Shown here: piece after piece, positions 1 to 58,587 of the stretch
Position numbering within the stretch: the first letter of the stretch is position 1
Layout of the letters: each line of letters starts with the position of its first letter
Virus record (IMG/VR): IMGVR_UViG_3300024259_000036
Location: 1-58,587 of that record
Reading direction: 5' to 3' (one strand)
Source of the DNA: a virus
Length of the DNA: 58,587 nt
Position numbers and translations under genes: made by a program
Notes under the pieces: generated by a model
Databases searched by the model: none
What the model was told of the DNA's origin: nothing
The model's input: only the letters and a program-made list of their open reading frames with translations

Positions 1-7138: not shown

Positions 7139-7547
7139 TGATTATATCCCTTGTTGATAGTGCTACCAGACCAAATCCCTCTTTGATCCAAGCCTGTATA
7201 ACATCGTTAGATATTACAAGTTCCATATTCATAGGATTATTCCAATACTTCATCATCTTATTAAAATTATTTCCTTTGATATACTTGTCTACGATCATTT
7301 TACCTTTTAAAGGACGTTCTAAATAATCTCTAATTAAATGAAGTCTTCCTGCCTTTTCAGCATCATAACCCCACATACCTTTTATACATTCTAATCCATA
7401 AGTATTGTGTCTAAATGTTCTATGATAATCATTAAAAAAACTTATAGAAAATAATTTCGCATATTCATCTAACCATCTATGAACCTTCACATGCGGTTCA
7501 CCTATAAGGTTCATACAATCTTCTATATGCTGTTCAATCATTGCCAT
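7125..7547 (-). CDS. Conserved phage protein, DUF6915-like
   Basis: 140 aa. The pattern VHRWLDEYAKLF...DYHRTFRHNTYGLE (residues 22-53) with spaced His and Arg resembles the DUF6915 family of phage and bacterial proteins of unknown function. Sits inside the clamp-loader operon, overlapping genes on both sides, so it is co-expressed with replication genes. Confidence 0.5.
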   Translation of the reverse strand: MAMIEQHIEDCMNLIGEPHVKVHRWLDEYAKLFSISFFNDYHRTFRHNTYGLECIKGMWGYDAEKAGRLHLIRDYLERPLKGKMIVDKYIKGNNFNKMMKYWNNPMNMELVISNDVIQAWIKEGFGLVALSTRDIINVRD

Positions 7548-7713
7548 TTTTTACTTCCCAATATTTTTTAAAGATTTCTCTCTTTGTTAGAAGGTCTAGT
7601 CTCAGTCGTTCTTTCTCTTCGATACTCCAACCATCATAATTCATAAAACTTTCAAATTCAACTCTTGTGAATTCAAGTTCCTCTTTGAGATATCCTTCTG
7701 GCCATACTTTCAT
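7534..7713 (-). CDS. Small acidic hypothetical protein
   Basis: 59 aa, helical and charge-rich (starts MKVWPEGYLKEEL). ATG overlaps the clamp-loader stop (ATGA at 7710-7713) and the 3' end overlaps the next gene by 14 nt, the usual translational coupling in this operon. No family recognised. Confidence 0.7.
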   Translation of the reverse strand: MKVWPEGYLKEELEFTRVEFESFMNYDGWSIEEKERLRLDLLTKREIFKKYWEVKNGND

Positions 7714-8606
7714 ATCATTCTACCCTTCATCATCTTAATGACCATATGAATAAAATTAATCTCTTTGATTGCCATACTATCATTACGATAAAGATGTTCA
7801 CCTATTTCTATAATAGCATCTCCAGGTGAACTAAAATCTCCCACATTTTCAAATAGAAACTCATACAACCCAGCATAATCAATGACATTAGACTTTAAAG
7901 TTTTTCTTAATCCTTCAAGATTACTACCTTTCAACTGCTCCAGAATAATTTTGAAAGTATCCTCTGATTTGGATATAACATCACCTTTAAGAACACCATC
8001 AATGGTATTCTCTTGGAGACTCCATACAGTCTTTCTAATATCAGGATGACATTTTTTAACAATACTCATTAAGGTTTGTTTGTTATACTTGACTCTCTCA
8101 GATTTCAGAATATTTTCACAAAACTTGAAAATCTCAACTCCAGGTGGGTTTGCCATCTCCATTACTTGACAACGGGATTTAATTTCAGGAATAAATAGAT
8201 GTTCATAATTGGCGAGTAGAATAAAACGGGTAATCTTTTGAACATCTTCCATCAACTGTCTTAACATCTTTTGGGCACCTTGTGGACCAGATGATAGACT
8301 ATCCGCTTCATTTAATACAACAATTTTTAATGGTGTTACACCCATTGAGGTTGCAAAGGATTTGATTTTATCCCTCATAACATCAATACCAGTCTCATCT
8401 GAGGCGTTAACCCACAGATAATCCATTTTTGTTTCTCTTAAAAGAATATGGGCAAATGTTCCTTTACCCACACCTGGCTTACCATAGAGTAACAGATTAG
8501 GAACTTCTTTAAAGGCTTTTTTCAGTTTAGGTCTGATATCTTTATTAAGTATAAGATTATCAAAGGTTTTGGGTTCATGAATAAATGTCCAGATATCACT
8601 ATTCAT
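7710..8606 (-). CDS. Clamp-loader AAA+ large subunit (gp44/RFC-like)
   Basis: 298 aa. Walker A GKPGVGKGT (42-50), Walker B with VVLNEAD (96-102), an SRC arginine-finger motif near residue 147 and the C-terminal collar region. ATP-driven loader that opens the sliding clamp onto primer-template. Forms an operon with the small subunit and clamp, as in T4 (44-62-45). Confidence 0.95.
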   Translation of the reverse strand: MNSDIWTFIHEPKTFDNLILNKDIRPKLKKAFKEVPNLLLYGKPGVGKGTFAHILLRETKMDYLWVNASDETGIDVMRDKIKSFATSMGVTPLKIVVLNEADSLSSGPQGAQKMLRQLMEDVQKITRFILLANYEHLFIPEIKSRCQVMEMANPPGVEIFKFCENILKSERVKYNKQTLMSIVKKCHPDIRKTVWSLQENTIDGVLKGDVISKSEDTFKIILEQLKGSNLEGLRKTLKSNVIDYAGLYEFLFENVGDFSSPGDAIIEIGEHLYRNDSMAIKEINFIHMVIKMMKGRMI

Positions 8607-8833
8607 TATTCATCCTCCAACAGTTCCTTCTTATAATCATCAATACCATACAGACTATCATCAACGAAATTCTGTAATTCAGTATCCAAATCTTCCAGAA
8701 TAATATCCAGATCGACATGGAAGTTACCATCATAATCGTTAATATATTTCATTAAGAAATCATCGCTTACCTCACTAGCATCCTTAATTCTTTTGATCAC
8801 TTTTTCTTTAATTGTATCAAACAGTTCATCCAT
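8606..8833 (-). CDS. Acidic hypothetical protein
   Basis: 75 aa, strongly acidic, predicted helical. First gene of the clamp-loader operon behind the promoter at 8865-8894; its stop shares a base with the loader start. No family recognised. Confidence 0.7.
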   Translation of the reverse strand: MDELFDTIKEKVIKRIKDASEVSDDFLMKYINDYDGNFHVDLDIILEDLDTELQNFVDDSLYGIDDYKKELLEDE

Positions 8834-8864
8834 ATCAAATTGTCTCCTACAAATTTATTTCCTA

Positions 8865-8894
8865 TATTATACAACAATTTCATAGGTTTGTAAA
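8865..8894 (-). promoter_or_regulatory. Promoter of the clamp-loader operon, TTTACA-N18-TATAAT
   Basis: Consensus boxes with an 18-bp spacer, 32 nt upstream of the start at 8833. It overlaps the T-run of the HU terminator. Confidence 0.75.
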
Positions 8895-8935
8895 CAAAAA
8901 AATACCAGGGAGAATAATTCTTCCTGGTATTTTAA
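8893..8935 (-). terminator. Rho-independent terminator of the HU gene
   Basis: AATACCAGG (8901-8909) pairs with CCTGGTATT (8923-8931); seven T follow on the minus strand. Confidence 0.9.
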
Positions 8936-8941
8936 TCAGGA

Positions 8942-9238
8942 TTATTCCTGATTTGCTTTTGCTGCGGCATCAACAGACTCTTTCAAGCCCTTGGATGCTT
9001 TGAACTTCGGAACAGTCTTAGCCGGGATTTGCAGCTCATCACCGGTCTTAGGGTTACGCCCCTTACGAGCTGCCCGATCTACCGTTGAAAAGGTTCCGAA
9101 CCCGACAAGGGTGACTTTTTCATCTTCAATCAAACCCTTTTCGATACCACTCACTACCACATTTACTGCAATCCGGGCATCTTTCTTAGTCATCCCAGTT
9201 TCCTCAGCCACAAAGTTGGTCAAATCTGCTTTATTCAT
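8942..9238 (-). CDS. HU/IHF-family DNA-binding protein
   Basis: 98 aa. Starts MNKADLTNFVAEETG; VGFGTFSTVDRAARKGRNP carries the GFG turn and the arm with conserved Arg and Pro. Histone-like dimer that bends DNA; phage copies act in replication, packaging or transcription. Codons are clearly richer in G+C than neighbouring genes. It is a single-gene unit with two promoters and its own terminator, which suggests high expression. Confidence 0.96.
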   Translation of the reverse strand: MNKADLTNFVAEETGMTKKDARIAVNVVVSGIEKGLIEDEKVTLVGFGTFSTVDRAARKGRNPKTGDELQIPAKTVPKFKASKGLKESVDAAAKANQE

Positions 9239-9277
9239 TTTACTTCCTCCCTTTAATTTTTAATTTCTCTTACAACC

Positions 9278-9306
9278 AAGATACTACACTATTTTTATTT
9301 TGTAAA
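9278..9306 (-). promoter_or_regulatory. HU promoter, TTTACA-N17-TATCTT
   Basis: 40 nt upstream of the HU start codon. Confidence 0.6.
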
Positions 9307-9357
9307 CTTTTTATTTTTTATCGTTTTTTCTGTCCCCCCTTCAAATCATTTGATTCC

Positions 9358-9386
9358 AGTATAAACCATTGGGATTACTATGTAAA
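9358..9386 (-). promoter_or_regulatory. Second upstream HU promoter, TTTACA-N17-TATACT
   Basis: Lies in the gap between the stop at 9387 and HU. The AAATAG lead matches the promoters at 5989 and 12824. Confidence 0.6.
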
Positions 9387-9599
9387 CTATTTATTTTCAA
9401 AATCTGAGAATAATTTCCTGAATAATGTGATATCGTCCCAATGTAAAGATATATTGATGTTATCGGAATTCTTTTTATCTATAAAAATATCAAGACCTTC
9501 TCCATTACTCCATTCAGTCATAATTGCTTCTGTGACATTCAAATGTTCTTCAAATTCTTCATAATTCCATTGTCTAACAGTACCTTCATTAACTTTCAT
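9387..9599 (-). CDS. Small acidic hypothetical protein
   Basis: 70 aa, Trp-containing, acidic (starts MKVNEGTVRQWNYEE). Last of a minus-strand run of overlapping small genes. No family recognised. Confidence 0.65.
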   Translation of the reverse strand: MKVNEGTVRQWNYEEFEEHLNVTEAIMTEWSNGEGLDIFIDKKNSDNINISLHWDDITLFRKLFSDFENK

Positions 9600-9747
9600 T
9601 TTTCTCTCCTTCTTTCCTTGTTACATCCTTGAAATCATATTTTTCCTCAAAATCATCAACACATTCATTGTAACCGATGTTATAAAACTTTACTGCAACG
9701 GCTATAACTATTAAGGTCATAACTATCAATTCCAGTATCCATATCAT
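9589..9747 (-). CDS. Small single-pass membrane protein
   Basis: 52 aa. Hydrophobic residues 2-21 (MIWILELIVMTLIVIAVAVK) form one transmembrane helix, followed by an acidic tail. Overlaps genes on both sides. Function unknown. Confidence 0.7.
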   Translation of the reverse strand: MIWILELIVMTLIVIAVAVKFYNIGYNECVDDFEEKYDFKDVTRKEGEKNES

Positions 9748-9893
9748 AATACCTTCTTTCTACAAGAATATTTGTTGGTTTGTTTCTTTCTATCTCTATA
9801 AACAACCCTGGAAGTGGTTTGTCGCCACTCTTTAACAGGCTCCACCTTCATATCCTTAAAGATTTTATTCATTTGTTTTTTGTTTGCTTTCAT
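9744..9893 (-). CDS. Small basic hypothetical protein
   Basis: 49 aa, rich in Lys and Arg (starts MKANKKQMNKIFKDMK). Overlaps the next gene in ATGA fashion. Possibly nucleic-acid binding, by charge only. Confidence 0.65.
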   Translation of the reverse strand: MKANKKQMNKIFKDMKVEPVKEWRQTTSRVVYRDRKKQTNKYSCRKKVL

Positions 9894-10114
9894 TACAACT
9901 CCAATTCAAATAATTTTTCTATATCATCATGTTCATTATATTCATCAAACCATTTGTCATTTATATTCCATCCATGGTATCCATAATAACGACCTTTTGC
10001 AGAAACTTCTCTAACGGTTTTACCATCAAAATAATGTTCCATATCTCCATTTATACTAGGAGTTTCATCCTTATTAAGGAATTCTAATTTCTTAAAGATT
10101 ACTCTCATATTCAT
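9893..10114 (-). CDS. MKVIFKKL-family small protein, copy 1
   Basis: 73 aa (71 from the second ATG). Shares the pattern VIFKKL...MEHYFDGKTVREV...WF with the proteins at 28056-28319 and 28763-29014: an N-terminal basic strand, a central acidic-aromatic core and a Trp-Phe motif near the end. Family unknown. Its start overlaps the preceding metalloprotease-like gene by 23 nt. Confidence 0.75.
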   Translation of the reverse strand: MNMRVIFKKLEFLNKDETPSINGDMEHYFDGKTVREVSAKGRYYGYHGWNINDKWFDEYNEHDDIEKLFELEL

Positions 10115-10421
10115 GTCCGTGTCTATGTTCCCACATATCTTTTAAAATTGTTTGTGCTCTTTCATTCAATTCATTCAATGCCCACCTGTCTGCTTCCTCT
10201 TCATCTATGATACCTGTCAGATGCGCCATTTCATGCGATATAACCACATTCACTTCATCAACTGTAAGACTATTAACAAAATCTTCTCTAAGGAGGATAA
10301 AACTCTCATCCTCAAGGATACAACAAAAAGCGTTCTTATCATATTCTATACCATGATTATCAAACATTTCAAGCAGTTGTTTAAATCGTTTATCTTCCAT
10401 CACTAAGATTTGCTCTTTCAT
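10092..10421 (-). CDS. HExxH zinc metalloprotease-like protein
   Basis: 109 aa. VISHEMAHLTG (residues 60-70) contains HExxH, and a downstream Glu in EEEADRWAL fits a gluzincin/IrrE-like third ligand. The size is a bare catalytic core. The substrate is unknown; IrrE/ImmA-like proteases cleave repressors, so a regulatory role is possible. ATG overlaps the upstream stop (ATGA). Confidence 0.6.
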   Translation of the reverse strand: MKEQILVMEDKRFKQLLEMFDNHGIEYDKNAFCCILEDESFILLREDFVNSLTVDEVNVVISHEMAHLTGIIDEEEADRWALNELNERAQTILKDMWEHRHGHEYESNL

Positions 10422-10573
10422 TTCCTGTTCCTCTTACGGGCTTTCTTAGCGTTTTTATTTTTCTTCTTTTTCTTGTTCCTTTTCTTTACTATACTTGACA
10501 TATACTTATCAAATGCTTCCTGTTCATCAGGTGTCAATTCTAATTCTTTTAATTCTTCCTCAGTCCAGTTCAT
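10418..10573 (-). CDS. Small protein with polybasic tail
   Basis: 51 aa from the ATG at 10573, chosen for its TTAGGAG site. Acidic N-terminal half (NWTEEELKELEL), then a C-terminal run of Lys/Arg/Asn from residue 32. The tail suggests RNA or DNA binding. No family recognised. Confidence 0.65.
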   Translation of the reverse strand: MNWTEEELKELELTPDEQEAFDKYMSSIVKKRNKKKKKNKNAKKARKRNRK

Positions 10574-10580
10574 AATACTC

Positions 10581-10922
10581 CTAAGAGGATGCCATACCAC
10601 AAAAGATATATGCTCTTATTCCCCTCTTACCCTTACACCAGTTATTATATGACAGTTGTTTAATCTTTTTCAAATAAGACCTTTTAGCCTCTATACAAAA
10701 GGCTGGTCCCCACTTATCATTTTCTTCAATGATTTCACTGGCATACTTCTCTGGATCCTTTCTTGGAGGACATTCTTTCATAATAAAACCATCTTTCTCT
10801 GCGATGGTACCAGTGTATCCACCGTGTCCATGTGAATGTCTCGCACTTTCTACCAATTCATTAAAAGCATCCTCAGGTGATAATTTACCTACATAACCAT
10901 TAACAAAATCACATCCGCCCAT
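10581..10922 (-). CDS. Conserved-looking hypothetical protein
   Basis: 113 aa from the ATG at 10922, which follows AAAGGAAA. A longer reading would start upstream of the predicted +1 of the promoter at 10971. Gly/His-rich SARHSHGHGGYTGTIAEKDG (residues 27-46) is the most distinctive stretch. Function unknown. Confidence 0.65.
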   Translation of the reverse strand: MGGCDFVNGYVGKLSPEDAFNELVESARHSHGHGGYTGTIAEKDGFIMKECPPRKDPEKYASEIIEENDKWGPAFCIEAKRSYLKKIKQLSYNNWCKGKRGIRAYIFCGMASS

Positions 10923-10970
10923 AATATATTTCCTTTCACTCCAGGGGTTTACTCTTGAACCAACATTCAT

Positions 10971-10999
10971 AGTATAATAAATGTTGGGTTAAAAGTAAA
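10971..10999 (-). promoter_or_regulatory. Promoter, TTTACT-N17-TATACT
   Basis: It lies about 50 nt upstream of the start at 10922 and sets the 5' end of that small-gene run. Confidence 0.6.
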
Positions 11000-11004
11000 C
11001 AATT

Positions 11005-11190
11005 TTAATGCATGTAGGTTTCCGTTGCAGTATTGTCAAAATGGGCACATATAAACAAACCCATTATACCCACTATAACACTGATTACAAAATATGTTAA
11101 TGTTGCTACTTCCGTTGCGGTTATAGCATCTACCCAAACAACTGCTAATATATCATACCAGAGGTCTATTGGCATCCTCAATAATCTCAT
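11005..11190 (-). CDS. Small membrane protein
   Basis: 61 aa. Hydrophobic segments about 8-27 and 29-49 suggest one or two transmembrane helices; His-rich end. GGAGG site before the ATG. Unknown role. Confidence 0.65.
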   Translation of the reverse strand: MRLLRMPIDLWYDILAVVWVDAITATEVATLTYFVISVIVGIMGLFICAHFDNTATETYMH

Positions 11191-11204
11191 ATTCTTACCT
11201 CCTC

Positions 11205-11585
11205 TTATACAAGGTCAATGGTAAGTTCTTTATTACATTCGCCACAATATGTTACATAAATGCCATCATCATCAAACATACACATATCCACTTGTTCTGC
11301 AATATTACACTCTGGACAAGTATATTCAGCCAAAATAGCATCAGGTCTTACAATAACTGCCCGATTTTCCCGATCTGACAGTTCTTTCTCCAATTCATCA
11401 ACAGTAAAATCAGCCAAAATCTCCCGTTTTTCTTCATCCCAAGTCATATCTTCATTCTCCTCTATTGCTTTAAAATTAAATATCAAAGTTCCTTTACATG
11501 ATGGACAATATGTATCAGGATTAGCCCATTTCATCTCAAAAGCACTAATTACATTACAACATTTCGGACATTCATACATATTCAT
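11205..11585 (-). CDS. Double zinc-ribbon protein
   Basis: 126 aa (124 from the second ATG). Two four-Cys ribbons: CPKC...CPSC (residues 6-32) and CPEC...CGEC (residues 90-117), joined by an acidic linker. Likely a nucleic-acid or protein adaptor; no enzyme motif. One of several zinc-binding small proteins in this phage. Confidence 0.7.
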   Translation of the reverse strand: MNMYECPKCCNVISAFEMKWANPDTYCPSCKGTLIFNFKAIEENEDMTWDEEKREILADFTVDELEKELSDRENRAVIVRPDAILAEYTCPECNIAEQVDMCMFDDDGIYVTYCGECNKELTIDLV

Positions 11586-11762
11586 TTACCCCACTCTATT
11601 AGAAGTAGATTCCATCTTACACTCATTACAAATAAATGTCAACCTATCTTCTCCCTGCATTCCTTCACTTATATCCACGAATTCCGTGTCATCCTCATTA
11701 ATCCAGTCATTACAACCTTTACAATATACTCTAATAACCTTCTTAAAACTGTATCTAGGCAT
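11586..11762 (-). CDS. Small zinc-finger protein
   Basis: 58 aa with CKGC (14-17) and CNEC (46-49). Shares its start region with the stop of the gene before it (TAATG). Function unknown. Confidence 0.7.
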   Translation of the reverse strand: MPRYSFKKVIRVYCKGCNDWINEDDTEFVDISEGMQGEDRLTFICNECKMESTSNRVG

Positions 11763-11902
11763 TATACCACCTTTCGTTTGAATATAACAGTAAAATTATC
11801 TCTCATAACAAGTTCCCATCCATCAGCACCCATTTCATTAAGTTTTTTAATATCAGTCAATACTATGAATGATTTCAACTTGTATTCCCACTTTTCCATC
11901 AT
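11762..11902 (-). CDS. DUF4177-like small protein
   Basis: 46 aa. WEYKLK near the start, DGWELV in the middle and FKRK at the end match the short DUF4177 pattern of unknown function. ATGATG start; the 3' end overlaps the next start. Confidence 0.55.
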   Translation of the reverse strand: MMEKWEYKLKSFIVLTDIKKLNEMGADGWELVMRDNFTVIFKRKVV

Positions 11903-12075
11903 TACGCCTCTTTATTATATAACGGCCATATAGGTTCTATACGATTTAATACATCTTTTATGTTAATATAATCATTCGGCCACATGAATTTATCAGTATG
12001 TAAGTGTAACCTCAATTCCGACAAAACTTCCGCCATTTCCTTGTTTTCCTTCTCTAAACGCTTGATATAATTCAT
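11902..12075 (-). CDS. Small coiled-coil protein
   Basis: 57 aa. Heptad-like Leu/Glu/Lys in the first 27 residues, then an aromatic C-terminal half. No family recognised. Confidence 0.65.
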   Translation of the reverse strand: MNYIKRLEKENKEMAEVLSELRLHLHTDKFMWPNDYINIKDVLNRIEPIWPLYNKEA

Positions 12076-12080
12076 ATTTT

Positions 12081-12224
12081 TTACTCTTCCTTCCCATACT
12101 TATCAATATACTCTTCAAAATACTGCCAACGGGTATTTCTGATATCCCGCAACCGATTTTCAAGTATATCAATCTCTTCCTTAAGGTCTAACATCATACT
12201 AATCAGTTTTTCTTTGTCTTCCAT
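12081..12224 (-). CDS. Small coiled-coil protein
   Basis: 47 aa, nearly all predicted helix (starts MEDKEKLISMMLDL). AAAGGAG precedes the ATG. First coding gene downstream of the structured RNA at 12245-12375. Confidence 0.65.
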   Translation of the reverse strand: MEDKEKLISMMLDLKEEIDILENRLRDIRNTRWQYFEEYIDKYGKEE

Positions 12225-12244
12225 TATGATCTCCTTTAATTAAA

Positions 12245-12375
12245 CCCTTATACGGAGAAGGCAGTTACATAGGCAATTCCTATGCCCTGCGACACAAGTA
12301 TGTTTATGTTGGGTATAACATAACGCATACTTTCCATCAAACACTTACCCTTATGTTCTCATCTCCCTATAAAGG
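12245..12375 (-). ncRNA. 131-nt structured RNA with a long closing stem
   Basis: Ends 12245-12258 and 12362-12375 pair over 14 positions: 12 Watson-Crick, one G-U that exists only in the minus-strand RNA, one G-G. Inside are AGTATG/CATACT around TTATGTT/AACATAA, and GCAG/CTGC around CATAGG/CCTATG, giving a multi-arm junction. It lies 6 nt after the tRNA at 12382 and before the coiled-coil genes. Discrete RNA or riboswitch-like leader. Confidence 0.65.
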
Positions 12376-12381
12376 TTCAAA

Positions 12382-12454
12382 TGGTGGCGGGTCAGGGATT
12401 TGAACCCTGCTTCCCAAGGTTATGAGCCTTAGTGGTTCACCAGAACTACCCGCT
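12382..12454 (-). tRNA. tRNA-Met(CAT), initiator-like
   Basis: 73 nt with encoded CCA. Anticodon loop CTCATAA. Position 1 (A) cannot pair with position 72 (C), the unpaired 1-72 feature of bacterial initiator tRNA, and the T-arm TTCAAAT also matches initiators. The D-loop is very short (GTTC-TGGT-GAAC). The only minus-strand tRNA. Confidence 0.85.
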
Positions 12455-12459
12455 ACATA

Positions 12460-12512
12460 GTGCAAAATCTACTCTATTTATCAACAAGTAGGGAAGATTT
12501 TGCACCTTTTTT
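12460..12512. terminator. Hairpin with plus-strand T-tail
   Basis: GTGCAAAATCT (12460-12470) pairs with AGATTTTGCAC (12495-12505); CTTTTTT follows on the plus strand. It lies between the PC4-like gene and the tRNA, both minus, so it would stop antisense transcription or act as a processing stem. Confidence 0.5.
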
Positions 12513-12514
12513 AC

Positions 12515-12781
12515 TTATACAATCTCATCCAGAGATCCCCCTGCCAGGTAAGAATGAACAACCGGCATTATATCAGCCAGTTTTTCAACTTCCCCACCGG
12601 TCAAACGCCCGGCTTTACGAAACCCGTCCTCACCGTTTCGTTTCTGATAAACACGGGGGCCAATCTGCAACTTAGGCTCTCCGCCGTTGTAAGAATAAAC
12701 CGACACCTTCAAAGTGGTGTCATTCTCACCTTCAATATTCGCCATATACAACACTTTGTCCGCACTTTTATCGTATGCCAT
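12515..12781 (-). CDS. PC4/YdbC-like ssDNA-binding protein
   Basis: 88 aa. LKVSVYSYNGGEPKLQIG (24-41), a GFRKAGRLT turn (53-61) and a C-terminal helix follow the PC4 pattern (beta-sheet then kinked helix). PC4-like proteins bind single-stranded DNA and act in transcription or replication. GC-rich codons, like HU, suggest high expression. Own promoter at 12824. Confidence 0.55.
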   Translation of the reverse strand: MAYDKSADKVLYMANIEGENDTTLKVSVYSYNGGEPKLQIGPRVYQKRNGEDGFRKAGRLTGGEVEKLADIMPVVHSYLAGGSLDEIV

Positions 12782-12823
12782 TAAGATCCCCTTTCACATT
12801 TCAAAAAAGTTAATAATATAAAC

Positions 12824-12852
12824 ACTATACACTACAGTCAAAACTTTGTAAA
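12824..12852 (-). promoter_or_regulatory. Promoter of the PC4-like gene, TTTACA-N17-TATAGT
   Basis: 43 nt upstream of the start at 12781. The AAATAG lead is shared with 5989 and 9358, and TATAAATA overlaps just upstream. Confidence 0.75.
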
Positions 12853-12855
12853 CTA

Positions 12856-13007
12856 TTTATATGAGATATGATACCAGAGGCTATTTGATTTGGATGCAGT
12901 GCCAGGTTGTCCGCAACTACTTGACTAGTACAAGTAGGAGCCTTGTTTTTTTATCCTGTGTATGCCCAAGCCATCAGGGACAGTATAAATATCATACCTC
13001 ATATAAA
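12856..13007 (-). ncRNA. 152-nt structured RNA closed by an 18-position stem
   Basis: 12856-12873 pairs with 12990-13007. The single non-Watson-Crick position is A-C on plus but U-G on minus, favouring a minus-strand RNA. Inside is a CTACTTG/CAAGTAG hairpin. No ORF. It lies downstream of the minus promoter at 13194. Confidence 0.55.
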
Positions 13008-13025
13008 CAGTTTAAAATTCTTTGA

Positions 13026-13187
13026 TTGCCTCCAGTCTATATTGGTACAGAGGCAACCAGCCCGTTAATAATACCCATCCACTCTACCCACGGACAAAGC
13101 AGTGGAATTTACGGTTCCAATTCAAACCCACGACATAGTTATACCCCTATATACAACGGGTTAATAAAGACATTCTCCCTACGAACT
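13026..13187 (-). ncRNA. Putative small RNA from the 13194 promoter
   Basis: Starts TTTCAGTTCGTAGGGAG, shared with the plus RNA at 14108. CCCGTT/AACGGG and GGTT/AACC pairings inside; ends with TTGCCTC/GAGGCAA (13026-13056), a weak terminator. No ORF. Confidence 0.45.
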
Positions 13188-13193
13188 GAAATC

Positions 13194-13222
13194 ATCTTAC
13201 ATCATTTTGAATTTTCTGTAAA
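13194..13222 (-). promoter_or_regulatory. Divergent-array promoter, TTTACA-N17-TAAGAT
   Basis: Minus member of a six-promoter family whose transcripts start TTTCAGT. Confidence 0.75.
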
Positions 13223-13392
13223 CTGAAAAAATGCTTTCCGGAAAGACTTGGAAAAGGTTAACAGTTTCGTTGGCTTATGTATCATTAGTCAGGTGGTGCA
13301 CCACCCTTTCATAATACCTTCTGGGACGTCCAGATCTGCGATATAGTTTACGATTTATGTTTCCCGTGAAATTTCCCTCAACAACTGAAAAC

Positions 13393-13421
13393 ATCATATC
13401 AGATTCCCAGAAGTTCGTAAA
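13393..13421 (-). promoter_or_regulatory. Divergent-array promoter, TTTACG-N17-TATGAT
   Basis: Minus strand; the transcript begins GTTTTCAGTTGTTGAGGGAA. No ATG-initiated ORF of useful length follows. Confidence 0.7.
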
Positions 13422-13481
13422 CATTAAAAATTCTGTAATCATTTCACACCGTTAGAAAAATCGTAATCATTTCAAACCCCT

Positions 13482-13510
13482 ATCATAACATACGATCCCA
13501 GGATTGTAAA
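13482..13510 (-). promoter_or_regulatory. Divergent-array promoter, TTTACA-N17-TATGAT
   Basis: Outermost minus promoter. The transcript carries two copies of GAAATGATTAC. Confidence 0.7.
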
Positions 13511-13561
13511 CGAAAAAAATGACTGAATGGGATTCACCGTAACCACCTGAAATCATTGGGG

Positions 13562-13647
13562 CGGAGGATCGAGGAGGTGCTCAGCCAGAGTTCGGGTAGG
13601 TCATAGCCAGGCCCAAGTCTCGGAGATCGACCACCGTTGATCCTCCG
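13562..13647 (+). repeat. 86-bp GC-rich hairpin element, copy 1
   Basis: Terminal inverted repeat CGGAGGATC/GATCCTCCG. The left arm continues GAGGAGGTGCTC, containing a perfect Shine-Dalgarno-like AGGAGGTG. Much higher G+C than surroundings; no ORF. Confidence 0.75.
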
Positions 13648-13748
13648 GGTCTTCAGCGGGTATTCCTCCTCCTATAGGAGGGGATCTCCGGCCAGTAGGA
13701 CAGGGGCTCCCCTAAACCCCTAGAATTATTGAGATTTCCCTGAGAACC

Positions 13749-13834
13749 CGGAGGATTGAGGAGGTGCTCGGGGAGAGCTGGAGAAGGTCTAAGCCAGGCT
13801 CATGTCTCGGAGAACGATCCTCCTCGATCCTCCG
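13749..13834 (+). repeat. 86-bp GC-rich hairpin element, copy 2
   Basis: Same length and arms as copy 1; the ends pair over 16 positions with one G-U. The interior shares AGCCAGGC and GTCTCGGAGA with copy 1. Both copies are followed by a similar AACCCC...TAGAATTATT block, so a roughly 190-bp unit is duplicated. Confidence 0.75.
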
Positions 13835-13964
13835 GGTCGTCAGCCCCCATCTCCCTGTCCCTCAAATAATATCAGGGGGTTACCCGATTTTTCTCAGGAG
13901 CAGGAAGCCCAATATTTTCAGGGGCTTACTGTAACCCCGTAGAATTATTCAGAAAAAAATCTGG

Positions 13965-13993
13965 TTTACATATCTTTCTCCGCCTGTTATGCT
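13965..13993 (+). promoter_or_regulatory. Divergent-array promoter, TTTACA-N17-TATGCT
   Basis: First plus-strand promoter of the control region. A 22-codon ORF with GGAGGG and ATG (14034) follows, too short to call a gene. Confidence 0.65.
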
Positions 13994-14072
13994 TGTCATG
14001 ATTGATTTTGCGTTTTTCACTTGGAGGGATCATGTCATTTAAGGTAGTGAAATTGTTGAGAAACTTTTTTTG

Positions 14073-14101
14073 TTTACGGCTTCACGGAGAAATGATATGA
14101 T
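14073..14101 (+). promoter_or_regulatory. Divergent-array promoter, TTTACG-N17-TATGAT
   Basis: The transcript starts GTTTTCAGTTCGTAGGGAG, the same as the minus promoter at 13194. Confidence 0.75.
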
Positions 14102-14107
14102 GTTTTC

Positions 14108-14225
14108 AGTTCGTAGGGAGTTCAACTTTTAAACATAACATTTTAACCGCTTACAGGTACGCCATAGACGATCTATGGGACGATCCGAGAACGCCACTGC
14201 AGGGGCTAAGTGTAGGATCGTTTTT
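14108..14225 (+). ncRNA. Putative 118-nt small RNA
   Basis: From the 14073 promoter to a terminator, ACGATCC/GGATCGT plus TTTTT (14180-14225). Contains the perfect hairpin CCATAG-acgat-CTATGG. No ORF with a ribosome site. Confidence 0.6.
14180..14225 (+). terminator. Rho-independent terminator
   Basis: ACGATCC (14180-14186) pairs with GGATCGT (14215-14221), then a T-run. Confidence 0.7.
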
Positions 14226-14420
14226 AACCCTTTGATGTTAACCCCTTATCAAGTCTTTCCGGAAAGCACAGTTTCAAAACGTAACAATTTCAGATGATTA
14301 GCGAATATGAGAAAACATTTATCCTTTTGATCCATGACAATGTTTCCATAGAATTGCCACCAGAGGATCCGGTTTCCCCATATTCTCCAAGTGTCTGAAA
14401 CACTTGATGAAATAAAAAAG

Positions 14421-14449
14421 TTTACAGTTCGGAACGGTTGTTGTAAGAT
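14421..14449 (+). promoter_or_regulatory. Divergent-array promoter, TTTACA-N17-TAAGAT
   Basis: The transcript begins GGTTTCAGTCTTTGAGGGAA; GAGGGAAA is also the ribosome site of the next gene. The hairpin CAAGTGT/ACACTTG lies just upstream. Confidence 0.8.
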
Positions 14450-14474
14450 GGTTTCAGTCTTTGAGGGAAATGTT

Positions 14475-14663
14475 ATGATAAAAATTTTTGATAAAACAGA
14501 TTTTGAAGATATGTTGGGAAGGGATATTGTAGAATTATTCCAAAAAAATGAAATTGACATTGTGGAATTGTTTGAATTTTTTGAAGAAAACGGAAGTGTA
14601 AATTTGGATTGGCATGACGTTAAATTTTTGTTGAAAAAAGTATTTACAACGGCAAACGGATGA
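14475..14663 (+). CDS. Small acidic protein, first gene of the rightward run
   Basis: 62 aa from the ATG at 14475, seven bases after GAGGGAAA. A start further upstream would precede the predicted transcript start. Acidic, with the repeated pattern EIDIVELFEFFEEN. Immediate-early position. No family recognised. Confidence 0.65.
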   Translation: MIKIFDKTDFEDMLGRDIVELFQKNEIDIVELFEFFEENGSVNLDWHDVKFLLKKVFTTANG

Positions 14664-14671
14664 TATAAGAT
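14643..14671 (+). promoter_or_regulatory. Divergent-array promoter, TTTACA-N17-TAAGAT
   Basis: Begins in the end of the previous gene; the transcript starts GGTTTCAGTCTTTGAGAG. Confidence 0.8.
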
Positions 14672-14719
14672 GGTTTCAGTCTTTGAGAGAAAAAAACTTT
14701 TTGAAAGGGAGATTATATT

Positions 14720-14890
14720 ATGAAAAAAGGAATCAAGTGTGTTGTGGCAAAGAATGGTCGTGTCCTGATGGCTAATGACCGTGTGGCCCGTAAGTTTGGT
14801 AGCAAATCCAAGGCGATGGCGTTTGTGCGGAACCTTAACAGGGTTTCCAAGGGCACCACTCTGAAATCCTTTGAGTTCATCGCTGTTTAA
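14720..14890 (+). CDS. Small basic early protein
   Basis: 56 aa, Lys/Arg-rich (starts MKKGIKCVVAKNGRVLMAND). GC-rich codons like HU. AAAGGGAG site. Own promoter; the hairpin AACCCTCA/TGAGGGTT follows. Likely abundant early protein of unknown role. Confidence 0.75.
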   Translation: MKKGIKCVVAKNGRVLMANDRVARKFGSKSKAMAFVRNLNRVSKGTTLKSFEFIAV

Positions 14891-14920
14891 CGGCGTGATA
14901 ACCCTCAGATTTTTTGAGGG

Positions 14921-14949
14921 TTGACATAAGCCTTGTCTAATGATAAGGT
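14921..14949 (+). promoter_or_regulatory. Promoter, TTGACA-N17-TAAGGT
   Basis: Sixth member of the TTTCA-start family (transcript TTTCAATCTTTGAG). Confidence 0.75.
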
Positions 14950-14996
14950 TTATTTCAATCTTTGAGAAAAAAACAATTTGAAAGGGAGAATATATT

Positions 14997-15176
14997 ATGA
15001 GAAAAGCAGATGTTACTGTAGGTAAGGTTTACATTGTTAAGGTTTCTGGTAAACTTGCCAGAGTGAAATTGACCAATACTTGTCGGCAGGGCGGATGGAT
15101 GGGTGTGAATCTTGACACCAATCGGGAAGTTCGTATTAAGACTGGCGGAAAACTCCGCAGGGAGATCGTAGGCTAG
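14997..15176 (+). CDS. Small beta-rich basic early protein
   Basis: 59 aa: VGKVYIVKVSGKLARVKL then GGWMGVNLDTNREVRIK. This pattern (VG..Y..KVSG...GGW...N..T.R.V.IK) recurs in small phage and bacterial proteins of unknown function and suggests a small beta barrel. GC-rich codons; AAAGGGAG site. Confidence 0.75.
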   Translation: MRKADVTVGKVYIVKVSGKLARVKLTNTCRQGGWMGVNLDTNREVRIKTGGKLRREIVG

Positions 15177-15200
15177 TAATAGTGCCCCAATAGGGGCACA

Positions 15201-15347
15201 TCCTTAAAAGGTTAAAGAAACCCCTTGGCTCTGTGCCTTGGGTGGGTGCAAGCTAAAGACTTGCCTAGTGTATAGTAGCCCTCACCAAGTTACTTTTACA
15301 GCCCTGATCTGGGATGGTGACCTGTTGTTTCTTTAACTTTTTAAGGA
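15201..15347 (+). ncRNA. 147-nt structured RNA with a 20-position closing stem
   Basis: 15201-15220 pairs with 15328-15347; the one non-Watson-Crick position is G-U on plus. Inside: CTTGG/CCAAG, GCAAG/CTTGC and GGCT/AGCC helices separated by bulges, a long rod with internal bubbles reminiscent of 6S RNA. Preceded by the tight hairpin GTGCCCC/GGGGCAC. No ORF. Confidence 0.65.
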
Positions 15348-15415
15348 TTTTACTACTTGACTAAATTCTCATACTTGACGAAAAAATCAAACCGTGGTAT
15401 TTAGTCATAATTCAA

Positions 15416-15500
15416 CGGAGGATTGACGGAGGGCGTTTTTAAACGATTATGAGGGTCAAAGCGTGTGTTTCTGGGGATTGAGCACCTCCTTGATCCTCCA
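15416..15500 (-). repeat. Inverted copy 3 of the 86-bp hairpin element
   Basis: On the minus strand it starts GGAGGATCAAGGAGGTGCTC and ends CGTCAATCCTCCG, the arms of copies 1 and 2 in opposite orientation; the interior has diverged. Confidence 0.65.
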
Positions 15501-15525
15501 GGGTAATAAAATCAGGGGGTTAGAT

Positions 15526-15678
15526 ATGGAGAGGTCTGATGCTGAGATATTAGCGAAAGGATATTTGGAGAGATCGCATATAACGATGTCTTTGGAAGGA
15601 CAGGAAATATCAGAAGAGGAAAGAAAGAAAATGTTGGAAAAATGGATCAAAATCTTAATGGAGGATGATGTGGGGTGA
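15526..15678 (+). CDS. Small acidic hypothetical protein
   Basis: 50 aa from the ATG at 15526, chosen over 15463 because AGGGGG precedes it and the upstream part is the repeat element. The EISEEERKKMLEKWIK helix is the clearest feature. No family recognised. Confidence 0.65.
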   Translation: MERSDAEILAKGYLERSHITMSLEGQEISEEERKKMLEKWIKILMEDDVG

Positions 15679-15682
15679 TATA

Positions 15683-15877
15683 ATGAGAAAAATTGAAGTT
15701 GAAACGCAGTTAATACTTGAAGTTCCTGTAAAAGCTGAAAGTTGGGCTGGACATACAGAAGCGGAAGATAAAGTCCTTGAGATTCTTAATGATATTTTCA
15801 AGGAAGCGGTTGATAACTTCACTTATGAAGGTATTACAATTAATCATATTGAAGTGATGGGTACACAGGAAATATAA
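15683..15877 (+). CDS. Small hypothetical protein
   Basis: 64 aa from the ATG at 15683 after GGGGTG. Alternating strand/helix composition (IEVETQLILEVPVKAES). No family recognised. Confidence 0.6.
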   Translation: MRKIEVETQLILEVPVKAESWAGHTEAEDKVLEILNDIFKEAVDNFTYEGITINHIEVMGTQEI

Positions 15878-15891
15878 AGGGAGGAGTAAAA

Positions 15892-16047
15892 ATGGGTAAA
15901 TTCAAATTTGTGGCAAATGGTACAAGAGTGTTGAAATGTCATTGTGAATCCAAATGGCAAGATGAAAAATACGGTAGGGGTAAGAGATTGCATAATGCAA
16001 CTACGAAAGGTTACCGTTGTACTGTATGTGGTCAAAGTAAAGAATAG
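15892..16047 (+). CDS. Small basic zinc-finger protein
   Basis: 51 aa with C-x-C (20-22) and CTVC (45-48) ligands in a basic background. GGGAGGAG site. Unknown role. Confidence 0.7.
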   Translation: MGKFKFVANGTRVLKCHCESKWQDEKYGRGKRLHNATTKGYRCTVCGQSKE

Positions 16048-16059
16048 TGTAGTATTACA

Positions 16060-16100
16060 AATGGGGTGTGAAATTTTTTGATTTACATACCCCATTTTTT
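16060..16100 (+). terminator. Terminator overlapping the next promoter
   Basis: AATGGGGTGTG (16060-16070) pairs with CATACCCCATT (16086-16096), then TTTTTT. The -35 of the next promoter lies in its right arm. Confidence 0.75.
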
Positions 16101-16110
16101 ATGTTACACT
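16082..16110 (+). promoter_or_regulatory. Promoter, TTTACA-N17-TACACT
   Basis: Starts the transcript of the J-domain-like gene. Confidence 0.75.
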
Positions 16111-16144
16111 AAGTTTTAATCGTTAATTGAGAGGGGGAATTAAT

Positions 16145-16864
16145 ATGTCGCCAGAACAAAATCTGTTTAGAGATATTGCGAAACAAGTGCACCCCGATCT
16201 TAACGGTGGAAGTGTAAATGCCAATGAAATGATGAAGGAAGTCATTAAAAATCGTAATAATGGCGATGTCCTGTTGAACCTGGCCCGCAAATGGGGTCTC
16301 AAATTGAACGGTTCCTTTGATGAAACAGCATTTGATAAGAGAAGCAACGGTTTTAATGAGAAAGTGTTCAAAGTGGTCGTGGGGGCAATTGTCAAGTATG
16401 GGTTTCGTTATAAGAGGGGTACCAAGCATGTAAGGGGTGTTATCACTAATATCCGTCCGATCACAAGGGGACATCTTAAAGGAGCAAAGGAATATACAAT
16501 TTATGACTTTGCCACCCAAGCGATCTGGAAACATAAGGATTACAACACTCCAGGGTACAATGTTGTTGGTATGGCTTCCAAGGATGATCTTCAATTGGGG
16601 CTTGATAGGCAACAATCCATTAAGGACAATAAGAAAGCACGGGAGATGCATAGAAAGGATGTGGCGAGATCCAAGTTTCAATCAATAGGTATAAGACCTA
16701 ATAAGACCTATGAGTTTTCTGATATGATGGTATTAGTGAACTATAAGACTGGACCATTATGGAGGAAATTGATCAGAACCACGGCAAAGTGTGTGTTTAT
16801 TGAAGAGTATAAATACATGAAACCTAGAATGGTGAAAATTAAAAGTGTTCTGGATGCGAGGTAA
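16145..16864 (+). CDS. J-domain-like protein
   Basis: 239 aa from the ATG at 16145 (GAGAGGGGG site). QNLFRDIAKQVHPDLNGG (residues 5-22) carries the HPD tripeptide of J domains after a basic helix, so it may recruit and stimulate a DnaK/Hsp70. The rest is basic with no known domain. HPD alone is modest evidence. Confidence 0.55.
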   Translation: MSPEQNLFRDIAKQVHPDLNGGSVNANEMMKEVIKNRNNGDVLLNLARKWGLKLNGSFDETAFDKRSNGFNEKVFKVVVGAIVKYGFRYKRGTKHVRGVITNIRPITRGHLKGAKEYTIYDFATQAIWKHKDYNTPGYNVVGMASKDDLQLGLDRQQSIKDNKKAREMHRKDVARSKFQSIGIRPNKTYEFSDMMVLVNYKTGPLWRKLIRTTAKCVFIEEYKYMKPRMVKIKSVLDAR

Positions 16865-16867
16865 ACT

Positions 16868-17107
16868 ATGAAATTAAGAGACTATAGCACAGAAGCATTG
16901 GAAGCTGAAATTAAAATAAGAAAGCAGATTGAAATGATTCCTTATTCTCAAAGGAATTATACATATTTAGAGGAAGGTACAAGGAAATACCTTCAAGATT
17001 ATAACTATGGTGATAATGAATTGGATTTTGAGGGTTTTTTTATACTGGCAGCTAAGACTTTTTATGGTAATGACATTTTCAGGAAATTAATGGATAACCC
17101 TTTTTAG
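16868..17107 (+). CDS. Hypothetical protein
   Basis: 79 aa, helical first half (LRDYSTEALEAEIKIRKQ), acidic and aromatic second half. Co-transcribed with the J-domain gene; terminator follows. Unknown. Confidence 0.65.
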   Translation: MKLRDYSTEALEAEIKIRKQIEMIPYSQRNYTYLEEGTRKYLQDYNYGDNELDFEGFFILAAKTFYGNDIFRKLMDNPF

Positions 17108-17115
17108 TAAGAGGG

Positions 17116-17147
17116 TAAGAGGGTTCGTAACTCTTAAAATTTTTTTG
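17116..17147 (+). terminator. Rho-independent terminator
   Basis: TAAGAG...CTCTTA stem (17116-17136) followed by seven T. Confidence 0.6.
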
Positions 17148-17148
17148 A

Positions 17149-17177
17149 TTTACAATTTTTTGACTATATGTTACACT
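17149..17177 (+). promoter_or_regulatory. Promoter, TTTACA-N17-TACACT
   Basis: Same -10 and following AAG as the promoter at 16082; drives the DUF932 operon. Confidence 0.75.
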
Positions 17178-17206
17178 AAGTAAAACTTTTGAGGGGAAAA
17201 TAAAAA

Positions 17207-17386
17207 ATGAGTGGAAAAAAGAAAGAAATTAAGAGGGTTACAAATAATATGTTTTCTGCGGACGCTAACTTTGAACGTGCCTGTGAAAGGGCAGGAGTTG
17301 AAGCTACCAAAAGACAAGCATCAAAATTCCGACTTGGTAAGGGATCTGCATTTAAATATCGTAAACAGGTTAAGGAGGATAACTAA
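17207..17386 (+). CDS. Small basic hypothetical protein
   Basis: 59 aa, Lys/Arg-rich (MSGKKKEIKRVTNNMFS start), likely nucleic-acid binding by charge. GAGGGG site; ends one base before the DUF932 start. Confidence 0.7.
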   Translation: MSGKKKEIKRVTNNMFSADANFERACERAGVEATKRQASKFRLGKGSAFKYRKQVKEDN

Positions 17387-17387
17387 T

Positions 17388-18209
17388 ATGTATCAAGAGG
17401 AAAGAAACCCGTTCTTTGATGTGAGAAAGGAAACTATCTCCACTTCAAGTGGTATTGATATTCCTAAGGTAGCATTGATTAACGATGAAACAAACGATAT
17501 CGTTGGGTTAGTGTCTGAAAACTATGAATTGATTGATAATTTCTCAGTTAATTCCTTGTTTGATGAAGCTCTTGACGGATTGGAAATCGCAACTGTTACT
17601 GATCACCTGGACTCCACCACTCGTAGATGGCGCAGACGTATTCTGTTTGGAGAGGATGCCTTCAATTTTGAAGTTCTCCCTGGAGATGCTGTTGGACTGT
17701 TACTGGAAGTCTTTAACGGATATGACGCTAGAACATCGTTTGGGTTTGAATTGATGGGATACAGGAGCATCTGCTCAAACGGTCAGATCCTTGGTAAGAG
17801 ATCCTTGTTCCGTGAATCCTTTGCCCATTATGTGGAAAACCCTGAAAGATTAAGACTTTCAGTTGATGGGAAACTGGATGCTTTCAAGGAAAATGTTCTA
17901 ACCTGGACTGAATGGACTCAGATCCCTTTTAAACAAGAGGATTTCAATCTGTTTGTTGACAATCGAAAGTATCTTGGAGTAAAGGTCGCTGATTCCATTA
18001 AGGACGCATACGAACCTACCATGAATGAGCAAAAATTGAATGAAAACAAGTATGGTGCGTATAACGTGTTGACTTTCTTAGCAACTCACGAAACGAAAGC
18101 ACGTAATGGTAGTAACATTTTTTCAGCAAGACATAATACAATCAACAGAATGGCTGGTGATCTGTATGATTATGATGAAAGTGGCTTGGCTCTAGCAGTA
18201 AATGGATAA
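17388..18209 (+). CDS. DUF932 (phage/plasmid-like) protein
   Basis: 273 aa from the ATG at 17388 (AAGGAGG site). Matches the DUF932 layout: N-terminal VGLVSENYELIDN, central GFELMGYRSICSNGQI, and a conserved Asn/His-rich C-terminus. Common on phages and plasmids; function unproven. Co-transcribed with small genes up to about 19910. Confidence 0.85.
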   Translation: MYQEERNPFFDVRKETISTSSGIDIPKVALINDETNDIVGLVSENYELIDNFSVNSLFDEALDGLEIATVTDHLDSTTRRWRRRILFGEDAFNFEVLPGDAVGLLLEVFNGYDARTSFGFELMGYRSICSNGQILGKRSLFRESFAHYVENPERLRLSVDGKLDAFKENVLTWTEWTQIPFKQEDFNLFVDNRKYLGVKVADSIKDAYEPTMNEQKLNENKYGAYNVLTFLATHETKARNGSNIFSARHNTINRMAGDLYDYDESGLALAVNG

Positions 18210-18250
18210 GATAATACTCCCTTCAGAAATGAGGGGAGAAAGGAAAGATA

Positions 18251-18427
18251 ATGAATATTTACATTAATGGTGTGAAGGATAATGGTGAGATCAGTGAATG
18301 GACTGCCCCTGTTCCTAAATCAGTTTTTAGAAAGGACAGTAAAGGTAAGGATAACAGGGGGTGGGAGATTGATATTAAGGATATACCTAAGGATATTGAG
18401 AAAATTAGAATGGTTTTTGGTAAATAA
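18251..18427 (+). CDS. Small hypothetical protein
   Basis: 58 aa, basic, beta-rich (MNIYINGVKDNGEISEWTAP). GAAAGGA site. No family recognised. Confidence 0.65.
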   Translation: MNIYINGVKDNGEISEWTAPVPKSVFRKDSKGKDNRGWEIDIKDIPKDIEKIRMVFGK

Positions 18428-18439
18428 AAGGAGTCTGAT

Positions 18440-18880
18440 ATGCAATTAAAGTATTCAGATCCTAGGAATGTGCCCTTTATAGAGTTTGAAGATGGAAGTA
18501 AGTTAATATTTTCAACTCTATTGGAGCACAGAATAAAAGGCTTTCATTATATGTCTTTTAGTGGGAGAAATACGACTAGTGTATGCGTTAGTGGTAAAGG
18601 CGCAAGAAAGAAAAAATATTATGATACAATTGAAGATGTAAGTTTTGTAACTGATATGAGTTTAACAAGTATTGATAAAAGGGTTAGAGGTAAGTCCGGT
18701 CCTTTGACCCCTATCACCCTGGGATTATTAAGAAAACTGTTTAAGAGATTGGTAAGTAAGGATGGATATATGAGTAGGAAATCATTGAATAAATTGGAGA
18801 GGATCTTTAATGAGTTAAACAATGTAAAGGAAGATACTTGGGATGATGATCCTACTGCAAATGGAGATGAATGGAGGTAG
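18440..18880 (+). CDS. Hypothetical protein
   Basis: 146 aa, basic; GKGARKKKYYDTIEDVSF and a helical C-terminal half with an acidic end. Its end overlaps the ribosome site of the next gene. No family recognised. Confidence 0.65.
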   Translation: MQLKYSDPRNVPFIEFEDGSKLIFSTLLEHRIKGFHYMSFSGRNTTSVCVSGKGARKKKYYDTIEDVSFVTDMSLTSIDKRVRGKSGPLTPITLGLLRKLFKRLVSKDGYMSRKSLNKLERIFNELNNVKEDTWDDDPTANGDEWR

Positions 18881-18884
18881 TACT

Positions 18885-19283
18885 ATGGGTTCGGATCTTA
18901 TAATAACAAAGAGTAACGGTGAGTATGTGGTGGATATTGGTAGAGCTTATAACTATCAAAATCTTTACAATGATATAGATATTGACCGTGAAACACTTGA
19001 ATATAATGCAAAAACCAATGATGAATATATGATTCAAATGTTACAGGACTTTAAAGCATTTGTGGATGGTAGAGAGGATGTCATTGTAGCATTGAAGAAA
19101 ATGGATATGATGGATGATGAATATATTGATAAACTCTCTAAGAGTGATGCACTTGATTTGATGTTTGATAATTTGGTTGAGGCTGTATATCAAACAGGTG
19201 AGGAAAATCTTCAAATTGGTAAAAAAATGTTGTTATCCCAGATACTTGAAGAGGAAACTTTGGCTTATAGAATTAGTGGGTAG
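18885..19283 (+). CDS. Acidic helical hypothetical protein
   Basis: 132 aa from the ATG at 18885 (ATGGAGG site). Acidic and Met-rich, predicted helical from residue 35 on. No family recognised. Confidence 0.65.
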   Translation: MGSDLIITKSNGEYVVDIGRAYNYQNLYNDIDIDRETLEYNAKTNDEYMIQMLQDFKAFVDGREDVIVALKKMDMMDDEYIDKLSKSDALDLMFDNLVEAVYQTGEENLQIGKKMLLSQILEEETLAYRISG

Positions 19284-19295
19284 AAAGGAAATAAA

Positions 19296-19550
19296 ATGAT
19301 TAAAAAGTTAATAAGTGGTGTTGTTTTAGCAACAAGCTTTTTATTTACTCCATCTATATCAATGTCTGAGGTAAGAACATTAGAAGGTCAATATTTACAA
19401 ATGGTTGAAAGAGATTATAAGGTTCTTGTTCAAAGGATTTGTATTAATGGTTATGAATATGTTGTAGTAAAAACAACTGAAAGTGTGAGTGTTACACAAT
19501 CTTTTGAAGTTGTGGCTGGAAGATATGCATTACCTAAAAAATGTGAATAA
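19296..19550 (+). CDS. Small exported protein with signal peptide
   Basis: 84 aa. N-terminal KK, hydrophobic core LISGVVLATSFLF (5-17) and a likely cut near SIS-MSE: a Sec signal. The mature part is about 60 aa with two Cys (a possible disulfide). Periplasmic role, perhaps superinfection control; unproven. Confidence 0.65.
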   Translation: MIKKLISGVVLATSFLFTPSISMSEVRTLEGQYLQMVERDYKVLVQRICINGYEYVVVKTTESVSVTQSFEVVAGRYALPKKCE

Positions 19551-19562
19551 AAGGAGTATATT

Positions 19563-19910
19563 ATGGGGTATAATTTAGCTGTAATAATTAATTTTGGTGT
19601 TGCTTTCGATGAAGATCAAGAGTTTCCATGGAATGATGATTTTGAAGGATGGTGGTTTGATATTTGCGGATCTGAAAAACTTCCATGTCCTGTTGAAATT
19701 GATTATTATGGTATAGATGAAAGGTTATGTGTTTCATTATATGTCCCAGGAACAAAATCAAGTGGATATGATTATCCAATTGATGTAGAACAAAGTTTGA
19801 AGAAAAAGGTAAGTGAAGAAGATGTTACAAAGTTTGAAGTATTTTTAGAGAAATATGGATTGGATACAGAAGGTGATCCAGCATGGTTAGCTTATTCTGT
19901 ATATTTTTAA
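19563..19910 (+). CDS. Hypothetical protein
   Basis: 115 aa, acidic and rich in aromatic residues (FEGWWFDICG). Last gene before the tRNA operon promoter. No family recognised. Confidence 0.6.
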   Translation: MGYNLAVIINFGVAFDEDQEFPWNDDFEGWWFDICGSEKLPCPVEIDYYGIDERLCVSLYVPGTKSSGYDYPIDVEQSLKKKVSEEDVTKFEVFLEKYGLDTEGDPAWLAYSVYF

Positions 19911-19917
19911 AAATAAG

Positions 19918-19946
19918 TTTACATTTTTTGGAAAATTTGATACAAT
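19918..19946 (+). promoter_or_regulatory. Promoter of the tRNA operon, TTTACA-N17-TACAAT
   Basis: Followed by TATAAATA (about 19950), a leader peptide and an attenuator. Confidence 0.8.
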
Positions 19947-19974
19947 AAGTATAAATAGATTCAGGAGATAATAA

Positions 19975-20064
19975 ATGAATTTTCGACTTTTACAAAATTA
20001 TAAAAATACGGCGAGACCAGCATGGTCAGATTCCCATAGTATTGCTGGAGAAACACCTATGTAA
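19975..20064 (+). CDS. 29-aa leader peptide of the tRNA operon
   Basis: ATG follows AGGAGATAATAA, a strong site. The product is MNFRLLQNYKNTARPAWS followed by eleven more residues. The stop at 20062-20064 sits 3 nt before the antiterminator arm, the usual attenuator layout. Mixed codons, no homopolymeric control run, so the sensed signal is unclear. Confidence 0.6.
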   Translation: MNFRLLQNYKNTARPAWSDSHSIAGETPM

Positions 20065-20066
20065 TC

Positions 20067-20129
20067 GGCAGAAATCCATAAAAGAAGTTAAACAAGGGTT
20101 TCTGCCAAAAAAGTAGAAACCCTTTTTTT
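20067..20129 (+). promoter_or_regulatory. Transcription attenuator (antiterminator/terminator)
   Basis: GGCAGAAA (20067-20074) can pair with TTTCTGCC (20099-20106). The overlapping AAGGGTTTC (20094-20102) can instead pair with GAAACCCTT (20116-20124), followed by seven T. The two helices exclude each other. The terminator would block the tRNA array unless the upstream arm wins or translation alters pairing. Confidence 0.75.
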
Positions 20130-20138
20130 ATGAAATGT

Positions 20139-20210
20139 GCTCCTGAGCTGAGGCAGCTAAACAGGCTCCAACCCTGTTACAAGTGGGATCGTTACCTACC
20201 AGGAGTGCCA
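20139..20210 (+). tRNA. tRNA-Trp(CCA)
   Basis: Acceptor GCTCCTG/CAGGAGT, discriminator G73 as in bacterial tRNA-Trp, CCA encoded. Loop CTCCAAC. Unusual T-loop ATCGTTA. Confidence 0.85.
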
Positions 20211-20218
20211 ACATATAA

Positions 20219-20296
20219 GTGCCTGTAACTCAGTGGAATTAGAGATTTCGGCTACGAACCGAAAAGTCGGGGGTCCGAATCCCTCCAGGCACTCCA
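20219..20296 (+). tRNA. tRNA-Arg(ACG)
   Basis: Acceptor GTGCCTG/CAGGCAC, CCA encoded. Anticodon stem TTCGG/CCGAA, loop CTACGAA; A34 would need a TadA deaminase. Confidence 0.9.
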
Positions 20297-20308
20297 AAAT
20301 TTAAAAGA

Positions 20309-20337
20309 TTTACAAAAATAATTGAATGTGATATAGT
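20309..20337 (+). promoter_or_regulatory. Promoter inside the tRNA array, TTTACA-N17-TATAGT
   Basis: The predicted start (about 20344) coincides with the 5' end of the structured RNA at 20343. Confidence 0.75.
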
Positions 20338-20342
20338 AGTTT

Positions 20343-20448
20343 TAGTTTAACTCAAAACCCCGTGACCAATTAGTTTACTTGGGGAAGCACACAAGCAGGG
20401 TGTATAGGAAGGGGTATTCGTCTGTTAAAATCAGAAGGGGTTAAACTA
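20343..20448 (+). ncRNA. 106-nt structured RNA in the tRNA array
   Basis: TAGTTTAAC (20343-20351) pairs with GTTAAACTA (20440-20448). An inner CCCC...GGGG helix and a TCTG/CAGA hairpin follow. Four nt before tRNA-Ala; it could be released when that tRNA's 5' end is processed. No ORF. Confidence 0.55.
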
Positions 20449-20452
20449 ATAT

Positions 20453-20526
20453 GGGGCCTTAGTCTAACGGGAGAACACTGTCCTTGCACGGCAGATATGA
20501 GGGTTCGATTCCCTCAGGCTCCACCA
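20453..20526 (+). tRNA. tRNA-Ala(TGC)
   Basis: Acceptor GGGGCCT/AGGCTCC, CCA encoded, loop CTTGCAC, canonical T-loop TTCGATT. Confidence 0.9.
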
Positions 20527-20531
20527 AATTT

Positions 20532-20620
20532 GGGTGAGTTGAACAGGTGGTGTGTTCAGCGGGCTGTAACCCCGTAGGCTGTAATGGTCATTGTAGGTTC
20601 GATTCCTTCCTCACCCACCA
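20532..20620 (+). tRNA. tRNA-Tyr(GTA)
   Basis: Acceptor GGGTGAG/CTCACCC, long variable arm as expected for bacterial Tyr, loop CTGTAAC, CCA encoded. Confidence 0.9.
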
Positions 20621-20644
20621 AAACAAAAAAAAGAGGATTTACAA

Positions 20645-20782
20645 ATGAAAGATAAATGTGTAGTATGTGGTAAAGAAACTGAATATGACAAAGATGAACA
20701 CATTGACTTCAGATTGTTTTATGTTGAAGGTGCAGGACAATTGTGTAAAGAATGTTTTAGTGAAATATGGAATAGACGATAA
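20645..20782 (+). CDS. Small zinc-finger protein
   Basis: 45 aa with CVVC (5-8) and CKEC (35-38). Lies among the tRNAs. Unknown role. Confidence 0.7.
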   Translation: MKDKCVVCGKETEYDKDEHIDFRLFYVEGAGQLCKECFSEIWNRR

Positions 20783-20793
20783 AGGGGTTTACA

Positions 20794-20976
20794 ATGGCAT
20801 CAAAATCTGATGTGTTGAAAAAAGCAATTGAAGATTTTATATCAAGTGAAAGTAACGATCATGTTTCAGAATTTATGTTACTTTTTATTAGTTTTAATTC
20901 TGTAATGAAACAAGGTTCAGGTCTTTTGTGGACTCAGGTAGAGGATGTATTGAAAGAAGTATTTGAAGAAGAGTAA
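20794..20976 (+). CDS. Small acidic helical protein
   Basis: 60 aa, amphipathic helices with a hydrophobic middle (FMLLFISFNSVM) and an acidic end. AAAGGGG site. No family recognised. Confidence 0.6.
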   Translation: MASKSDVLKKAIEDFISSESNDHVSEFMLLFISFNSVMKQGSGLLWTQVEDVLKEVFEEE

Positions 20977-20983
20977 GATATAT

Positions 20984-21058
20984 GCTCCTATAGCTCAATC
21001 GGTAGAGCCGCGGATTTGTAACCCGCAGACGAGGGATCATAACCTTCTGGGAGCTCCA
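20984..21058 (+). tRNA. tRNA-Thr(TGT)
   Basis: Acceptor GCTCCTA/TGGGAGC, loop TTTGTAA, CCA encoded. Unusual T-loop ATCATAA. Confidence 0.85.
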
Positions 21059-21069
21059 TTAAAAATTAT

Positions 21070-21144
21070 CGGGTATTAGGATAATGGCTATCCACTTGTT
21101 TTGGGAACAAGATCACCCAAGTTCGATTCTTGGATACCCGACCA
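21070..21144 (+). tRNA. tRNA-Pro(TGG)
   Basis: Acceptor CGGGTAT/ATACCCG with the C1-G72 typical of Pro, A73, loop TTTGGGA, CCA encoded. Confidence 0.9.
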
Positions 21145-21155
21145 TTAAAAAATAT

Positions 21156-21230
21156 AGTCCTGTAACTCAGTGGGAGAGTGTCACTTTTACACGGTGAAGG
21201 TCGCTGATTCAATCTCAGCCAGGACTACCA
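21156..21230 (+). tRNA. tRNA-Val(TAC)
   Basis: Acceptor AGTCCTG/CAGGACT, anticodon stem TCACT/GGTGA, loop TTTACAC, CCA encoded. Confidence 0.88.
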
Positions 21231-21237
21231 AAATTAC

Positions 21238-21311
21238 GGTGGGATCTTCTAATGGTAAGAAAATCGCCCGATAAGCGATGAACGGAGGTTCGACTCCTCC
21301 TCTCACCACCA
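21238..21311 (+). tRNA. tRNA-Ile(GAT)
   Basis: Acceptor GGTGGGA/TCTCACC, stem ATCGC/GCGAT, loop CCGATAA, CCA encoded. Confidence 0.9.
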
Positions 21312-21375
21312 GAAATCATACAAGTTTTTGTATAGATCCATACAAGAGCTTGTATATATTCATACAAGAAATTGT

Positions 21376-21461
21376 TCTGGGATAGCATAACTGGTAATGC
21401 GGCGGGCTGTTAACCCGTGGATGAAAATCCTATGAAGGTTCAAATCCTTTTCCCAGAGCCA
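21376..21461 (+). tRNA. tRNA-Asn(GTT)
   Basis: Acceptor TCTGGGA/TCCCAGA, G73 as in Asn, loop CTGTTAA. The variable region is extended into a GGAT/ATCC stem, unusual for Asn. Confidence 0.88.
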
Positions 21462-21471
21462 AAATTAACAT

Positions 21472-21545
21472 GGATTCGTAGTTCAATAGAGAATACCGGT
21501 CTTTTAAACCGGGAGATGAGGGTTTAAGTCCCTCCGAGTCCACCA
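21472..21545 (+). tRNA. tRNA-Lys(TTT)
   Basis: Acceptor GGATTCG/CGAGTCC, stem CCGGT/ACCGG, loop CTTTTAA, CCA encoded. Confidence 0.9.
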
Positions 21546-21553
21546 AAAAATTC

Positions 21554-21627
21554 GGGATTATAGTTCAAGGAAGAACGGCAGTCTCTTAAACTGTAAAATG
21601 TGGGTTCAAATCCCACTAATCCCACCA
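21554..21627 (+). tRNA. tRNA-Lys(CTT)
   Basis: Acceptor GGGATTA/TAATCCC, loop CTCTTAA, CCA encoded. Confidence 0.88.
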
Positions 21628-21722
21628 AAAATAAAATAATTTGGAGTTATAGTGTCAAACTTGTATATTTTTTCCAAAAAAGTTTACTTTTTATATAAAT
21701 ATAATATAAAGGAGGTAAACAA

Positions 21723-22184
21723 ATGTCAAAGAGAAAATATACAAAAGAATTTTTGGAACCATTAGTAAAAGAAGCAAACTCTGTAAGAGATTTATTAAGA
21801 AAGATAAATGTTACTGATTCTGGAGGTTCTCACAAATTAATTTCTAAAAGGATAAAAGAATTTGAAATAAATACAAACCATTTTAAAGGTGGTCCAAGAG
21901 TACCACATAATAAATTAAGTTCAGATGATATATTAGTAGAAGATAGAACACCATATCATAAACAATTAAAAAGAGCATTAATAGAAATAGGAAGGTTATA
22001 TGAATGTGGTGAATGTAGTCAAGAATCTATATGGAATAATAAAGAATTAACATTACAAATAGATCATATTGATGGTAATAATAGAAATCAACTTAAAGAA
22101 AATTTAAGATTTTTATGTCCTAATTGTCATACCCAAACTAAAAATTGGGGTTTTAAAAATAAAATTCCACATAATAAAAAATAG
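21723..22184 (+). CDS. HNH homing endonuclease
   Basis: 153 aa. An N-terminal helix-turn-helix-like half, then CGECSQ, LQIDHIDGNNRN (110-121) and LCPNCHTQT: the H-N-H catalytic core on a zinc scaffold. Free-standing between tRNAs. TATAAATA about 28 nt before the AAGGAGG site. Confidence 0.9.
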   Translation: MSKRKYTKEFLEPLVKEANSVRDLLRKINVTDSGGSHKLISKRIKEFEINTNHFKGGPRVPHNKLSSDDILVEDRTPYHKQLKRALIEIGRLYECGECSQESIWNNKELTLQIDHIDGNNRNQLKENLRFLCPNCHTQTKNWGFKNKIPHNKK

Positions 22185-22189
22185 AATAT

Positions 22190-22268
22190 GGGGGTGTAGC
22201 ATAGTCCGGCTTAATGCAATACGTTGTCAGCGTAAAGATCGTGGGTTCAAATCCCATCACTCCCGCCA
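22190..22268 (+). tRNA. tRNA-Asp(GTC)
   Basis: Acceptor GGGGGTG/CACTCCC, G73 as in Asp, loop TTGTCAG, CCA encoded. Confidence 0.88.
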
Positions 22269-22274
22269 AAATAT

Positions 22275-22349
22275 GATCCTGTCGTCTAAAAGTAAGGACA
22301 TGAGGCTTTCAACTTCAAAACCGGGGAGCGTTACCCCGTAGGATCACCA
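22275..22349 (+). tRNA. tRNA-Glu(TTC)
   Basis: Acceptor GATCCTG/TAGGATC, loop CTTTCAA, CCA encoded. Unusual T-loop AGCGTTA. Confidence 0.87.
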
Positions 22350-22356
22350 AAATTAT

Positions 22357-22433
22357 GTTGGATGGAGCCATACGGTTGAGGCAGCACCCTGTGAAGGTGT
22401 TTTTAGTGGGTTCGACTCCCACCATTCAACCCA
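22357..22433 (+). tRNA. tRNA-His(GTG)
   Basis: Has the encoded G-1 opposite C73 that marks bacterial tRNA-His; acceptor TTGGATG/CATTCAA, loop CTGTGAA, CCA encoded. Confidence 0.92.
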
Positions 22434-22452
22434 TTTTAAAAAGGAGATAATT

Positions 22453-22710
22453 ATGTATTGTAATACTTGTGGTAGTAAAAAACTTGTAAGTATAGTATCA
22501 AAAACCTCTGATAGAAATAATATGTGGGTAGGTCATTTGAATTATGAGCATGATGGTTATGTATTACCAGACCTAGGTGTCGGTGAGGATGATTATATTG
22601 ACTTTACATATTGTCTATATTGTGGTAAGATACAAGGAAAGTTTCCTATTGAGGATAATGTTGTAAAGAATACATTAAGATTGAATGGATCAAATAGAGA
22701 TGGTAATTAA
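22453..22710 (+). CDS. Zinc-ribbon protein
   Basis: 85 aa; CNTCG (3-7) and CLYCG (54-58) form a four-Cys ribbon around an acidic insert. AAGGAG site. Unknown role. Confidence 0.7.
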   Translation: MYCNTCGSKKLVSIVSKTSDRNNMWVGHLNYEHDGYVLPDLGVGEDDYIDFTYCLYCGKIQGKFPIEDNVVKNTLRLNGSNRDGN

Positions 22711-22717
22711 TATATGT

Positions 22718-22803
22718 GGAGGGTACTGCTAAATGGCTGGCAACAAGGCTTGAACCCTTGGGCATCGTAACAGATGGGAGTTCGATTCTTCTACCCTCTT
22801 CCA
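22718..22803 (+). tRNA. tRNA-Ser(TGA)
   Basis: Long variable arm, stem CAAGG/CCTTG, loop CTTGAAC. Discriminator is T where G is usual for Ser. CCA encoded. Confidence 0.87.
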
Positions 22804-22815
22804 TAAAATAATTTA

Positions 22816-22844
22816 TTTACATTTCAAATTAACTATAGTATAAT
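22816..22844 (+). promoter_or_regulatory. Promoter, TTTACA-N17-TATAAT
   Basis: Perfect -10; starts the segment with gene 22870. Confidence 0.85.
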
Positions 22845-22869
22845 AAGGGAAAAAGAAAGGATAAATCCA

Positions 22870-23148
22870 ATGCATAAAATTGTTGATAAAATCGGTGGAA
22901 TAAATGTGTATGAGTATTGGTATCTCTACACTGACTATGAAACAAAGAAAGAGAAAACAGGATCAGGTACTTATATTAGATTCAGTGAGGTTCCAGAGGA
23001 ATGGAAGGAAGAGTTCGGTAAATGGCTGTATGGACAAACAATGCCTATCATTCCTGGTGATGAAACAAAAACAGATGGTGTGTATCCTTGGGATTGGGAA
23101 CGATGGTATGAATTAAAAACAAAAGGAACACCAACATATTTTGATTAA
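22870..23148 (+). CDS. Hypothetical protein
   Basis: 92 aa, rich in Trp and Tyr (EYWYLYTDYETKKE; EWKEEFGKWLYG). AAGAAAGG site. No family recognised. Confidence 0.65.
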   Translation: MHKIVDKIGGINVYEYWYLYTDYETKKEKTGSGTYIRFSEVPEEWKEEFGKWLYGQTMPIIPGDETKTDGVYPWDWERWYELKTKGTPTYFD

Positions 23149-23151
23149 GAT

Positions 23152-23181
23152 GCGGGTATAGTTCAACTGGTAGAATATTAG
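23152..23181 (+). pseudogene. 5' half of a disrupted tRNA-Gly
   Basis: GCGGGTA acceptor strand, a complete D-arm (GTTC-AACTGGTA-GAAT) and ATTAG of the anticodon stem, ending just before the anticodon loop. No 3' half follows; the HNH unit and then an intact but different tRNA-Gly come next. Confidence 0.75.
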
Positions 23182-23250
23182 GATAAAAAATGATAAAAAT
23201 GAGAAATTTCTTGACTTCGGTATAAATATATATATTAGGAGGATAGAAAT

Positions 23251-23934
23251 ATGATAAAAAGAGAATGTAAATATTGTAATAAAGAATTGGAATTTGATAA
23301 TGGATATCAATTTGGCGCTCATATAAGAAATTGTAAGTATAGACCTGATATTAAAGAAATAAATGATAGAGCGAGAAAAAATCAAACAAAAAGGAAATTA
23401 CATGATATTCAATGTCAAAAATGTGATAAAATATACCAATTAAACCTTACAGACTATGAAATTAAAATTGGTAAGCATAGGAAATATTGTTCTCCTGAAT
23501 GTAGAAAAAAAGAAAAAGTAGAAAAAATATGTTTAAATTGTAAAAAAATATTAATAAAAGGTCAGAAAAAATATTGTAATCATACCTGTCAACATGAATA
23601 TAAATATAATGAATATATAAAAAGATGGAAAGAAGGTTTAGAAGAAGGTCTACATGGTGAAAATGGTGAAAATGTAAATAAGAAAATACGAAAATATTTG
23701 TTCAAAAAATATAATAATAAGTGTGAAAGATGTAAATGGTCAATAAAAAATGAATTTACTAATAAAATACCGTTGACTGTTCATCATAAAGATGGAAATT
23801 ATAAAAATAATAAAGAAGTAAATTTAGAGCTTTTGTGTCCTAATTGTCATTCACTTACAGATAATTATGGTAGTAGAAATAAATCATCAAGTAAAACAAA
23901 AAGAAGTGAATGGAGAAAAAAAGTGCAGGTGTAG
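23251..23934 (+). CDS. HNH homing endonuclease inserted at tRNA-Gly
   Basis: 227 aa. Successive Cys pairs (CKYC, CQKC, CLNC) form N-terminal zinc fingers; the HNH core is LTVHHKDGNYKNN...LLCPNCH near the C-terminus. TATAAATA and AGGAGG precede the ATG. Its stop TAG is bases 8-10 of the tRNA-Gly at 23925, so gene and tRNA overlap by 10 nt. Confidence 0.88.
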   Translation: MIKRECKYCNKELEFDNGYQFGAHIRNCKYRPDIKEINDRARKNQTKRKLHDIQCQKCDKIYQLNLTDYEIKIGKHRKYCSPECRKKEKVEKICLNCKKILIKGQKKYCNHTCQHEYKYNEYIKRWKEGLEEGLHGENGENVNKKIRKYLFKKYNNKCERCKWSIKNEFTNKIPLTVHHKDGNYKNNKEVNLELLCPNCHSLTDNYGSRNKSSSKTKRSEWRKKVQV

Positions 23935-23999
23935 TTTAATTGGTAAAATCTTTGGCTTCCACCCAGAATACGGGGGTTCAATTCCCCCCACCTGCTCCA
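23925..23999 (+). tRNA. tRNA-Gly(TCC)
   Basis: Acceptor GCAGGTG/CACCTGC, U73 as in Gly, stem TTTGG/CCAGA, loop CTTCCAC, CCA encoded. Confidence 0.9.
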
Positions 24000-24009
24000 C
24001 AAAAATTAA

Positions 24010-24097
24010 GGAGAGTTGCCCCAATCAGGTAAGGGAGTTGGTTGCTAACCAATCAGGTGTAATAGCCTTATGGGTTCAAATCCCATACTCTCCTCCA
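24010..24097 (+). tRNA. tRNA-Ser(GCT)
   Basis: Acceptor GGAGAGT/ACTCTCC, long variable arm, loop TTGCTAA, CCA encoded. Confidence 0.88.
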
Positions 24098-24111
24098 TTA
24101 AAGGAGTTAAT

Positions 24112-24324
24112 ATGTTATCAATAGTGAAAGAAAACTTTCGTGATGAGGATGGTAAATGGGAAAATGATGGTTTGTTATGCCATATTTGTGGATTTATATC
24201 AGAAGCATATATGGTATATCAAGTAAATGCTTACAATAAAGTCTATGTCTGTAAAGGTTGTTTGTCCAAAGGTATTGAAAGTATTAATAATCACTATCAA
24301 GCACATATGAAAGGCAAGGATTAA
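24112..24324 (+). CDS. Small zinc-finger protein
   Basis: 70 aa from the ATG at 24112 after AAGGAG; upstream codons are tRNA sequence. CHIC (23-26) and CKGC (47-50) pairs. Unknown role. Confidence 0.7.
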   Translation: MLSIVKENFRDEDGKWENDGLLCHICGFISEAYMVYQVNAYNKVYVCKGCLSKGIESINNHYQAHMKGKD

Positions 24325-24572
24325 TGAATGTAATAAATTATAAAGTAAATGATAATGGAGAACGTGTGAAGGAGGTAAAGGTGTCCGTGAATAATGGTAT
24401 AAATTTAGGAGGTTTATTAGCAATTGTATTCATTATATTGAAACTGACACATGTTATTGCGTGGTCTTGGTGGTGGGTGTTAGCGCCATTATGGGTGGGA
24501 CCAGCATTGGGTATAGGTTTTGTTTTAATACTTATTATTGTAGGTGCTTCATTATCTTTTGTTGACAAGTAA
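24324..24572 (+). CDS. Small two-helix membrane protein (fragile-X-F-type family)
   Basis: 82 aa. Hydrophobic helices at about 28-45 and 53-79 around WSWWWVLAPLWVGP; the LKLT...WSWWWVLAPLW signature recurs in small phage membrane proteins filed as transmembrane Fragile-X-F proteins. Function unknown. Confidence 0.65.
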   Translation: MNVINYKVNDNGERVKEVKVSVNNGINLGGLLAIVFIILKLTHVIAWSWWWVLAPLWVGPALGIGFVLILIIVGASLSFVDK

Positions 24573-24573
24573 T

Positions 24574-24651
24574 GTTCCTCTGAAGGGAATTGGCATACCT
24601 TATTGATTCAAAATCAATAGTTTCTCGGTTCAACTCCGAGGGGGAACACCA
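24574..24651 (+). tRNA. tRNA-Leu(CAA), short variable loop
   Basis: Acceptor GTTCCTC/GGGGAAC, stem ATTGA/TCAAT, loop TTCAAAA, CCA encoded. The variable loop is only about 5 nt (AGTTT), although bacterial tRNA-Leu normally has a long arm. Confidence 0.8.
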
Positions 24652-24653
24652 TT

Positions 24654-24740
24654 GGGAGTGTGGCGTAACTGGCAGCCGCGTGAGACTTAAAATTTCATGG
24701 TCGTATGACCGTGGGGGTTCGATTCCCCCCATTCCCACCA
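24654..24740 (+). tRNA. tRNA-Leu(TAA)
   Basis: Acceptor GGGAGTG/CATTCCC, loop CTTAAAA, long variable arm GGTC/GACC, CCA encoded. Confidence 0.9.
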
Positions 24741-24748
24741 AAAAATTC

Positions 24749-24834
24749 GCCACCGTGATGTAATTGGTAGCCGTGCTGGGTTTAGATTCCAGTGTCCTAT
24801 GGGCGTGGGGGTTCGACTCCCCCCGGTGGTACCA
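24749..24834 (+). tRNA. tRNA-Leu(TAG)
   Basis: Acceptor GCCACCG/CGGTGGT, loop TTTAGAT, long variable arm, CCA encoded. Confidence 0.9.
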
Positions 24835-24855
24835 TTAATAAGAAAGGGAATAAAA

Positions 24856-25062
24856 ATGGGTACTGTAAGAGATTTTGTGTGTGAGTATGATTTACCTTAT
24901 GATCCTATAGTTGAAATGTGTGGGTATTTTTATTTAGATACAGGTGATTTGATGAATGAACCTTTCACATTCATAAAATTTTATAATAGGGCTGTTAGAA
25001 ACGTAGATGAACACGCATATAAAGGTGTTGTATTAGAATATGAAAAAGATAGAAAAAACTAA
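24856..25062 (+). CDS. Small hypothetical protein
   Basis: 68 aa from the ATG at 24856 (AAAGGGAA site). Acidic and aromatic. Its end overlaps the next gene by 23 nt. No family recognised. Confidence 0.6.
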   Translation: MGTVRDFVCEYDLPYDPIVEMCGYFYLDTGDLMNEPFTFIKFYNRAVRNVDEHAYKGVVLEYEKDRKN

Positions 25063-25255
25063 AGAAAGGATTCCTAACGGTCCTTATTGTTATGGTGTGA
25101 ATGGGTATCTTTGTCCATTCTGGAAAATTAATGAAAATAAACCTCATCAATTGAATGGGTATTGTGAGTATCTTAAATTAGGAGATTGGATGCAAGGATA
25201 CTCTTCAGTTCTATGGGATCAGGTGAAAGAATGTGATATAAACGAAGATTGGTAA
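25040..25255 (+). CDS. Conserved small phage protein, Cys-containing
   Basis: 71 aa. KERIPNGPYCYG, CPFWK, NGYCEYL and LLWDQVKEC-like endings (here VLWDQVKEC) follow a recurrent small-phage-protein pattern with four spaced Cys, possibly zinc-binding. Function unknown. Confidence 0.65.
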   Translation: MKKIEKTKERIPNGPYCYGVNGYLCPFWKINENKPHQLNGYCEYLKLGDWMQGYSSVLWDQVKECDINEDW

Positions 25256-25261
25256 GACTAT

Positions 25262-25335
25262 GGGGGTGTGGTCTAATGGCAAGACAACAGGTTTTGGTCC
25301 TGTTGATCCCTGTTCAACCCAGGGCATCCCTTCCA
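25262..25335 (+). tRNA. tRNA-Gln(TTG)
   Basis: Acceptor GGGGGTG/CATCCCT, stem ACAGG/CCTGT, loop TTTTGGT, CCA encoded. Confidence 0.87.
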
Positions 25336-25354
25336 TTTAAGAAAGGTGAATAAT

Positions 25355-26293
25355 ATGTTTCGTAGATATTTCTCAATTGAAGGTACCTGGCGTAACAAAG
25401 AGATTCAATGGTGGATTGAAAAATATCCAGAACTTGAATCCCTTACATATGTCCTACAGGAAAAGATACATGGTGCTAATATATCATGGGTATTTGCATC
25501 TGATGGTTCATTTGAAATAGGTAAGAGAACCACTGTATTGACAAATGAAGATAATTTCTATAACTTCAAAATTATGTATGAAAAGTATGCTGATGTTATA
25601 ATCTTGTTGAAAGAGTTTGCTATTGAGAATAAATGTAATCTAAATGTCTTTGGTGAATGGTTTGGTAAGGGTATTCAAAAGGGTGTTGATTATGGACCGG
25701 AGAAACAGTTACTTTTTTATGATGTGTTGGTAGATAATGTTTTGTTGTCTCCTTTTGAAATGGAGGATTTCTTCTCATTACTGGATATTGAAGATATGAT
25801 GGTTACTAATTTTGGTACAGTTGATACATTACAGGAAGCCATTGATTTTGATACATCTACAAAGATTACTAAAGTTTATCCAGAGGGTAAGTCCATTGTT
25901 GAAGGTGTGGTTATCAAACCTTATTATAACACTAAGAGAAGTGAGAATGGTAAGACCTTTTACTTGAAGAACAAAAATGAGGTGTTCAAAGAGATCCAAA
26001 AGAAAAGAAAAAAGAATAAACCTAGGGTTGAGTATCCTGAGCATGTTGCGAGGTTAAGGACAGCCTTTGATGAGTATGTAACTGAAGCTAGGTTGAACAA
26101 TGTATTTTCTAAACACGGGGAGATTGAATCTAGTGATGATATTGGGAAATACATCAAACTGTTTCTGGAAGATGCTCAGGAGGAGTTTACAAAGGATTGG
26201 AAGATTGATATAATGGATTGTGATAAAAAAGAGTTAAAGTATGTATATAATGTAAGTAAAGAGATTGTGAAGATGTTGAAGGAGAGAATGTGA
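25355..26293 (+). CDS. Rnl2-type RNA ligase
   Basis: 312 aa from the ATG at 25355 (GAAAGG site; a GTG three codons earlier is less likely). Nucleotidyltransferase motif I EKIHGAN with Lys37, motif IV EGVVIKP, motif V FYLKNK. The C-terminal 90 residues fit the Rnl2 helical domain. Seals nicks in duplex RNA, for example in tRNA cleaved at the anticodon loop. Its place inside the tRNA array and near the receiver-domain gene at 30319 supports tRNA repair. Confidence 0.93.
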   Translation: MFRRYFSIEGTWRNKEIQWWIEKYPELESLTYVLQEKIHGANISWVFASDGSFEIGKRTTVLTNEDNFYNFKIMYEKYADVIILLKEFAIENKCNLNVFGEWFGKGIQKGVDYGPEKQLLFYDVLVDNVLLSPFEMEDFFSLLDIEDMMVTNFGTVDTLQEAIDFDTSTKITKVYPEGKSIVEGVVIKPYYNTKRSENGKTFYLKNKNEVFKEIQKKRKKNKPRVEYPEHVARLRTAFDEYVTEARLNNVFSKHGEIESSDDIGKYIKLFLEDAQEEFTKDWKIDIMDCDKKELKYVYNVSKEIVKMLKERM

Positions 26294-26535
26294 TGTCTGA
26301 TATCAGAACAAAACAGGATCTATTAAATTATTTAACAAAGATGATAACAGAATATAATCCTAAATGTAATGACTCTATTAGACGAAATCATCATATGTTA
26401 AATCGTAGTAAGTTTGCAGCAAGTGTACCTGATACTGACATTGAGGATATTTTAACCGATTTTGTGAATTATGTTGGTACAAACCAAGGGCTTGATTGGG
26501 GTTTGTATGTTCATTATCTGGAAGGAGATGAGTAA
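26293..26535 (+). CDS. Hypothetical protein
   Basis: 80 aa; start overlaps the ligase stop. Helical, with IEDILTDFVNYVG in the middle. Possibly translationally coupled to the ligase. No family recognised. Confidence 0.6.
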   Translation: MSDIRTKQDLLNYLTKMITEYNPKCNDSIRRNHHMLNRSKFAASVPDTDIEDILTDFVNYVGTNQGLDWGLYVHYLEGDE

Positions 26536-26870
26536 TGAAAAAAGACGGTGGAACAATAGATAACTGGCAAACACATACTTTAACACTTAAACAAGAGAGT
26601 ATTGATAAGGTATATCCTGATTCAAATGCCACAGCACAAGTGTTTACAGGTACAGTTATAGAAAGTGATTTACTTAAATACCAAGCAGGTAATCATATGC
26701 GTTCCTCTTTGATTGTGAAGATTGATAGAGAGAATGGTGTAATTGAAACCTTAAACACTGTATATAAGGTATTGAATGAGGGTAATGATGATGTAACTTT
26801 AAGAATGGGAGAAATGTTTGGTATAGATTCACCTGATATTGGTGATAAGGTAATGGGATTGTTCTATTAA
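26535..26870 (+). CDS. Hypothetical protein
   Basis: 111 aa, beta-rich, starting at the previous stop (TAATG). No family recognised. Confidence 0.65.
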   Translation: MKKDGGTIDNWQTHTLTLKQESIDKVYPDSNATAQVFTGTVIESDLLKYQAGNHMRSSLIVKIDRENGVIETLNTVYKVLNEGNDDVTLRMGEMFGIDSPDIGDKVMGLFY

Positions 26871-26920
26871 ACCGAACAGTGAAATTATGAGTATTTCCAG
26901 GAAATTAACCGAGCAGTGAA

Positions 26921-27190
26921 ATGAGAACTGACAGCACATGTGAACATGAAAAAATTAAGAAAGGTATATGTAAATATGCTGTAAGAACAATGGTTTCGGA
27001 TGATTTACGCATAAATAGTGAATTGTATGTAACTTATAATTGTTCAATTGCGAGACCGGCAAGATGTCAAATGAACATATCCGATAGAGTTTTAAATTTT
27101 TCAATTTCTGATGCAGAGGAACTTGATAGGGAGTTAGAAAAAAGATTGGAGAAAAGAAAAAGTTTACAAAAAAGAACAATGATGTTATAA
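26921..27190 (+). CDS. Hypothetical Cys-containing protein
   Basis: 89 aa with Cys at 8, 17, 40 and 48 and a charged C-terminal helix. No clear ribosome site; an ACCGA.CAGTGAAAT repeat (26872 and 26909) lies before it. Uncertain start. Confidence 0.5.
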   Translation: MRTDSTCEHEKIKKGICKYAVRTMVSDDLRINSELYVTYNCSIARPARCQMNISDRVLNFSISDAEELDRELEKRLEKRKSLQKRTMML

Positions 27191-27204
27191 TAATTATAGT
27201 TGAT

Positions 27205-27279
27205 GCGGGTTTGGTGTAATTGATAACATAACTGGCTACCCGCCGGTAGATCCAGGTTTAAATCCTGGCGCCCGCTCCA
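27205..27279 (+). tRNA. tRNA-Gly(ACC)
   Basis: Gly identity features present: G1-C72, C2-G71, C35-C36, U73. Stem ACTGG/CCGGT, loop CTACCCG. A 7th acceptor pair mismatch and C37 make it slightly degenerate. Confidence 0.75.
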
Positions 27280-27297
27280 TTTAAAAGGAGAATTATC

Positions 27298-27465
27298 ATG
27301 TGTGGACCAAAGACAAAAGGTAAGAGAATGGAACGAAAGTGTAAGAGATACAAAAATGAAATGCGTAAAGAGAAAAATAAGGAGAAAAAGAAAATTAAGG
27401 AAGCTAAAAGACAAGAAAGGTTTGACAAATATAGGGCTAAAAGGTTGGCTAAGAAAGAAGGTTGA
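27298..27465 (+). CDS. Small Lys-rich coiled-coil protein
   Basis: 55 aa, over one third Lys/Arg, single predicted helix. AAAGGAG site. Likely RNA or DNA binding by charge. Confidence 0.65.
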   Translation: MCGPKTKGKRMERKCKRYKNEMRKEKNKEKKKIKEAKRQERFDKYRAKRLAKKEG

Positions 27466-27469
27466 TATT

Positions 27470-27655
27470 ATGACGATGTTTCTTTTTAAGGATGATATTG
27501 ATGATATTCCAGATTGTGATAAATACTATTACGATGAGTTCAAAAAGTTATATGGCTATGATGGTGGTTCATATAACTTGAAAATAATTCTTATGTTGTT
27601 AAAGCAATATTATGAATGTGCTATTATAAGGGAGAAATGTCATGTCAGACGATGA
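27470..27655 (+). CDS. Small acidic hypothetical protein
   Basis: 61 aa from the ATG at 27470, four bases after the previous stop; acidic, Tyr-rich first half. No family recognised. Confidence 0.6.
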   Translation: MTMFLFKDDIDDIPDCDKYYYDEFKKLYGYDGGSYNLKIILMLLKQYYECAIIREKCHVRR

Positions 27656-27812
27656 TTTCACAGTGGGGAAGATTACATTTGAAAAGAATAGTGCTTATAC
27701 AACTTTCCATTCTATGATGGAAGCAATGGGATGGACATTTGTTGGTACAAAGACTATAGAGGAAGATGATTATTATACTGAAGAAGAAAAGGATATAAAA
27801 AGAGGAATGTAA
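27642..27812 (+). CDS. Small acidic hypothetical protein
   Basis: 56 aa, overlapping the previous gene by 14 nt with a GGGAG site. EAMGWTFVGTKTI is a DUF4177-like WxFVG fragment. Low-level similarity only. Confidence 0.6.
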   Translation: MSDDDFTVGKITFEKNSAYTTFHSMMEAMGWTFVGTKTIEEDDYYTEEEKDIKRGM

Positions 27813-27823
27813 TAACATAAAAA

Positions 27824-27856
27824 TTGCACGGTAACATTCTATATGTTACCGTGCAA
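27824..27856. terminator. Strong hairpin between genes and tRNA-Arg
   Basis: TTGCACGGTAACA pairs with TGTTACCGTGCAA (13 bp, 7-nt loop). The T-run is on the minus side (TTTTTATG), so as a terminator it would face leftward; on plus it may guide processing. Confidence 0.6.
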
Positions 27857-27871
27857 AAATAGCGTTAGTAT

Positions 27872-27947
27872 CTCCCTGTAGCTCAGTGGATAGAGCATCT
27901 GCCTTCTAAGCAGAATGTCGCAGGTTTAAATCCTGCCAGGGAGGCCA
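27872..27947 (+). tRNA. tRNA-Arg(TCT)
   Basis: Acceptor CTCCCTG/CAGGGAG, stem TCTGC/GCAGA, loop CTTCTAA, CCA encoded. Suits the AGA codons common in this phage. Confidence 0.92.
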
Positions 27948-27950
27948 TTT

Positions 27951-28030
27951 ACCCCTGTATCCCCTTCGCCTCCTAAGTGATTGAAAGGGTAATTAGACAC
28001 ATGCAGGTGCAAGTCCTGTCAGGGGTTCCA
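27951..28030 (+). ncRNA. tRNA-like element with no normal anticodon arm
   Basis: Perfect acceptor ACCCCTG/CAGGGGT, discriminator T, CCA, and a T-arm GCAGG-TGCAAGT-CCTGT. The middle 43 nt do not fold into a D-arm plus 7-nt anticodon loop; alternatives are CCCTT/AAGGG and CTAA/TTAG. Decayed tRNA or a functional mimic. Confidence 0.6.
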
Positions 28031-28055
28031 TATTAAGATAAAGGAAAACAAACTT

Positions 28056-28319
28056 GTGAAAGTTATATTTAAAAAACTTGATGATATACCTAGAGCAGAT
28101 AGAAGAAAAGATCCTGTATTAGTGGAAGCAATGGAACATTTGTTTGATGGTAAAACAATTAGAGTGGTTCGTCCAGATGATGAAAATAGTGAATGGTTTC
28201 TTTATGAGTATATTGGTGAAAGATATGATGATAGTTATTTTATTCATCAAACATGGTTTAAAGAATATAGAATTGATGAACACAAGGATGTAATGAATTT
28301 ATTTTCAATGGAGATATAA
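28056..28319 (+). CDS. MKVIFKKL-family small protein, copy 2
   Basis: 87 aa, GTG start after AAGGAAAA. KVIFKKL, MEHLFDGKTIRVV and TWFKEY align with the proteins at 9893 and 28763. Unknown function; the two plus copies flank two CTS-like genes. Confidence 0.7.
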   Translation: MKVIFKKLDDIPRADRRKDPVLVEAMEHLFDGKTIRVVRPDDENSEWFLYEYIGERYDDSYFIHQTWFKEYRIDEHKDVMNLFSMEI

Positions 28320-28322
28320 CTT

Positions 28323-28514
28323 ATGGCGACATTTGATCAATGGCTTATAACAGAGGAATCTTATCCTGGGAATATTGGAATTATGGAGATTATTGCTTTC
28401 TATAAGAAAGCATCCAATAAAGAAGTTAAAGAGATGGAGAAGGTTGCAAAAAAGAAAGATTGGGAAGGATTTAAAAAGATCATTAAGGATGTTACAGGAG
28501 TTGACTTGGTATGA
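28323..28514 (+). CDS. Small basic protein with possible capsid-targeting N-terminus
   Basis: 63 aa starting MATFDQWLITEESYPGN: a short amphipathic lead ending I-T-E, compatible with the (L/I)xE site cut by T4-type prohead proteases. The rest is basic and helical. The next start overlaps its end. Confidence 0.6.
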   Translation: MATFDQWLITEESYPGNIGIMEIIAFYKKASNKEVKEMEKVAKKKDWEGFKKIIKDVTGVDLV

Positions 28515-28759
28515 AAGTTAAAGAATACTTAACAGAGGCTACTGCTATGAAATGGACTGATAAGACACCTACTAAGAAAGGTCATTATTGGGTAAGGAAT
28601 GTTGATGGTAAAACTAAGAAGTTTATTGTATATTTTGATGGTAAGTATGTAGAAACAACATTAGGTAAAATGCTAATGAAGGATTTTTTGCCTGATAAAA
28701 GGGGATTTTCTGGTACTGAGCGTCAATGGGCTGGTCCACTTCCTGAACCGAAAGATTAA
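28511..28759 (+). CDS. Candidate internal/injected protein (CTS-like N-terminus)
   Basis: 82 aa starting MKVKEYLTEATAM. The N-terminus resembles the T4 capsid-targeting sequence MKTYQEFIAEA, with LTE then Ala as a cleavage site. The mature part is basic, with WVRNVDGKTKKFIVYFDGKY. Function unknown; the targeting idea is inference. Confidence 0.65.
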   Translation: MKVKEYLTEATAMKWTDKTPTKKGHYWVRNVDGKTKKFIVYFDGKYVETTLGKMLMKDFLPDKRGFSGTERQWAGPLPEPKD

Positions 28760-28762
28760 AAA

Positions 28763-29014
28763 ATGAAAGTTATTTTTAAAAAACTTAGAGAGATTAAAAA
28801 TAAGAGATATGATAGTGAGATAGTTCGTTTTTCTCTTAGTAAGGAAATGGAGTATTTGTTTGATGGTGTTACAGTAAGGGAAGTATGGAAAGAAAAAGAT
28901 TACTATAGATATACAGATAGAAATGATAAAGCAACTGAATGGTATATTGATGAAAGTTGGTTTAAAAAGGATGATTTTAGTGATATAGAAAGGATGTTCA
29001 ATATAGAATTATGA
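28763..29014 (+). CDS. MKVIFKKL-family small protein, copy 3
   Basis: 83 aa: KVIFKKL, MEYLFDGVTVREVW, SWFKKD. Clear paralog of copies 1 and 2. Its stop overlaps the next start (ATGA-type). Confidence 0.72.
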   Translation: MKVIFKKLREIKNKRYDSEIVRFSLSKEMEYLFDGVTVREVWKEKDYYRYTDRNDKATEWYIDESWFKKDDFSDIERMFNIEL

Positions 29015-29172
29015 ATGAAAAATGTGAACATGATATATTAGATGAAGATTATTTATATCAATATCAGTGTGAAACACCATACTGCACAGTAACAGAAGAA
29101 AAATGTTTACAATGTGGGTGTTTTATAGTATCATGTGGATGTGGATATAATAATGACGTTAGGGAGATTTAG
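29011..29172 (+). CDS. Small Cys-rich zinc-binding protein
   Basis: 53 aa; CEHD, then CETPYC, CLQCGC and CGCG. Its last codons and the stop TAG lie inside tRNA-Phe, so the tRNA supplies the stop codon. Confidence 0.7.
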   Translation: MNEKCEHDILDEDYLYQYQCETPYCTVTEEKCLQCGCFIVSCGCGYNNDVREI

Positions 29173-29238
29173 CTTAATTGGGAAAGCTCTGGTGTGAAGT
29201 ACCAGGATGAATCCGTTCGATTCGGATAATCTCCACCA
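29163..29238 (+). tRNA. tRNA-Phe(GAA)
   Basis: Acceptor GGAGATT/AATCTCC, stem CTGGT/ACCAG, loop GTGAAGT, CCA encoded. Confidence 0.88.
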
Positions 29239-29241
29239 TTT

Positions 29242-29315
29242 CCTCCTGTAGCTCAAAAGTAGAGCGTAGTCCTTATAAGGCTGTGACGAAGGAGCGTTAC
29301 CTTCCAGGAGGACCA
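29242..29315 (+). tRNA. tRNA-Ile(TAT)
   Basis: Acceptor CCTCCTG/CAGGAGG, loop CTTATAA, reads AUA, a frequent codon in these genes. Unusual T-loop AGCGTTA. Confidence 0.85.
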
Positions 29316-29322
29316 AAATTAT

Positions 29323-29391
29323 GTCCCTACTCACTGGGGTGGATGATCGGCTGCAACCCGATTAATTAGGGTTCGATTCCCTATAGGGACT
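29323..29391 (+). tRNA. tRNA-Cys(GCA), CCA not encoded
   Basis: Acceptor GTCCCTA/TAGGGAC, U73 as in Cys, stem ATCGG/CCGAT, loop CTGCAAC. Unlike the other tRNAs here the genomic sequence continues TAAAT instead of CCA. Confidence 0.85.
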
Positions 29392-29469
29392 AAATTCAGT
29401 TTTCATAAATATTGAACTTTTATATAAATAGGTATATAACAAATCTAATTTATAGGAGAGTTCGAGAAA

Positions 29470-30147
29470 ATGACGAAATATCTAGTATATAAAATAACCA
29501 ACAATATTAATAATAAAATCTATATAGGTGTTCACCAAACAAAAGATGTAAATGATGATTATATGGGTTCTGGTAAAGTATTAAAACGTGCTATTAATAA
29601 GTACGGTGTTAAATATTTTATCAAAGAAATACTATATGAATGTGAAACACAAGAGGAAATGTTACAAAGAGAAACGGATATTGTTAATAAGGAATTTGTA
29701 AGAAGGAAAGATACTTACAATATCAATTTAGGTGGTTATGGTGGATTTTACTGCCTTAATGATGGTAGTAAAGAACATATTGAAAGATGTACGAAAGGTG
29801 GTAAAAGAGGTGGTAAAACAAGTGGTAAAATACACGCTGAGAAATTAAAAAATGATAAAAAATACTTGAAAGAATTTTCTGAGAAATCGTCATTTTCAAT
29901 GAAAGAAAAGATAAAAAATGGTTTGATAAATCCTGGCTTGAATTTCAAAGGTTGTAAACATACAGATGAATCAAAAGCAAAGATAGGTAAGGCAAATTCC
30001 ATATATCAAACAGGTGAAGGCAATTCTCAATATGGTAAATGTTGGATATATTCAGAGGTAGAAAAGAGAAGTAAGTCAATTAAAAAGGAAGAATTAGATC
30101 AGTGGCTAGAACAAGAATGGTTGAAAGGTAGAAAGATGAAATGGTAA
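29470..30147 (+). CDS. GIY-YIG homing endonuclease
   Basis: 225 aa. YLVYKITN and KIYIGVHQT carry the GIY-YIG motifs, followed by the conserved Arg/Glu helices. The C-terminal half has NUMOD-type CKHTDESKAKIGKANS repeats for DNA contact. Lies between tRNA-Cys and tRNA-Met. TATAAATA sits about 35 nt before the start. Confidence 0.9.
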   Translation: MTKYLVYKITNNINNKIYIGVHQTKDVNDDYMGSGKVLKRAINKYGVKYFIKEILYECETQEEMLQRETDIVNKEFVRRKDTYNINLGGYGGFYCLNDGSKEHIERCTKGGKRGGKTSGKIHAEKLKNDKKYLKEFSEKSSFSMKEKIKNGLINPGLNFKGCKHTDESKAKIGKANSIYQTGEGNSQYGKCWIYSEVEKRSKSIKKEELDQWLEQEWLKGRKMKW

Positions 30148-30154
30148 AATTTGC

Positions 30155-30227
30155 CGCAGGTAGCTCTGGTGAGCCGCCGAGACTCATAATCTTGGAAAGC
30201 AGGGTTCAAATCCCTGACCTGCCTCCA
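30155..30227 (+). tRNA. tRNA-Met(CAT), initiator-like
   Basis: C1 faces C72 (unpaired, an initiator feature). Loop CTCATAA, T-arm TTCAAAT, CCA encoded, short D-loop (GCTC-TGGT-GAGC). Close relative of the minus-strand tRNA at 12382. Confidence 0.83.
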
Positions 30228-30233
30228 AAATAT

Positions 30234-30306
30234 GGCAACACCTTATGGTAAGGACTTACGGCTCATATTCGTGATGTTCGGGGATCGTTACCCCGTGTTG
30301 CTTCCA
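30234..30306 (+). tRNA. tRNA with CAT anticodon, elongator Met or Ile2
   Basis: Acceptor GGCAACA/TGTTGCT (fully paired, unlike the two initiator-like ones), loop CTCATAT, CCA encoded. Unusual T-loop ATCGTTA. Ile2 would require lysidine at C34. Confidence 0.82.
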
Positions 30307-30318
30307 AAGGGGATAACA

Positions 30319-30624
30319 ATGAAAGTATATCTTGACGATGTAAGGATACCTTCCAGTGATTGGAAACTAGTTAAATGGCCCAATGAAGCAATCAAGTTAC
30401 TCAAGACAGGAAAGGTAACAGAAATAAGTCTTGATCATGATTTGGGTAATGATAGAAAAGGTACTGGTAATGATGTAATACTATGGATGGAAGAAAAGGT
30501 AATTAATTCAAGTTTTATACCTCCTAAGATTCATATACATACAGCCAATTCATCTGCCCGTAGTAAAATGGAAAAGGGAGTTAAAAGTATATTAAAACAT
30601 TATCATGAAGGCAATAAGAGGTAA
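30319..30624 (+). CDS. Cyclic-phosphate-processing receiver-domain (cREC) protein
   Basis: 101 aa from the ATG at 30319 (AGGGGA site; upstream codons are tRNA). Receiver-like acidic motif YLDDVRIP (4-11), SLDHDLG (37-43) and HIHTANS (72-78) match the family proposed to process 2',3'-cyclic phosphate ends before RNA ligation. Pairs naturally with the Rnl2 ligase at 25355. Confidence 0.8.
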   Translation: MKVYLDDVRIPSSDWKLVKWPNEAIKLLKTGKVTEISLDHDLGNDRKGTGNDVILWMEEKVINSSFIPPKIHIHTANSSARSKMEKGVKSILKHYHEGNKR

Positions 30625-30628
30625 CATT

Positions 30629-30709
30629 ATGGATCCTGTAACTTCATTTTATGTGGTGTTAATTGTGTTAACCTTTGTAATCTGGTTAATCTTTACTAGT
30701 TGGAAATGA
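30629..30709 (+). CDS. 26-aa transmembrane peptide
   Basis: MDPVTSFYVVLIVLTFVIWL and six more residues form one hydrophobic helix. GAGGT site. The next gene starts 1 nt later. Very short, so uncertain. Confidence 0.5.
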   Translation: MDPVTSFYVVLIVLTFVIWLIFTSWK

Positions 30710-30710
30710 A

Positions 30711-31001
30711 ATGAATAATATATTTGTGATGTCATGGGATTATAGGGCTTATTATGATTTCCTAAGAAATTTACCTTTAGAATATAAAACATCTGGATAT
30801 ATTTATGTATATCTTAATGATTTAGACGCTTTAAGGGGCATTTCACATGTTGATATTATTAAACTGAATGGTTGGGAAAATAATATAGCATATACAGATA
30901 AATTTTGTAAAGAGTTAGAACATTTTCATACACCCAATTATATCAATTGTATTTATCCCATACCTGATCCCATCCTAGAATTATTCTCCAAGCCTCTATA
31001 A
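30711..31001 (+). CDS. Hypothetical protein
   Basis: 96 aa, rich in Tyr, Ile and Asn. No family recognised. The hairpin AGCCT/AGGCT overlaps its end. Confidence 0.6.
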   Translation: MNNIFVMSWDYRAYYDFLRNLPLEYKTSGYIYVYLNDLDALRGISHVDIIKLNGWENNIAYTDKFCKELEHFHTPNYINCIYPIPDPILELFSKPL

Positions 31002-31021
31002 AAGGCTCCACAATCTTTCAG

Positions 31022-31050
31022 TTTACAATTCTAAATATATATGATAAAAT
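31022..31050 (+). promoter_or_regulatory. Promoter, TTTACA-N17-TAAAAT
   Basis: 27 nt before the HD-domain gene. Confidence 0.7.
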
Positions 31051-31076
31051 AATCCTATAAACTAAAAGGAGACCTA

Positions 31077-31793
31077 ATGGCAACACAAGAGGAAAGGGAA
31101 GAAAATATATATAAAGAGATTATTGACCCCGATTATCCTCTACTTGTAGAATTCAAAGAAAAGGCACCTGGCACCTACCGACACTGTAATAACATTCTGA
31201 CCTTCTGTGAATCTGTTGCTAAAGAATTGGATTTGAATGTAGACTTGATGAGGGCAGCAGCACTTTACCATGATATAGGTAAAATGAACAGTCCAAAAGT
31301 TTTCAGTGAGAATCAAAACGGTACAAACATACATGACTCACTGGAACCAAAGACTTCATATCATTTGATAACAAGACATGTGGGGGATGGTATATTGATA
31401 CTTCTTCAAATACCTGATATGACCATTGAATTGTTAAATGTCATATCCCAGCATCATGGTAACACCGTATTAAAATACTTCTATGATAAGGATGATGTGG
31501 ATGAAGATAAGTATAGATACAAGTCCTCTGCTCCAACCACCTTAGAATCATCTGTTATTATGATTGCTGATTCAGTGGAAGCAACTGCGAGATCACTATT
31601 CAACAATGGAAAAATGGGTGATTCCGAGGATAAGAAGAAAGTGGTTAGTAAAACAGTTGATAAATTAATTAACGATAATCAACTGGATGAATTGAAGGTT
31701 GGTGACTTGAAGAAAATTAAGAATGTGTTACATAAAGAACTCCAAACTATGTATCATAAAAGGGAAGATTACGAAAAGGAGGAAGATGAATAA
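31077..31793 (+). CDS. HD-domain phosphohydrolase (PgpH/7TM-HD-like catalytic domain)
   Basis: 238 aa. H36, HDIG at 65-68, H101, H126-H127 and a later IADSVEATAR (Asp) complete an HD metal site. TYRHCNNI, LYHDIGKM, TSYHLITRHV and QHHGNT follow the cytoplasmic HD domain of PgpH, which hydrolyses cyclic di-AMP. Here it is soluble, without the membrane part. Could degrade host or defence cyclic nucleotides; substrate unproven. Confidence 0.85.
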   Translation: MATQEEREENIYKEIIDPDYPLLVEFKEKAPGTYRHCNNILTFCESVAKELDLNVDLMRAAALYHDIGKMNSPKVFSENQNGTNIHDSLEPKTSYHLITRHVGDGILILLQIPDMTIELLNVISQHHGNTVLKYFYDKDDVDEDKYRYKSSAPTTLESSVIMIADSVEATARSLFNNGKMGDSEDKKKVVSKTVDKLINDNQLDELKVGDLKKIKNVLHKELQTMYHKREDYEKEEDE

Positions 31794-31927
31794 TGATAGG
31801 TGCCATTTTGGATGCTTTAGTATATTCACTTTTGTTTTATTTTCATTTTTATCTTATTTCAATAACTGCAATCGTTTGTATATCAATGATCATAGCTGTA
31901 ATATCTGCAAATAAATGGGGGAATTAA
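31793..31927 (+). CDS. Small membrane protein
   Basis: 44 aa, two adjacent hydrophobic helices; start overlaps the HD gene stop (TAATG). Possibly a translationally coupled membrane partner. Confidence 0.6.
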   Translation: MIGAILDALVYSLLFYFHFYLISITAIVCISMIIAVISANKWGN

Positions 31928-31928
31928 A

Positions 31929-32207
31929 ATGTTAGAGAAAAAGGTAGAGCAATCCAATACCCTTAATTATATAAAGGATTATAATTCTCATTGGGAAAAT
32001 ATGGTAAGTAAAATTGTGGAAGATATCTATGTAAGTGGACCAGCATTCAAAAGTGCTTATGCTTCCAATTCTAAAAAAGTTTTCAAGAGAATAAATAGTA
32101 AAATGAAGGTGTCTCCTATTGACTTGAAGGAGACTATACATGCTTTTTATATGAGAATGGTACCACAAATGACTCCAGATGATGGGCCTAGAAGAGGAGT
32201 AGCATAA
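31929..32207 (+). CDS. Hypothetical protein
   Basis: 92 aa, helical, with a basic middle (SNSKKVFKRINSKMK). No family recognised. Confidence 0.6.
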   Translation: MLEKKVEQSNTLNYIKDYNSHWENMVSKIVEDIYVSGPAFKSAYASNSKKVFKRINSKMKVSPIDLKETIHAFYMRMVPQMTPDDGPRRGVA

Positions 32208-32356
32208 TGGAATACTATTGTGATAAATGTGATAACCCAATGGTTTATGTTTGTATGGAAGGGAAGAAATATAAACATGTTTGTATCAATTGTTATAAAA
32301 TAGAATATCTTGATAAAATGTATCCAGAAAGGAATCCAAATGATAAACAAACTTAA
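32207..32356 (+). CDS. Small zinc-finger protein
   Basis: 49 aa with CDKC (5-8) and CINC (27-30). Overlaps the ligase start by 17 nt. Confidence 0.65.
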   Translation: MEYYCDKCDNPMVYVCMEGKKYKHVCINCYKIEYLDKMYPERNPNDKQT

Positions 32357-34127
32357 AGAATATGATGCGGCATATTACAATGATGGTACTTCTTCCATGT
32401 CAGATAAAGAATATGATGATTTAAAGGATATAGCAAAAAAGGAATATCCTGATGATCCATATTTCTTAACAGTGGGTTCATCTGAAGGTAGCAAAGTTAA
32501 ATTACCTTATATACTAGGTAGTCTCAATAAGGTGAAACCCGAAAGTGTTGATAAATGGTTAGATAAATATCCCGAAGATTTTTGTGTAAGTCAAAAGTTA
32601 GATGGTGTAAGTATTTTTGTTAGATATAATAATGGTGGAGTGGAATTTGCCTGTACTAGAGGTGATGGAGAGTATGGTAAAGACATCACTAATAAGGCAA
32701 GAATATTCTGTAAACCTATTAAAAACAGAAGTCTTATGGAATTGCGTGGTGAAGCAATGCTCTTGGGTGATACATATAAAGACCTGGGATTTAAAACAGC
32801 AAGAAATGGTGTTGCTGGTATACTCAATAGAGATGAAACAGATGAAGTTAAACATATCACACCTTATTTTTATGAACTAATACAATATGCTGAATTAAGA
32901 ACGGTTAGTGAGTATGAAAGGTTTGTATTGATTGAGAGTTTGGGTTTAAAAGTTCCTGAATGGACAGTATTGAAAGAATTTGATAAAGATATTGTTATGT
33001 CTTTAATGAATACAACAGAATATGAGGTCGATGGTGTTGTATTAACAGTGAATGAAAATATAAGAGAAAATGTCAAATATCCTGATAATAAAGTAGCATA
33101 TAAAGTTCAAGGAAAGTCAATAAAATCAAGGGTTAAGGAAGTTAAATGGAATGTTGGCAGAACAGGACGAATTATACCTGTGGTTATCATAGATGAAGTT
33201 GAAATAGGTGGTGCCAAGATCAACAGAACAACAGGTTTTAATGCAAAATTCATTAATGATAATTATATAGTGAAAGGGACAGATATTGAAGTGGTTAGAA
33301 GTGGTGATGTTATACCTTATATAACAAAGGTTAACAATAAACCTTTACCAGACAGTAGGAATTTTCATATGCCACGAACTTGCCCCTCCTGTGGTGGATG
33401 TATAGAGTGGAAGGGTGTTGATCTTATATGTACCAATGATGCTTGTAATTCAAGGGTACTTAAAAAATTAGAATTCTTTTTAAGAAACTTGGGTGTTGAA
33501 AACATTACAACGGTGACATTGGAAAAACTTGGTGTGTTTTATATCGAGGATTTGTATGACCTTAATGAGTTTGAAATTGCTGAAATAGAAGGATTTGGTA
33601 TAAAAAGTGGTGAAATGATAGTCAATGAAATTAATAAAACTCTAAATACCACACAAGAGAAATTATTAGCATCATTTGGTATACCCGGTGTAGGTAAGAG
33701 AATGTCCAAGAACATTTTGAAATGTTTTGGAAGCATTGAGAAATTATTTGAAGTTAGTGAAATGGATTTACAAGAGTGTGATGGTGTGGGTCCTAAGATA
33801 GCACGTAATATTATGAAGAATATTATAAAGTGTTGGGATCTATATGACCATCTTGTTCATAATGTTGGGATGAAATTTATAAATGAGGAAAATAATATGT
33901 TACTGGAAAATAAAAAAATTACCCTTACAGGTAAAGGGGAAATGGGTAGAAAAGAACTTCAAGCAATGATTGAATTAGCAGGTGGTACTGTTAGTGGTAT
34001 AAGTAAAACAACTGATTATCTTGTAACCAATGATATTAATTCACAATCAGGTAAAATGAAAAAAGCTAGGGAATATGATATCCAGATTATATCCTATGAG
34101 GATTTAATGGATATATTGGAAAAATAA
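32340..34127 (+). CDS. ligA: NAD+-dependent DNA ligase
   Basis: 595 aa from the ATG at 32340 (AGAAAGGA site). The N-terminal Ia-like segment (residues 1-45) is shorter than usual; adenylation Lys86 in QKLDG, OB fold, a four-Cys zinc finger (CPSC...CTNDAC), helix-hairpin-helix repeats and a C-terminal BRCT domain (from about residue 525). Seals nicks during replication using NAD+, whereas T4 uses ATP. Full domain set, so probably active. Confidence 0.96.
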   Translation: MINKLKEYDAAYYNDGTSSMSDKEYDDLKDIAKKEYPDDPYFLTVGSSEGSKVKLPYILGSLNKVKPESVDKWLDKYPEDFCVSQKLDGVSIFVRYNNGGVEFACTRGDGEYGKDITNKARIFCKPIKNRSLMELRGEAMLLGDTYKDLGFKTARNGVAGILNRDETDEVKHITPYFYELIQYAELRTVSEYERFVLIESLGLKVPEWTVLKEFDKDIVMSLMNTTEYEVDGVVLTVNENIRENVKYPDNKVAYKVQGKSIKSRVKEVKWNVGRTGRIIPVVIIDEVEIGGAKINRTTGFNAKFINDNYIVKGTDIEVVRSGDVIPYITKVNNKPLPDSRNFHMPRTCPSCGGCIEWKGVDLICTNDACNSRVLKKLEFFLRNLGVENITTVTLEKLGVFYIEDLYDLNEFEIAEIEGFGIKSGEMIVNEINKTLNTTQEKLLASFGIPGVGKRMSKNILKCFGSIEKLFEVSEMDLQECDGVGPKIARNIMKNIIKCWDLYDHLVHNVGMKFINEENNMLLENKKITLTGKGEMGRKELQAMIELAGGTVSGISKTTDYLVTNDINSQSGKMKKAREYDIQIISYEDLMDILEK

Positions 34128-34176
34128 TGATCTATGTATAGAGCATAAAGCGGTCTTATGGGCTATATATAGATCA
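34128..34176 (+). promoter_or_regulatory. Nested hairpin after the ligase stop
   Basis: 34128-34141 pairs with 34163-34176 over 14 positions including one G-U; CATAA/TTATG nests inside. No T-run. It could protect the ligase mRNA end or mark a processing site. Confidence 0.55.
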
Positions 34177-34191
34177 CGAAAGGAGATACTT

Positions 34192-34782
34192 ATGAAATTT
34201 ACTGATTGGATGAAATATAAGGATATAAATGATTATAAAATATTAGAGAAAAGGATTCTTATAGATAATGAGAAGCATTGGTTTGCACCTAAATCTATAG
34301 ATGATAAGTTATGGTATGAAGGTGGTACTCTTTTACAGGAATATTATTCATTAAATGGTGAACTGTTAAAGGAAGGTGTATCACCAGATCAAATGGGTTT
34401 GGATAAGTTTAAAGGTGGTATCATAGTATTCTCAACAGATGTAAATGCTGTTAAAGTATCCAAATCCAAATTAGTGTCATGGTTTAAGAGTAAATATGAG
34501 ACATTTTATAATAGATTGATGAAGAATAAAAAACTTAGTAATATCATAACTTCTAAATTTTCAAAAGATATAGGTTCATTCACAATAGGTAATTTCTTTA
34601 AAGGTAGATATGTGGAGAATGGAAAAACTTTTGATGAGAAATCCACAAGTATTGAGATACTTGGTGTACCTTCAGAGGTATTGGTAAGACTAGCAACTGA
34701 AATAGCAAGAAATTTTAACCAATCAACTGTATTACTTAAAGATAAGAATACTAATAAAAATATATTAATAGATAAGAAATAA
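34192..34782 (+). CDS. Hypothetical protein, possible targeting N-terminus
   Basis: 196 aa, basic, starts MKFTDWMKYKDINDYKILEK; I-L-E at 17-19 could be an (I/L)xE cleavage site, but it is further in than usual. No known domain. AAAGGAG site. Confidence 0.6.
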   Translation: MKFTDWMKYKDINDYKILEKRILIDNEKHWFAPKSIDDKLWYEGGTLLQEYYSLNGELLKEGVSPDQMGLDKFKGGIIVFSTDVNAVKVSKSKLVSWFKSKYETFYNRLMKNKKLSNIITSKFSKDIGSFTIGNFFKGRYVENGKTFDEKSTSIEILGVPSEVLVRLATEIARNFNQSTVLLKDKNTNKNILIDKK

Positions 34783-34793
34783 GGAGATATATA

Positions 34794-35042
34794 ATGGGAC
34801 TTTGCGAGCGTTGTCGTACCATACTACCAGCACATATAATGTTTATGACTGAAAAGGGTGAACAAATATGTGCTTATTGTAAAACAGGTAAGAGTATCAT
34901 AACATTAGAGGATGATGCTGGAAATACTAGGAAACTTGATAAACAAGAGGCAGCTGGAAAATATAAAGAGTTTATGGATAATGTTATGAAAGGTCCTGAA
35001 GCAAAGAAATTCTTGGTAAAGGATGATAAATTAATAACATGA
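34794..35042 (+). CDS. Zinc-finger protein
   Basis: 82 aa. CERC (4-7) and CAYC (28-31), then a charged helical tail. Unknown role. Confidence 0.7.
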   Translation: MGLCERCRTILPAHIMFMTEKGEQICAYCKTGKSIITLEDDAGNTRKLDKQEAAGKYKEFMDNVMKGPEAKKFLVKDDKLIT

Positions 35043-35260
35043 TAACAATAGAAGATGCTAAAGCTATATACTTAAAGGTTACAGATGGAACAGAGGTTAA
35101 TGATAATTATGTAACTACAAAAGAGTTTCCAGCAAAATGTCGTAGAACAATACATCAAGGTGGAGCAGTATATGGAGTATTAACAAGAGATGATAAAGAG
35201 CAATTAGATAGAATAGAAGCAATGTTAATACAATTAAAAGGATATATAGATTTTGATTAA
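35039..35260 (+). CDS. Hypothetical protein
   Basis: 73 aa; start overlaps the previous stop. KRTIHQGGAVYGVLTRDD-like middle. No family recognised. Confidence 0.6.
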   Translation: MITIEDAKAIYLKVTDGTEVNDNYVTTKEFPAKCRRTIHQGGAVYGVLTRDDKEQLDRIEAMLIQLKGYIDFD

Positions 35261-35274
35261 GAAAGGTGATTACA

Positions 35275-35781
35275 ATGCAAACAATATTACTAAATGCAGA
35301 TTATTCCTATTTAAGCAGTGTTAAGTGGGAAAAGGCAATTTGCTTAATGGTTAAGGGTAAGGTACAAGTATTGAAATATACTAAAAGGGTTATCAGTAAC
35401 TTTGATGGTTCTGTAACAATGAAAGTGCCTTCAGTTATTAAACTAGTTAAATTCATTAGAACCCTTTTCCGCACTAAGGTTCCGTTCAGTAAAAGGAATG
35501 TTATAATTCGGGATGAATTCAAGTGTGCTTATTGTGGTGAAAAGTCTAAGAAATTGACTATTGACCATGTTCTACCTAGATCAAAGGGTGGTAAATCTTC
35601 ATTTGAAAATTGTGTCGCATCTTGTAAAGCATGTAACTCCAGAAAAGGAAACAGATTGTGCAATGATATCAAAATGTTTCCTAAGGTAAAGACATACCAA
35701 CCAACAATTTCAGAGTTCTTAATGATGAAGTTGAAGAATCTTGGTATTGATCAAACCCTGAAAGACTTAGGAGTATTTTAA
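35275..35781 (+). CDS. HNH endonuclease (bacterial-type, single HNH domain)
   Basis: 168 aa from the ATG at 35275 (AAAGGTG site). LLNADYSYLSSVKWEKAI start, then CAYCG, LTIDHVLPRSKGG and CKACNSRKG: a complete HNH with zinc Cys. This type is common in bacteria and T-even-like phages and may act at DNA ends or in packaging rather than homing. Confidence 0.88.
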   Translation: MQTILLNADYSYLSSVKWEKAICLMVKGKVQVLKYTKRVISNFDGSVTMKVPSVIKLVKFIRTLFRTKVPFSKRNVIIRDEFKCAYCGEKSKKLTIDHVLPRSKGGKSSFENCVASCKACNSRKGNRLCNDIKMFPKVKTYQPTISEFLMMKLKNLGIDQTLKDLGVF

Positions 35782-35806
35782 AGAAAGGAGAAAAGGAGAA
35801 TAAAAT

Positions 35807-36913
35807 ATGTCAAAAAGTAAAAAGTTGTTACCTATCAAAACCCCCTCAAGAATTGGATTCCTTGCTTTCATAGGCGACCAAGGAGGTTGTGGAGTTCTAA
35901 GAACCATGACCCCTTATCTTCTTCTCAATTATTTGAACTTACCAGATGTACCTATACATTCTAGTTGGTTCTCTCAATATATTGGGGATGTTAATTTCTA
36001 TAAAAACTTTTCGTTCATTCAGTTTCAACGATCAGCAACAGAGAAGCACCTACAAATCCATAGAAACTTTCGTAAAACCATCCAAACACAGCATAAGATC
36101 CCTTTAGTATATGAAATTGATGACCTATTAATGGATATACCTAAGTGGAACTTTGCTCATTTATATTATAAAGATAATGTCCATCATATTGAAACTATGA
36201 TGAGGGAATCTGATGCTATTGTTGTATCAACCCATCCATTAAGAAAAGTTTATGAAAAATATAATAAGAATGTGAAGGTTATACCTAACCACCTAGCAAA
36301 GTTCATATGGGGTAATATACAAGCTAAGCATGAAGTATATAACGATGAAAAGGTAAGAATACTGTGGGCAGGAAGTCAAAATCATTTTAAACATCCTACT
36401 ATGAAGAATTCCCCTGATGGTGGTGATTTTGGTGTAAAGTTAATGGATTTTATTAAGAAAACTTCTGATATATATAAATGGGTGTTTATGGGTGCCTTAC
36501 CTATAGAATTGGAAGAGGTCAAAGATAAAATAGAGTTCCATACTTGGAAAAATACATTTGAATATCCAAATTATTTGAAATCCTTAAATGCTGATATAGG
36601 CATCGCTCCCTTAGAGAAAGGAATATTCAATGATTGTAAAAGTAATATAAAAGCATTAGAGTTTACAGCTAGTGGTATACCTGGTATATACAGTAATGTT
36701 GCTCCTTACAATACAATGACTATAAAATGCGATACAGAAGAATATATGATTAGTAAGATAGAGGAATTGGCAGGTGATGTGGAACTGAGGATGGAAACCT
36801 GGTATAAAGATTATAATACATTGAAGGATCAGTTATGGTGGGAGGACAATGATAACTTAAAGAAATATGTTAATACTTATCTATCATTGATGAATAGAAA
36901 GTTACCAAATTAA
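35807..36913 (+). CDS. Glycosyltransferase, GT-B fold (GT4-like)
   Basis: 368 aa. VYEIDDLLMDIP (103-114), SDAIVVSTHPLRKVY (133-147), VIPNHL and the C-terminal APLEKG...SNIKALEFTASGIP donor site are typical of group-1 transferases. May glycosylate phage DNA, capsid or host surface; acceptor unknown. AAAGGAG site. Confidence 0.82.
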   Translation: MSKSKKLLPIKTPSRIGFLAFIGDQGGCGVLRTMTPYLLLNYLNLPDVPIHSSWFSQYIGDVNFYKNFSFIQFQRSATEKHLQIHRNFRKTIQTQHKIPLVYEIDDLLMDIPKWNFAHLYYKDNVHHIETMMRESDAIVVSTHPLRKVYEKYNKNVKVIPNHLAKFIWGNIQAKHEVYNDEKVRILWAGSQNHFKHPTMKNSPDGGDFGVKLMDFIKKTSDIYKWVFMGALPIELEEVKDKIEFHTWKNTFEYPNYLKSLNADIGIAPLEKGIFNDCKSNIKALEFTASGIPGIYSNVAPYNTMTIKCDTEEYMISKIEELAGDVELRMETWYKDYNTLKDQLWWEDNDNLKKYVNTYLSLMNRKLPN

Positions 36914-36915
36914 TG

Positions 36916-36944
36916 TTTACAACCTGTAGAAATTATTATATAAT
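36916..36944 (+). promoter_or_regulatory. Promoter, TTTACA-N17-TATAAT
   Basis: Consensus promoter 24 nt before gene 36968. Confidence 0.85.
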
Positions 36945-36967
36945 GTAAGGAAAAAGGAGAAAAAATT

Positions 36968-37189
36968 ATGGGATATGAAGGGAAAATAAGAGTAAATAAG
37001 AGTTATGAAGATATAGGTATTAGTGATAGATTGTATATTGCAGAGTTAGCCTTTCAACTGTTTAAGCATATAAAAACAAGATCATATAATGATTGTTATG
37101 ACACAATTGTTAGAAAAGTTATTAATGAAAGGGATATTCTACCAACTTGCGAACATAAACATACTTGTTGTAGACCTCACCACCATTAA
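36968..37189 (+). CDS. Hypothetical protein with His/Cys tail
   Basis: 73 aa; ends CEHKHTCCRPHHH, a probable metal-binding tail. No family recognised. Confidence 0.65.
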   Translation: MGYEGKIRVNKSYEDIGISDRLYIAELAFQLFKHIKTRSYNDCYDTIVRKVINERDILPTCEHKHTCCRPHHH

Positions 37190-37191
37190 AA

Positions 37192-37785
37192 ATGTATGAA
37201 CCTATTGACATATATATAGCATTTAGAAAAGCACAAGCAGATGCTTCCAATAGAGGATATAGGATTCCAAAGAATTTTGAGAAACACATGGAAACTAAAA
37301 TGTCCGCCAAAAACAGAGAAGCGTTACTGTTATCAACCAAATACTTTAACACTAAATGGAATAATATTAATATAGATAGATTCTTTGAATGTGGATTTGA
37401 AATCTTTAAGAGTTTCTCATATATGCAATTCTTTAATCAAAAGGTTCTGAACCTCTACAAGGTAAAGGATAAGAATCTTAAAAGGGAAATGGATGTGAAC
37501 AAGAAGGATTTATTGAAATCCTTTAAATGGGTTAAGCATTGGATATCAAAATATAATTATGAGGAGGAGATATTAGATTTAAGGGGTTATTGTAGGTTAA
37601 GGGATGGTAGTCGTAGTCAAGTTGTAGAACATTACTTACATAATCATATTGATAAATATTTTGTTGTTCAGATGATAGATAAAGGTTACCTAAAATTGAC
37701 AGATGAGGATAGGGCATTGGTACCATATATAGTAGAACAGTATAGGGAATGTTTATTCAAATTGGAGGAATTAAAATATGACTGA
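37192..37785 (+). CDS. Helical protein, possibly helicase loader (gp59-like)
   Basis: 197 aa, almost all helix, basic, with spaced aromatic residues (STKYFNTKWNNINIDRFFECG). Size and general pattern recall T4 gp59, the replicative-helicase loader, and other replication genes are nearby, but no diagnostic motif is visible. Treat as unassigned. Confidence 0.4.
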   Translation: MYEPIDIYIAFRKAQADASNRGYRIPKNFEKHMETKMSAKNREALLLSTKYFNTKWNNINIDRFFECGFEIFKSFSYMQFFNQKVLNLYKVKDKNLKREMDVNKKDLLKSFKWVKHWISKYNYEEEILDLRGYCRLRDGSRSQVVEHYLHNHIDKYFVVQMIDKGYLKLTDEDRALVPYIVEQYRECLFKLEELKYD

Positions 37786-37975
37786 TTATACGCATATACC
37801 CAATAATACTGACATTGATAAAGATGGAATACCAAAAAATACTGTTCCTATTATTTTAAGATTATGTGCTGATGCTAGAAGTGTTGATTGTCCATATACA
37901 GTTGAAATTAAAGTGGATACAGAATTTGTTAATTTTAAACAAATATTTTGTGGATATATGTATAAAAAGAAATAA
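37778..37975 (+). CDS. Small hypothetical protein
   Basis: 65 aa, overlaps the previous gene by 8 nt. Three Cys; beta-rich. No family recognised. Confidence 0.6.
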   Translation: MTDYTHIPNNTDIDKDGIPKNTVPIILRLCADARSVDCPYTVEIKVDTEFVNFKQIFCGYMYKKK

Positions 37976-37981
37976 AAAGAA

Positions 37982-38227
37982 ATGAAAAGTAATTTATTAA
38001 CAAACAGTAGTATACCTACATGGTCAAATAACATACCAGTATTCAAATTCTGTTGCTTTTGTGGTAGAAGGTGGCAAACATTCTTTATTATAAAGGATGA
38101 TAATTATAAAGAATATTATGTTAATCAAGAACAATGTTTGCCATTTACAGATGATAAATGTCCTCTATGTACTGGTAGACTTGTTGATTATGAACCACCA
38201 GTGGATATGGAGTTAATAGTAAAATGA
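37982..38227 (+). CDS. Zinc-ribbon protein
   Basis: 81 aa; CCFCG (24-28) and CPLC (60-63) around an aromatic core. Unknown role. Confidence 0.68.
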   Translation: MKSNLLTNSSIPTWSNNIPVFKFCCFCGRRWQTFFIIKDDNYKEYYVNQEQCLPFTDDKCPLCTGRLVDYEPPVDMELIVK

Positions 38228-38448
38228 GTTGGCAATGGTATGAAAAGGACTTAGGTAATGGTAGTGTGGTTGGATGTTGGAGTACTGAACCTATAACACT
38301 TGGAATTAATAATGGTACAATAAGGATTGAGAGTGATAGTGATACTAATGTGTTGTATTTAAGTGGTTTAAGTAATATATATCTTATAGAAAGACCCATA
38401 GGTGATATAATATCAGCAGAAATTGAGGATTTAATTGAGGATTTATAA
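38224..38448 (+). CDS. Hypothetical protein
   Basis: 74 aa, acidic, beta-rich; start overlaps the previous stop (ATGA). No family recognised. Confidence 0.6.
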   Translation: MSWQWYEKDLGNGSVVGCWSTEPITLGINNGTIRIESDSDTNVLYLSGLSNIYLIERPIGDIISAEIEDLIEDL

Positions 38449-38460
38449 AGGAGGAATAAA

Positions 38461-39204
38461 ATGAGTGAATTTGGAGATTTGATTGTAAAGGAAGAAGAAC
38501 AAGATGATGATGTTATAACTACTAAAGATCCTACTGAACCTATTACTAATCATATAGCATTTGTAATGGATCATAGTGGTTCTATGTCTAATATGGCTGA
38601 TATTTCAAGAACAAATTTTAATGAACAATTGGCTCAGATTAGAAAGGATTCAAATGAACAGGAGAACTTTGTTACCCTTATTGAATTCGATACTGATATT
38701 AATATTAAATGTAGAAATAAACATATTGATGCTATTAAATATCTTAAAGAATACTGGATTGGTGGAATGACAGCACTTTATGATGCTACTATGCAAGCAA
38801 TATCGAGTATTGAGAGTGATATGCCTAAAGAGGGCAATCATGCAGCATTAGTTGTAATTGTTACAGATGGTTATGAGAATGCTTCAATAGAGAATGGTGG
38901 TGAGAAGGGTAGATTGAGATTGAAGGATAGAATTACAAAACTTCAAGATACAGGTAAATGGACATTTGTTTTTATGGGTTCAGATCAAGATGTCTTGGAG
39001 ACTGCTGTTGAGAATATGGGTATTCATGCTGGTAATACTATGGCATATGCTTCAACACAAGATGGTGTAAGAGAATCAAATGCAGCATATAAAATGTCAT
39101 TTGATAATTATAGTATGTCAAGGAAGTATTCAGGTACAACAGGAATGACTGGAACTAAAGGATTTTTTGGAACCACAGGAGAATCTGGTAAGAAAGATGA
39201 GTGA
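38461..39204 (+). CDS. von Willebrand factor A domain protein
   Basis: 247 aa. MIDAS DHSGSM (38-43), a conserved Thr region (GGMTALYDAT) and VTDGYEN complete the VWA site. The Gly/Thr-rich C-terminus has repeated TGMTGTKGFFGTTGES. Second VWA protein beside Ro60's. Soluble metal-dependent binding domain; phage homologs resemble TerY/YegL-type proteins. Partner unknown. Confidence 0.85.
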   Translation: MSEFGDLIVKEEEQDDDVITTKDPTEPITNHIAFVMDHSGSMSNMADISRTNFNEQLAQIRKDSNEQENFVTLIEFDTDINIKCRNKHIDAIKYLKEYWIGGMTALYDATMQAISSIESDMPKEGNHAALVVIVTDGYENASIENGGEKGRLRLKDRITKLQDTGKWTFVFMGSDQDVLETAVENMGIHAGNTMAYASTQDGVRESNAAYKMSFDNYSMSRKYSGTTGMTGTKGFFGTTGESGKKDE

Positions 39205-39415
39205 TCCATTATATGTTCACATAGGTAGAAATTCAACTAAATTAATGGAAGAATGTGCTGAATTGATTAAAGCAGTATCAAAACTTGAAAGATTTGGTAA
39301 TACTTCCTATTATGATGTATCTAATTTAGAAATATTGGAGGCTGAATGGGAAGATGTAAAATATGCCTATGGACAATATATAAATGAATTAAATTTGGAG
39401 GAGGATGTAAAATGA
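39197..39415 (+). CDS. MazG-like NTP pyrophosphohydrolase
   Basis: 72 aa from the ATG at 39197, overlapping the VWA gene by 8 nt. STKLMEECAELIKAVSK (12-28) plus AEWEDV gives the ExxE...ExxD metal site. Could clear non-canonical NTPs or (p)ppGpp-type signals. Short but motif-complete. Confidence 0.7.
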   Translation: MSDPLYVHIGRNSTKLMEECAELIKAVSKLERFGNTSYYDVSNLEILEAEWEDVKYAYGQYINELNLEEDVK

Positions 39416-39609
39416 GCACTGAATATAAGGGTGAAGCGTTATGGAATGAACATAAATTGAAATATAGTTGTGGATGTGTTCAGGTTGTTGGTAAACTAGA
39501 ATGTCCTATACATCAAAAACCTATGAAAGAGCAGATGATATATGGTAATGATAAACTAGATAGTCTTAATGAGAAGGATAGGTATGAGAAGGAGAGGCTG
39601 AATGAGTAA
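39412..39609 (+). CDS. Small Cys/His hypothetical protein
   Basis: 65 aa; YSCGCVQVVGKLECPIH suggests a single metal site. Start overlaps the previous stop. Confidence 0.6.
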   Translation: MSTEYKGEALWNEHKLKYSCGCVQVVGKLECPIHQKPMKEQMIYGNDKLDSLNEKDRYEKERLNE

Positions 39610-39623
39610 ATTAAAATAAAAAG

Positions 39624-39652
39624 TTTACAACCTATTAAAGTTGTTGTATAAT
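39624..39652 (+). promoter_or_regulatory. Promoter, TTTACA-N17-TATAAT
   Basis: Drives 39675 and the SSB gene. Confidence 0.85.
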
Positions 39653-39674
39653 ACAAAAGAAAGGAGTCAATAAA

Positions 39675-39821
39675 ATGAAAATTGACGAATTAAAAGAATT
39701 AGAGGATGGAAGTTGTGAATTGGACTGCGAGTTCACAGATGAAGAAATTAAAATACTATTAAATTACGCGGTCAATAACCTATTGAGAGAGAGAATGGAG
39801 GAATTAAAAGATGGGAAGTAA
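39675..39821 (+). CDS. Small acidic phage protein
   Basis: 48 aa, highly acidic, with CEFTDEEIKILLNYAVNNLL. Similar short acidic proteins are frequent in phages; function unknown. Overlaps the SSB start by 11 nt. Confidence 0.68.
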   Translation: MKIDELKELEDGSCELDCEFTDEEIKILLNYAVNNLLRERMEELKDGK

Positions 39822-40788
39822 ATGGATTAACAATGATTTATTCGGTAAGTTCCAAGAACAGAAGAAAAATGAGAAAGATAAACCCACAGGTGGTACCGGA
39901 CTAAGACGTTCTGAATTAGCATGGAAGAACCCTGAGAAAGGTACTGTTGATAGAGCAAAGGTTTATGTGGGAAGATTTCTACCTGATCCTAAAGGACAAT
40001 TTTATAAGAAATATCACTATCATATGTTTAAGGTAGGGGAGCAATGGACATTTTTTATGTGTCCTAAAACCTTTCATTTTGATAACTTTTGCCCTTGGTG
40101 TTCTGCATCCAGTAAACTTTATACAGGTACTAAAGCAGACAAACAACAGGCATATCAATTCAAACGAAAAGAAAAGTTCCTTGGTAACTGGTTTGTTATG
40201 GATGATCCAAGAGATGCTGAAGCATCCGGTGATGAAGATAAAGTTAATAATACTGTAAGAGTATATGAATTCCCTGGAAAAATTGAAAAGAAAATTAAAG
40301 AGCAAATTACAGATGTTAATAATGGTTTGGGACCTTTGGTATTTGAACCAGGAGAAGAAGGATTTGATTTTATCTTAAAAGTTACTGCAACTATTAAAGA
40401 TAAGAGAGGTAAGGTATGGCCTGATTATGGTTTAAGTGAGTTTGGACGAAAACCACATGCTATTGCTGATACTGATAAAGAAATTCAAACAATTATGGAT
40501 TCAACAGTTGACCTTGATGAATATCTACAAGGAATGGAAAGAGATGATAATGATATTATAGAAGCATTGAAAACAATGATGGTATGGGACTTGGTTGGTG
40601 CTGAATGGAATAAGGCTAAAGGTGCCCAAAAGGCAGTAGCAAAGGAGCCTGAGGATGATATTCCTAACTTTGAGGATATTCCAGCACAGGAACCTAGTGT
40701 TACTGTAAAGGTTGAAGATACACCTCTGGCTGATGTGGAAGATGAATTGTCGGATGAAATGCTTATGAAAGAATTAGATTCCCTCTGA
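39811..40788 (+). CDS. Single-stranded-DNA-binding protein (gp32-like)
   Basis: 325 aa. A basic N-terminus for cooperativity, then an OB-type core with the His/Cys zinc site HYHMF...FMCPK...FCPWC (residues 69-96), and an acidic C-terminal tail (from about 275) ending DSL for partner binding, the gp32 plan. Coats ssDNA in replication and recombination. Strong promoter upstream, terminator after. Confidence 0.87.
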   Translation: MGSKWINNDLFGKFQEQKKNEKDKPTGGTGLRRSELAWKNPEKGTVDRAKVYVGRFLPDPKGQFYKKYHYHMFKVGEQWTFFMCPKTFHFDNFCPWCSASSKLYTGTKADKQQAYQFKRKEKFLGNWFVMDDPRDAEASGDEDKVNNTVRVYEFPGKIEKKIKEQITDVNNGLGPLVFEPGEEGFDFILKVTATIKDKRGKVWPDYGLSEFGRKPHAIADTDKEIQTIMDSTVDLDEYLQGMERDDNDIIEALKTMMVWDLVGAEWNKAKGAQKAVAKEPEDDIPNFEDIPAQEPSVTVKVEDTPLADVEDELSDEMLMKELDSL

Positions 40789-40810
40789 TGGACGAGTTAG
40801 AAAAACTATA

Positions 40811-40852
40811 AAATACCTCCTAAAGTATAAATACCATTTAGGAGGTATTTTT
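40811..40852 (+). terminator. Terminator hairpin that also hides an SD and carries a late promoter
   Basis: AAATACCTCCTAAA (40811-40824) pairs with TTTAGGAGGTATTT (40837-40850), then T-run. The 12-nt loop holds TATAAATA (40826-40833). AGGAGG in the right arm is the ribosome site of the GIY-YIG gene at 40853. Confidence 0.85.
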
Positions 40853-41647
40853 ATGATAATTTATAAAGTAACAAATAAAACTGATGGTAAATGTTATATA
40901 GGTCAAACTTCTAAAAATTTAAATGAAAGAAAGGGTGACCATTTTTGTATAAGAAGAAAAAAATCTTGTCCATATTTCCATAATGCTATACATAAGTATG
41001 GTAGAGATAATTTTGAGTGGGAAATTATTGAAGAATGTTCATCCAAGGAAGAAATGGATGAAATGGAGTTCCATTACATAAAGCAATATAATAGTTTTGT
41101 TCCTAATGGATATAATCTTACTATGGGTGGAGGTGGTGTATTAAGCTTTAAACTTTCAGAGGAAACAAAAAGAAAAATAAGTAAGGCTAATAAAGGCAAA
41201 ATAAAAACAAAGGAACATAGGGAAAAATTAGGGAAAGCTAGGGAAAAATTATGGAAAGATCCTAATAGTGTATATAATACAAAGGAACATAGGGAAAAAA
41301 TGAGTGAAGTCCAAAGAGGTGAATGTAATGGAATGTATGGAAAAAAACATACAGAAGGGACAAAAAGAAAAATAAGTGAAAAGGCTAAATTAAGAATAGG
41401 TGAAAAAAATAGTATGTGGGGAAGAAGAGGTGATAAATCGCCAAATTTTAATAAAGATAATTTATATAAACAATGGATAATAACATTACCAGATGGAAAA
41501 GAAATAATAACAAAAAACTTAACTAAATTTGGCAGAGAATATGAAGAAAAAACAGGAATAAAATTATATGTTAGTAATTTATCAAGTGTTTCCAAAGGTA
41601 TGTTAAAACACTATAAAGGATTAAAATGTAGAATGGAGAAAATGTAA
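40853..41647 (+). CDS. GIY-YIG homing endonuclease with NUMOD3 repeats
   Basis: 264 aa. IYKVTNKTDGKCYIGQT (3-19) is the GIY-YIG core. Repeated KEHREKLGKAR / TKRKISEKAK NUMOD3 helices form the DNA-binding middle, with a C-terminal domain beyond. Its ribosome site is buried in the hairpin at 40811, as in T4 I-TevI-type genes, so late transcripts should favour its translation. Confidence 0.92.
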   Translation: MIIYKVTNKTDGKCYIGQTSKNLNERKGDHFCIRRKKSCPYFHNAIHKYGRDNFEWEIIEECSSKEEMDEMEFHYIKQYNSFVPNGYNLTMGGGGVLSFKLSEETKRKISKANKGKIKTKEHREKLGKAREKLWKDPNSVYNTKEHREKMSEVQRGECNGMYGKKHTEGTKRKISEKAKLRIGEKNSMWGRRGDKSPNFNKDNLYKQWIITLPDGKEIITKNLTKFGREYEEKTGIKLYVSNLSSVSKGMLKHYKGLKCRMEKM

Positions 41648-41871
41648 TGAAAATTACTAAGATGTCAATGTTTAATGTCTCTGCAACATATGATAGTGAT
41701 TTTGATCGTATTTGTTGGGAGAAGTATTCAAAAGATATTATTAACATAGTTACAAAATATCAATATGAAACTTCTGATAAAGTAACATATAAGAAGATGG
41801 AAAATGATTTAAATGGGTTTATAAAGATGAAAAAAATAACCCATTTAGATGATAAGTTATTTGAACTTTAA
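41647..41871 (+). CDS. Hypothetical protein
   Basis: 74 aa, basic; start overlaps the endonuclease stop. No family recognised. Confidence 0.6.
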   Translation: MKITKMSMFNVSATYDSDFDRICWEKYSKDIINIVTKYQYETSDKVTYKKMENDLNGFIKMKKITHLDDKLFEL

Positions 41872-41874
41872 TAC

Positions 41875-41904
41875 TTGACAAACATATTATAGTAATTATA
41901 TTAT
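41875..41904 (+). promoter_or_regulatory. Promoter, TTGACA-N18-TATTAT
   Basis: Perfect -35; 29 nt before the Hsp20 gene. Confidence 0.65.
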
Positions 41905-41933
41905 ATAAAAATTAAACAAGGAGGAAGGAAAAT

Positions 41934-42332
41934 ATGGATTTTGGTTTAACCCCTTTTAGGAAGTATTATGTAACAGATAGAAATGAGAATGATGATAGTT
42001 TATATAAACAAACATGGAATTCTTTATGGTCTGGTATGGATACTTTCTTCGGGGATGCAAGATACAAAGATGATGATGGAAATACAATGTATGAGTTTGA
42101 AGTACCTGGCTTTAATAAGGATAATCTGAAAGTGGAAATTACTGATAATGTTCTTACTATATCAGGAAAAAGAGAAACTACAGATAAATCCCATGCAGGA
42201 GCTAGAGAAGTATTTAAGAGATTGAGTTTGGGTGTTTCTTCACCTAATATAGATGCAGAGATCAAGGATGGCATATTGTATTTGACTTTTGATAATCCAG
42301 AATGTGAAAAGAAAGAGATTGTATTGAAATAA
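41934..42332 (+). CDS. Small heat-shock protein (Hsp20/alpha-crystallin)
   Basis: 132 aa. The alpha-crystallin domain spans about 45-132: YEFEVPGFNKDNLKVEI, VLTISGKRE, FKRLSLGVS and DGILYLTF with the terminal IVL anchor. ATP-independent holdase; phage copies are known in large myoviruses and may assist virion proteins. Monocistronic, with terminator. Confidence 0.92.
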   Translation: MDFGLTPFRKYYVTDRNENDDSLYKQTWNSLWSGMDTFFGDARYKDDDGNTMYEFEVPGFNKDNLKVEITDNVLTISGKRETTDKSHAGAREVFKRLSLGVSSPNIDAEIKDGILYLTFDNPECEKKEIVLK

Positions 42333-42358
42333 ATAAGTTATAAAATTGTTGTATAATT

Positions 42359-42396
42359 TACCCTCATAATATAAATATGTTATGAGGGTATTTTTT
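42359..42396 (+). terminator. Terminator with TATAAATA in the loop
   Basis: TACCCTCATAA (42359-42369) pairs with TTATGAGGGTA (42380-42390), then six T. TATAAATA fills the loop (42370-42377). Confidence 0.88.
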
Positions 42397-42400
42397 GCTG

Positions 42401-42429
42401 TTTACATTCTATAATAAATAGATTATAAT
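42401..42429 (+). promoter_or_regulatory. Promoter, TTTACA-N17-TATAAT
   Basis: Consensus promoter 15 nt before the start at 42444; with the loop TATAAATA it gives both early- and late-type transcription. Confidence 0.85.
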
Positions 42430-42443
42430 ATAGGAGTCTGAAT

Positions 42444-42752
42444 ATGAAATTTTTTCAAAAAATTATGATTGATGATTTTCTTAATGAGGCACCTTTAAAT
42501 GCCAAAGGGTGGACAGAAAAAAGCGTTAAGAAATTTGAGAAAACAATTGGCAAGAAAGCAGATGCCCATGGATTCTTTGATGCATGTGTTGGAAGAATGG
42601 GAAAACATATGGGTGATCAAGCTAAAGGATTTTGTGCTGCTATGAAAGATAAGAAGTATGATAGCACATATTGGAGAGGAAAGGATAAGAGTAAAAAGGA
42701 GATAAAACAAAAAGTTAAAGATAATCCATACAAAGAAGGTAAAAAGAAATGA
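42444..42752 (+). CDS. Candidate internal/injected protein (CTS-like N-terminus)
   Basis: 102 aa starting MKFFQKIMIDDFLNEAP; L-N-E then Ala fits an (L/I)xE prohead-protease site. The basic rest has FFDACVGRMGKHM and ends KKEGKKK. GAG site weak. Structural or injected protein is inference. Confidence 0.65.
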   Translation: MKFFQKIMIDDFLNEAPLNAKGWTEKSVKKFEKTIGKKADAHGFFDACVGRMGKHMGDQAKGFCAAMKDKKYDSTYWRGKDKSKKEIKQKVKDNPYKEGKKK

Positions 42753-42928
42753 AAATAGATGAAAAGATTGGTAAATATTTAAAGGGAAAATTAACCTTTA
42801 AAAAAACAAGAGATAAATTAAAAAGTGATAAAGAAGAAAGGAAGGAAATTGATAAGGAAATTGAGAAAATCAATAAGGAAATTGAAAGACTTAGAAATAT
42901 TAGAAAGAAATTTGAATTAAAGAAGTAA
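42749..42928 (+). CDS. Small coiled-coil protein
   Basis: 59 aa, nearly all charged helix with regular heptads (KEIDKEIEKINKEIERL). Starts MKIDEKIGKYL, like 45423 and 58442. ATGA overlap with the previous gene; ends 4 nt before the tmRNA. Confidence 0.65.
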   Translation: MKIDEKIGKYLKGKLTFKKTRDKLKSDKEERKEIDKEIEKINKEIERLRNIRKKFELKK

Positions 42929-42932
42929 CTTT

Positions 42933-43300
42933 GGGGATGACTGGTTTCGACTGGCTAGTGTTTAGTGAAGGTTGCATCCAGTGTAATTGTGATTATTACA
43001 CTTTAAACTTTATCACAAACATAAAATAATCGCAGATGATTATGAATTACGGATGGCTGCTTAACCAGCTGTTCCATTCTCTTACTTGCCTTCCTGGGCG
43101 AGTAATGTAGGGTGCCGACTAAACAGGATGCGTTATACACCTTATCATGTCATGAGGTGTATAACTAAGGTATTGTGACATGATCAATAGGTAGTTTATA
43201 AAGTTTGGACCTATTGAGACTTACAAACTTTATAATGGATGTATATCAATCGTCAAGGAATATAGTTAGGACGAGGGTTCGACTCCCTCCATCTCCACCA
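42933..43300 (+). ncRNA. ssrA: tmRNA
   Basis: 368 nt. The 5' end GGGGATGACTGGTTTCGACT and 3' T-arm GAGGG-TTCGACT-CCCTC with CATCTCC-A-CCA form the tRNA-like domain. The tag reading frame (43032-43064) starts at GCA after ...TAATC and reads ADDYELRMAA-stop, so the added tag would be A-ADDYELRMAA, ending Ala-Ala for ClpXP-type proteolysis. Rescues stalled ribosomes. Pseudoknot-like stems follow the tag. Lies between a coiled-coil gene and gene 43314. Confidence 0.95.
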
Positions 43301-43313
43301 AAAGGAAAATAAT

Positions 43314-44009
43314 ATGTCTAAATGGGATGAATTCAATGGATGTATGTTGTTAAAAGTTAATGATATGATTGATTTCATATTATACTTAGAAAATAGTGAG
43401 AGAATGAAAACAGAAGAGGGTAAATTTCTTCATTATCAATATGTTAGAGAACTTAGATCACAACAAAGTATTGGTAATGGTAGATTACATCCTGAAAATG
43501 GTACCTTGAACTATTACAACATTGATAATCTCCAAGAAAAGTTAAAATGGATGAGAGAAAATCTTCGTAGATGGTCAAGAATGGCAATAACCCCTATGGA
43601 AAGATCCATTAATGTTGTTAAAAATATGTATAATGAAAATTGGTATAGTGAGACATATCTTAGTGATTTATATACTAATGAAACTATAGAAGGTGGGTTT
43701 AAGGGTATTGTTGATATACTTGTAGATAAAAAGATTGGACTATTGTTATCAAACCATGATATATTAAAGAAACAGTTTTCAGATGAAGTGTTTATAAAGA
43801 AAAATGGGAAAACATTAGCACCATCTGTATATGAATTACTTGCAGGTTGGTGTAATGATGATTACCAAGTAGATAATATATATGTATATCAAGCTACTGT
43901 ATTATCTCCATTATCTTTTAAGTTTGATTGGAAGGGATATAATACAGTAACAAAGCGAATAGAAGAAGGAAAATCAACTATAAACAGTATGCGGTGGTTA
44001 AACATATGA
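43314..44009 (+). CDS. Hypothetical protein
   Basis: 231 aa, mixed alpha/beta, rich in Asn and Tyr; AAAGGAAA site 14 nt after the tmRNA. No recognisable motif. Confidence 0.65.
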   Translation: MSKWDEFNGCMLLKVNDMIDFILYLENSERMKTEEGKFLHYQYVRELRSQQSIGNGRLHPENGTLNYYNIDNLQEKLKWMRENLRRWSRMAITPMERSINVVKNMYNENWYSETYLSDLYTNETIEGGFKGIVDILVDKKIGLLLSNHDILKKQFSDEVFIKKNGKTLAPSVYELLAGWCNDDYQVDNIYVYQATVLSPLSFKFDWKGYNTVTKRIEEGKSTINSMRWLNI

Positions 44010-44524
44010 AATTCAACGACTATATAGATAAACATATCAATGAAGCATCAACAAAATCAGCATACTTCATTTCTCCAAGAGGTGAACTGGTTAGTACTGG
44101 TGCAGGATCAAAACATATTAATATGATTCTAAAAAATCCTAAGAAATTCGGACTTACTAAAGAATTCATTGAGGATACTTATGAAAAGTATGATGAACCC
44201 TTTGGTCTGGAAGGTAAGGCAAGAAATGAAATACTTATACTTCTTATTAAACAAGGGTGGATAAGGATTAGACTTTATCCTAATAAGTTTTGGACTGTTA
44301 ATATACCAAGAATGAACAAGAAAATGAAGGATTATCTCCAATCTTGGGCTGATAAGATGATAAATAAGTTTAATGCAGATAAGTTTATGATGGTTCGTAT
44401 AATGGATACTGGTAATTATGGTAAGCAAATGACTATTAGTGATATTGCCAAAGATAAATTATTTAATGAATCTATTACACATGAAAGGAGTGTATTGGTA
44501 GTAAAGAATATAGAGGATATTTAA
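44006..44524 (+). CDS. Candidate internal/injected protein (CTS-like N-terminus)
   Basis: 172 aa from the ATG at 44006. Starts MKFNDYIDKHINEASTK; I-N-E then Ala fits the (L/I)xE site. The mature part begins YFISPRGELVSTGAGSKHI, and this SPxGxL...SHI-type pattern occurs in several phage proteins of unknown function. Overlaps genes on both sides. Confidence 0.65.
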   Translation: MKFNDYIDKHINEASTKSAYFISPRGELVSTGAGSKHINMILKNPKKFGLTKEFIEDTYEKYDEPFGLEGKARNEILILLIKQGWIRIRLYPNKFWTVNIPRMNKKMKDYLQSWADKMINKFNADKFMMVRIMDTGNYGKQMTISDIAKDKLFNESITHERSVLVVKNIEDI

Positions 44525-45042
44525 TGTCAAATGGTAGTAAAATCGGCTCAAGTTTTGAACGTGATGTTTCCAAGTTTTTAAGTAAATGGATTCAAGGTAC
44601 AGAGAAACCTTACCTTTTTTGGCGAATGCCCGCATCTGGGGGATTAGCGACCATTAGTGAAGAGAATGTTGACCTTTCAGGTGATATAAGATCATTATCT
44701 CCTAAATCTGAATGGTTCACAGAGAAATATAGTGTCGAATGTAAGAATGGATATAAGAAAACATCCTTTTGGCAACACTTTAAAAAAATCAAAGGTTTCA
44801 ATCTGGAACACTTTTGGAGACAATGTGTAGATGATGCAAGTAAAGGTGATAAAGAACCTATGCTCATTTATAGAAAGAAAGGACAAAAAGAATTGGTAGG
44901 ATTTGATCACTATTGGACAGGTTTGAACCTACCAAGTATAAGAATGTTGTTCAGTAAAGAGAAGAAATTACCACCCTTAGTATTCTATAATATGAAGGAT
45001 TTCTTTGAGAGAATAACACCAGAGGATATAATGAATGGCTAA
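44524..45042 (+). CDS. PD-(D/E)XK nuclease-family protein (Holliday-resolvase-like)
   Basis: 172 aa. GSSFERDVSKFLSKW (8-22) is the N-terminal Glu helix, SGD (52-54) and VECKNG (72-77) give the D...ExK site, and FWRMPASGG resembles the R...SGG stretch of archaeal-type resolvases. Probably cuts branched DNA or matures packaging substrate. Confidence 0.75.
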   Translation: MSNGSKIGSSFERDVSKFLSKWIQGTEKPYLFWRMPASGGLATISEENVDLSGDIRSLSPKSEWFTEKYSVECKNGYKKTSFWQHFKKIKGFNLEHFWRQCVDDASKGDKEPMLIYRKKGQKELVGFDHYWTGLNLPSIRMLFSKEKKLPPLVFYNMKDFFERITPEDIMNG

Positions 45043-45433
45043 GATTAATGTTACACCTTCAGAATATGGTGATATAACAGTTGCTTTCCTATTGGATAAG
45101 TTATTACATCCAGATGAAGTGATACCTTATAATGAAGATTTTAATAAATATGCTAAGAAGATGGCTGGTAAAGGTATGAAGCCATTATCTTTGAACTACT
45201 ATTTGCGGATGGATGGTAATCTTAGGATATATTACAAAAGGATTAAGAAAGTATTTGAAGGTGATCAGAATCAATCTGCTATAATCTATATATGGCCTGA
45301 TAAAAAGGAAAAGGAAAAGGCATTAAAAAAGGATAATATATTGAAGAGAGCCATTAAGAAGTTATTAATGAAAGAGGATATAAATGAAGAGGAACGAACA
45401 TTGTTAATGGAGGAATATAAGGATGAAGATTGA
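45035..45433 (+). CDS. Hypothetical protein
   Basis: 132 aa, basic with an acidic helical end; overlaps the nuclease by 8 nt. No family recognised. Confidence 0.62.
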   Translation: MAKINVTPSEYGDITVAFLLDKLLHPDEVIPYNEDFNKYAKKMAGKGMKPLSLNYYLRMDGNLRIYYKRIKKVFEGDQNQSAIIYIWPDKKEKEKALKKDNILKRAIKKLLMKEDINEEERTLLMEEYKDED

Positions 45434-45644
45434 AGAGAAGATGGATGAGTATTTGGATGAAAAGAGTTGGACTGATAATTTATCCAGTAAACAGTTGCAA
45501 TCCCTTTCCGGTCGAGGAGACAAAAAAGGAAAAACAATGTGGACAATAACTAGAATATGGCATGTAGAAGCTGATAAAAAAATAGAAGCTATAAAAATTT
45601 CTAAAAAAATAAAACATGATGAAATTATAATTAGGGAGGAGTAA
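45423..45644 (+). CDS. Small protein with CTS-like N-terminus
   Basis: 73 aa starting MKIEEKMDEYLDEKSW; L-D-E then Lys is a possible (L/I)xE site. Basic C-terminal half. No domain recognised. Confidence 0.6.
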   Translation: MKIEEKMDEYLDEKSWTDNLSSKQLQSLSGRGDKKGKTMWTITRIWHVEADKKIEAIKISKKIKHDEIIIREE

Positions 45645-45645
45645 A

Positions 45646-45966
45646 ATGGGTGAAATAACAGGAGCAGAAAATGTAGATCAGCATCAAGCAGCCGCAGCAG
45701 CAGATGTTGCAGTTACAGGTGAACCAGGTAAAGTTGAAACTGATGTAAAGGGTGTATTTGCAGATGGAGAAAAACAAGGAGCACCAGTGTTTAATGTATC
45801 TCATGGAGAATTCTATTCAAATATGACACATGGTAGAAAACGATTAAGATTAAAGAACGGTACAGCAGGTTCTTCCTATATGCAACAAACTAAATATAAT
45901 CGTCCTTTTTGGATGTCATATAAGGATCCTTCCAATGGTGAAGTATGGACTAGGAAAGTTAAATAA
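45646..45966 (+). CDS. Hypothetical protein, Ala-rich start
   Basis: 106 aa. Ala/Val-rich residues 13-25, then a basic, aromatic C-terminal half (RKRLRLKNGTAGSSYMQ). GGGAGGAG site. Possibly virion-associated; no family recognised. Confidence 0.62.
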   Translation: MGEITGAENVDQHQAAAAADVAVTGEPGKVETDVKGVFADGEKQGAPVFNVSHGEFYSNMTHGRKRLRLKNGTAGSSYMQQTKYNRPFWMSYKDPSNGEVWTRKVK

Positions 45967-45969
45967 ATC

Positions 45970-45998
45970 TTTACAATTTTAGTTAAATAATATATAAT
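45970..45998 (+). promoter_or_regulatory. Promoter, TTTACA-N17-TATAAT
   Basis: 35 nt before the RNase H gene. Confidence 0.85.
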
Positions 45999-46032
45999 AT
46001 GGATATCTAACTATGAAAGGAGATATCTTAAT

Positions 46033-46920
46033 ATGTCAGCAATCCTGTTTGACTTTAACAACCTCGCCTTTAGAACACTATTCGTAAAGGATGTAGGTAT
46101 TACAACTGAACAACCAGATTTTAAAATATGGAAATATATGATGATCAATTCAATCTATGAATCATTATATAAAGTTGATAAACCCTCAGAAGTTATACTA
46201 GCAATAGATGATACTAGAAGTTGGCGTTCCCTATATTTTCCAAGATATAAGGAACGAAGGAAAGTTCAGAGAGATAAACAAACCGATGTAGATTGGAAAC
46301 AACTGTTCGGAGTATTAAGAGAGTATTCCCAAGAATTACAAGAATACTTACCATTCAAAATCTTACAAACCCCAAAAGCAGAAGCGGATGATATAATTGG
46401 CGTCCTATGTCTGGATATTATTAAAGATAAAAAATATATAATATCCAATGATGAGGACTTCCTACAGTTATGCTCCAATGATACTATACTTTATAATCCA
46501 AGAAAGAAGCAATATGTTAAGCATCCTAACCCAGAAATGTTTATTATTGAGAAATCCCTTTTAGGTCAAGCTAAAGATGATATATTTAATGTAATCACAC
46601 CATCCGATTGGGGTAAAACACCCGAAACAGAAGGGAAAAGAAAGCCTGGATATGGACCAGCAGCATTGAAAAAGACAATGGCATATGGCTGGGAGAAATG
46701 GTTAAAGGATAAGGGTTTAGAGGAGAACTTTAAAAGAAATAGAGTATTAATGGATTTCAATTACATACCCAAATCAATAAGGAATAGTATAACGAATGAT
46801 TATAAGTCATATAAGTTACCTGATCCTGAAAACATTTATAAATTCTTTAATGATAATAAGTTTAGAAGTTTCTTGGAGGATTTCACTTTTGTTGAACGAA
46901 AACTAATGGAGTTATATTAG
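46033..46920 (+). CDS. T4-type RNase H / 5'-3' exonuclease (FEN-like)
   Basis: 295 aa. ILFDFNNLAFR, AIDDTRSWR with the basic RYKERRK arch, EADDIIG and ISNDEDFLQLC are the acidic clusters of the T4 RNase H/FEN-1 family; the helix-hairpin region follows near 200-215. Removes RNA primers from lagging-strand fragments, working with clamp and SSB seen elsewhere in the window. Confidence 0.9.
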   Translation: MSAILFDFNNLAFRTLFVKDVGITTEQPDFKIWKYMMINSIYESLYKVDKPSEVILAIDDTRSWRSLYFPRYKERRKVQRDKQTDVDWKQLFGVLREYSQELQEYLPFKILQTPKAEADDIIGVLCLDIIKDKKYIISNDEDFLQLCSNDTILYNPRKKQYVKHPNPEMFIIEKSLLGQAKDDIFNVITPSDWGKTPETEGKRKPGYGPAALKKTMAYGWEKWLKDKGLEENFKRNRVLMDFNYIPKSIRNSITNDYKSYKLPDPENIYKFFNDNKFRSFLEDFTFVERKLMELY

Positions 46921-46922
46921 AT

Positions 46923-47255
46923 ATGATGAAAGATAAGGAAATAAGTAGACAAATAGATATAGGCGCAAGACTTATAGGATCTGACATTGATGATGGTTTA
47001 GGACCATCCCATTTTGATAATGATAAATTTGGTGTATGTAGTGATTGTACACATTTAAGAGCTGCAATAACAAAATATAATAAGACTATAGCACAATGTT
47101 ATGAATTTGAAATATTATTAAATGGTGTGGATCCTATGGTTAAATGTACTAAATATGATAAAAAGGGATCAATGAAACTTTGGGAAATGAAAGATATTGC
47201 TATTATAATTGAACCTTGGAGAAAACAAGCAGGATTTATTACAGAGGATATTTAA
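46923..47255 (+). CDS. Hypothetical Cys-containing protein
   Basis: 110 aa. CSDCTHLRAAITKYNKTIAQCYEF has a zinc-ligand-like spacing (Cys 39, 42, 59 and 75). No family recognised. Confidence 0.62.
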   Translation: MMKDKEISRQIDIGARLIGSDIDDGLGPSHFDNDKFGVCSDCTHLRAAITKYNKTIAQCYEFEILLNGVDPMVKCTKYDKKGSMKLWEMKDIAIIIEPWRKQAGFITEDI

Positions 47256-47653
47256 TGGAAACAACAGTAGTTAATATAAAAGATGGCGGAAAATATGATG
47301 AATATATTGGTAGAGCTTCTCAATGGGGTAATCCATTTAAGATAGGCAGGGATGGTAATAGAGAACAAGTCATTGAAATGTATGAGAAATGGATTGTAGA
47401 TCAAGATTATCTCATGGAAGATATACCAGAATTGAAGGGTAAAATTTTAGGATGTCATTGTAAACCTCATGCTTGTCATGGTGATGTATTAGTAAGGTTA
47501 GCAGATGGCATTGAGGAGGAAGTGGATGAAACACCAGATGTATGGAAGGATAAGGGTGATTGGTATATAAAAACAATGGAAGGAATATCTATATGTACCA
47601 ATACAGAGGAATCAGCTAAAATGCTATTAAGACTATTGAAAAAGGAGAATTAA
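47255..47653 (+). CDS. DUF4326 protein
   Basis: 132 aa from the ATG at 47255. YIGRASQWGNPFKIG (20-34), REQVIEMYEKW and GCHCKPHACHGDVL (69-82) are the DUF4326 signature; Cys/His there may bind metal. Enzymatic role unknown. C-terminal extension beyond about 95. Confidence 0.85.
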   Translation: METTVVNIKDGGKYDEYIGRASQWGNPFKIGRDGNREQVIEMYEKWIVDQDYLMEDIPELKGKILGCHCKPHACHGDVLVRLADGIEEEVDETPDVWKDKGDWYIKTMEGISICTNTEESAKMLLRLLKKEN

Positions 47654-47654
47654 A

Positions 47655-47888
47655 ATGGGACCTCGTTACATCATTGTAGATAAAGCGGAAAGAGATGAAT
47701 TTGAAATGAAATGGCAACTACCTTATGGTTATAATGGTTGTAGAATATTCAATGATGAAGTGAAAGCGATTGAATTTTATAAGGATAATATTCAAAAGTA
47801 TCATATTTATGATAGATATATACTTGAGAAATATGATAATGGTACCAAACAAACAATTAGTGAGGATATCACTTATGAACGAACATAA
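47655..47888 (+). CDS. Hypothetical protein
   Basis: 77 aa, acidic and Tyr-rich. AAAGGAG site. No family recognised. Confidence 0.6.
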   Translation: MGPRYIIVDKAERDEFEMKWQLPYGYNGCRIFNDEVKAIEFYKDNIQKYHIYDRYILEKYDNGTKQTISEDITYERT

Positions 47889-48132
47889 AGAGTATTTCAG
47901 ATGTGATTATTGTAAAGGTACTGCATTTTCAAAGGTATATGCCTTCAATGTTTCCTTTCGTGAGGTTAATTTTACTGAGAATTTAATATATAATGAAAAT
48001 GATATTGTGAAGTATGAATGTAAACAGTGTGGAGTATTAGTTACTGGTGAGACTATTAGAAATACTCTTAAAGAAGTTGTTAGAAAATATAAAGAAGATT
48101 ACTGGGAAAATGAATTAAGTGAGGATAAATAG
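47875..48132 (+). CDS. Zinc-ribbon protein
   Basis: 85 aa from the ATG at 47875, overlapping the previous gene by 14 nt. CDYCKG (9-14) and CKQCG (49-53). Unknown role. Confidence 0.65.
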   Translation: MNEHKEYFRCDYCKGTAFSKVYAFNVSFREVNFTENLIYNENDIVKYECKQCGVLVTGETIRNTLKEVVRKYKEDYWENELSEDK

Positions 48133-48134
48133 TT

Positions 48135-48296
48135 ATGTTTTTGGCATGGTTAATATTGGGATTTATTTTAGGATTCATGGTTGCGACTATTGCCATATCA
48201 TGGATTGCTATGGAAAAAGAATTGAAATATACTAATGAGAACACGAAATTAAAGGAATATGTTAAGAAAATGGAAGAAGAAATGTCAGGAGTATAA
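48135..48296 (+). CDS. Small membrane protein with coiled-coil tail
   Basis: 53 aa. Transmembrane helix 3-23 (Gly- and Ile-rich), then a charged coiled coil. TAATG overlap with the next gene. Confidence 0.65.
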   Translation: MFLAWLILGFILGFMVATIAISWIAMEKELKYTNENTKLKEYVKKMEEEMSGV

Positions 48297-48553
48297 TGAT
48301 ATATTTTCCAAAATTAAATACATATAGAAATGTAATATATGATATTCAAGATGGTATATATAGTGATATTCCTTTATGTTGTATATTATGGTACATAACA
48401 ATATGGCCATTATTTCTATTATTCAACTGGAATATGTTATATGTAAGACATTCATTGTATTTTAACTTTATACCTTGTCCTATTTGTTTAATAAGATATA
48501 GAAATGTCGGTAAATCATGTAATGCAAAACCTATAGAGGAAAGGGAAGAATAA
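48296..48553 (+). CDS. Membrane-associated hypothetical protein
   Basis: 85 aa. Hydrophobic segment about 26-45, then FNFIPCPICLIRYRN with a CxxC. Start overlaps the previous stop; end overlaps the thymidylate synthase start. Confidence 0.6.
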   Translation: MIYFPKLNTYRNVIYDIQDGIYSDIPLCCILWYITIWPLFLLFNWNMLYVRHSLYFNFIPCPICLIRYRNVGKSCNAKPIEEREE

Positions 48554-49308
48554 TGAAATCTGTATTTGTTGAAGAAAAAACCATTGATAGTATGTGGTTC
48601 AAATTACTATCAGAAGTATATGATAAGGGTAGAGTAAATCATATTGATAATGGATCCTTCGCAGGTTCAAATAGACTTGAGTTTGATTTTGTTAGTGGTA
48701 CTATTCATTACCCAACAGTAAGACCATTGGCACCTATTGTTGATGCCAATCAACCATCTATAACAACTGATGAGGATATAGAAAAATATTTTGTAACTTA
48801 TTTGATGGATGGCTCATTAGAGGACAACGAGGAATATAAGTATGCGACTTTTATTAATGGTGGATATTATAAGATATTTTTAAGTGAAATGTTTGGTGGT
48901 AGAAATGAGATTACTGTGAAGGTTCCAAACCAAATTCAGTGGTGTATTGATCACTATAAAAAGAAAGGATTTGGTAATAATCATTGCGTAATTCAAATTG
49001 GTTATCCAGAATCAAATTTGGTATATGATAAACCCTATGAAACTGAAACTGAAAGGGGTACCTCACCTTGTTTAAGGTTGATTGATACGAAAATATTTGA
49101 CAATACTTTACATTTTCATATAATATTCAGGAGTTGGGATCTTTTTGGAGGATTTCCGGTCAATATGGGAGGATTTGTAATGTTAATGGAGTATATGGCT
49201 AATGAATTAGGTGTTGAAGTTGGTACACTTTCATTCAGTTGCTTGAAACTTCATTGTTACGATTTTCAACTAGAAGCTGTTGCTTCACGGTTAGGTAAAA
49301 TAGAATGA
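48553..49308 (+). CDS. Thymidylate synthase family protein
   Basis: 251 aa. Catalytic Cys in TSPCLRL (165-171), then FRSWDLFGGFPVNMGG (193-208) with the Asn that selects dUMP over dCMP, and FSCLKLHCYDFQ. Makes dTMP or a 5-modified dUMP. Resembles the shorter archaeal-type enzymes, not T4 Td. Next to RNR and primase genes. Confidence 0.85.
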   Translation: MKSVFVEEKTIDSMWFKLLSEVYDKGRVNHIDNGSFAGSNRLEFDFVSGTIHYPTVRPLAPIVDANQPSITTDEDIEKYFVTYLMDGSLEDNEEYKYATFINGGYYKIFLSEMFGGRNEITVKVPNQIQWCIDHYKKKGFGNNHCVIQIGYPESNLVYDKPYETETERGTSPCLRLIDTKIFDNTLHFHIIFRSWDLFGGFPVNMGGFVMLMEYMANELGVEVGTLSFSCLKLHCYDFQLEAVASRLGKIE

Positions 49309-50219
49309 AACTCTGTTGGGATAATATAGAAAATATAAGACTTACTAAGAACAGTAATTTTCGTGATATAGTAAAAGAAAAAACATATTATTTGAAAGTA
49401 TGTAAGAAATGTGAAGAAGAATATTTTGGTTATAACAATAGTATGTCATGTTCCGCAAGTTGCTCAAGTAGAAGAAAACATACAAAAGAAGCAAAGAAAA
49501 AAATGAGTGAAATAAAAAAAGGTAAAAAGGCTTCTGATGAAACTAAATTAAAAATGAGTAAATCTCGTAGAGGTGAGAAAAATGGTTTCTTTGGTAAAAT
49601 ACATTCAAAGGAAACAAGAAAAAAATTGAGTAAGAAATTGAGCAATGAAAATTCTACTAATTGGAAAGGAGGGGTTACTAAAAAGAATATACCATTATAT
49701 GATACTTATGCTCCCCAACTTGAATGGACAGAGAAGATAAGACGAAACAAGGAAGACCAAAATGTACTAGAGGTGAAATGTTTTAAGTGTGGTAAGTGGT
49801 ATATACCTAAAAGGTCAAATGTAAAACATAGAATAAATTCATTAAATGGCAAAGAAGGACATCATAGATTTTATTGTTCTGATAATTGTAAGAACTCATG
49901 TTCAATATTTCACAAATCAGCAGATATATTAATGAAGGAGGATGCAATACGAGCTGGTAGACTGAAATGGTTAGAACTTAATAGAGAAGTTCAACCTGAA
50001 TTACGAAAAATGGTGCTGGAAAGAGATAAATATCAATGTGTTAAATGTGGTAGTATTGACAATTTACATTGTCACCACATATTACCAGTGTCAATTGAAC
50101 CACTATTGAGTACTGATATAGATAATTGTATGACTTTGTGTATTGATTGCCATAAGGAAGCACACCAAAAGGATGGATGCAGGTATGAACAATTAAAAAT
50201 GGAGTTATGTATAAAATAA
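49305..50219 (+). CDS. HNH homing endonuclease with NUMOD3 repeats
   Basis: 304 aa. Zinc finger CKKC...CSASC, NUMOD3-type KEAKKKMSEIKKGKK and SKETRKKLSKKLS, a second Cys cluster, and the HNH core CVKCGSIDNLHCHHILPVS...CIDCHKEAH. Paralog of 53808-54605; they share the NIPLYDTYAPQ-type middle. Starts inside the thymidylate synthase stop. Confidence 0.9.
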   Translation: MKLCWDNIENIRLTKNSNFRDIVKEKTYYLKVCKKCEEEYFGYNNSMSCSASCSSRRKHTKEAKKKMSEIKKGKKASDETKLKMSKSRRGEKNGFFGKIHSKETRKKLSKKLSNENSTNWKGGVTKKNIPLYDTYAPQLEWTEKIRRNKEDQNVLEVKCFKCGKWYIPKRSNVKHRINSLNGKEGHHRFYCSDNCKNSCSIFHKSADILMKEDAIRAGRLKWLELNREVQPELRKMVLERDKYQCVKCGSIDNLHCHHILPVSIEPLLSTDIDNCMTLCIDCHKEAHQKDGCRYEQLKMELCIK

Positions 50220-50235
50220 CAGGAGGATTTTGAGG

Positions 50236-50460
50236 ATGACATTTAGAACTGAACTGGAGAATTTGATTAACGAGCATTGTATGGAGAATGGTTCAAATAC
50301 CCCTGATTATGTTTTAGCACAATTTATAGATAATATGTTAATGGCATTTGATATAGCAGTTAATAGTAGAGAAACCCATTTTGGAAGAGATAAAGTAAAG
50401 GATAAGTATGAGGTTCCTATTGACAAAGTATTTGATTTTTCAAACGATATAGAAGTTTAA
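50236..50460 (+). CDS. Conserved small phage protein
   Basis: 74 aa from the ATG at 50236 (AGGAGG nine bases upstream). NGSNTPDYVLAQFIDNMLMAFD and SRETHFGRD match a recurrent small phage family of unknown function, often near replication genes. Confidence 0.7.
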   Translation: MTFRTELENLINEHCMENGSNTPDYVLAQFIDNMLMAFDIAVNSRETHFGRDKVKDKYEVPIDKVFDFSNDIEV

Positions 50461-50461
50461 A

Positions 50462-50490
50462 TTGACAATTATAACCAATTAGTGTATAAT
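50462..50490 (+). promoter_or_regulatory. Promoter, TTGACA-N17-TATAAT
   Basis: Full sigma-70 consensus, the strongest by sequence in the window; drives 50504 and the RNR gene. Confidence 0.9.
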
Positions 50491-50503
50491 AAGGATGATT
50501 AAA

Positions 50504-50827
50504 ATGAAGGAAAAGATATGTAAATGGAAAGCTGAATGTACATGGGGTGATGGGCCTGATGTTTTATTGGTTCATGAGAAATATCCAGAATATCCAGAAC
50601 ATAATTCATATTATGACTTAAACATTAGGGAAGCCAAGATATTAGCCTGTGAACTAATGAATGCTGCCCATTATGCAGAAGAAATGAATAGATCAGTAAT
50701 AGATTATTTTAGTGAAGAAATAATAGATAAAGAAACTGTTGATATAATTAAAAAATTTCAAAATCAAGAAGATTTGGATCCTGAATATTCAGCAATTGTT
50801 GATAAACATTTTTGGGATTTAATTTAA
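50504..50827 (+). CDS. Hypothetical protein
   Basis: 107 aa from the ATG at 50504 (AAGGATG site; an in-frame ATG at 50495 is also possible). CKWKAECTWGDGPDVLL start, helical C-terminus. Leads the RNR operon. No family recognised. Confidence 0.62.
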   Translation: MKEKICKWKAECTWGDGPDVLLVHEKYPEYPEHNSYYDLNIREAKILACELMNAAHYAEEMNRSVIDYFSEEIIDKETVDIIKKFQNQEDLDPEYSAIVDKHFWDLI

Positions 50828-50846
50828 TAAGGAGGATTAATAATAA

Positions 50847-53051
50847 GTGAGTGAAATAGAATTGAGTGATAATGCAAAAAGAATATTTGAGAATTTATAT
50901 TCCTTTCAAGATGAATCAATAGATGAAACATTTAAAAGAGTTGCAAAGGAATTCGCCACTAATACACAAGAAGAGGAGATAGCATACAACCTCTTAAAAA
51001 ATAATATATGGCGTCCAAATACTCCTGTATTTCTTAATGCTAATACAAAACATAAAGTCTTTTCAGCATGTTATGTAGTGTCCCTAGAAGATAGCATGGA
51101 AAGCATATATGAAGTAGCAAATGTGGCAAGAAAAATATTCCAGTTTGGAAGTGGTATAGGTATACCTATAGGAAACCTTAGAGAATCTAATGCTTATATC
51201 TATGAAGGTGATAAATCAAAAGCACCAGAAGGGAAATCCTCCGGTCCAATTACCTTTATGAAACTATACGATGCAGTGGGTGAAACAACCAAATCAGGTG
51301 GAAGAGTTAGACGAGCAGCAATCCTCTGTGCCCTTCCCATTTGGCATCCTGATATAATGGAATTTATCAATTGTAAAGAGGAAGATGGTAGACTATCTAA
51401 TATGAATATATCCGTTTCCATTACTGATAAGTTTATGGAAGCATTGAATGATGATATATCATTTGATCTATTCTCCCCTTCAGATGGAAAGAAAGTAGGG
51501 GATATAGAAGCATATGAACTATGGGATAGACTAGCTTATATGAATTGGAAGTCAGCGGACCCAGGTATCTTATTCATTGATACCATTAATAAGTTTAACC
51601 CTTTAAAGAAGAAATTCCTTATTGAATCCCCTAACCCGTGCGGTGAGCAACCCTTAATCCCTTTCTCCTGTTGTAATCTATCTGCTTTAAACATTCAGAA
51701 GTTTATTAAAGATGGGGAGATGGATTGGGAAGGATTAAGAAAGGAATCTGAAACAATAACAATCTTGATGGATAACATAATAGATATAATGGATTATCCT
51801 GATGAAAAATTTGAAAAAAATAGTAAAGATTATAGACAGATAGGTGTTGGTATAATGGGCCTATCAGATGCTATGTTTGAATTGGATATTAAGTATGATA
51901 GTCCAAGAGGTAAAGAATTTGCTGGTAAAGTAATGGAGTATGTTACATTAGGTTCATTATATCAAAGTTCTTTATTGGCAAAAGAAAAAGGAGCATTCCA
52001 TGACTATGAAACCTTTAGAGAGGATATGCAAGAAGTTGTAGAATCCTTAATAGATGATAGTGATGTCATTGATCACATTAAAGAATATGGATTAAGAAAC
52101 TCCCAACATACTACTTGCCAACCTACAGGTACAACTGCCATATCATGTGATACTTCATATGGTATAGAGCCTTGTTTTGGTTTGGTATTTCAAAAGAACT
52201 TGATTGATGGTTCTACCATGTATTTTGTTAATAAGATTTTTGAGGAGAGATTTCAGAATGAACCATGGTATACTGATGATTTACTTGATAAAATCTTCAA
52301 TAATGGTGGCTCCCTTAAAAGTATTAGAGGTATACCTAAAGAGGTTAGAGAAGTATTTGTTACTGCACATGATATAAAACCTAAAGATAGAATAGATGTT
52401 CAATCATCATTACAAAAACATTGTAGTACAGCAATCAGTAGTACCATTAACTTACCTGAACAAACCACTAAAGAGGAAATTTCAGAGTTATACAAATATG
52501 CTTATGAAAAGGGTTTGAAGGGTATAACAGTTTATAGGGATGGAAGTAAGAAAAATCAACCTGTAACCTTTTCACCTAAAAAGGATCCAACTGAATTCAT
52601 AAGACCATCAAAGTTATCTGCTGATGTATTTAAGATTGGTACAGGTAATGGAACCTTATATACAACAGTTAGTTCATCTAATGGTAAGCCAATGGAATTA
52701 TTCCTTCAAATTGGTAAGTCTGGACAAGTGATGAACACTTTATCGGAGGCTGTGGGTAGATTAACCTCTGTTGCATTACAAGGTGGTGTACCTGTAAAAT
52801 CTATAGTAAAGACATTGATAGGTATTAATAGTGATAAACCTGTATGGAATAGAATAGATGAAAATGATTTAAAACCCACACAGATATTGAGTATTCCTGA
52901 TGGGTTGGCACAATTATTGGATAGGTATTATAGTGATAATGCTTTTAATGGTAAAAGTTCAGAAGCGGAGAAATGTCCTGAATGTGGTATGTCCATTATG
53001 ATGATAGAGGGGTGTAGCACTTGCACATGCGGGTATAGTAAATGTGGGTAA
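50847..53051 (+). CDS. nrdJ: Adenosylcobalamin-dependent (class II) ribonucleotide reductase
   Basis: 734 aa, GTG start after GGAGGA. RWRPNTPVFLNA-type N-terminus, Cys75, NPCGEQ at 263-268 (active-site Cys and Glu), and a C-terminal TSCPD-like domain ending in a four-Cys zinc ribbon CPECGM...CTCGYSKCG. Converts ribonucleotides to deoxyribonucleotides with B12, independent of oxygen. No class I or III subunit is seen here. Confidence 0.95.
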   Translation: MSEIELSDNAKRIFENLYSFQDESIDETFKRVAKEFATNTQEEEIAYNLLKNNIWRPNTPVFLNANTKHKVFSACYVVSLEDSMESIYEVANVARKIFQFGSGIGIPIGNLRESNAYIYEGDKSKAPEGKSSGPITFMKLYDAVGETTKSGGRVRRAAILCALPIWHPDIMEFINCKEEDGRLSNMNISVSITDKFMEALNDDISFDLFSPSDGKKVGDIEAYELWDRLAYMNWKSADPGILFIDTINKFNPLKKKFLIESPNPCGEQPLIPFSCCNLSALNIQKFIKDGEMDWEGLRKESETITILMDNIIDIMDYPDEKFEKNSKDYRQIGVGIMGLSDAMFELDIKYDSPRGKEFAGKVMEYVTLGSLYQSSLLAKEKGAFHDYETFREDMQEVVESLIDDSDVIDHIKEYGLRNSQHTTCQPTGTTAISCDTSYGIEPCFGLVFQKNLIDGSTMYFVNKIFEERFQNEPWYTDDLLDKIFNNGGSLKSIRGIPKEVREVFVTAHDIKPKDRIDVQSSLQKHCSTAISSTINLPEQTTKEEISELYKYAYEKGLKGITVYRDGSKKNQPVTFSPKKDPTEFIRPSKLSADVFKIGTGNGTLYTTVSSSNGKPMELFLQIGKSGQVMNTLSEAVGRLTSVALQGGVPVKSIVKTLIGINSDKPVWNRIDENDLKPTQILSIPDGLAQLLDRYYSDNAFNGKSSEAEKCPECGMSIMMIEGCSTCTCGYSKCG

Positions 53052-53236
53052 TGATTGATGATAATTGTGAATTAGAAATTGTGAAGATAATAAATGTAAG
53101 TGGTGATACCTTAACTGATACAAGTAATAATAAATATAATATAGAAAAGGCTAAATATATATGGAAAAAAGGTGTACCTATGGATAATCCTGAGTATATC
53201 CAAAGACATTTATTGGAGGAAGAAAATGGGAATTAG
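53051..53236 (+). CDS. Small acidic hypothetical protein
   Basis: 61 aa from the ATG at 53051, overlapping the RNR stop by 1 nt. Acidic, beta-rich first half. No family recognised. Confidence 0.58.
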   Translation: MIDDNCELEIVKIINVSGDTLTDTSNNKYNIEKAKYIWKKGVPMDNPEYIQRHLLEEENGN

Positions 53237-53561
53237 AAATTTTATTAAGGAAAGTGAACAACAAAATTATAATATCAAGCAACTAACTGAACAAAAAACT
53301 GGTGCGGAAATAGCAAGAGAACTTGGTATTACAAGACAAGCAGTATCAGGCGCATTAAAACGAGCAATGAAAAAAGTTTATAAGGAAACCAGAGCATTAG
53401 ATAAAACTTGGGGTCCTTTTGAAACTGCCACTGTTATGAGTATGATTTTTAATGTGGGTGATGATGATATGAGTAAATTCGTTAGATTGTTTCCACCTGA
53501 TATTAGAAAGGAAATTGAAGAAGATGGAAAAAAACTTATGGTTGGAAGACTTGGAAAATAA
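53226..53561 (+). CDS. Helix-turn-helix protein with CTS-like N-terminus
   Basis: 111 aa from the ATG at 53226. Starts MGIRNFIKESEQQ (I-K-E then Ser, a possible (L/I)xE site). TGAEIARELGITRQAVSGAL (23-42) is a sigma-region-4-like HTH. A DNA-binding regulator, possibly delivered with the virion; the latter is inference. Confidence 0.68.
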   Translation: MGIRNFIKESEQQNYNIKQLTEQKTGAEIARELGITRQAVSGALKRAMKKVYKETRALDKTWGPFETATVMSMIFNVGDDDMSKFVRLFPPDIRKEIEEDGKKLMVGRLGK

Positions 53562-53718
53562 CACTCCTTTATGTATTGATTGTTTCCAATGTAAAATAAA
53601 GAATAACAAAGTATTCTGCAAATATAAATATTTTACTGACATGAATTATAGAGATGTTTCATTATTCACCCCGTTTGATTTTGACTGCTGGAGAGGGTCT
53701 TTTTATGATGATGAATAA
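53524..53718 (+). CDS. Small Cys-containing protein
   Basis: 64 aa from the ATG at 53524, within the end of the previous gene. CIDCFQC...FCKYK and DCW suggest a metal site. Unknown role. Confidence 0.58.
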   Translation: MEKNLWLEDLENNTPLCIDCFQCKIKNNKVFCKYKYFTDMNYRDVSLFTPFDFDCWRGSFYDDE

Positions 53719-53722
53719 AAAA

Positions 53723-53800
53723 TAGGAGGACAGGGTTTGGCCACCTTGGTTAGTGCCGATACACTAACCTTACTCCTAACAAATAAACCTTATCGGAGGT
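53723..53800 (+). promoter_or_regulatory. Structured leader of the HNH gene
   Basis: TAGGAG pairs with CTCCTA and encloses the perfect hairpin GGTTAGTG-ccgata-CACTAACC. The ribosome site CGGAGG follows. Possible translational control of the mobile gene. Confidence 0.55.
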
Positions 53801-53807
53801 AAAAGTT

Positions 53808-54605
53808 ATGAAGATATGTTGGGATAATTTAGAGAAGTTAAGGTATAATAAAGAAAAAGGTAAGTGGTATAATAAAAATGGTTCTTCTCATATTTATAAA
53901 GAATCGTGTGCAGTTTGTCACGAACCGTTTTTAACACAACCGAATAGTAAAGGTTATTATTGTTCTATTAATTGCGCAGGTGTAGGATATAATACAAAAG
54001 AAAGAAAACGAAAAAAATCTGAAAGTCAAAAGGGTGAGAATAATAGTAATTGGAAAGGAAAATTATGGGAAAAACATATACCCTTATATGATACATATGC
54101 ACCTCAGATAGAATGGTGTGAAGAAGTTAGAAGAGGTCCAATTGATAGAAATATACTAGAAGTAAAATGTTTTAAATGTGGTAGATGGTATATACCTAAA
54201 GATTATACAGTCAATAGTAGGTCACAATATCTCAAAGGTAATTATAATTATGAATCACATTTTTATTGTTCTAACGAATGTAAAGATTCCTGTTCTATAT
54301 ATGGCAAAACACCTGAACAAATAATGAAAGAAGATGCAGTAAGAGTAGGAAGATTACAATGGTTAAAACTAGACAGAGAAGTCCAACCCCAATTAAAAAA
54401 ATTAGTATTAGAAAGAGATAATTATCAATGTGTTAAATGTAATAATACTAATTCCCTCCACTGCCACCACATATATCCCGTATCAAGTAATCCAATAGAA
54501 TCAGCAGATATTGACAATTGTATAACTTTGTGTTATACTTGTCATAATGAAGTGCATAAAAAAGATGGATGTAGGTATGGTCAATTAAAAATGGAGATAT
54601 GTTAA
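53808..54605 (+). CDS. HNH homing endonuclease, paralog of 49305
   Basis: 265 aa. Cys clusters CAVC...CSINC and CFKCGRW...CSNEC, then CVKCNNTNSLHCHHIYPVS...CYTCHNEVH. Lacks most NUMOD3 repeats of its 304-aa paralog. Its stop overlaps the primase start, so it sits exactly at a gene boundary. Confidence 0.9.
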   Translation: MKICWDNLEKLRYNKEKGKWYNKNGSSHIYKESCAVCHEPFLTQPNSKGYYCSINCAGVGYNTKERKRKKSESQKGENNSNWKGKLWEKHIPLYDTYAPQIEWCEEVRRGPIDRNILEVKCFKCGRWYIPKDYTVNSRSQYLKGNYNYESHFYCSNECKDSCSIYGKTPEQIMKEDAVRVGRLQWLKLDREVQPQLKKLVLERDNYQCVKCNNTNSLHCHHIYPVSSNPIESADIDNCITLCYTCHNEVHKKDGCRYGQLKMEIC

Positions 54606-55627
54606 TGATAACTTTAGATGTGATGCATGAATTTTGTTATCAATATATGGAAGGTGTTAAATTATCCAAAAATAATTCCCATGTCTTGGCTAGATGTCCT
54701 CTATGCGGGGACTCCAAAAAATCTTTATCAAAGAAACGCTTCAATATGGATTTTAATTCCGGTCAACCAATATATCACTGCTGGAATTGTACCGAATCAG
54801 GTTCCTTTCTTACCCTTTACTCCAATCTCAAGGGTCTGTCCATATCCCAATCCCTCAAAGAACTGAACTCTTATGATCCTGATTACTTGATACAAAAACT
54901 TTCCAAGAAAAAGGAAGAAAAGATAATCCAGGAAATTGAGTATGAGTATCACGACTATATACTGAAAGACTGTATATCAGCAACAGAAACAGTTGATGGA
55001 TATATGAAGGCTATGTATCAGAAAGAACTAAAGAAATTCATAAGAGATAGAAAATTATCCATTAAAGTGTTTGTAGCCTATAAGGGAGAATACCAGAGAA
55101 GATTTATAATACCTATATATAATGATGGACATATAGTATATTTCCAAGCTAGAGCAATGATAGATGAAGTTCTTCCTAAGTATATGAACCCTACACTAAC
55201 TAAAGGTAATATAATATATAATAAGGATAATTTCCATAAGAATAAGCATATAGTTATATGTGAAGGATTGATAGATGCAGCAACAATAGGCAAGCAAGGT
55301 ACAGCATGCTTGGGTAGTGAGATATCTAAGGACTTTATAAATGAGGTGACACAACTAACTAATAAGGGGTTAATAATATGTTTGGATAATGATAAGGCTG
55401 GATTGAAATCTGTAATCAAGTTAATTGATAGTAATAATATACCTTCTAACACCAAGTTTTTTCTTTTCCCATATAAATACGGTAAATATAGTGATATTAA
55501 TGAATTTTTCGTGAATGAAAACATAAATAATATATATAATTTTGTGAAAGAGAATTCATACTCAAGTACCACTACTTATACTAAATTGAAGATGGATAAA
55601 TGGAGACAGAAAATATTAAATGTTTAA
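54605..55627 (+). CDS. DNA primase (gp61/DnaG-like)
   Basis: 340 aa from the ATG at 54605 (GGAG eight bases upstream). CHC2-type zinc site CPLC (31-34) and CWNC (59-62), RNA-polymerase basic region with EYQRRFIIPIYNDGHIVYFQAR, and TOPRIM motifs CEGLIDA and CLDNDKAG. Makes RNA primers for lagging-strand synthesis. The helicase partner is not in this window. Confidence 0.92.
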   Translation: MITLDVMHEFCYQYMEGVKLSKNNSHVLARCPLCGDSKKSLSKKRFNMDFNSGQPIYHCWNCTESGSFLTLYSNLKGLSISQSLKELNSYDPDYLIQKLSKKKEEKIIQEIEYEYHDYILKDCISATETVDGYMKAMYQKELKKFIRDRKLSIKVFVAYKGEYQRRFIIPIYNDGHIVYFQARAMIDEVLPKYMNPTLTKGNIIYNKDNFHKNKHIVICEGLIDAATIGKQGTACLGSEISKDFINEVTQLTNKGLIICLDNDKAGLKSVIKLIDSNNIPSNTKFFLFPYKYGKYSDINEFFVNENINNIYNFVKENSYSSTTTYTKLKMDKWRQKILNV

Positions 55628-55639
55628 AGGAGATTATTA

Positions 55640-56113
55640 ATGCGTATAACAGAAATAGGTTCAGATTTTATAACTATAACAGAAGATAATTTGTATGATG
55701 AAGATTTGAGAAGTATTCCAAGAGTTCATCTTATCAAGTTGGCATTTTTCAACCCTAATGAAGAGAAAGTCAAGAAGGTTCTATCCTTCTACCCTAAGAC
55801 TAATAGATTTATTATTAACGATAACATACGAACATATAACTATATACTTAAATGGACTAATAAGAAGTATTATATACAGAACAGAGAAGGTGTAGGTCTC
55901 ATATCCTTCTTCAGGAAAAATAATAAAGTTTTATTAGATTTCGCAAAGCTATCAGCCTATGAGGCTCATTTCGTGTTGAATTATTGTTTTGAGGATGTAT
56001 TAAAAAACCTGGAGGTTATTATTATCAATAAAAATATATTTGATGAAAAGGAAGAAATATTAAAACTTTGGAATGGTAATGTCATATTGAATAATGAGGG
56101 AAATGTTATCTAA
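55640..56113 (+). CDS. Hypothetical protein
   Basis: 157 aa, alpha/beta, Asn- and Ile-rich; its end overlaps the next start. Possibly functions with the sugar-transferase-like protein that follows. No family recognised. Confidence 0.62.
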   Translation: MRITEIGSDFITITEDNLYDEDLRSIPRVHLIKLAFFNPNEEKVKKVLSFYPKTNRFIINDNIRTYNYILKWTNKKYYIQNREGVGLISFFRKNNKVLLDFAKLSAYEAHFVLNYCFEDVLKNLEVIIINKNIFDEKEEILKLWNGNVILNNEGNVI

Positions 56114-56922
56114 TGATATTAGTTTTTGGTCCTTATGTAGGTTCATTTGAGCAAGAAATACTCACCTTTAGACCATATATAACATGGATGCGCAAAGTCT
56201 TACACTATGACAAGACTTATGTTAATACCCATTTCAATAGGAAATTCCTATATGATGATATAAATGATAATGAATTACTCCCAATTTGGAAATATTTATC
56301 AAGGGATGAATTGGGACAGAAGGGTTATATACATAGTTCTTTAACATTAAAGGAATATGGTGGATACATTAAGGAATTGAAAACTACTATATCCGAACGG
56401 GAGAATTGTTCTAAAAAAAATATAGACATAAGGAATATCAATTATACCAAGTCAATCATACAATATCCTGTATATAATAAAATATTTGACAGTATAAGTA
56501 CAAAAAGTATAAATATACCAGATGAACTAAAAAACAGAAATATTTTCATACCTTATGGTACAGAGGATAGAACTGATTTTTATAAACATTTAAAGGATGA
56601 GTATGATTTCATTGTTATAGGTGATATGTCTACATCTTTAACAAGTGAGAATAAGATCCTTGAATATATTGATTATTTTGAAAATGGTTGGGAATATATA
56701 ATAGGTGCTATAACACATGCTAAAGTTGTAGTATGTCCTATAAGTTATTGGACTGCTGTATGTAATTTACAGAAGGTTCCTGTATTCTCATGGGGGGATA
56801 ACCCTGGTCAATACAGAAAAGGTGGAATATATTATTTTAATAATAAAAAGTCAATGATACTACCTGATATAAATGTAAAGCCTTTTTTACCTGACTTTTT
56901 AAATACTGTTGAAGGGGAGTGA
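56113..56922 (+). CDS. Glycosyltransferase-like protein (GT-B, GT9-type pattern)
   Basis: 269 aa. VFGPYVGSFEQEI start, IFIPYGTEDRTDFYKHLKD, then FIVIGDM, AITHAKVVVCPISYWTAVC and LQKVPVFSWGD, the order seen in heptosyltransferase-like GT-B proteins. Donor and acceptor unknown; it could also be inactive. Second transferase of the window. Confidence 0.5.
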   Translation: MILVFGPYVGSFEQEILTFRPYITWMRKVLHYDKTYVNTHFNRKFLYDDINDNELLPIWKYLSRDELGQKGYIHSSLTLKEYGGYIKELKTTISERENCSKKNIDIRNINYTKSIIQYPVYNKIFDSISTKSINIPDELKNRNIFIPYGTEDRTDFYKHLKDEYDFIVIGDMSTSLTSENKILEYIDYFENGWEYIIGAITHAKVVVCPISYWTAVCNLQKVPVFSWGDNPGQYRKGGIYYFNNKKSMILPDINVKPFLPDFLNTVEGE

Positions 56923-56926
56923 CATA

Positions 56927-57169
56927 ATGAAATTCAAGGATTATTTAACTGAAATGACATGTAAATATACCCGTAAACAGAAAGAAAATCTATCACATGT
57001 TATACTTAATATATTGATGGACCCTAATGCTGCTAAACTATTAAAGAAAGTTAAGGCTACTGCTGATAAGGAGAATGTAATAATTACTAAACAAGAAGCT
57101 GAAGCAATGTTAAGTAATTTAAAGAAAATAAGGCAACTGGTTATAGATTTACCTATGGAAGAAGAATGA
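56927..57169 (+). CDS. Candidate internal/injected protein (CTS-like N-terminus)
   Basis: 80 aa from the ATG at 56927 (GGGGAG site). MKFKDYLTEMTCK is the closest match here to the T4 capsid-targeting peptide, with L-T-E at 7-9. The rest is basic and helical. Confidence 0.68.
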   Translation: MKFKDYLTEMTCKYTRKQKENLSHVILNILMDPNAAKLLKKVKATADKENVIITKQEAEAMLSNLKKIRQLVIDLPMEEE

Positions 57170-57492
57170 AAGGATTAGAAGGTATAACTAAAATAATAAT
57201 AGGTGCTATTATAGTTGCCATGCTTAGTTGGGGTACATGGGTAACTGTTGGTGTATTCACTATAGAGGATATAACTGTTTGTGCTGCTGAGAACAAGGAA
57301 AAGATTGAAGTTAAATCTGGTGCTTTACAGAAGCAGATTAATACAAGAATGAACAAACAAGATGCAAAACTTGATGGTTTGAAGAGGGATATGAATACAA
57401 GGATGGATAAACAAGAAAAAAAGATGGACAAATCAGGTGATAAACTTGATAAGATTATGATAATGATTTTAGATTTACACAAGGAGAAATAA
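57166..57492 (+). CDS. Membrane-anchored coiled-coil protein
   Basis: 108 aa. Transmembrane helix about 8-30, then two repeats of NTRM(N/D)KQ(D/E).K(L/M)D in a coiled coil. An inner-membrane protein with periplasmic or cytoplasmic stalk; an i-spanin-like role is possible given the lipoprotein at 57739. Confidence 0.62.
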   Translation: MKGLEGITKIIIGAIIVAMLSWGTWVTVGVFTIEDITVCAAENKEKIEVKSGALQKQINTRMNKQDAKLDGLKRDMNTRMDKQEKKMDKSGDKLDKIMIMILDLHKEK

Positions 57493-57494
57493 TT

Positions 57495-57746
57495 ATGCAA
57501 ACAGAAGATAAATTAAACAGTATTTATGAAGGAATGTTGAATGAAGCCCCAGGTAAAGGATTCACTCTTACTTGTAATAAATGCAATGCGGAAGTTCAAT
57601 TGATTAAAAAGAATAAAGTCACTGGTAAGGATATTGAGGTTTATGCGGAAGCGGAAGAACATGAAGATGGTTATTCTTTCGGTATTTTAACTATGAGATG
57701 TAAAAAATGTAAAAATTCTTGGGAATATGATGAATCATATGATTAA
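57495..57746 (+). CDS. Zinc-ribbon protein with CTS-like N-terminus
   Basis: 83 aa starting MQTEDKLNSIYEGMLNEAPG (L-N-E then Ala). Ribbon CNKC (28-31) and CKKC (70-73). Candidate virion-delivered protein by N-terminus. Confidence 0.62.
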   Translation: MQTEDKLNSIYEGMLNEAPGKGFTLTCNKCNAEVQLIKKNKVTGKDIEVYAEAEEHEDGYSFGILTMRCKKCKNSWEYDESYD

Positions 57747-57861
57747 ACTATTGATAATTATGTTATTGTGTGTTATAATGGTTGGATGTATTGAACATAA
57801 ACGACAAAGTGTTACTATACACAATCAAATTGAAATACCAGTTGATAATCAAGGAATATAA
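57739..57861 (+). CDS. Small lipoprotein
   Basis: 40 aa (43 from the in-frame ATG at 57730). Hydrophobic signal LLIIMLLCVIMVGC with a lipobox Cys at 17, and a 23-residue mature part. Size suits an o-spanin or exclusion lipoprotein. Confidence 0.62.
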   Translation: MIKLLIIMLLCVIMVGCIEHKRQSVTIHNQIEIPVDNQGI

Positions 57862-57876
57862 AGGAGGAAATTGTTA

Positions 57877-58146
57877 ATGCCGTTATTTGAATATAGATGC
57901 AACCTGTGTAATAATGTTGATGAACGACTAGAATTCGGAACAGAAATGGAAGCAGATCATTACTGTTCCTTATGCGAGGGGCTAGCTTCCCGAATAGTAT
58001 CCCAATGTAAGTTTGAATTGAAATATAATAATAAAACAGATTTATGTTCATGGGGGTCAGAGGGGTATGCTAGTTCTCACTATTGGGATGAATATAAAGC
58101 AGCAAGAGGAAGAGGGGAGAATGTTAAACCTGCTGGGGAGGATTGA
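57877..58146 (+). CDS. FmdB-type zinc-ribbon protein
   Basis: 89 aa from the ATG at 57877 (AAGGAGG site). MPLFEYRCNLCNNVDERLEF with a second pair CSLCEG and SRIVS is the FmdB regulatory-protein ribbon, common in phages. Function unknown. Confidence 0.78.
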   Translation: MPLFEYRCNLCNNVDERLEFGTEMEADHYCSLCEGLASRIVSQCKFELKYNNKTDLCSWGSEGYASSHYWDEYKAARGRGENVKPAGED

Positions 58147-58430
58147 TGAAATTACGATATTATTTAACTGAAAGTATGTCAAGGTATTGTGAGATATATC
58201 TGGCTAAGAATAAAAAGTGGTATTTGGAACTTGCTAATAATGAATATGGTGAACGAGAGGATGCGGTTACTTATGGTCCCTTTAAGAGTGAGGCTGCTGC
58301 GGAGGATTATATAGATAATTTTTCTAATCCTGGTGGCTGGGGTACTGATGATTCAGGTTTAACTGCTACACCTAAGAAAAGTCCTAATGGAAGTCCTATT
58401 CAAAGACCTAGTAAAAGGCGTGGATGGTAA
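58146..58430 (+). CDS. Candidate internal/injected protein (CTS-like N-terminus)
   Basis: 94 aa from the ATG at 58146. MKLRYYLTESMSR carries L-T-E at 7-9. The middle KSEAAAEDYIDNFSNPGGW resembles phage single-domain proteins; basic, Pro/Ser-rich tail. Overlaps the previous stop. Confidence 0.65.
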   Translation: MKLRYYLTESMSRYCEIYLAKNKKWYLELANNEYGEREDAVTYGPFKSEAAAEDYIDNFSNPGGWGTDDSGLTATPKKSPNGSPIQRPSKRRGW

Positions 58431-58441
58431 GGAGGATTAAA

Positions 58442-58587
58442 ATGGATATACAAGAAAAGATTGAAAAACATTTAGATGAGAAGAAGGGCGTTGCTCCAGA
58501 AGTAAATGAAAGAAAATTAAGTGTTTATTGTTTCATGAATTTAGAAGTTATAGTACCATATAACAGTAAAAGTCTTGAAACAATAAA
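58442..58587 (+). CDS. CTS-like N-terminus protein, cut by window edge
   Basis: First 48 codons only. Starts MDIQEKIEKHLDEKKG, like 45423 and 42749 (KIxEK...YL). AAGGAGG site. Product unknown. Confidence 0.55.
   Translation, partial: MDIQEKIEKHLDEKKGVAPEVNERKLSVYCFMNLEVIVPYNSKSLETI

Follow-up and report, generated by a model that had tools for sequence, protein, structure and literature searches.

A hairpin whose loop holds a late-promoter motif: a probable early-off/late-on switch for a homing endonuclease gene in a distant T4-like phage

Introduction

In the stretch of viral DNA analyzed here (58,587 nucleotides, hereafter the window), a hairpin lies between a T4-type gene 32 and a free-standing homing endonuclease gene, with a late-promoter motif in its loop and the endonuclease Shine-Dalgarno (SD) sequence in its 3' arm. 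The arrangement raises the question of whether the hairpin governs when the endonuclease is made, whether it serves the transcript of gene 32, or whether its promoter motif is incidental. T4 late promoters carry TATAAATA at positions -13 to -6 and are read by gp55 together with gp45 and gp33 (PMC1524935), and structures that sequester a ribosome-binding site (RBS), combined with a late promoter, have been described for I-TevI, I-TevII, I-TevIII, segB and Aeh1 mobE (PMC2988022).

Results

Gene context of the endonuclease

The 58.6-kb contig encodes gp45, gp62, gp44 and other T4-type replication genes, and so belongs to a distant T4-like phage. Its gene for a T4 gp32-type single-stranded DNA-binding protein (39811-40788, plus strand; phrog_224, E = 2e-19; 48-73% identity to its relatives) is followed on the same strand by the gene for a free-standing homing endonuclease of 264 residues (40853-41647). 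Matches above the cut-off to PF01541 (E = 1e-12) and PF07460 (NUMOD3; E = 3e-15) indicate a GIY-YIG catalytic domain plus NUMOD DNA-binding repeats, and the protein also matches phrog_314 (E = 6e-44). An ORF of 74 codons from the ORF list (41647-41871, plus strand) overlaps the endonuclease stop codon, and an Hsp20-like gene (41934-42332, plus strand; Pfam HSP20, E = 1e-12) comes next, giving the order gene 32, endonuclease, 74-aa ORF, hsp20-like gene. Upstream of gene 32, a weak candidate for an early sigma70-like promoter, TTTACA-17-TATAAT, from which read-through RNA could arise, was located at 39624-39652 (plus strand; 11 of 12 positions in a consensus scan), although such matches were no commoner in the region than in shuffled sequence.

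The comparison drew on 19 loci that carry a related gene 32. An endonuclease 3' of gene 32 was absent in every relative read, nor was the 74-aa ORF seen behind gene 32 in these relatives, and in L006, L039, L040, L046/L047 and L050 the hsp20-like gene follows gene 32 without an endonuclease (in L050 with a short ORF between them). By this comparison of gene orders the endonuclease is an insertion behind a T4-type gene 32, and the 74-aa ORF probably belongs to the insert. None of the relatives found shares this insertion, so support for the exact hairpin comes not from covariation but by analogy with the leaders of homologous endonucleases.

Geometry of the hairpin and its promoter

The 5' arm AAAATACCTCCTAAA (40810-40824), which contains the anti-SD sequence CCTCCT, and the 3' arm TTTAGGAGGTATTTT (40837-40851, followed by a T at 40852) form 15 contiguous Watson-Crick pairs, four of them G-C; the stem noted in a preliminary description thus stands, and its length is corrected from 14 bp. 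The loop of 12 nt (40825-40836) reads G-TATAAATA-CCA. Its octamer, at 40826-40833, is an exact match to the T4 late consensus, and the -13 to -6 placement known for T4 (PMC1524935) puts the predicted start at 40839, the nearest purine being 40840. The SD sequence AGGAGG (40840-40845) lies inside the 3' arm, wholly paired in read-through RNA and 7 nt from the endonuclease ATG at 40853. As the predicted late start falls one base ahead of AGGAGG, the entire 5' arm would be missing from the late RNA. A TTTTT tract (40848-40852), a possible weak terminator tail, overlaps the base of the stem in part. No -35-like element was seen, on reading the sequence by eye, at the usual spacing upstream of the loop octamer.

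The fold of positions 40790-40900 has a free energy of -23.6 kcal/mol, versus -13.0 +/- 2.9 for shuffled sequences (z = -3.7), and none of 200 shuffles was equally stable. No Rfam family matched the hairpin at 40810-40851, and a search of viral contigs for the exact hairpin returned zero matches, so that the collection yielded no close relative of the site.

Accessibility of the ribosome-binding site

The accessibility of the RBS was expressed as an opening energy, i.e., the free-energy cost of unpairing everything from the SD to the start codon, for read-through RNA and for RNA from the predicted +1. In an accompanying shuffle test, the read-through energy was recomputed after shuffling of the upstream part, with TATAAATA kept. 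Opening of the endonuclease RBS requires 19.8 kcal/mol in the read-through RNA versus 4.2 kcal/mol in the late RNA, a gain of 15.6; the read-through value ranges over 14-21 kcal/mol according to how much upstream RNA is included in the fold, and the late value stays at about 4 kcal/mol for RNAs starting anywhere from 40838 to 40840. The mean over 100 shuffles was 7.3 kcal/mol, and none was as high as 19.8 (p = 0.010, the lowest value possible with 100). The proposals that AGGAGG is buried in the stem, and that a transcript from the loop promoter would begin near the SD and leave it free, are both well supported by the geometry and the computed energies.

Among the T4 controls, gene e gave 17.4 versus 1.9 kcal/mol, a gain (15.6) equal to that of the window hairpin, I-TevII gave 13.1 versus 0.4 kcal/mol (gain 12.6, below that of the window hairpin), and genes 26 and 51 gave about 12 versus 2 kcal/mol. 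The shuffle test reached p <= 0.05 in 8 of 18 T4 late leaders and in 12 of 56 leaders of the clade (binomial p = 2e-5 for the clade), and the window endonuclease leader ranks third among these 56. Median gains were higher in GIY-YIG leaders than in other leaders (5.6 versus 2.9; Mann-Whitney p = 0.001), these leaders being related to one another and not independent.

Leaders of homologous endonucleases

A profile scan yielded 68 endonuclease loci with about 48 distinct leaders, the homologous endonucleases sharing 45-58% identity. Besides the window, 13 of the ~48 leaders carry TATAAATA no more than 75 nt from the start codon, mostly 5-12 nt ahead of the SD, while most have no TATAAATA at all. 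The pairs that hide the RBS in the read-through fold differ from leader to leader. In L087 the promoter itself constitutes the 5' arm (TATAAATACCTCC-AAAAGA-GGAGGTATTTATA), as it does in L090, where CCTTCC/GGGAGG pairing hides the RBS; in L055 the pairing is in another register (ACTCCTT/AAGGAGT), and in L103, L106 and L117 the ATG start codon is paired. In all six of these leaders the predicted start deletes the 5' arm, wholly or mostly. Palindromes are apparent in L067 and L026, where the computed occlusion is small; the weak cases are L076, L093, L056 and L095.

The shuffle test was passed by the window, L055, L090, L103 and L106. Of 13 GIY-YIG leaders carrying TATAAATA, 8 failed it, that of the second GIY-YIG endonuclease of the window among them; in part these failures reflect pairing of the RBS by TATAAATACC itself, together with the retention of TATAAATA in every shuffle. 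On these sequences and folds, a single switch logic appears to be reached by differing base pairs in several homologous leaders (L055, L087, L090, L103 and L106). The same outcome by way of different pairs suggests selection to silence homing endonucleases until late.

The second GIY-YIG gene of the window (29423-30147) has TATAAATA 47 nt before its start, with occlusion that is not significant (ddG 5.1, p = 0.07). About 25 tRNA genes, which together serve most amino acids, are densely clustered at 20219-30227; HNH-like genes occur among them, and there too TATAAATA is found just upstream (21694 and 23221).

Comparison with known switches

In the T4 record the leader of gene e runs ATACCTTC-TATAAATACTT-AGGAGGTATT-ATG. 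As in the window, TATAAATA occupies the loop, AGGAGGTATT the 3' arm, and an anti-SD arm lies upstream; unlike the window, gene e has two tandem late promoters, encodes a lysis protein (lysozyme) and has a hairpin without a U-tract. The intron-encoded I-TevI, I-TevII and I-TevIII resemble the window in having an endonuclease SD that is sequestered early and released through a late promoter embedded in the structure (PMC2988022), whereas the window endonuclease is free-standing behind gene 32. In T4 I-TevI the promoter-like AATAAATA is in the stem and not, as in the window, in the loop, and the fold of the T4 soc leader hides the start codon. Both arrangements occur within T4 itself.

The free-standing genes T4 segB and Aeh1 mobE likewise combine an RBS-sequestering RNA structure with a late promoter (PMC2988022); they lie at other loci, mobE is an HNH endonuclease, and the window hairpin additionally has a U-tract. 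T4 segG is, like the window gene, a free-standing GIY-YIG endonuclease adjoining gene 32. It is located upstream of gene 32 and served by upstream T4 promoters (PMC2988022; T4 record), in contrast to the downstream position and own late promoter of the window gene.

Termination at the endonuclease hairpin

The preliminary description had the stem terminate early transcripts. The TTTTT tail agrees with that claim, the best d'Aubenton-Carafa-type score for 40814-40847 is borderline at -0.85 (threshold 0), and the leaders of L055, L087, L090, T4 e, I-TevI and I-TevII, at -39 to -85, are far below it. A simple terminator scan had omitted the hairpin because its loop limit was 8 and the loop here is of 12 nt. 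Occlusion and promoter are thus common to the homologous leaders and the U-tract is not, and a true terminator was rejected on these scores as the main reading. Being borderline here and absent from the homologous leaders, T4 e, I-TevI and I-TevII, termination would be at most accessory. Partial termination of early transcripts at the hairpin is possible; for comparison, a terminator within T4 mobE has been reported to give ~30% termination (PMC2988022).

Late-promoter motifs in terminator loops

A second hairpin of the window (42359-42390, plus strand) is a strong intrinsic terminator, with a 14-bp stem, a TTTTTT tract and a score of +20.8; it holds TATAAATA (42370-42377) in its loop and contains no SD. 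An early-type promoter, TTTACA-17-TATAAT (42401-42429, plus strand; 11 of 12 positions), lies behind it, ahead of the gene at 42444. In a relative, a homologue of that gene follows an identically ordered element (L017:15557) whose stem differs (ACCCCAGTA...TACTGGGGT). Further terminators with TATAAATA in the loop and no SD were detected behind hsp20 (L025:10931) and immediately ahead of a gene homologous to T4 terminase gene 17 (L031:4197). PeSL cassettes of T4-like phages consist of an early promoter and a terminator stem-loop. The 42359-42429 element and L017:15557 resemble them in having a terminator and then an early-type promoter, and the window element differs in that its loop additionally holds a late promoter. 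Just behind the 40811 hairpin, no early-type promoter was listed in the consensus scan.

In 487 kb of related contigs, 14 of 146 copies of TATAAATA were in strong hairpins, versus 188 of 6896 for 55 permuted 8-mers (Fisher p = 7e-5), one of the 14, on the minus strand of L031, being the complement of another TATAAATA palindrome and not independent. In a survey with an ad hoc definition of terminators, on contigs related to one another, TATAAATA was inside 5 of 149 terminator-like hairpins (0.44 expected from the permuted 8-mers; Poisson p = 9e-5). The 40811 hairpin is one of the five, and the next highest counts include those of permuted 8-mers that overlap TATAAATA. The octamer was found within 60 nt downstream of 12 of the 149 (2.0 expected, p = 1e-6); in T4 it was in none of 18 terminator-like hairpins. 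A clade-wide element for 'stop early, start late' control, built from an intrinsic terminator whose loop holds the late promoter, reused before different genes with its stems changed and represented at 40811 by an RBS-hiding form, can be suggested tentatively, with rather less than even confidence.

Several other features of these regions were observed. A full-length tmRNA gene (42933-43300, plus strand; Rfam 139.6 bits; tag ADDYELRMAA) is located just behind the second hairpin. A 530-aa protein of the phage RNA-binding family phrog_850 (E = 5e-59) is encoded at 350-1942 on the minus strand, and near its gene, on the same strand, a terminator-like hairpin and two copies of TATAAATA occur at 235-313. 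The terminase (T4 gp17) homologue at L031:4307-6937 is apparently divided by a split intein, as judged by eye, its first ORF ending in an intein-like N-half and its second opening with an intein-like C-half; between the two lies a GIY-YIG endonuclease gene with its own late-promoter hairpin.

Late transcription factors

Of the related contigs, G016, G018, G019 and G021 encode a gp55-type sigma factor; G016 also has a relative of gene 32, and G018 carries TATAAATA with a homologous endonuclease. In the 58.6-kb window record, possibly a fragment, gp55 and gp33 were both sought and neither was found, and the search of the related contigs for gp33 gave one weak partial match, in G011. A search for TATAAATA upstream of structural-gene homologues yielded little, because few structural genes are present on the contigs examined; the terminase in L031 was the sole useful case.

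Discussion

Alternative readings of the hairpin

Its position directly behind gene 32, with TTTTT following the stem, and its inclusion in the terminator survey would suit a hairpin that mainly terminates the gene 32 unit, the loop TATAAATA and the SD in the arm being incidental to A+T-rich sequence. Such a role seems unlikely, given that the score of -0.85 compares with +9 to +35 for the four plain terminators whose loops contain TATAAATA, that the homologous leaders keep promoter and occlusion while the U-tract is missing, that the read-through opening energy is well beyond that of the shuffles, and that TATAAATA is commoner in hairpins than expected. The same position immediately 3' of gene 32 could also befit a 3'-end stabilizer or processing site of the gene 32 mRNA, and the RNA of T4 segG, which adjoins gene 32, is processed by RNase E (PMC2988022). 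However, reading by eye revealed no matching hairpin just 3' of gene 32 in the relatives, and the structure is like those of endonuclease leaders at other loci; we regard this role as highly improbable.

The hairpin might instead impose a constant low translation on a mobile gene, with TATAAATA being no promoter at all. An octamer of only eight bases is common in A+T-rich DNA (19 copies in the window, counting both strands), and the late factors were not found within the window record. Nevertheless, the exact consensus stands here at a spacing that would free the SD, similar spacing is found in homologous and T4 leaders, gp55 is encoded by relatives, and in L031 a hairpin with a TATAAATA loop is immediately 5' of the homologue of a late gene, the terminase. 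Constant repression thus appears unlikely, about as much so as a mainly terminating hairpin.

A T4-type switch and its significance

The hairpin is very probably a T4-type early-off/late-on switch for the homing endonuclease. Early RNA from promoters upstream of gene 32 would run into the endonuclease gene, and in this RNA the CCTCCT of the 5' arm would pair with AGGAGG and block ribosomes; the hairpin may also terminate some of the early transcripts. After takeover by gp55, RNA polymerase would start from TATAAATA in the hairpin loop, and the late RNA from about 40839, devoid of the 5' arm, would carry an exposed SD right at its 5' terminus and be translated. An SD in that extreme position may be poorly used by ribosomes, which counts against the switch. 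The prediction of a T4-type switch at this site therefore holds for SD sequestration and promoter placement, with termination only borderline, and the combination of late promoter and RBS occlusion finds good support in the comparisons with T4 and the homologous leaders.

The endonuclease switch itself is of an already known kind, and the present comparison would extend a T4 form of control to a distant, uncultured T4-like group. The composite of terminator and late promoter is less familiar and, if used, would represent a very compact element in which the halt of early transcription is coupled to late initiation.
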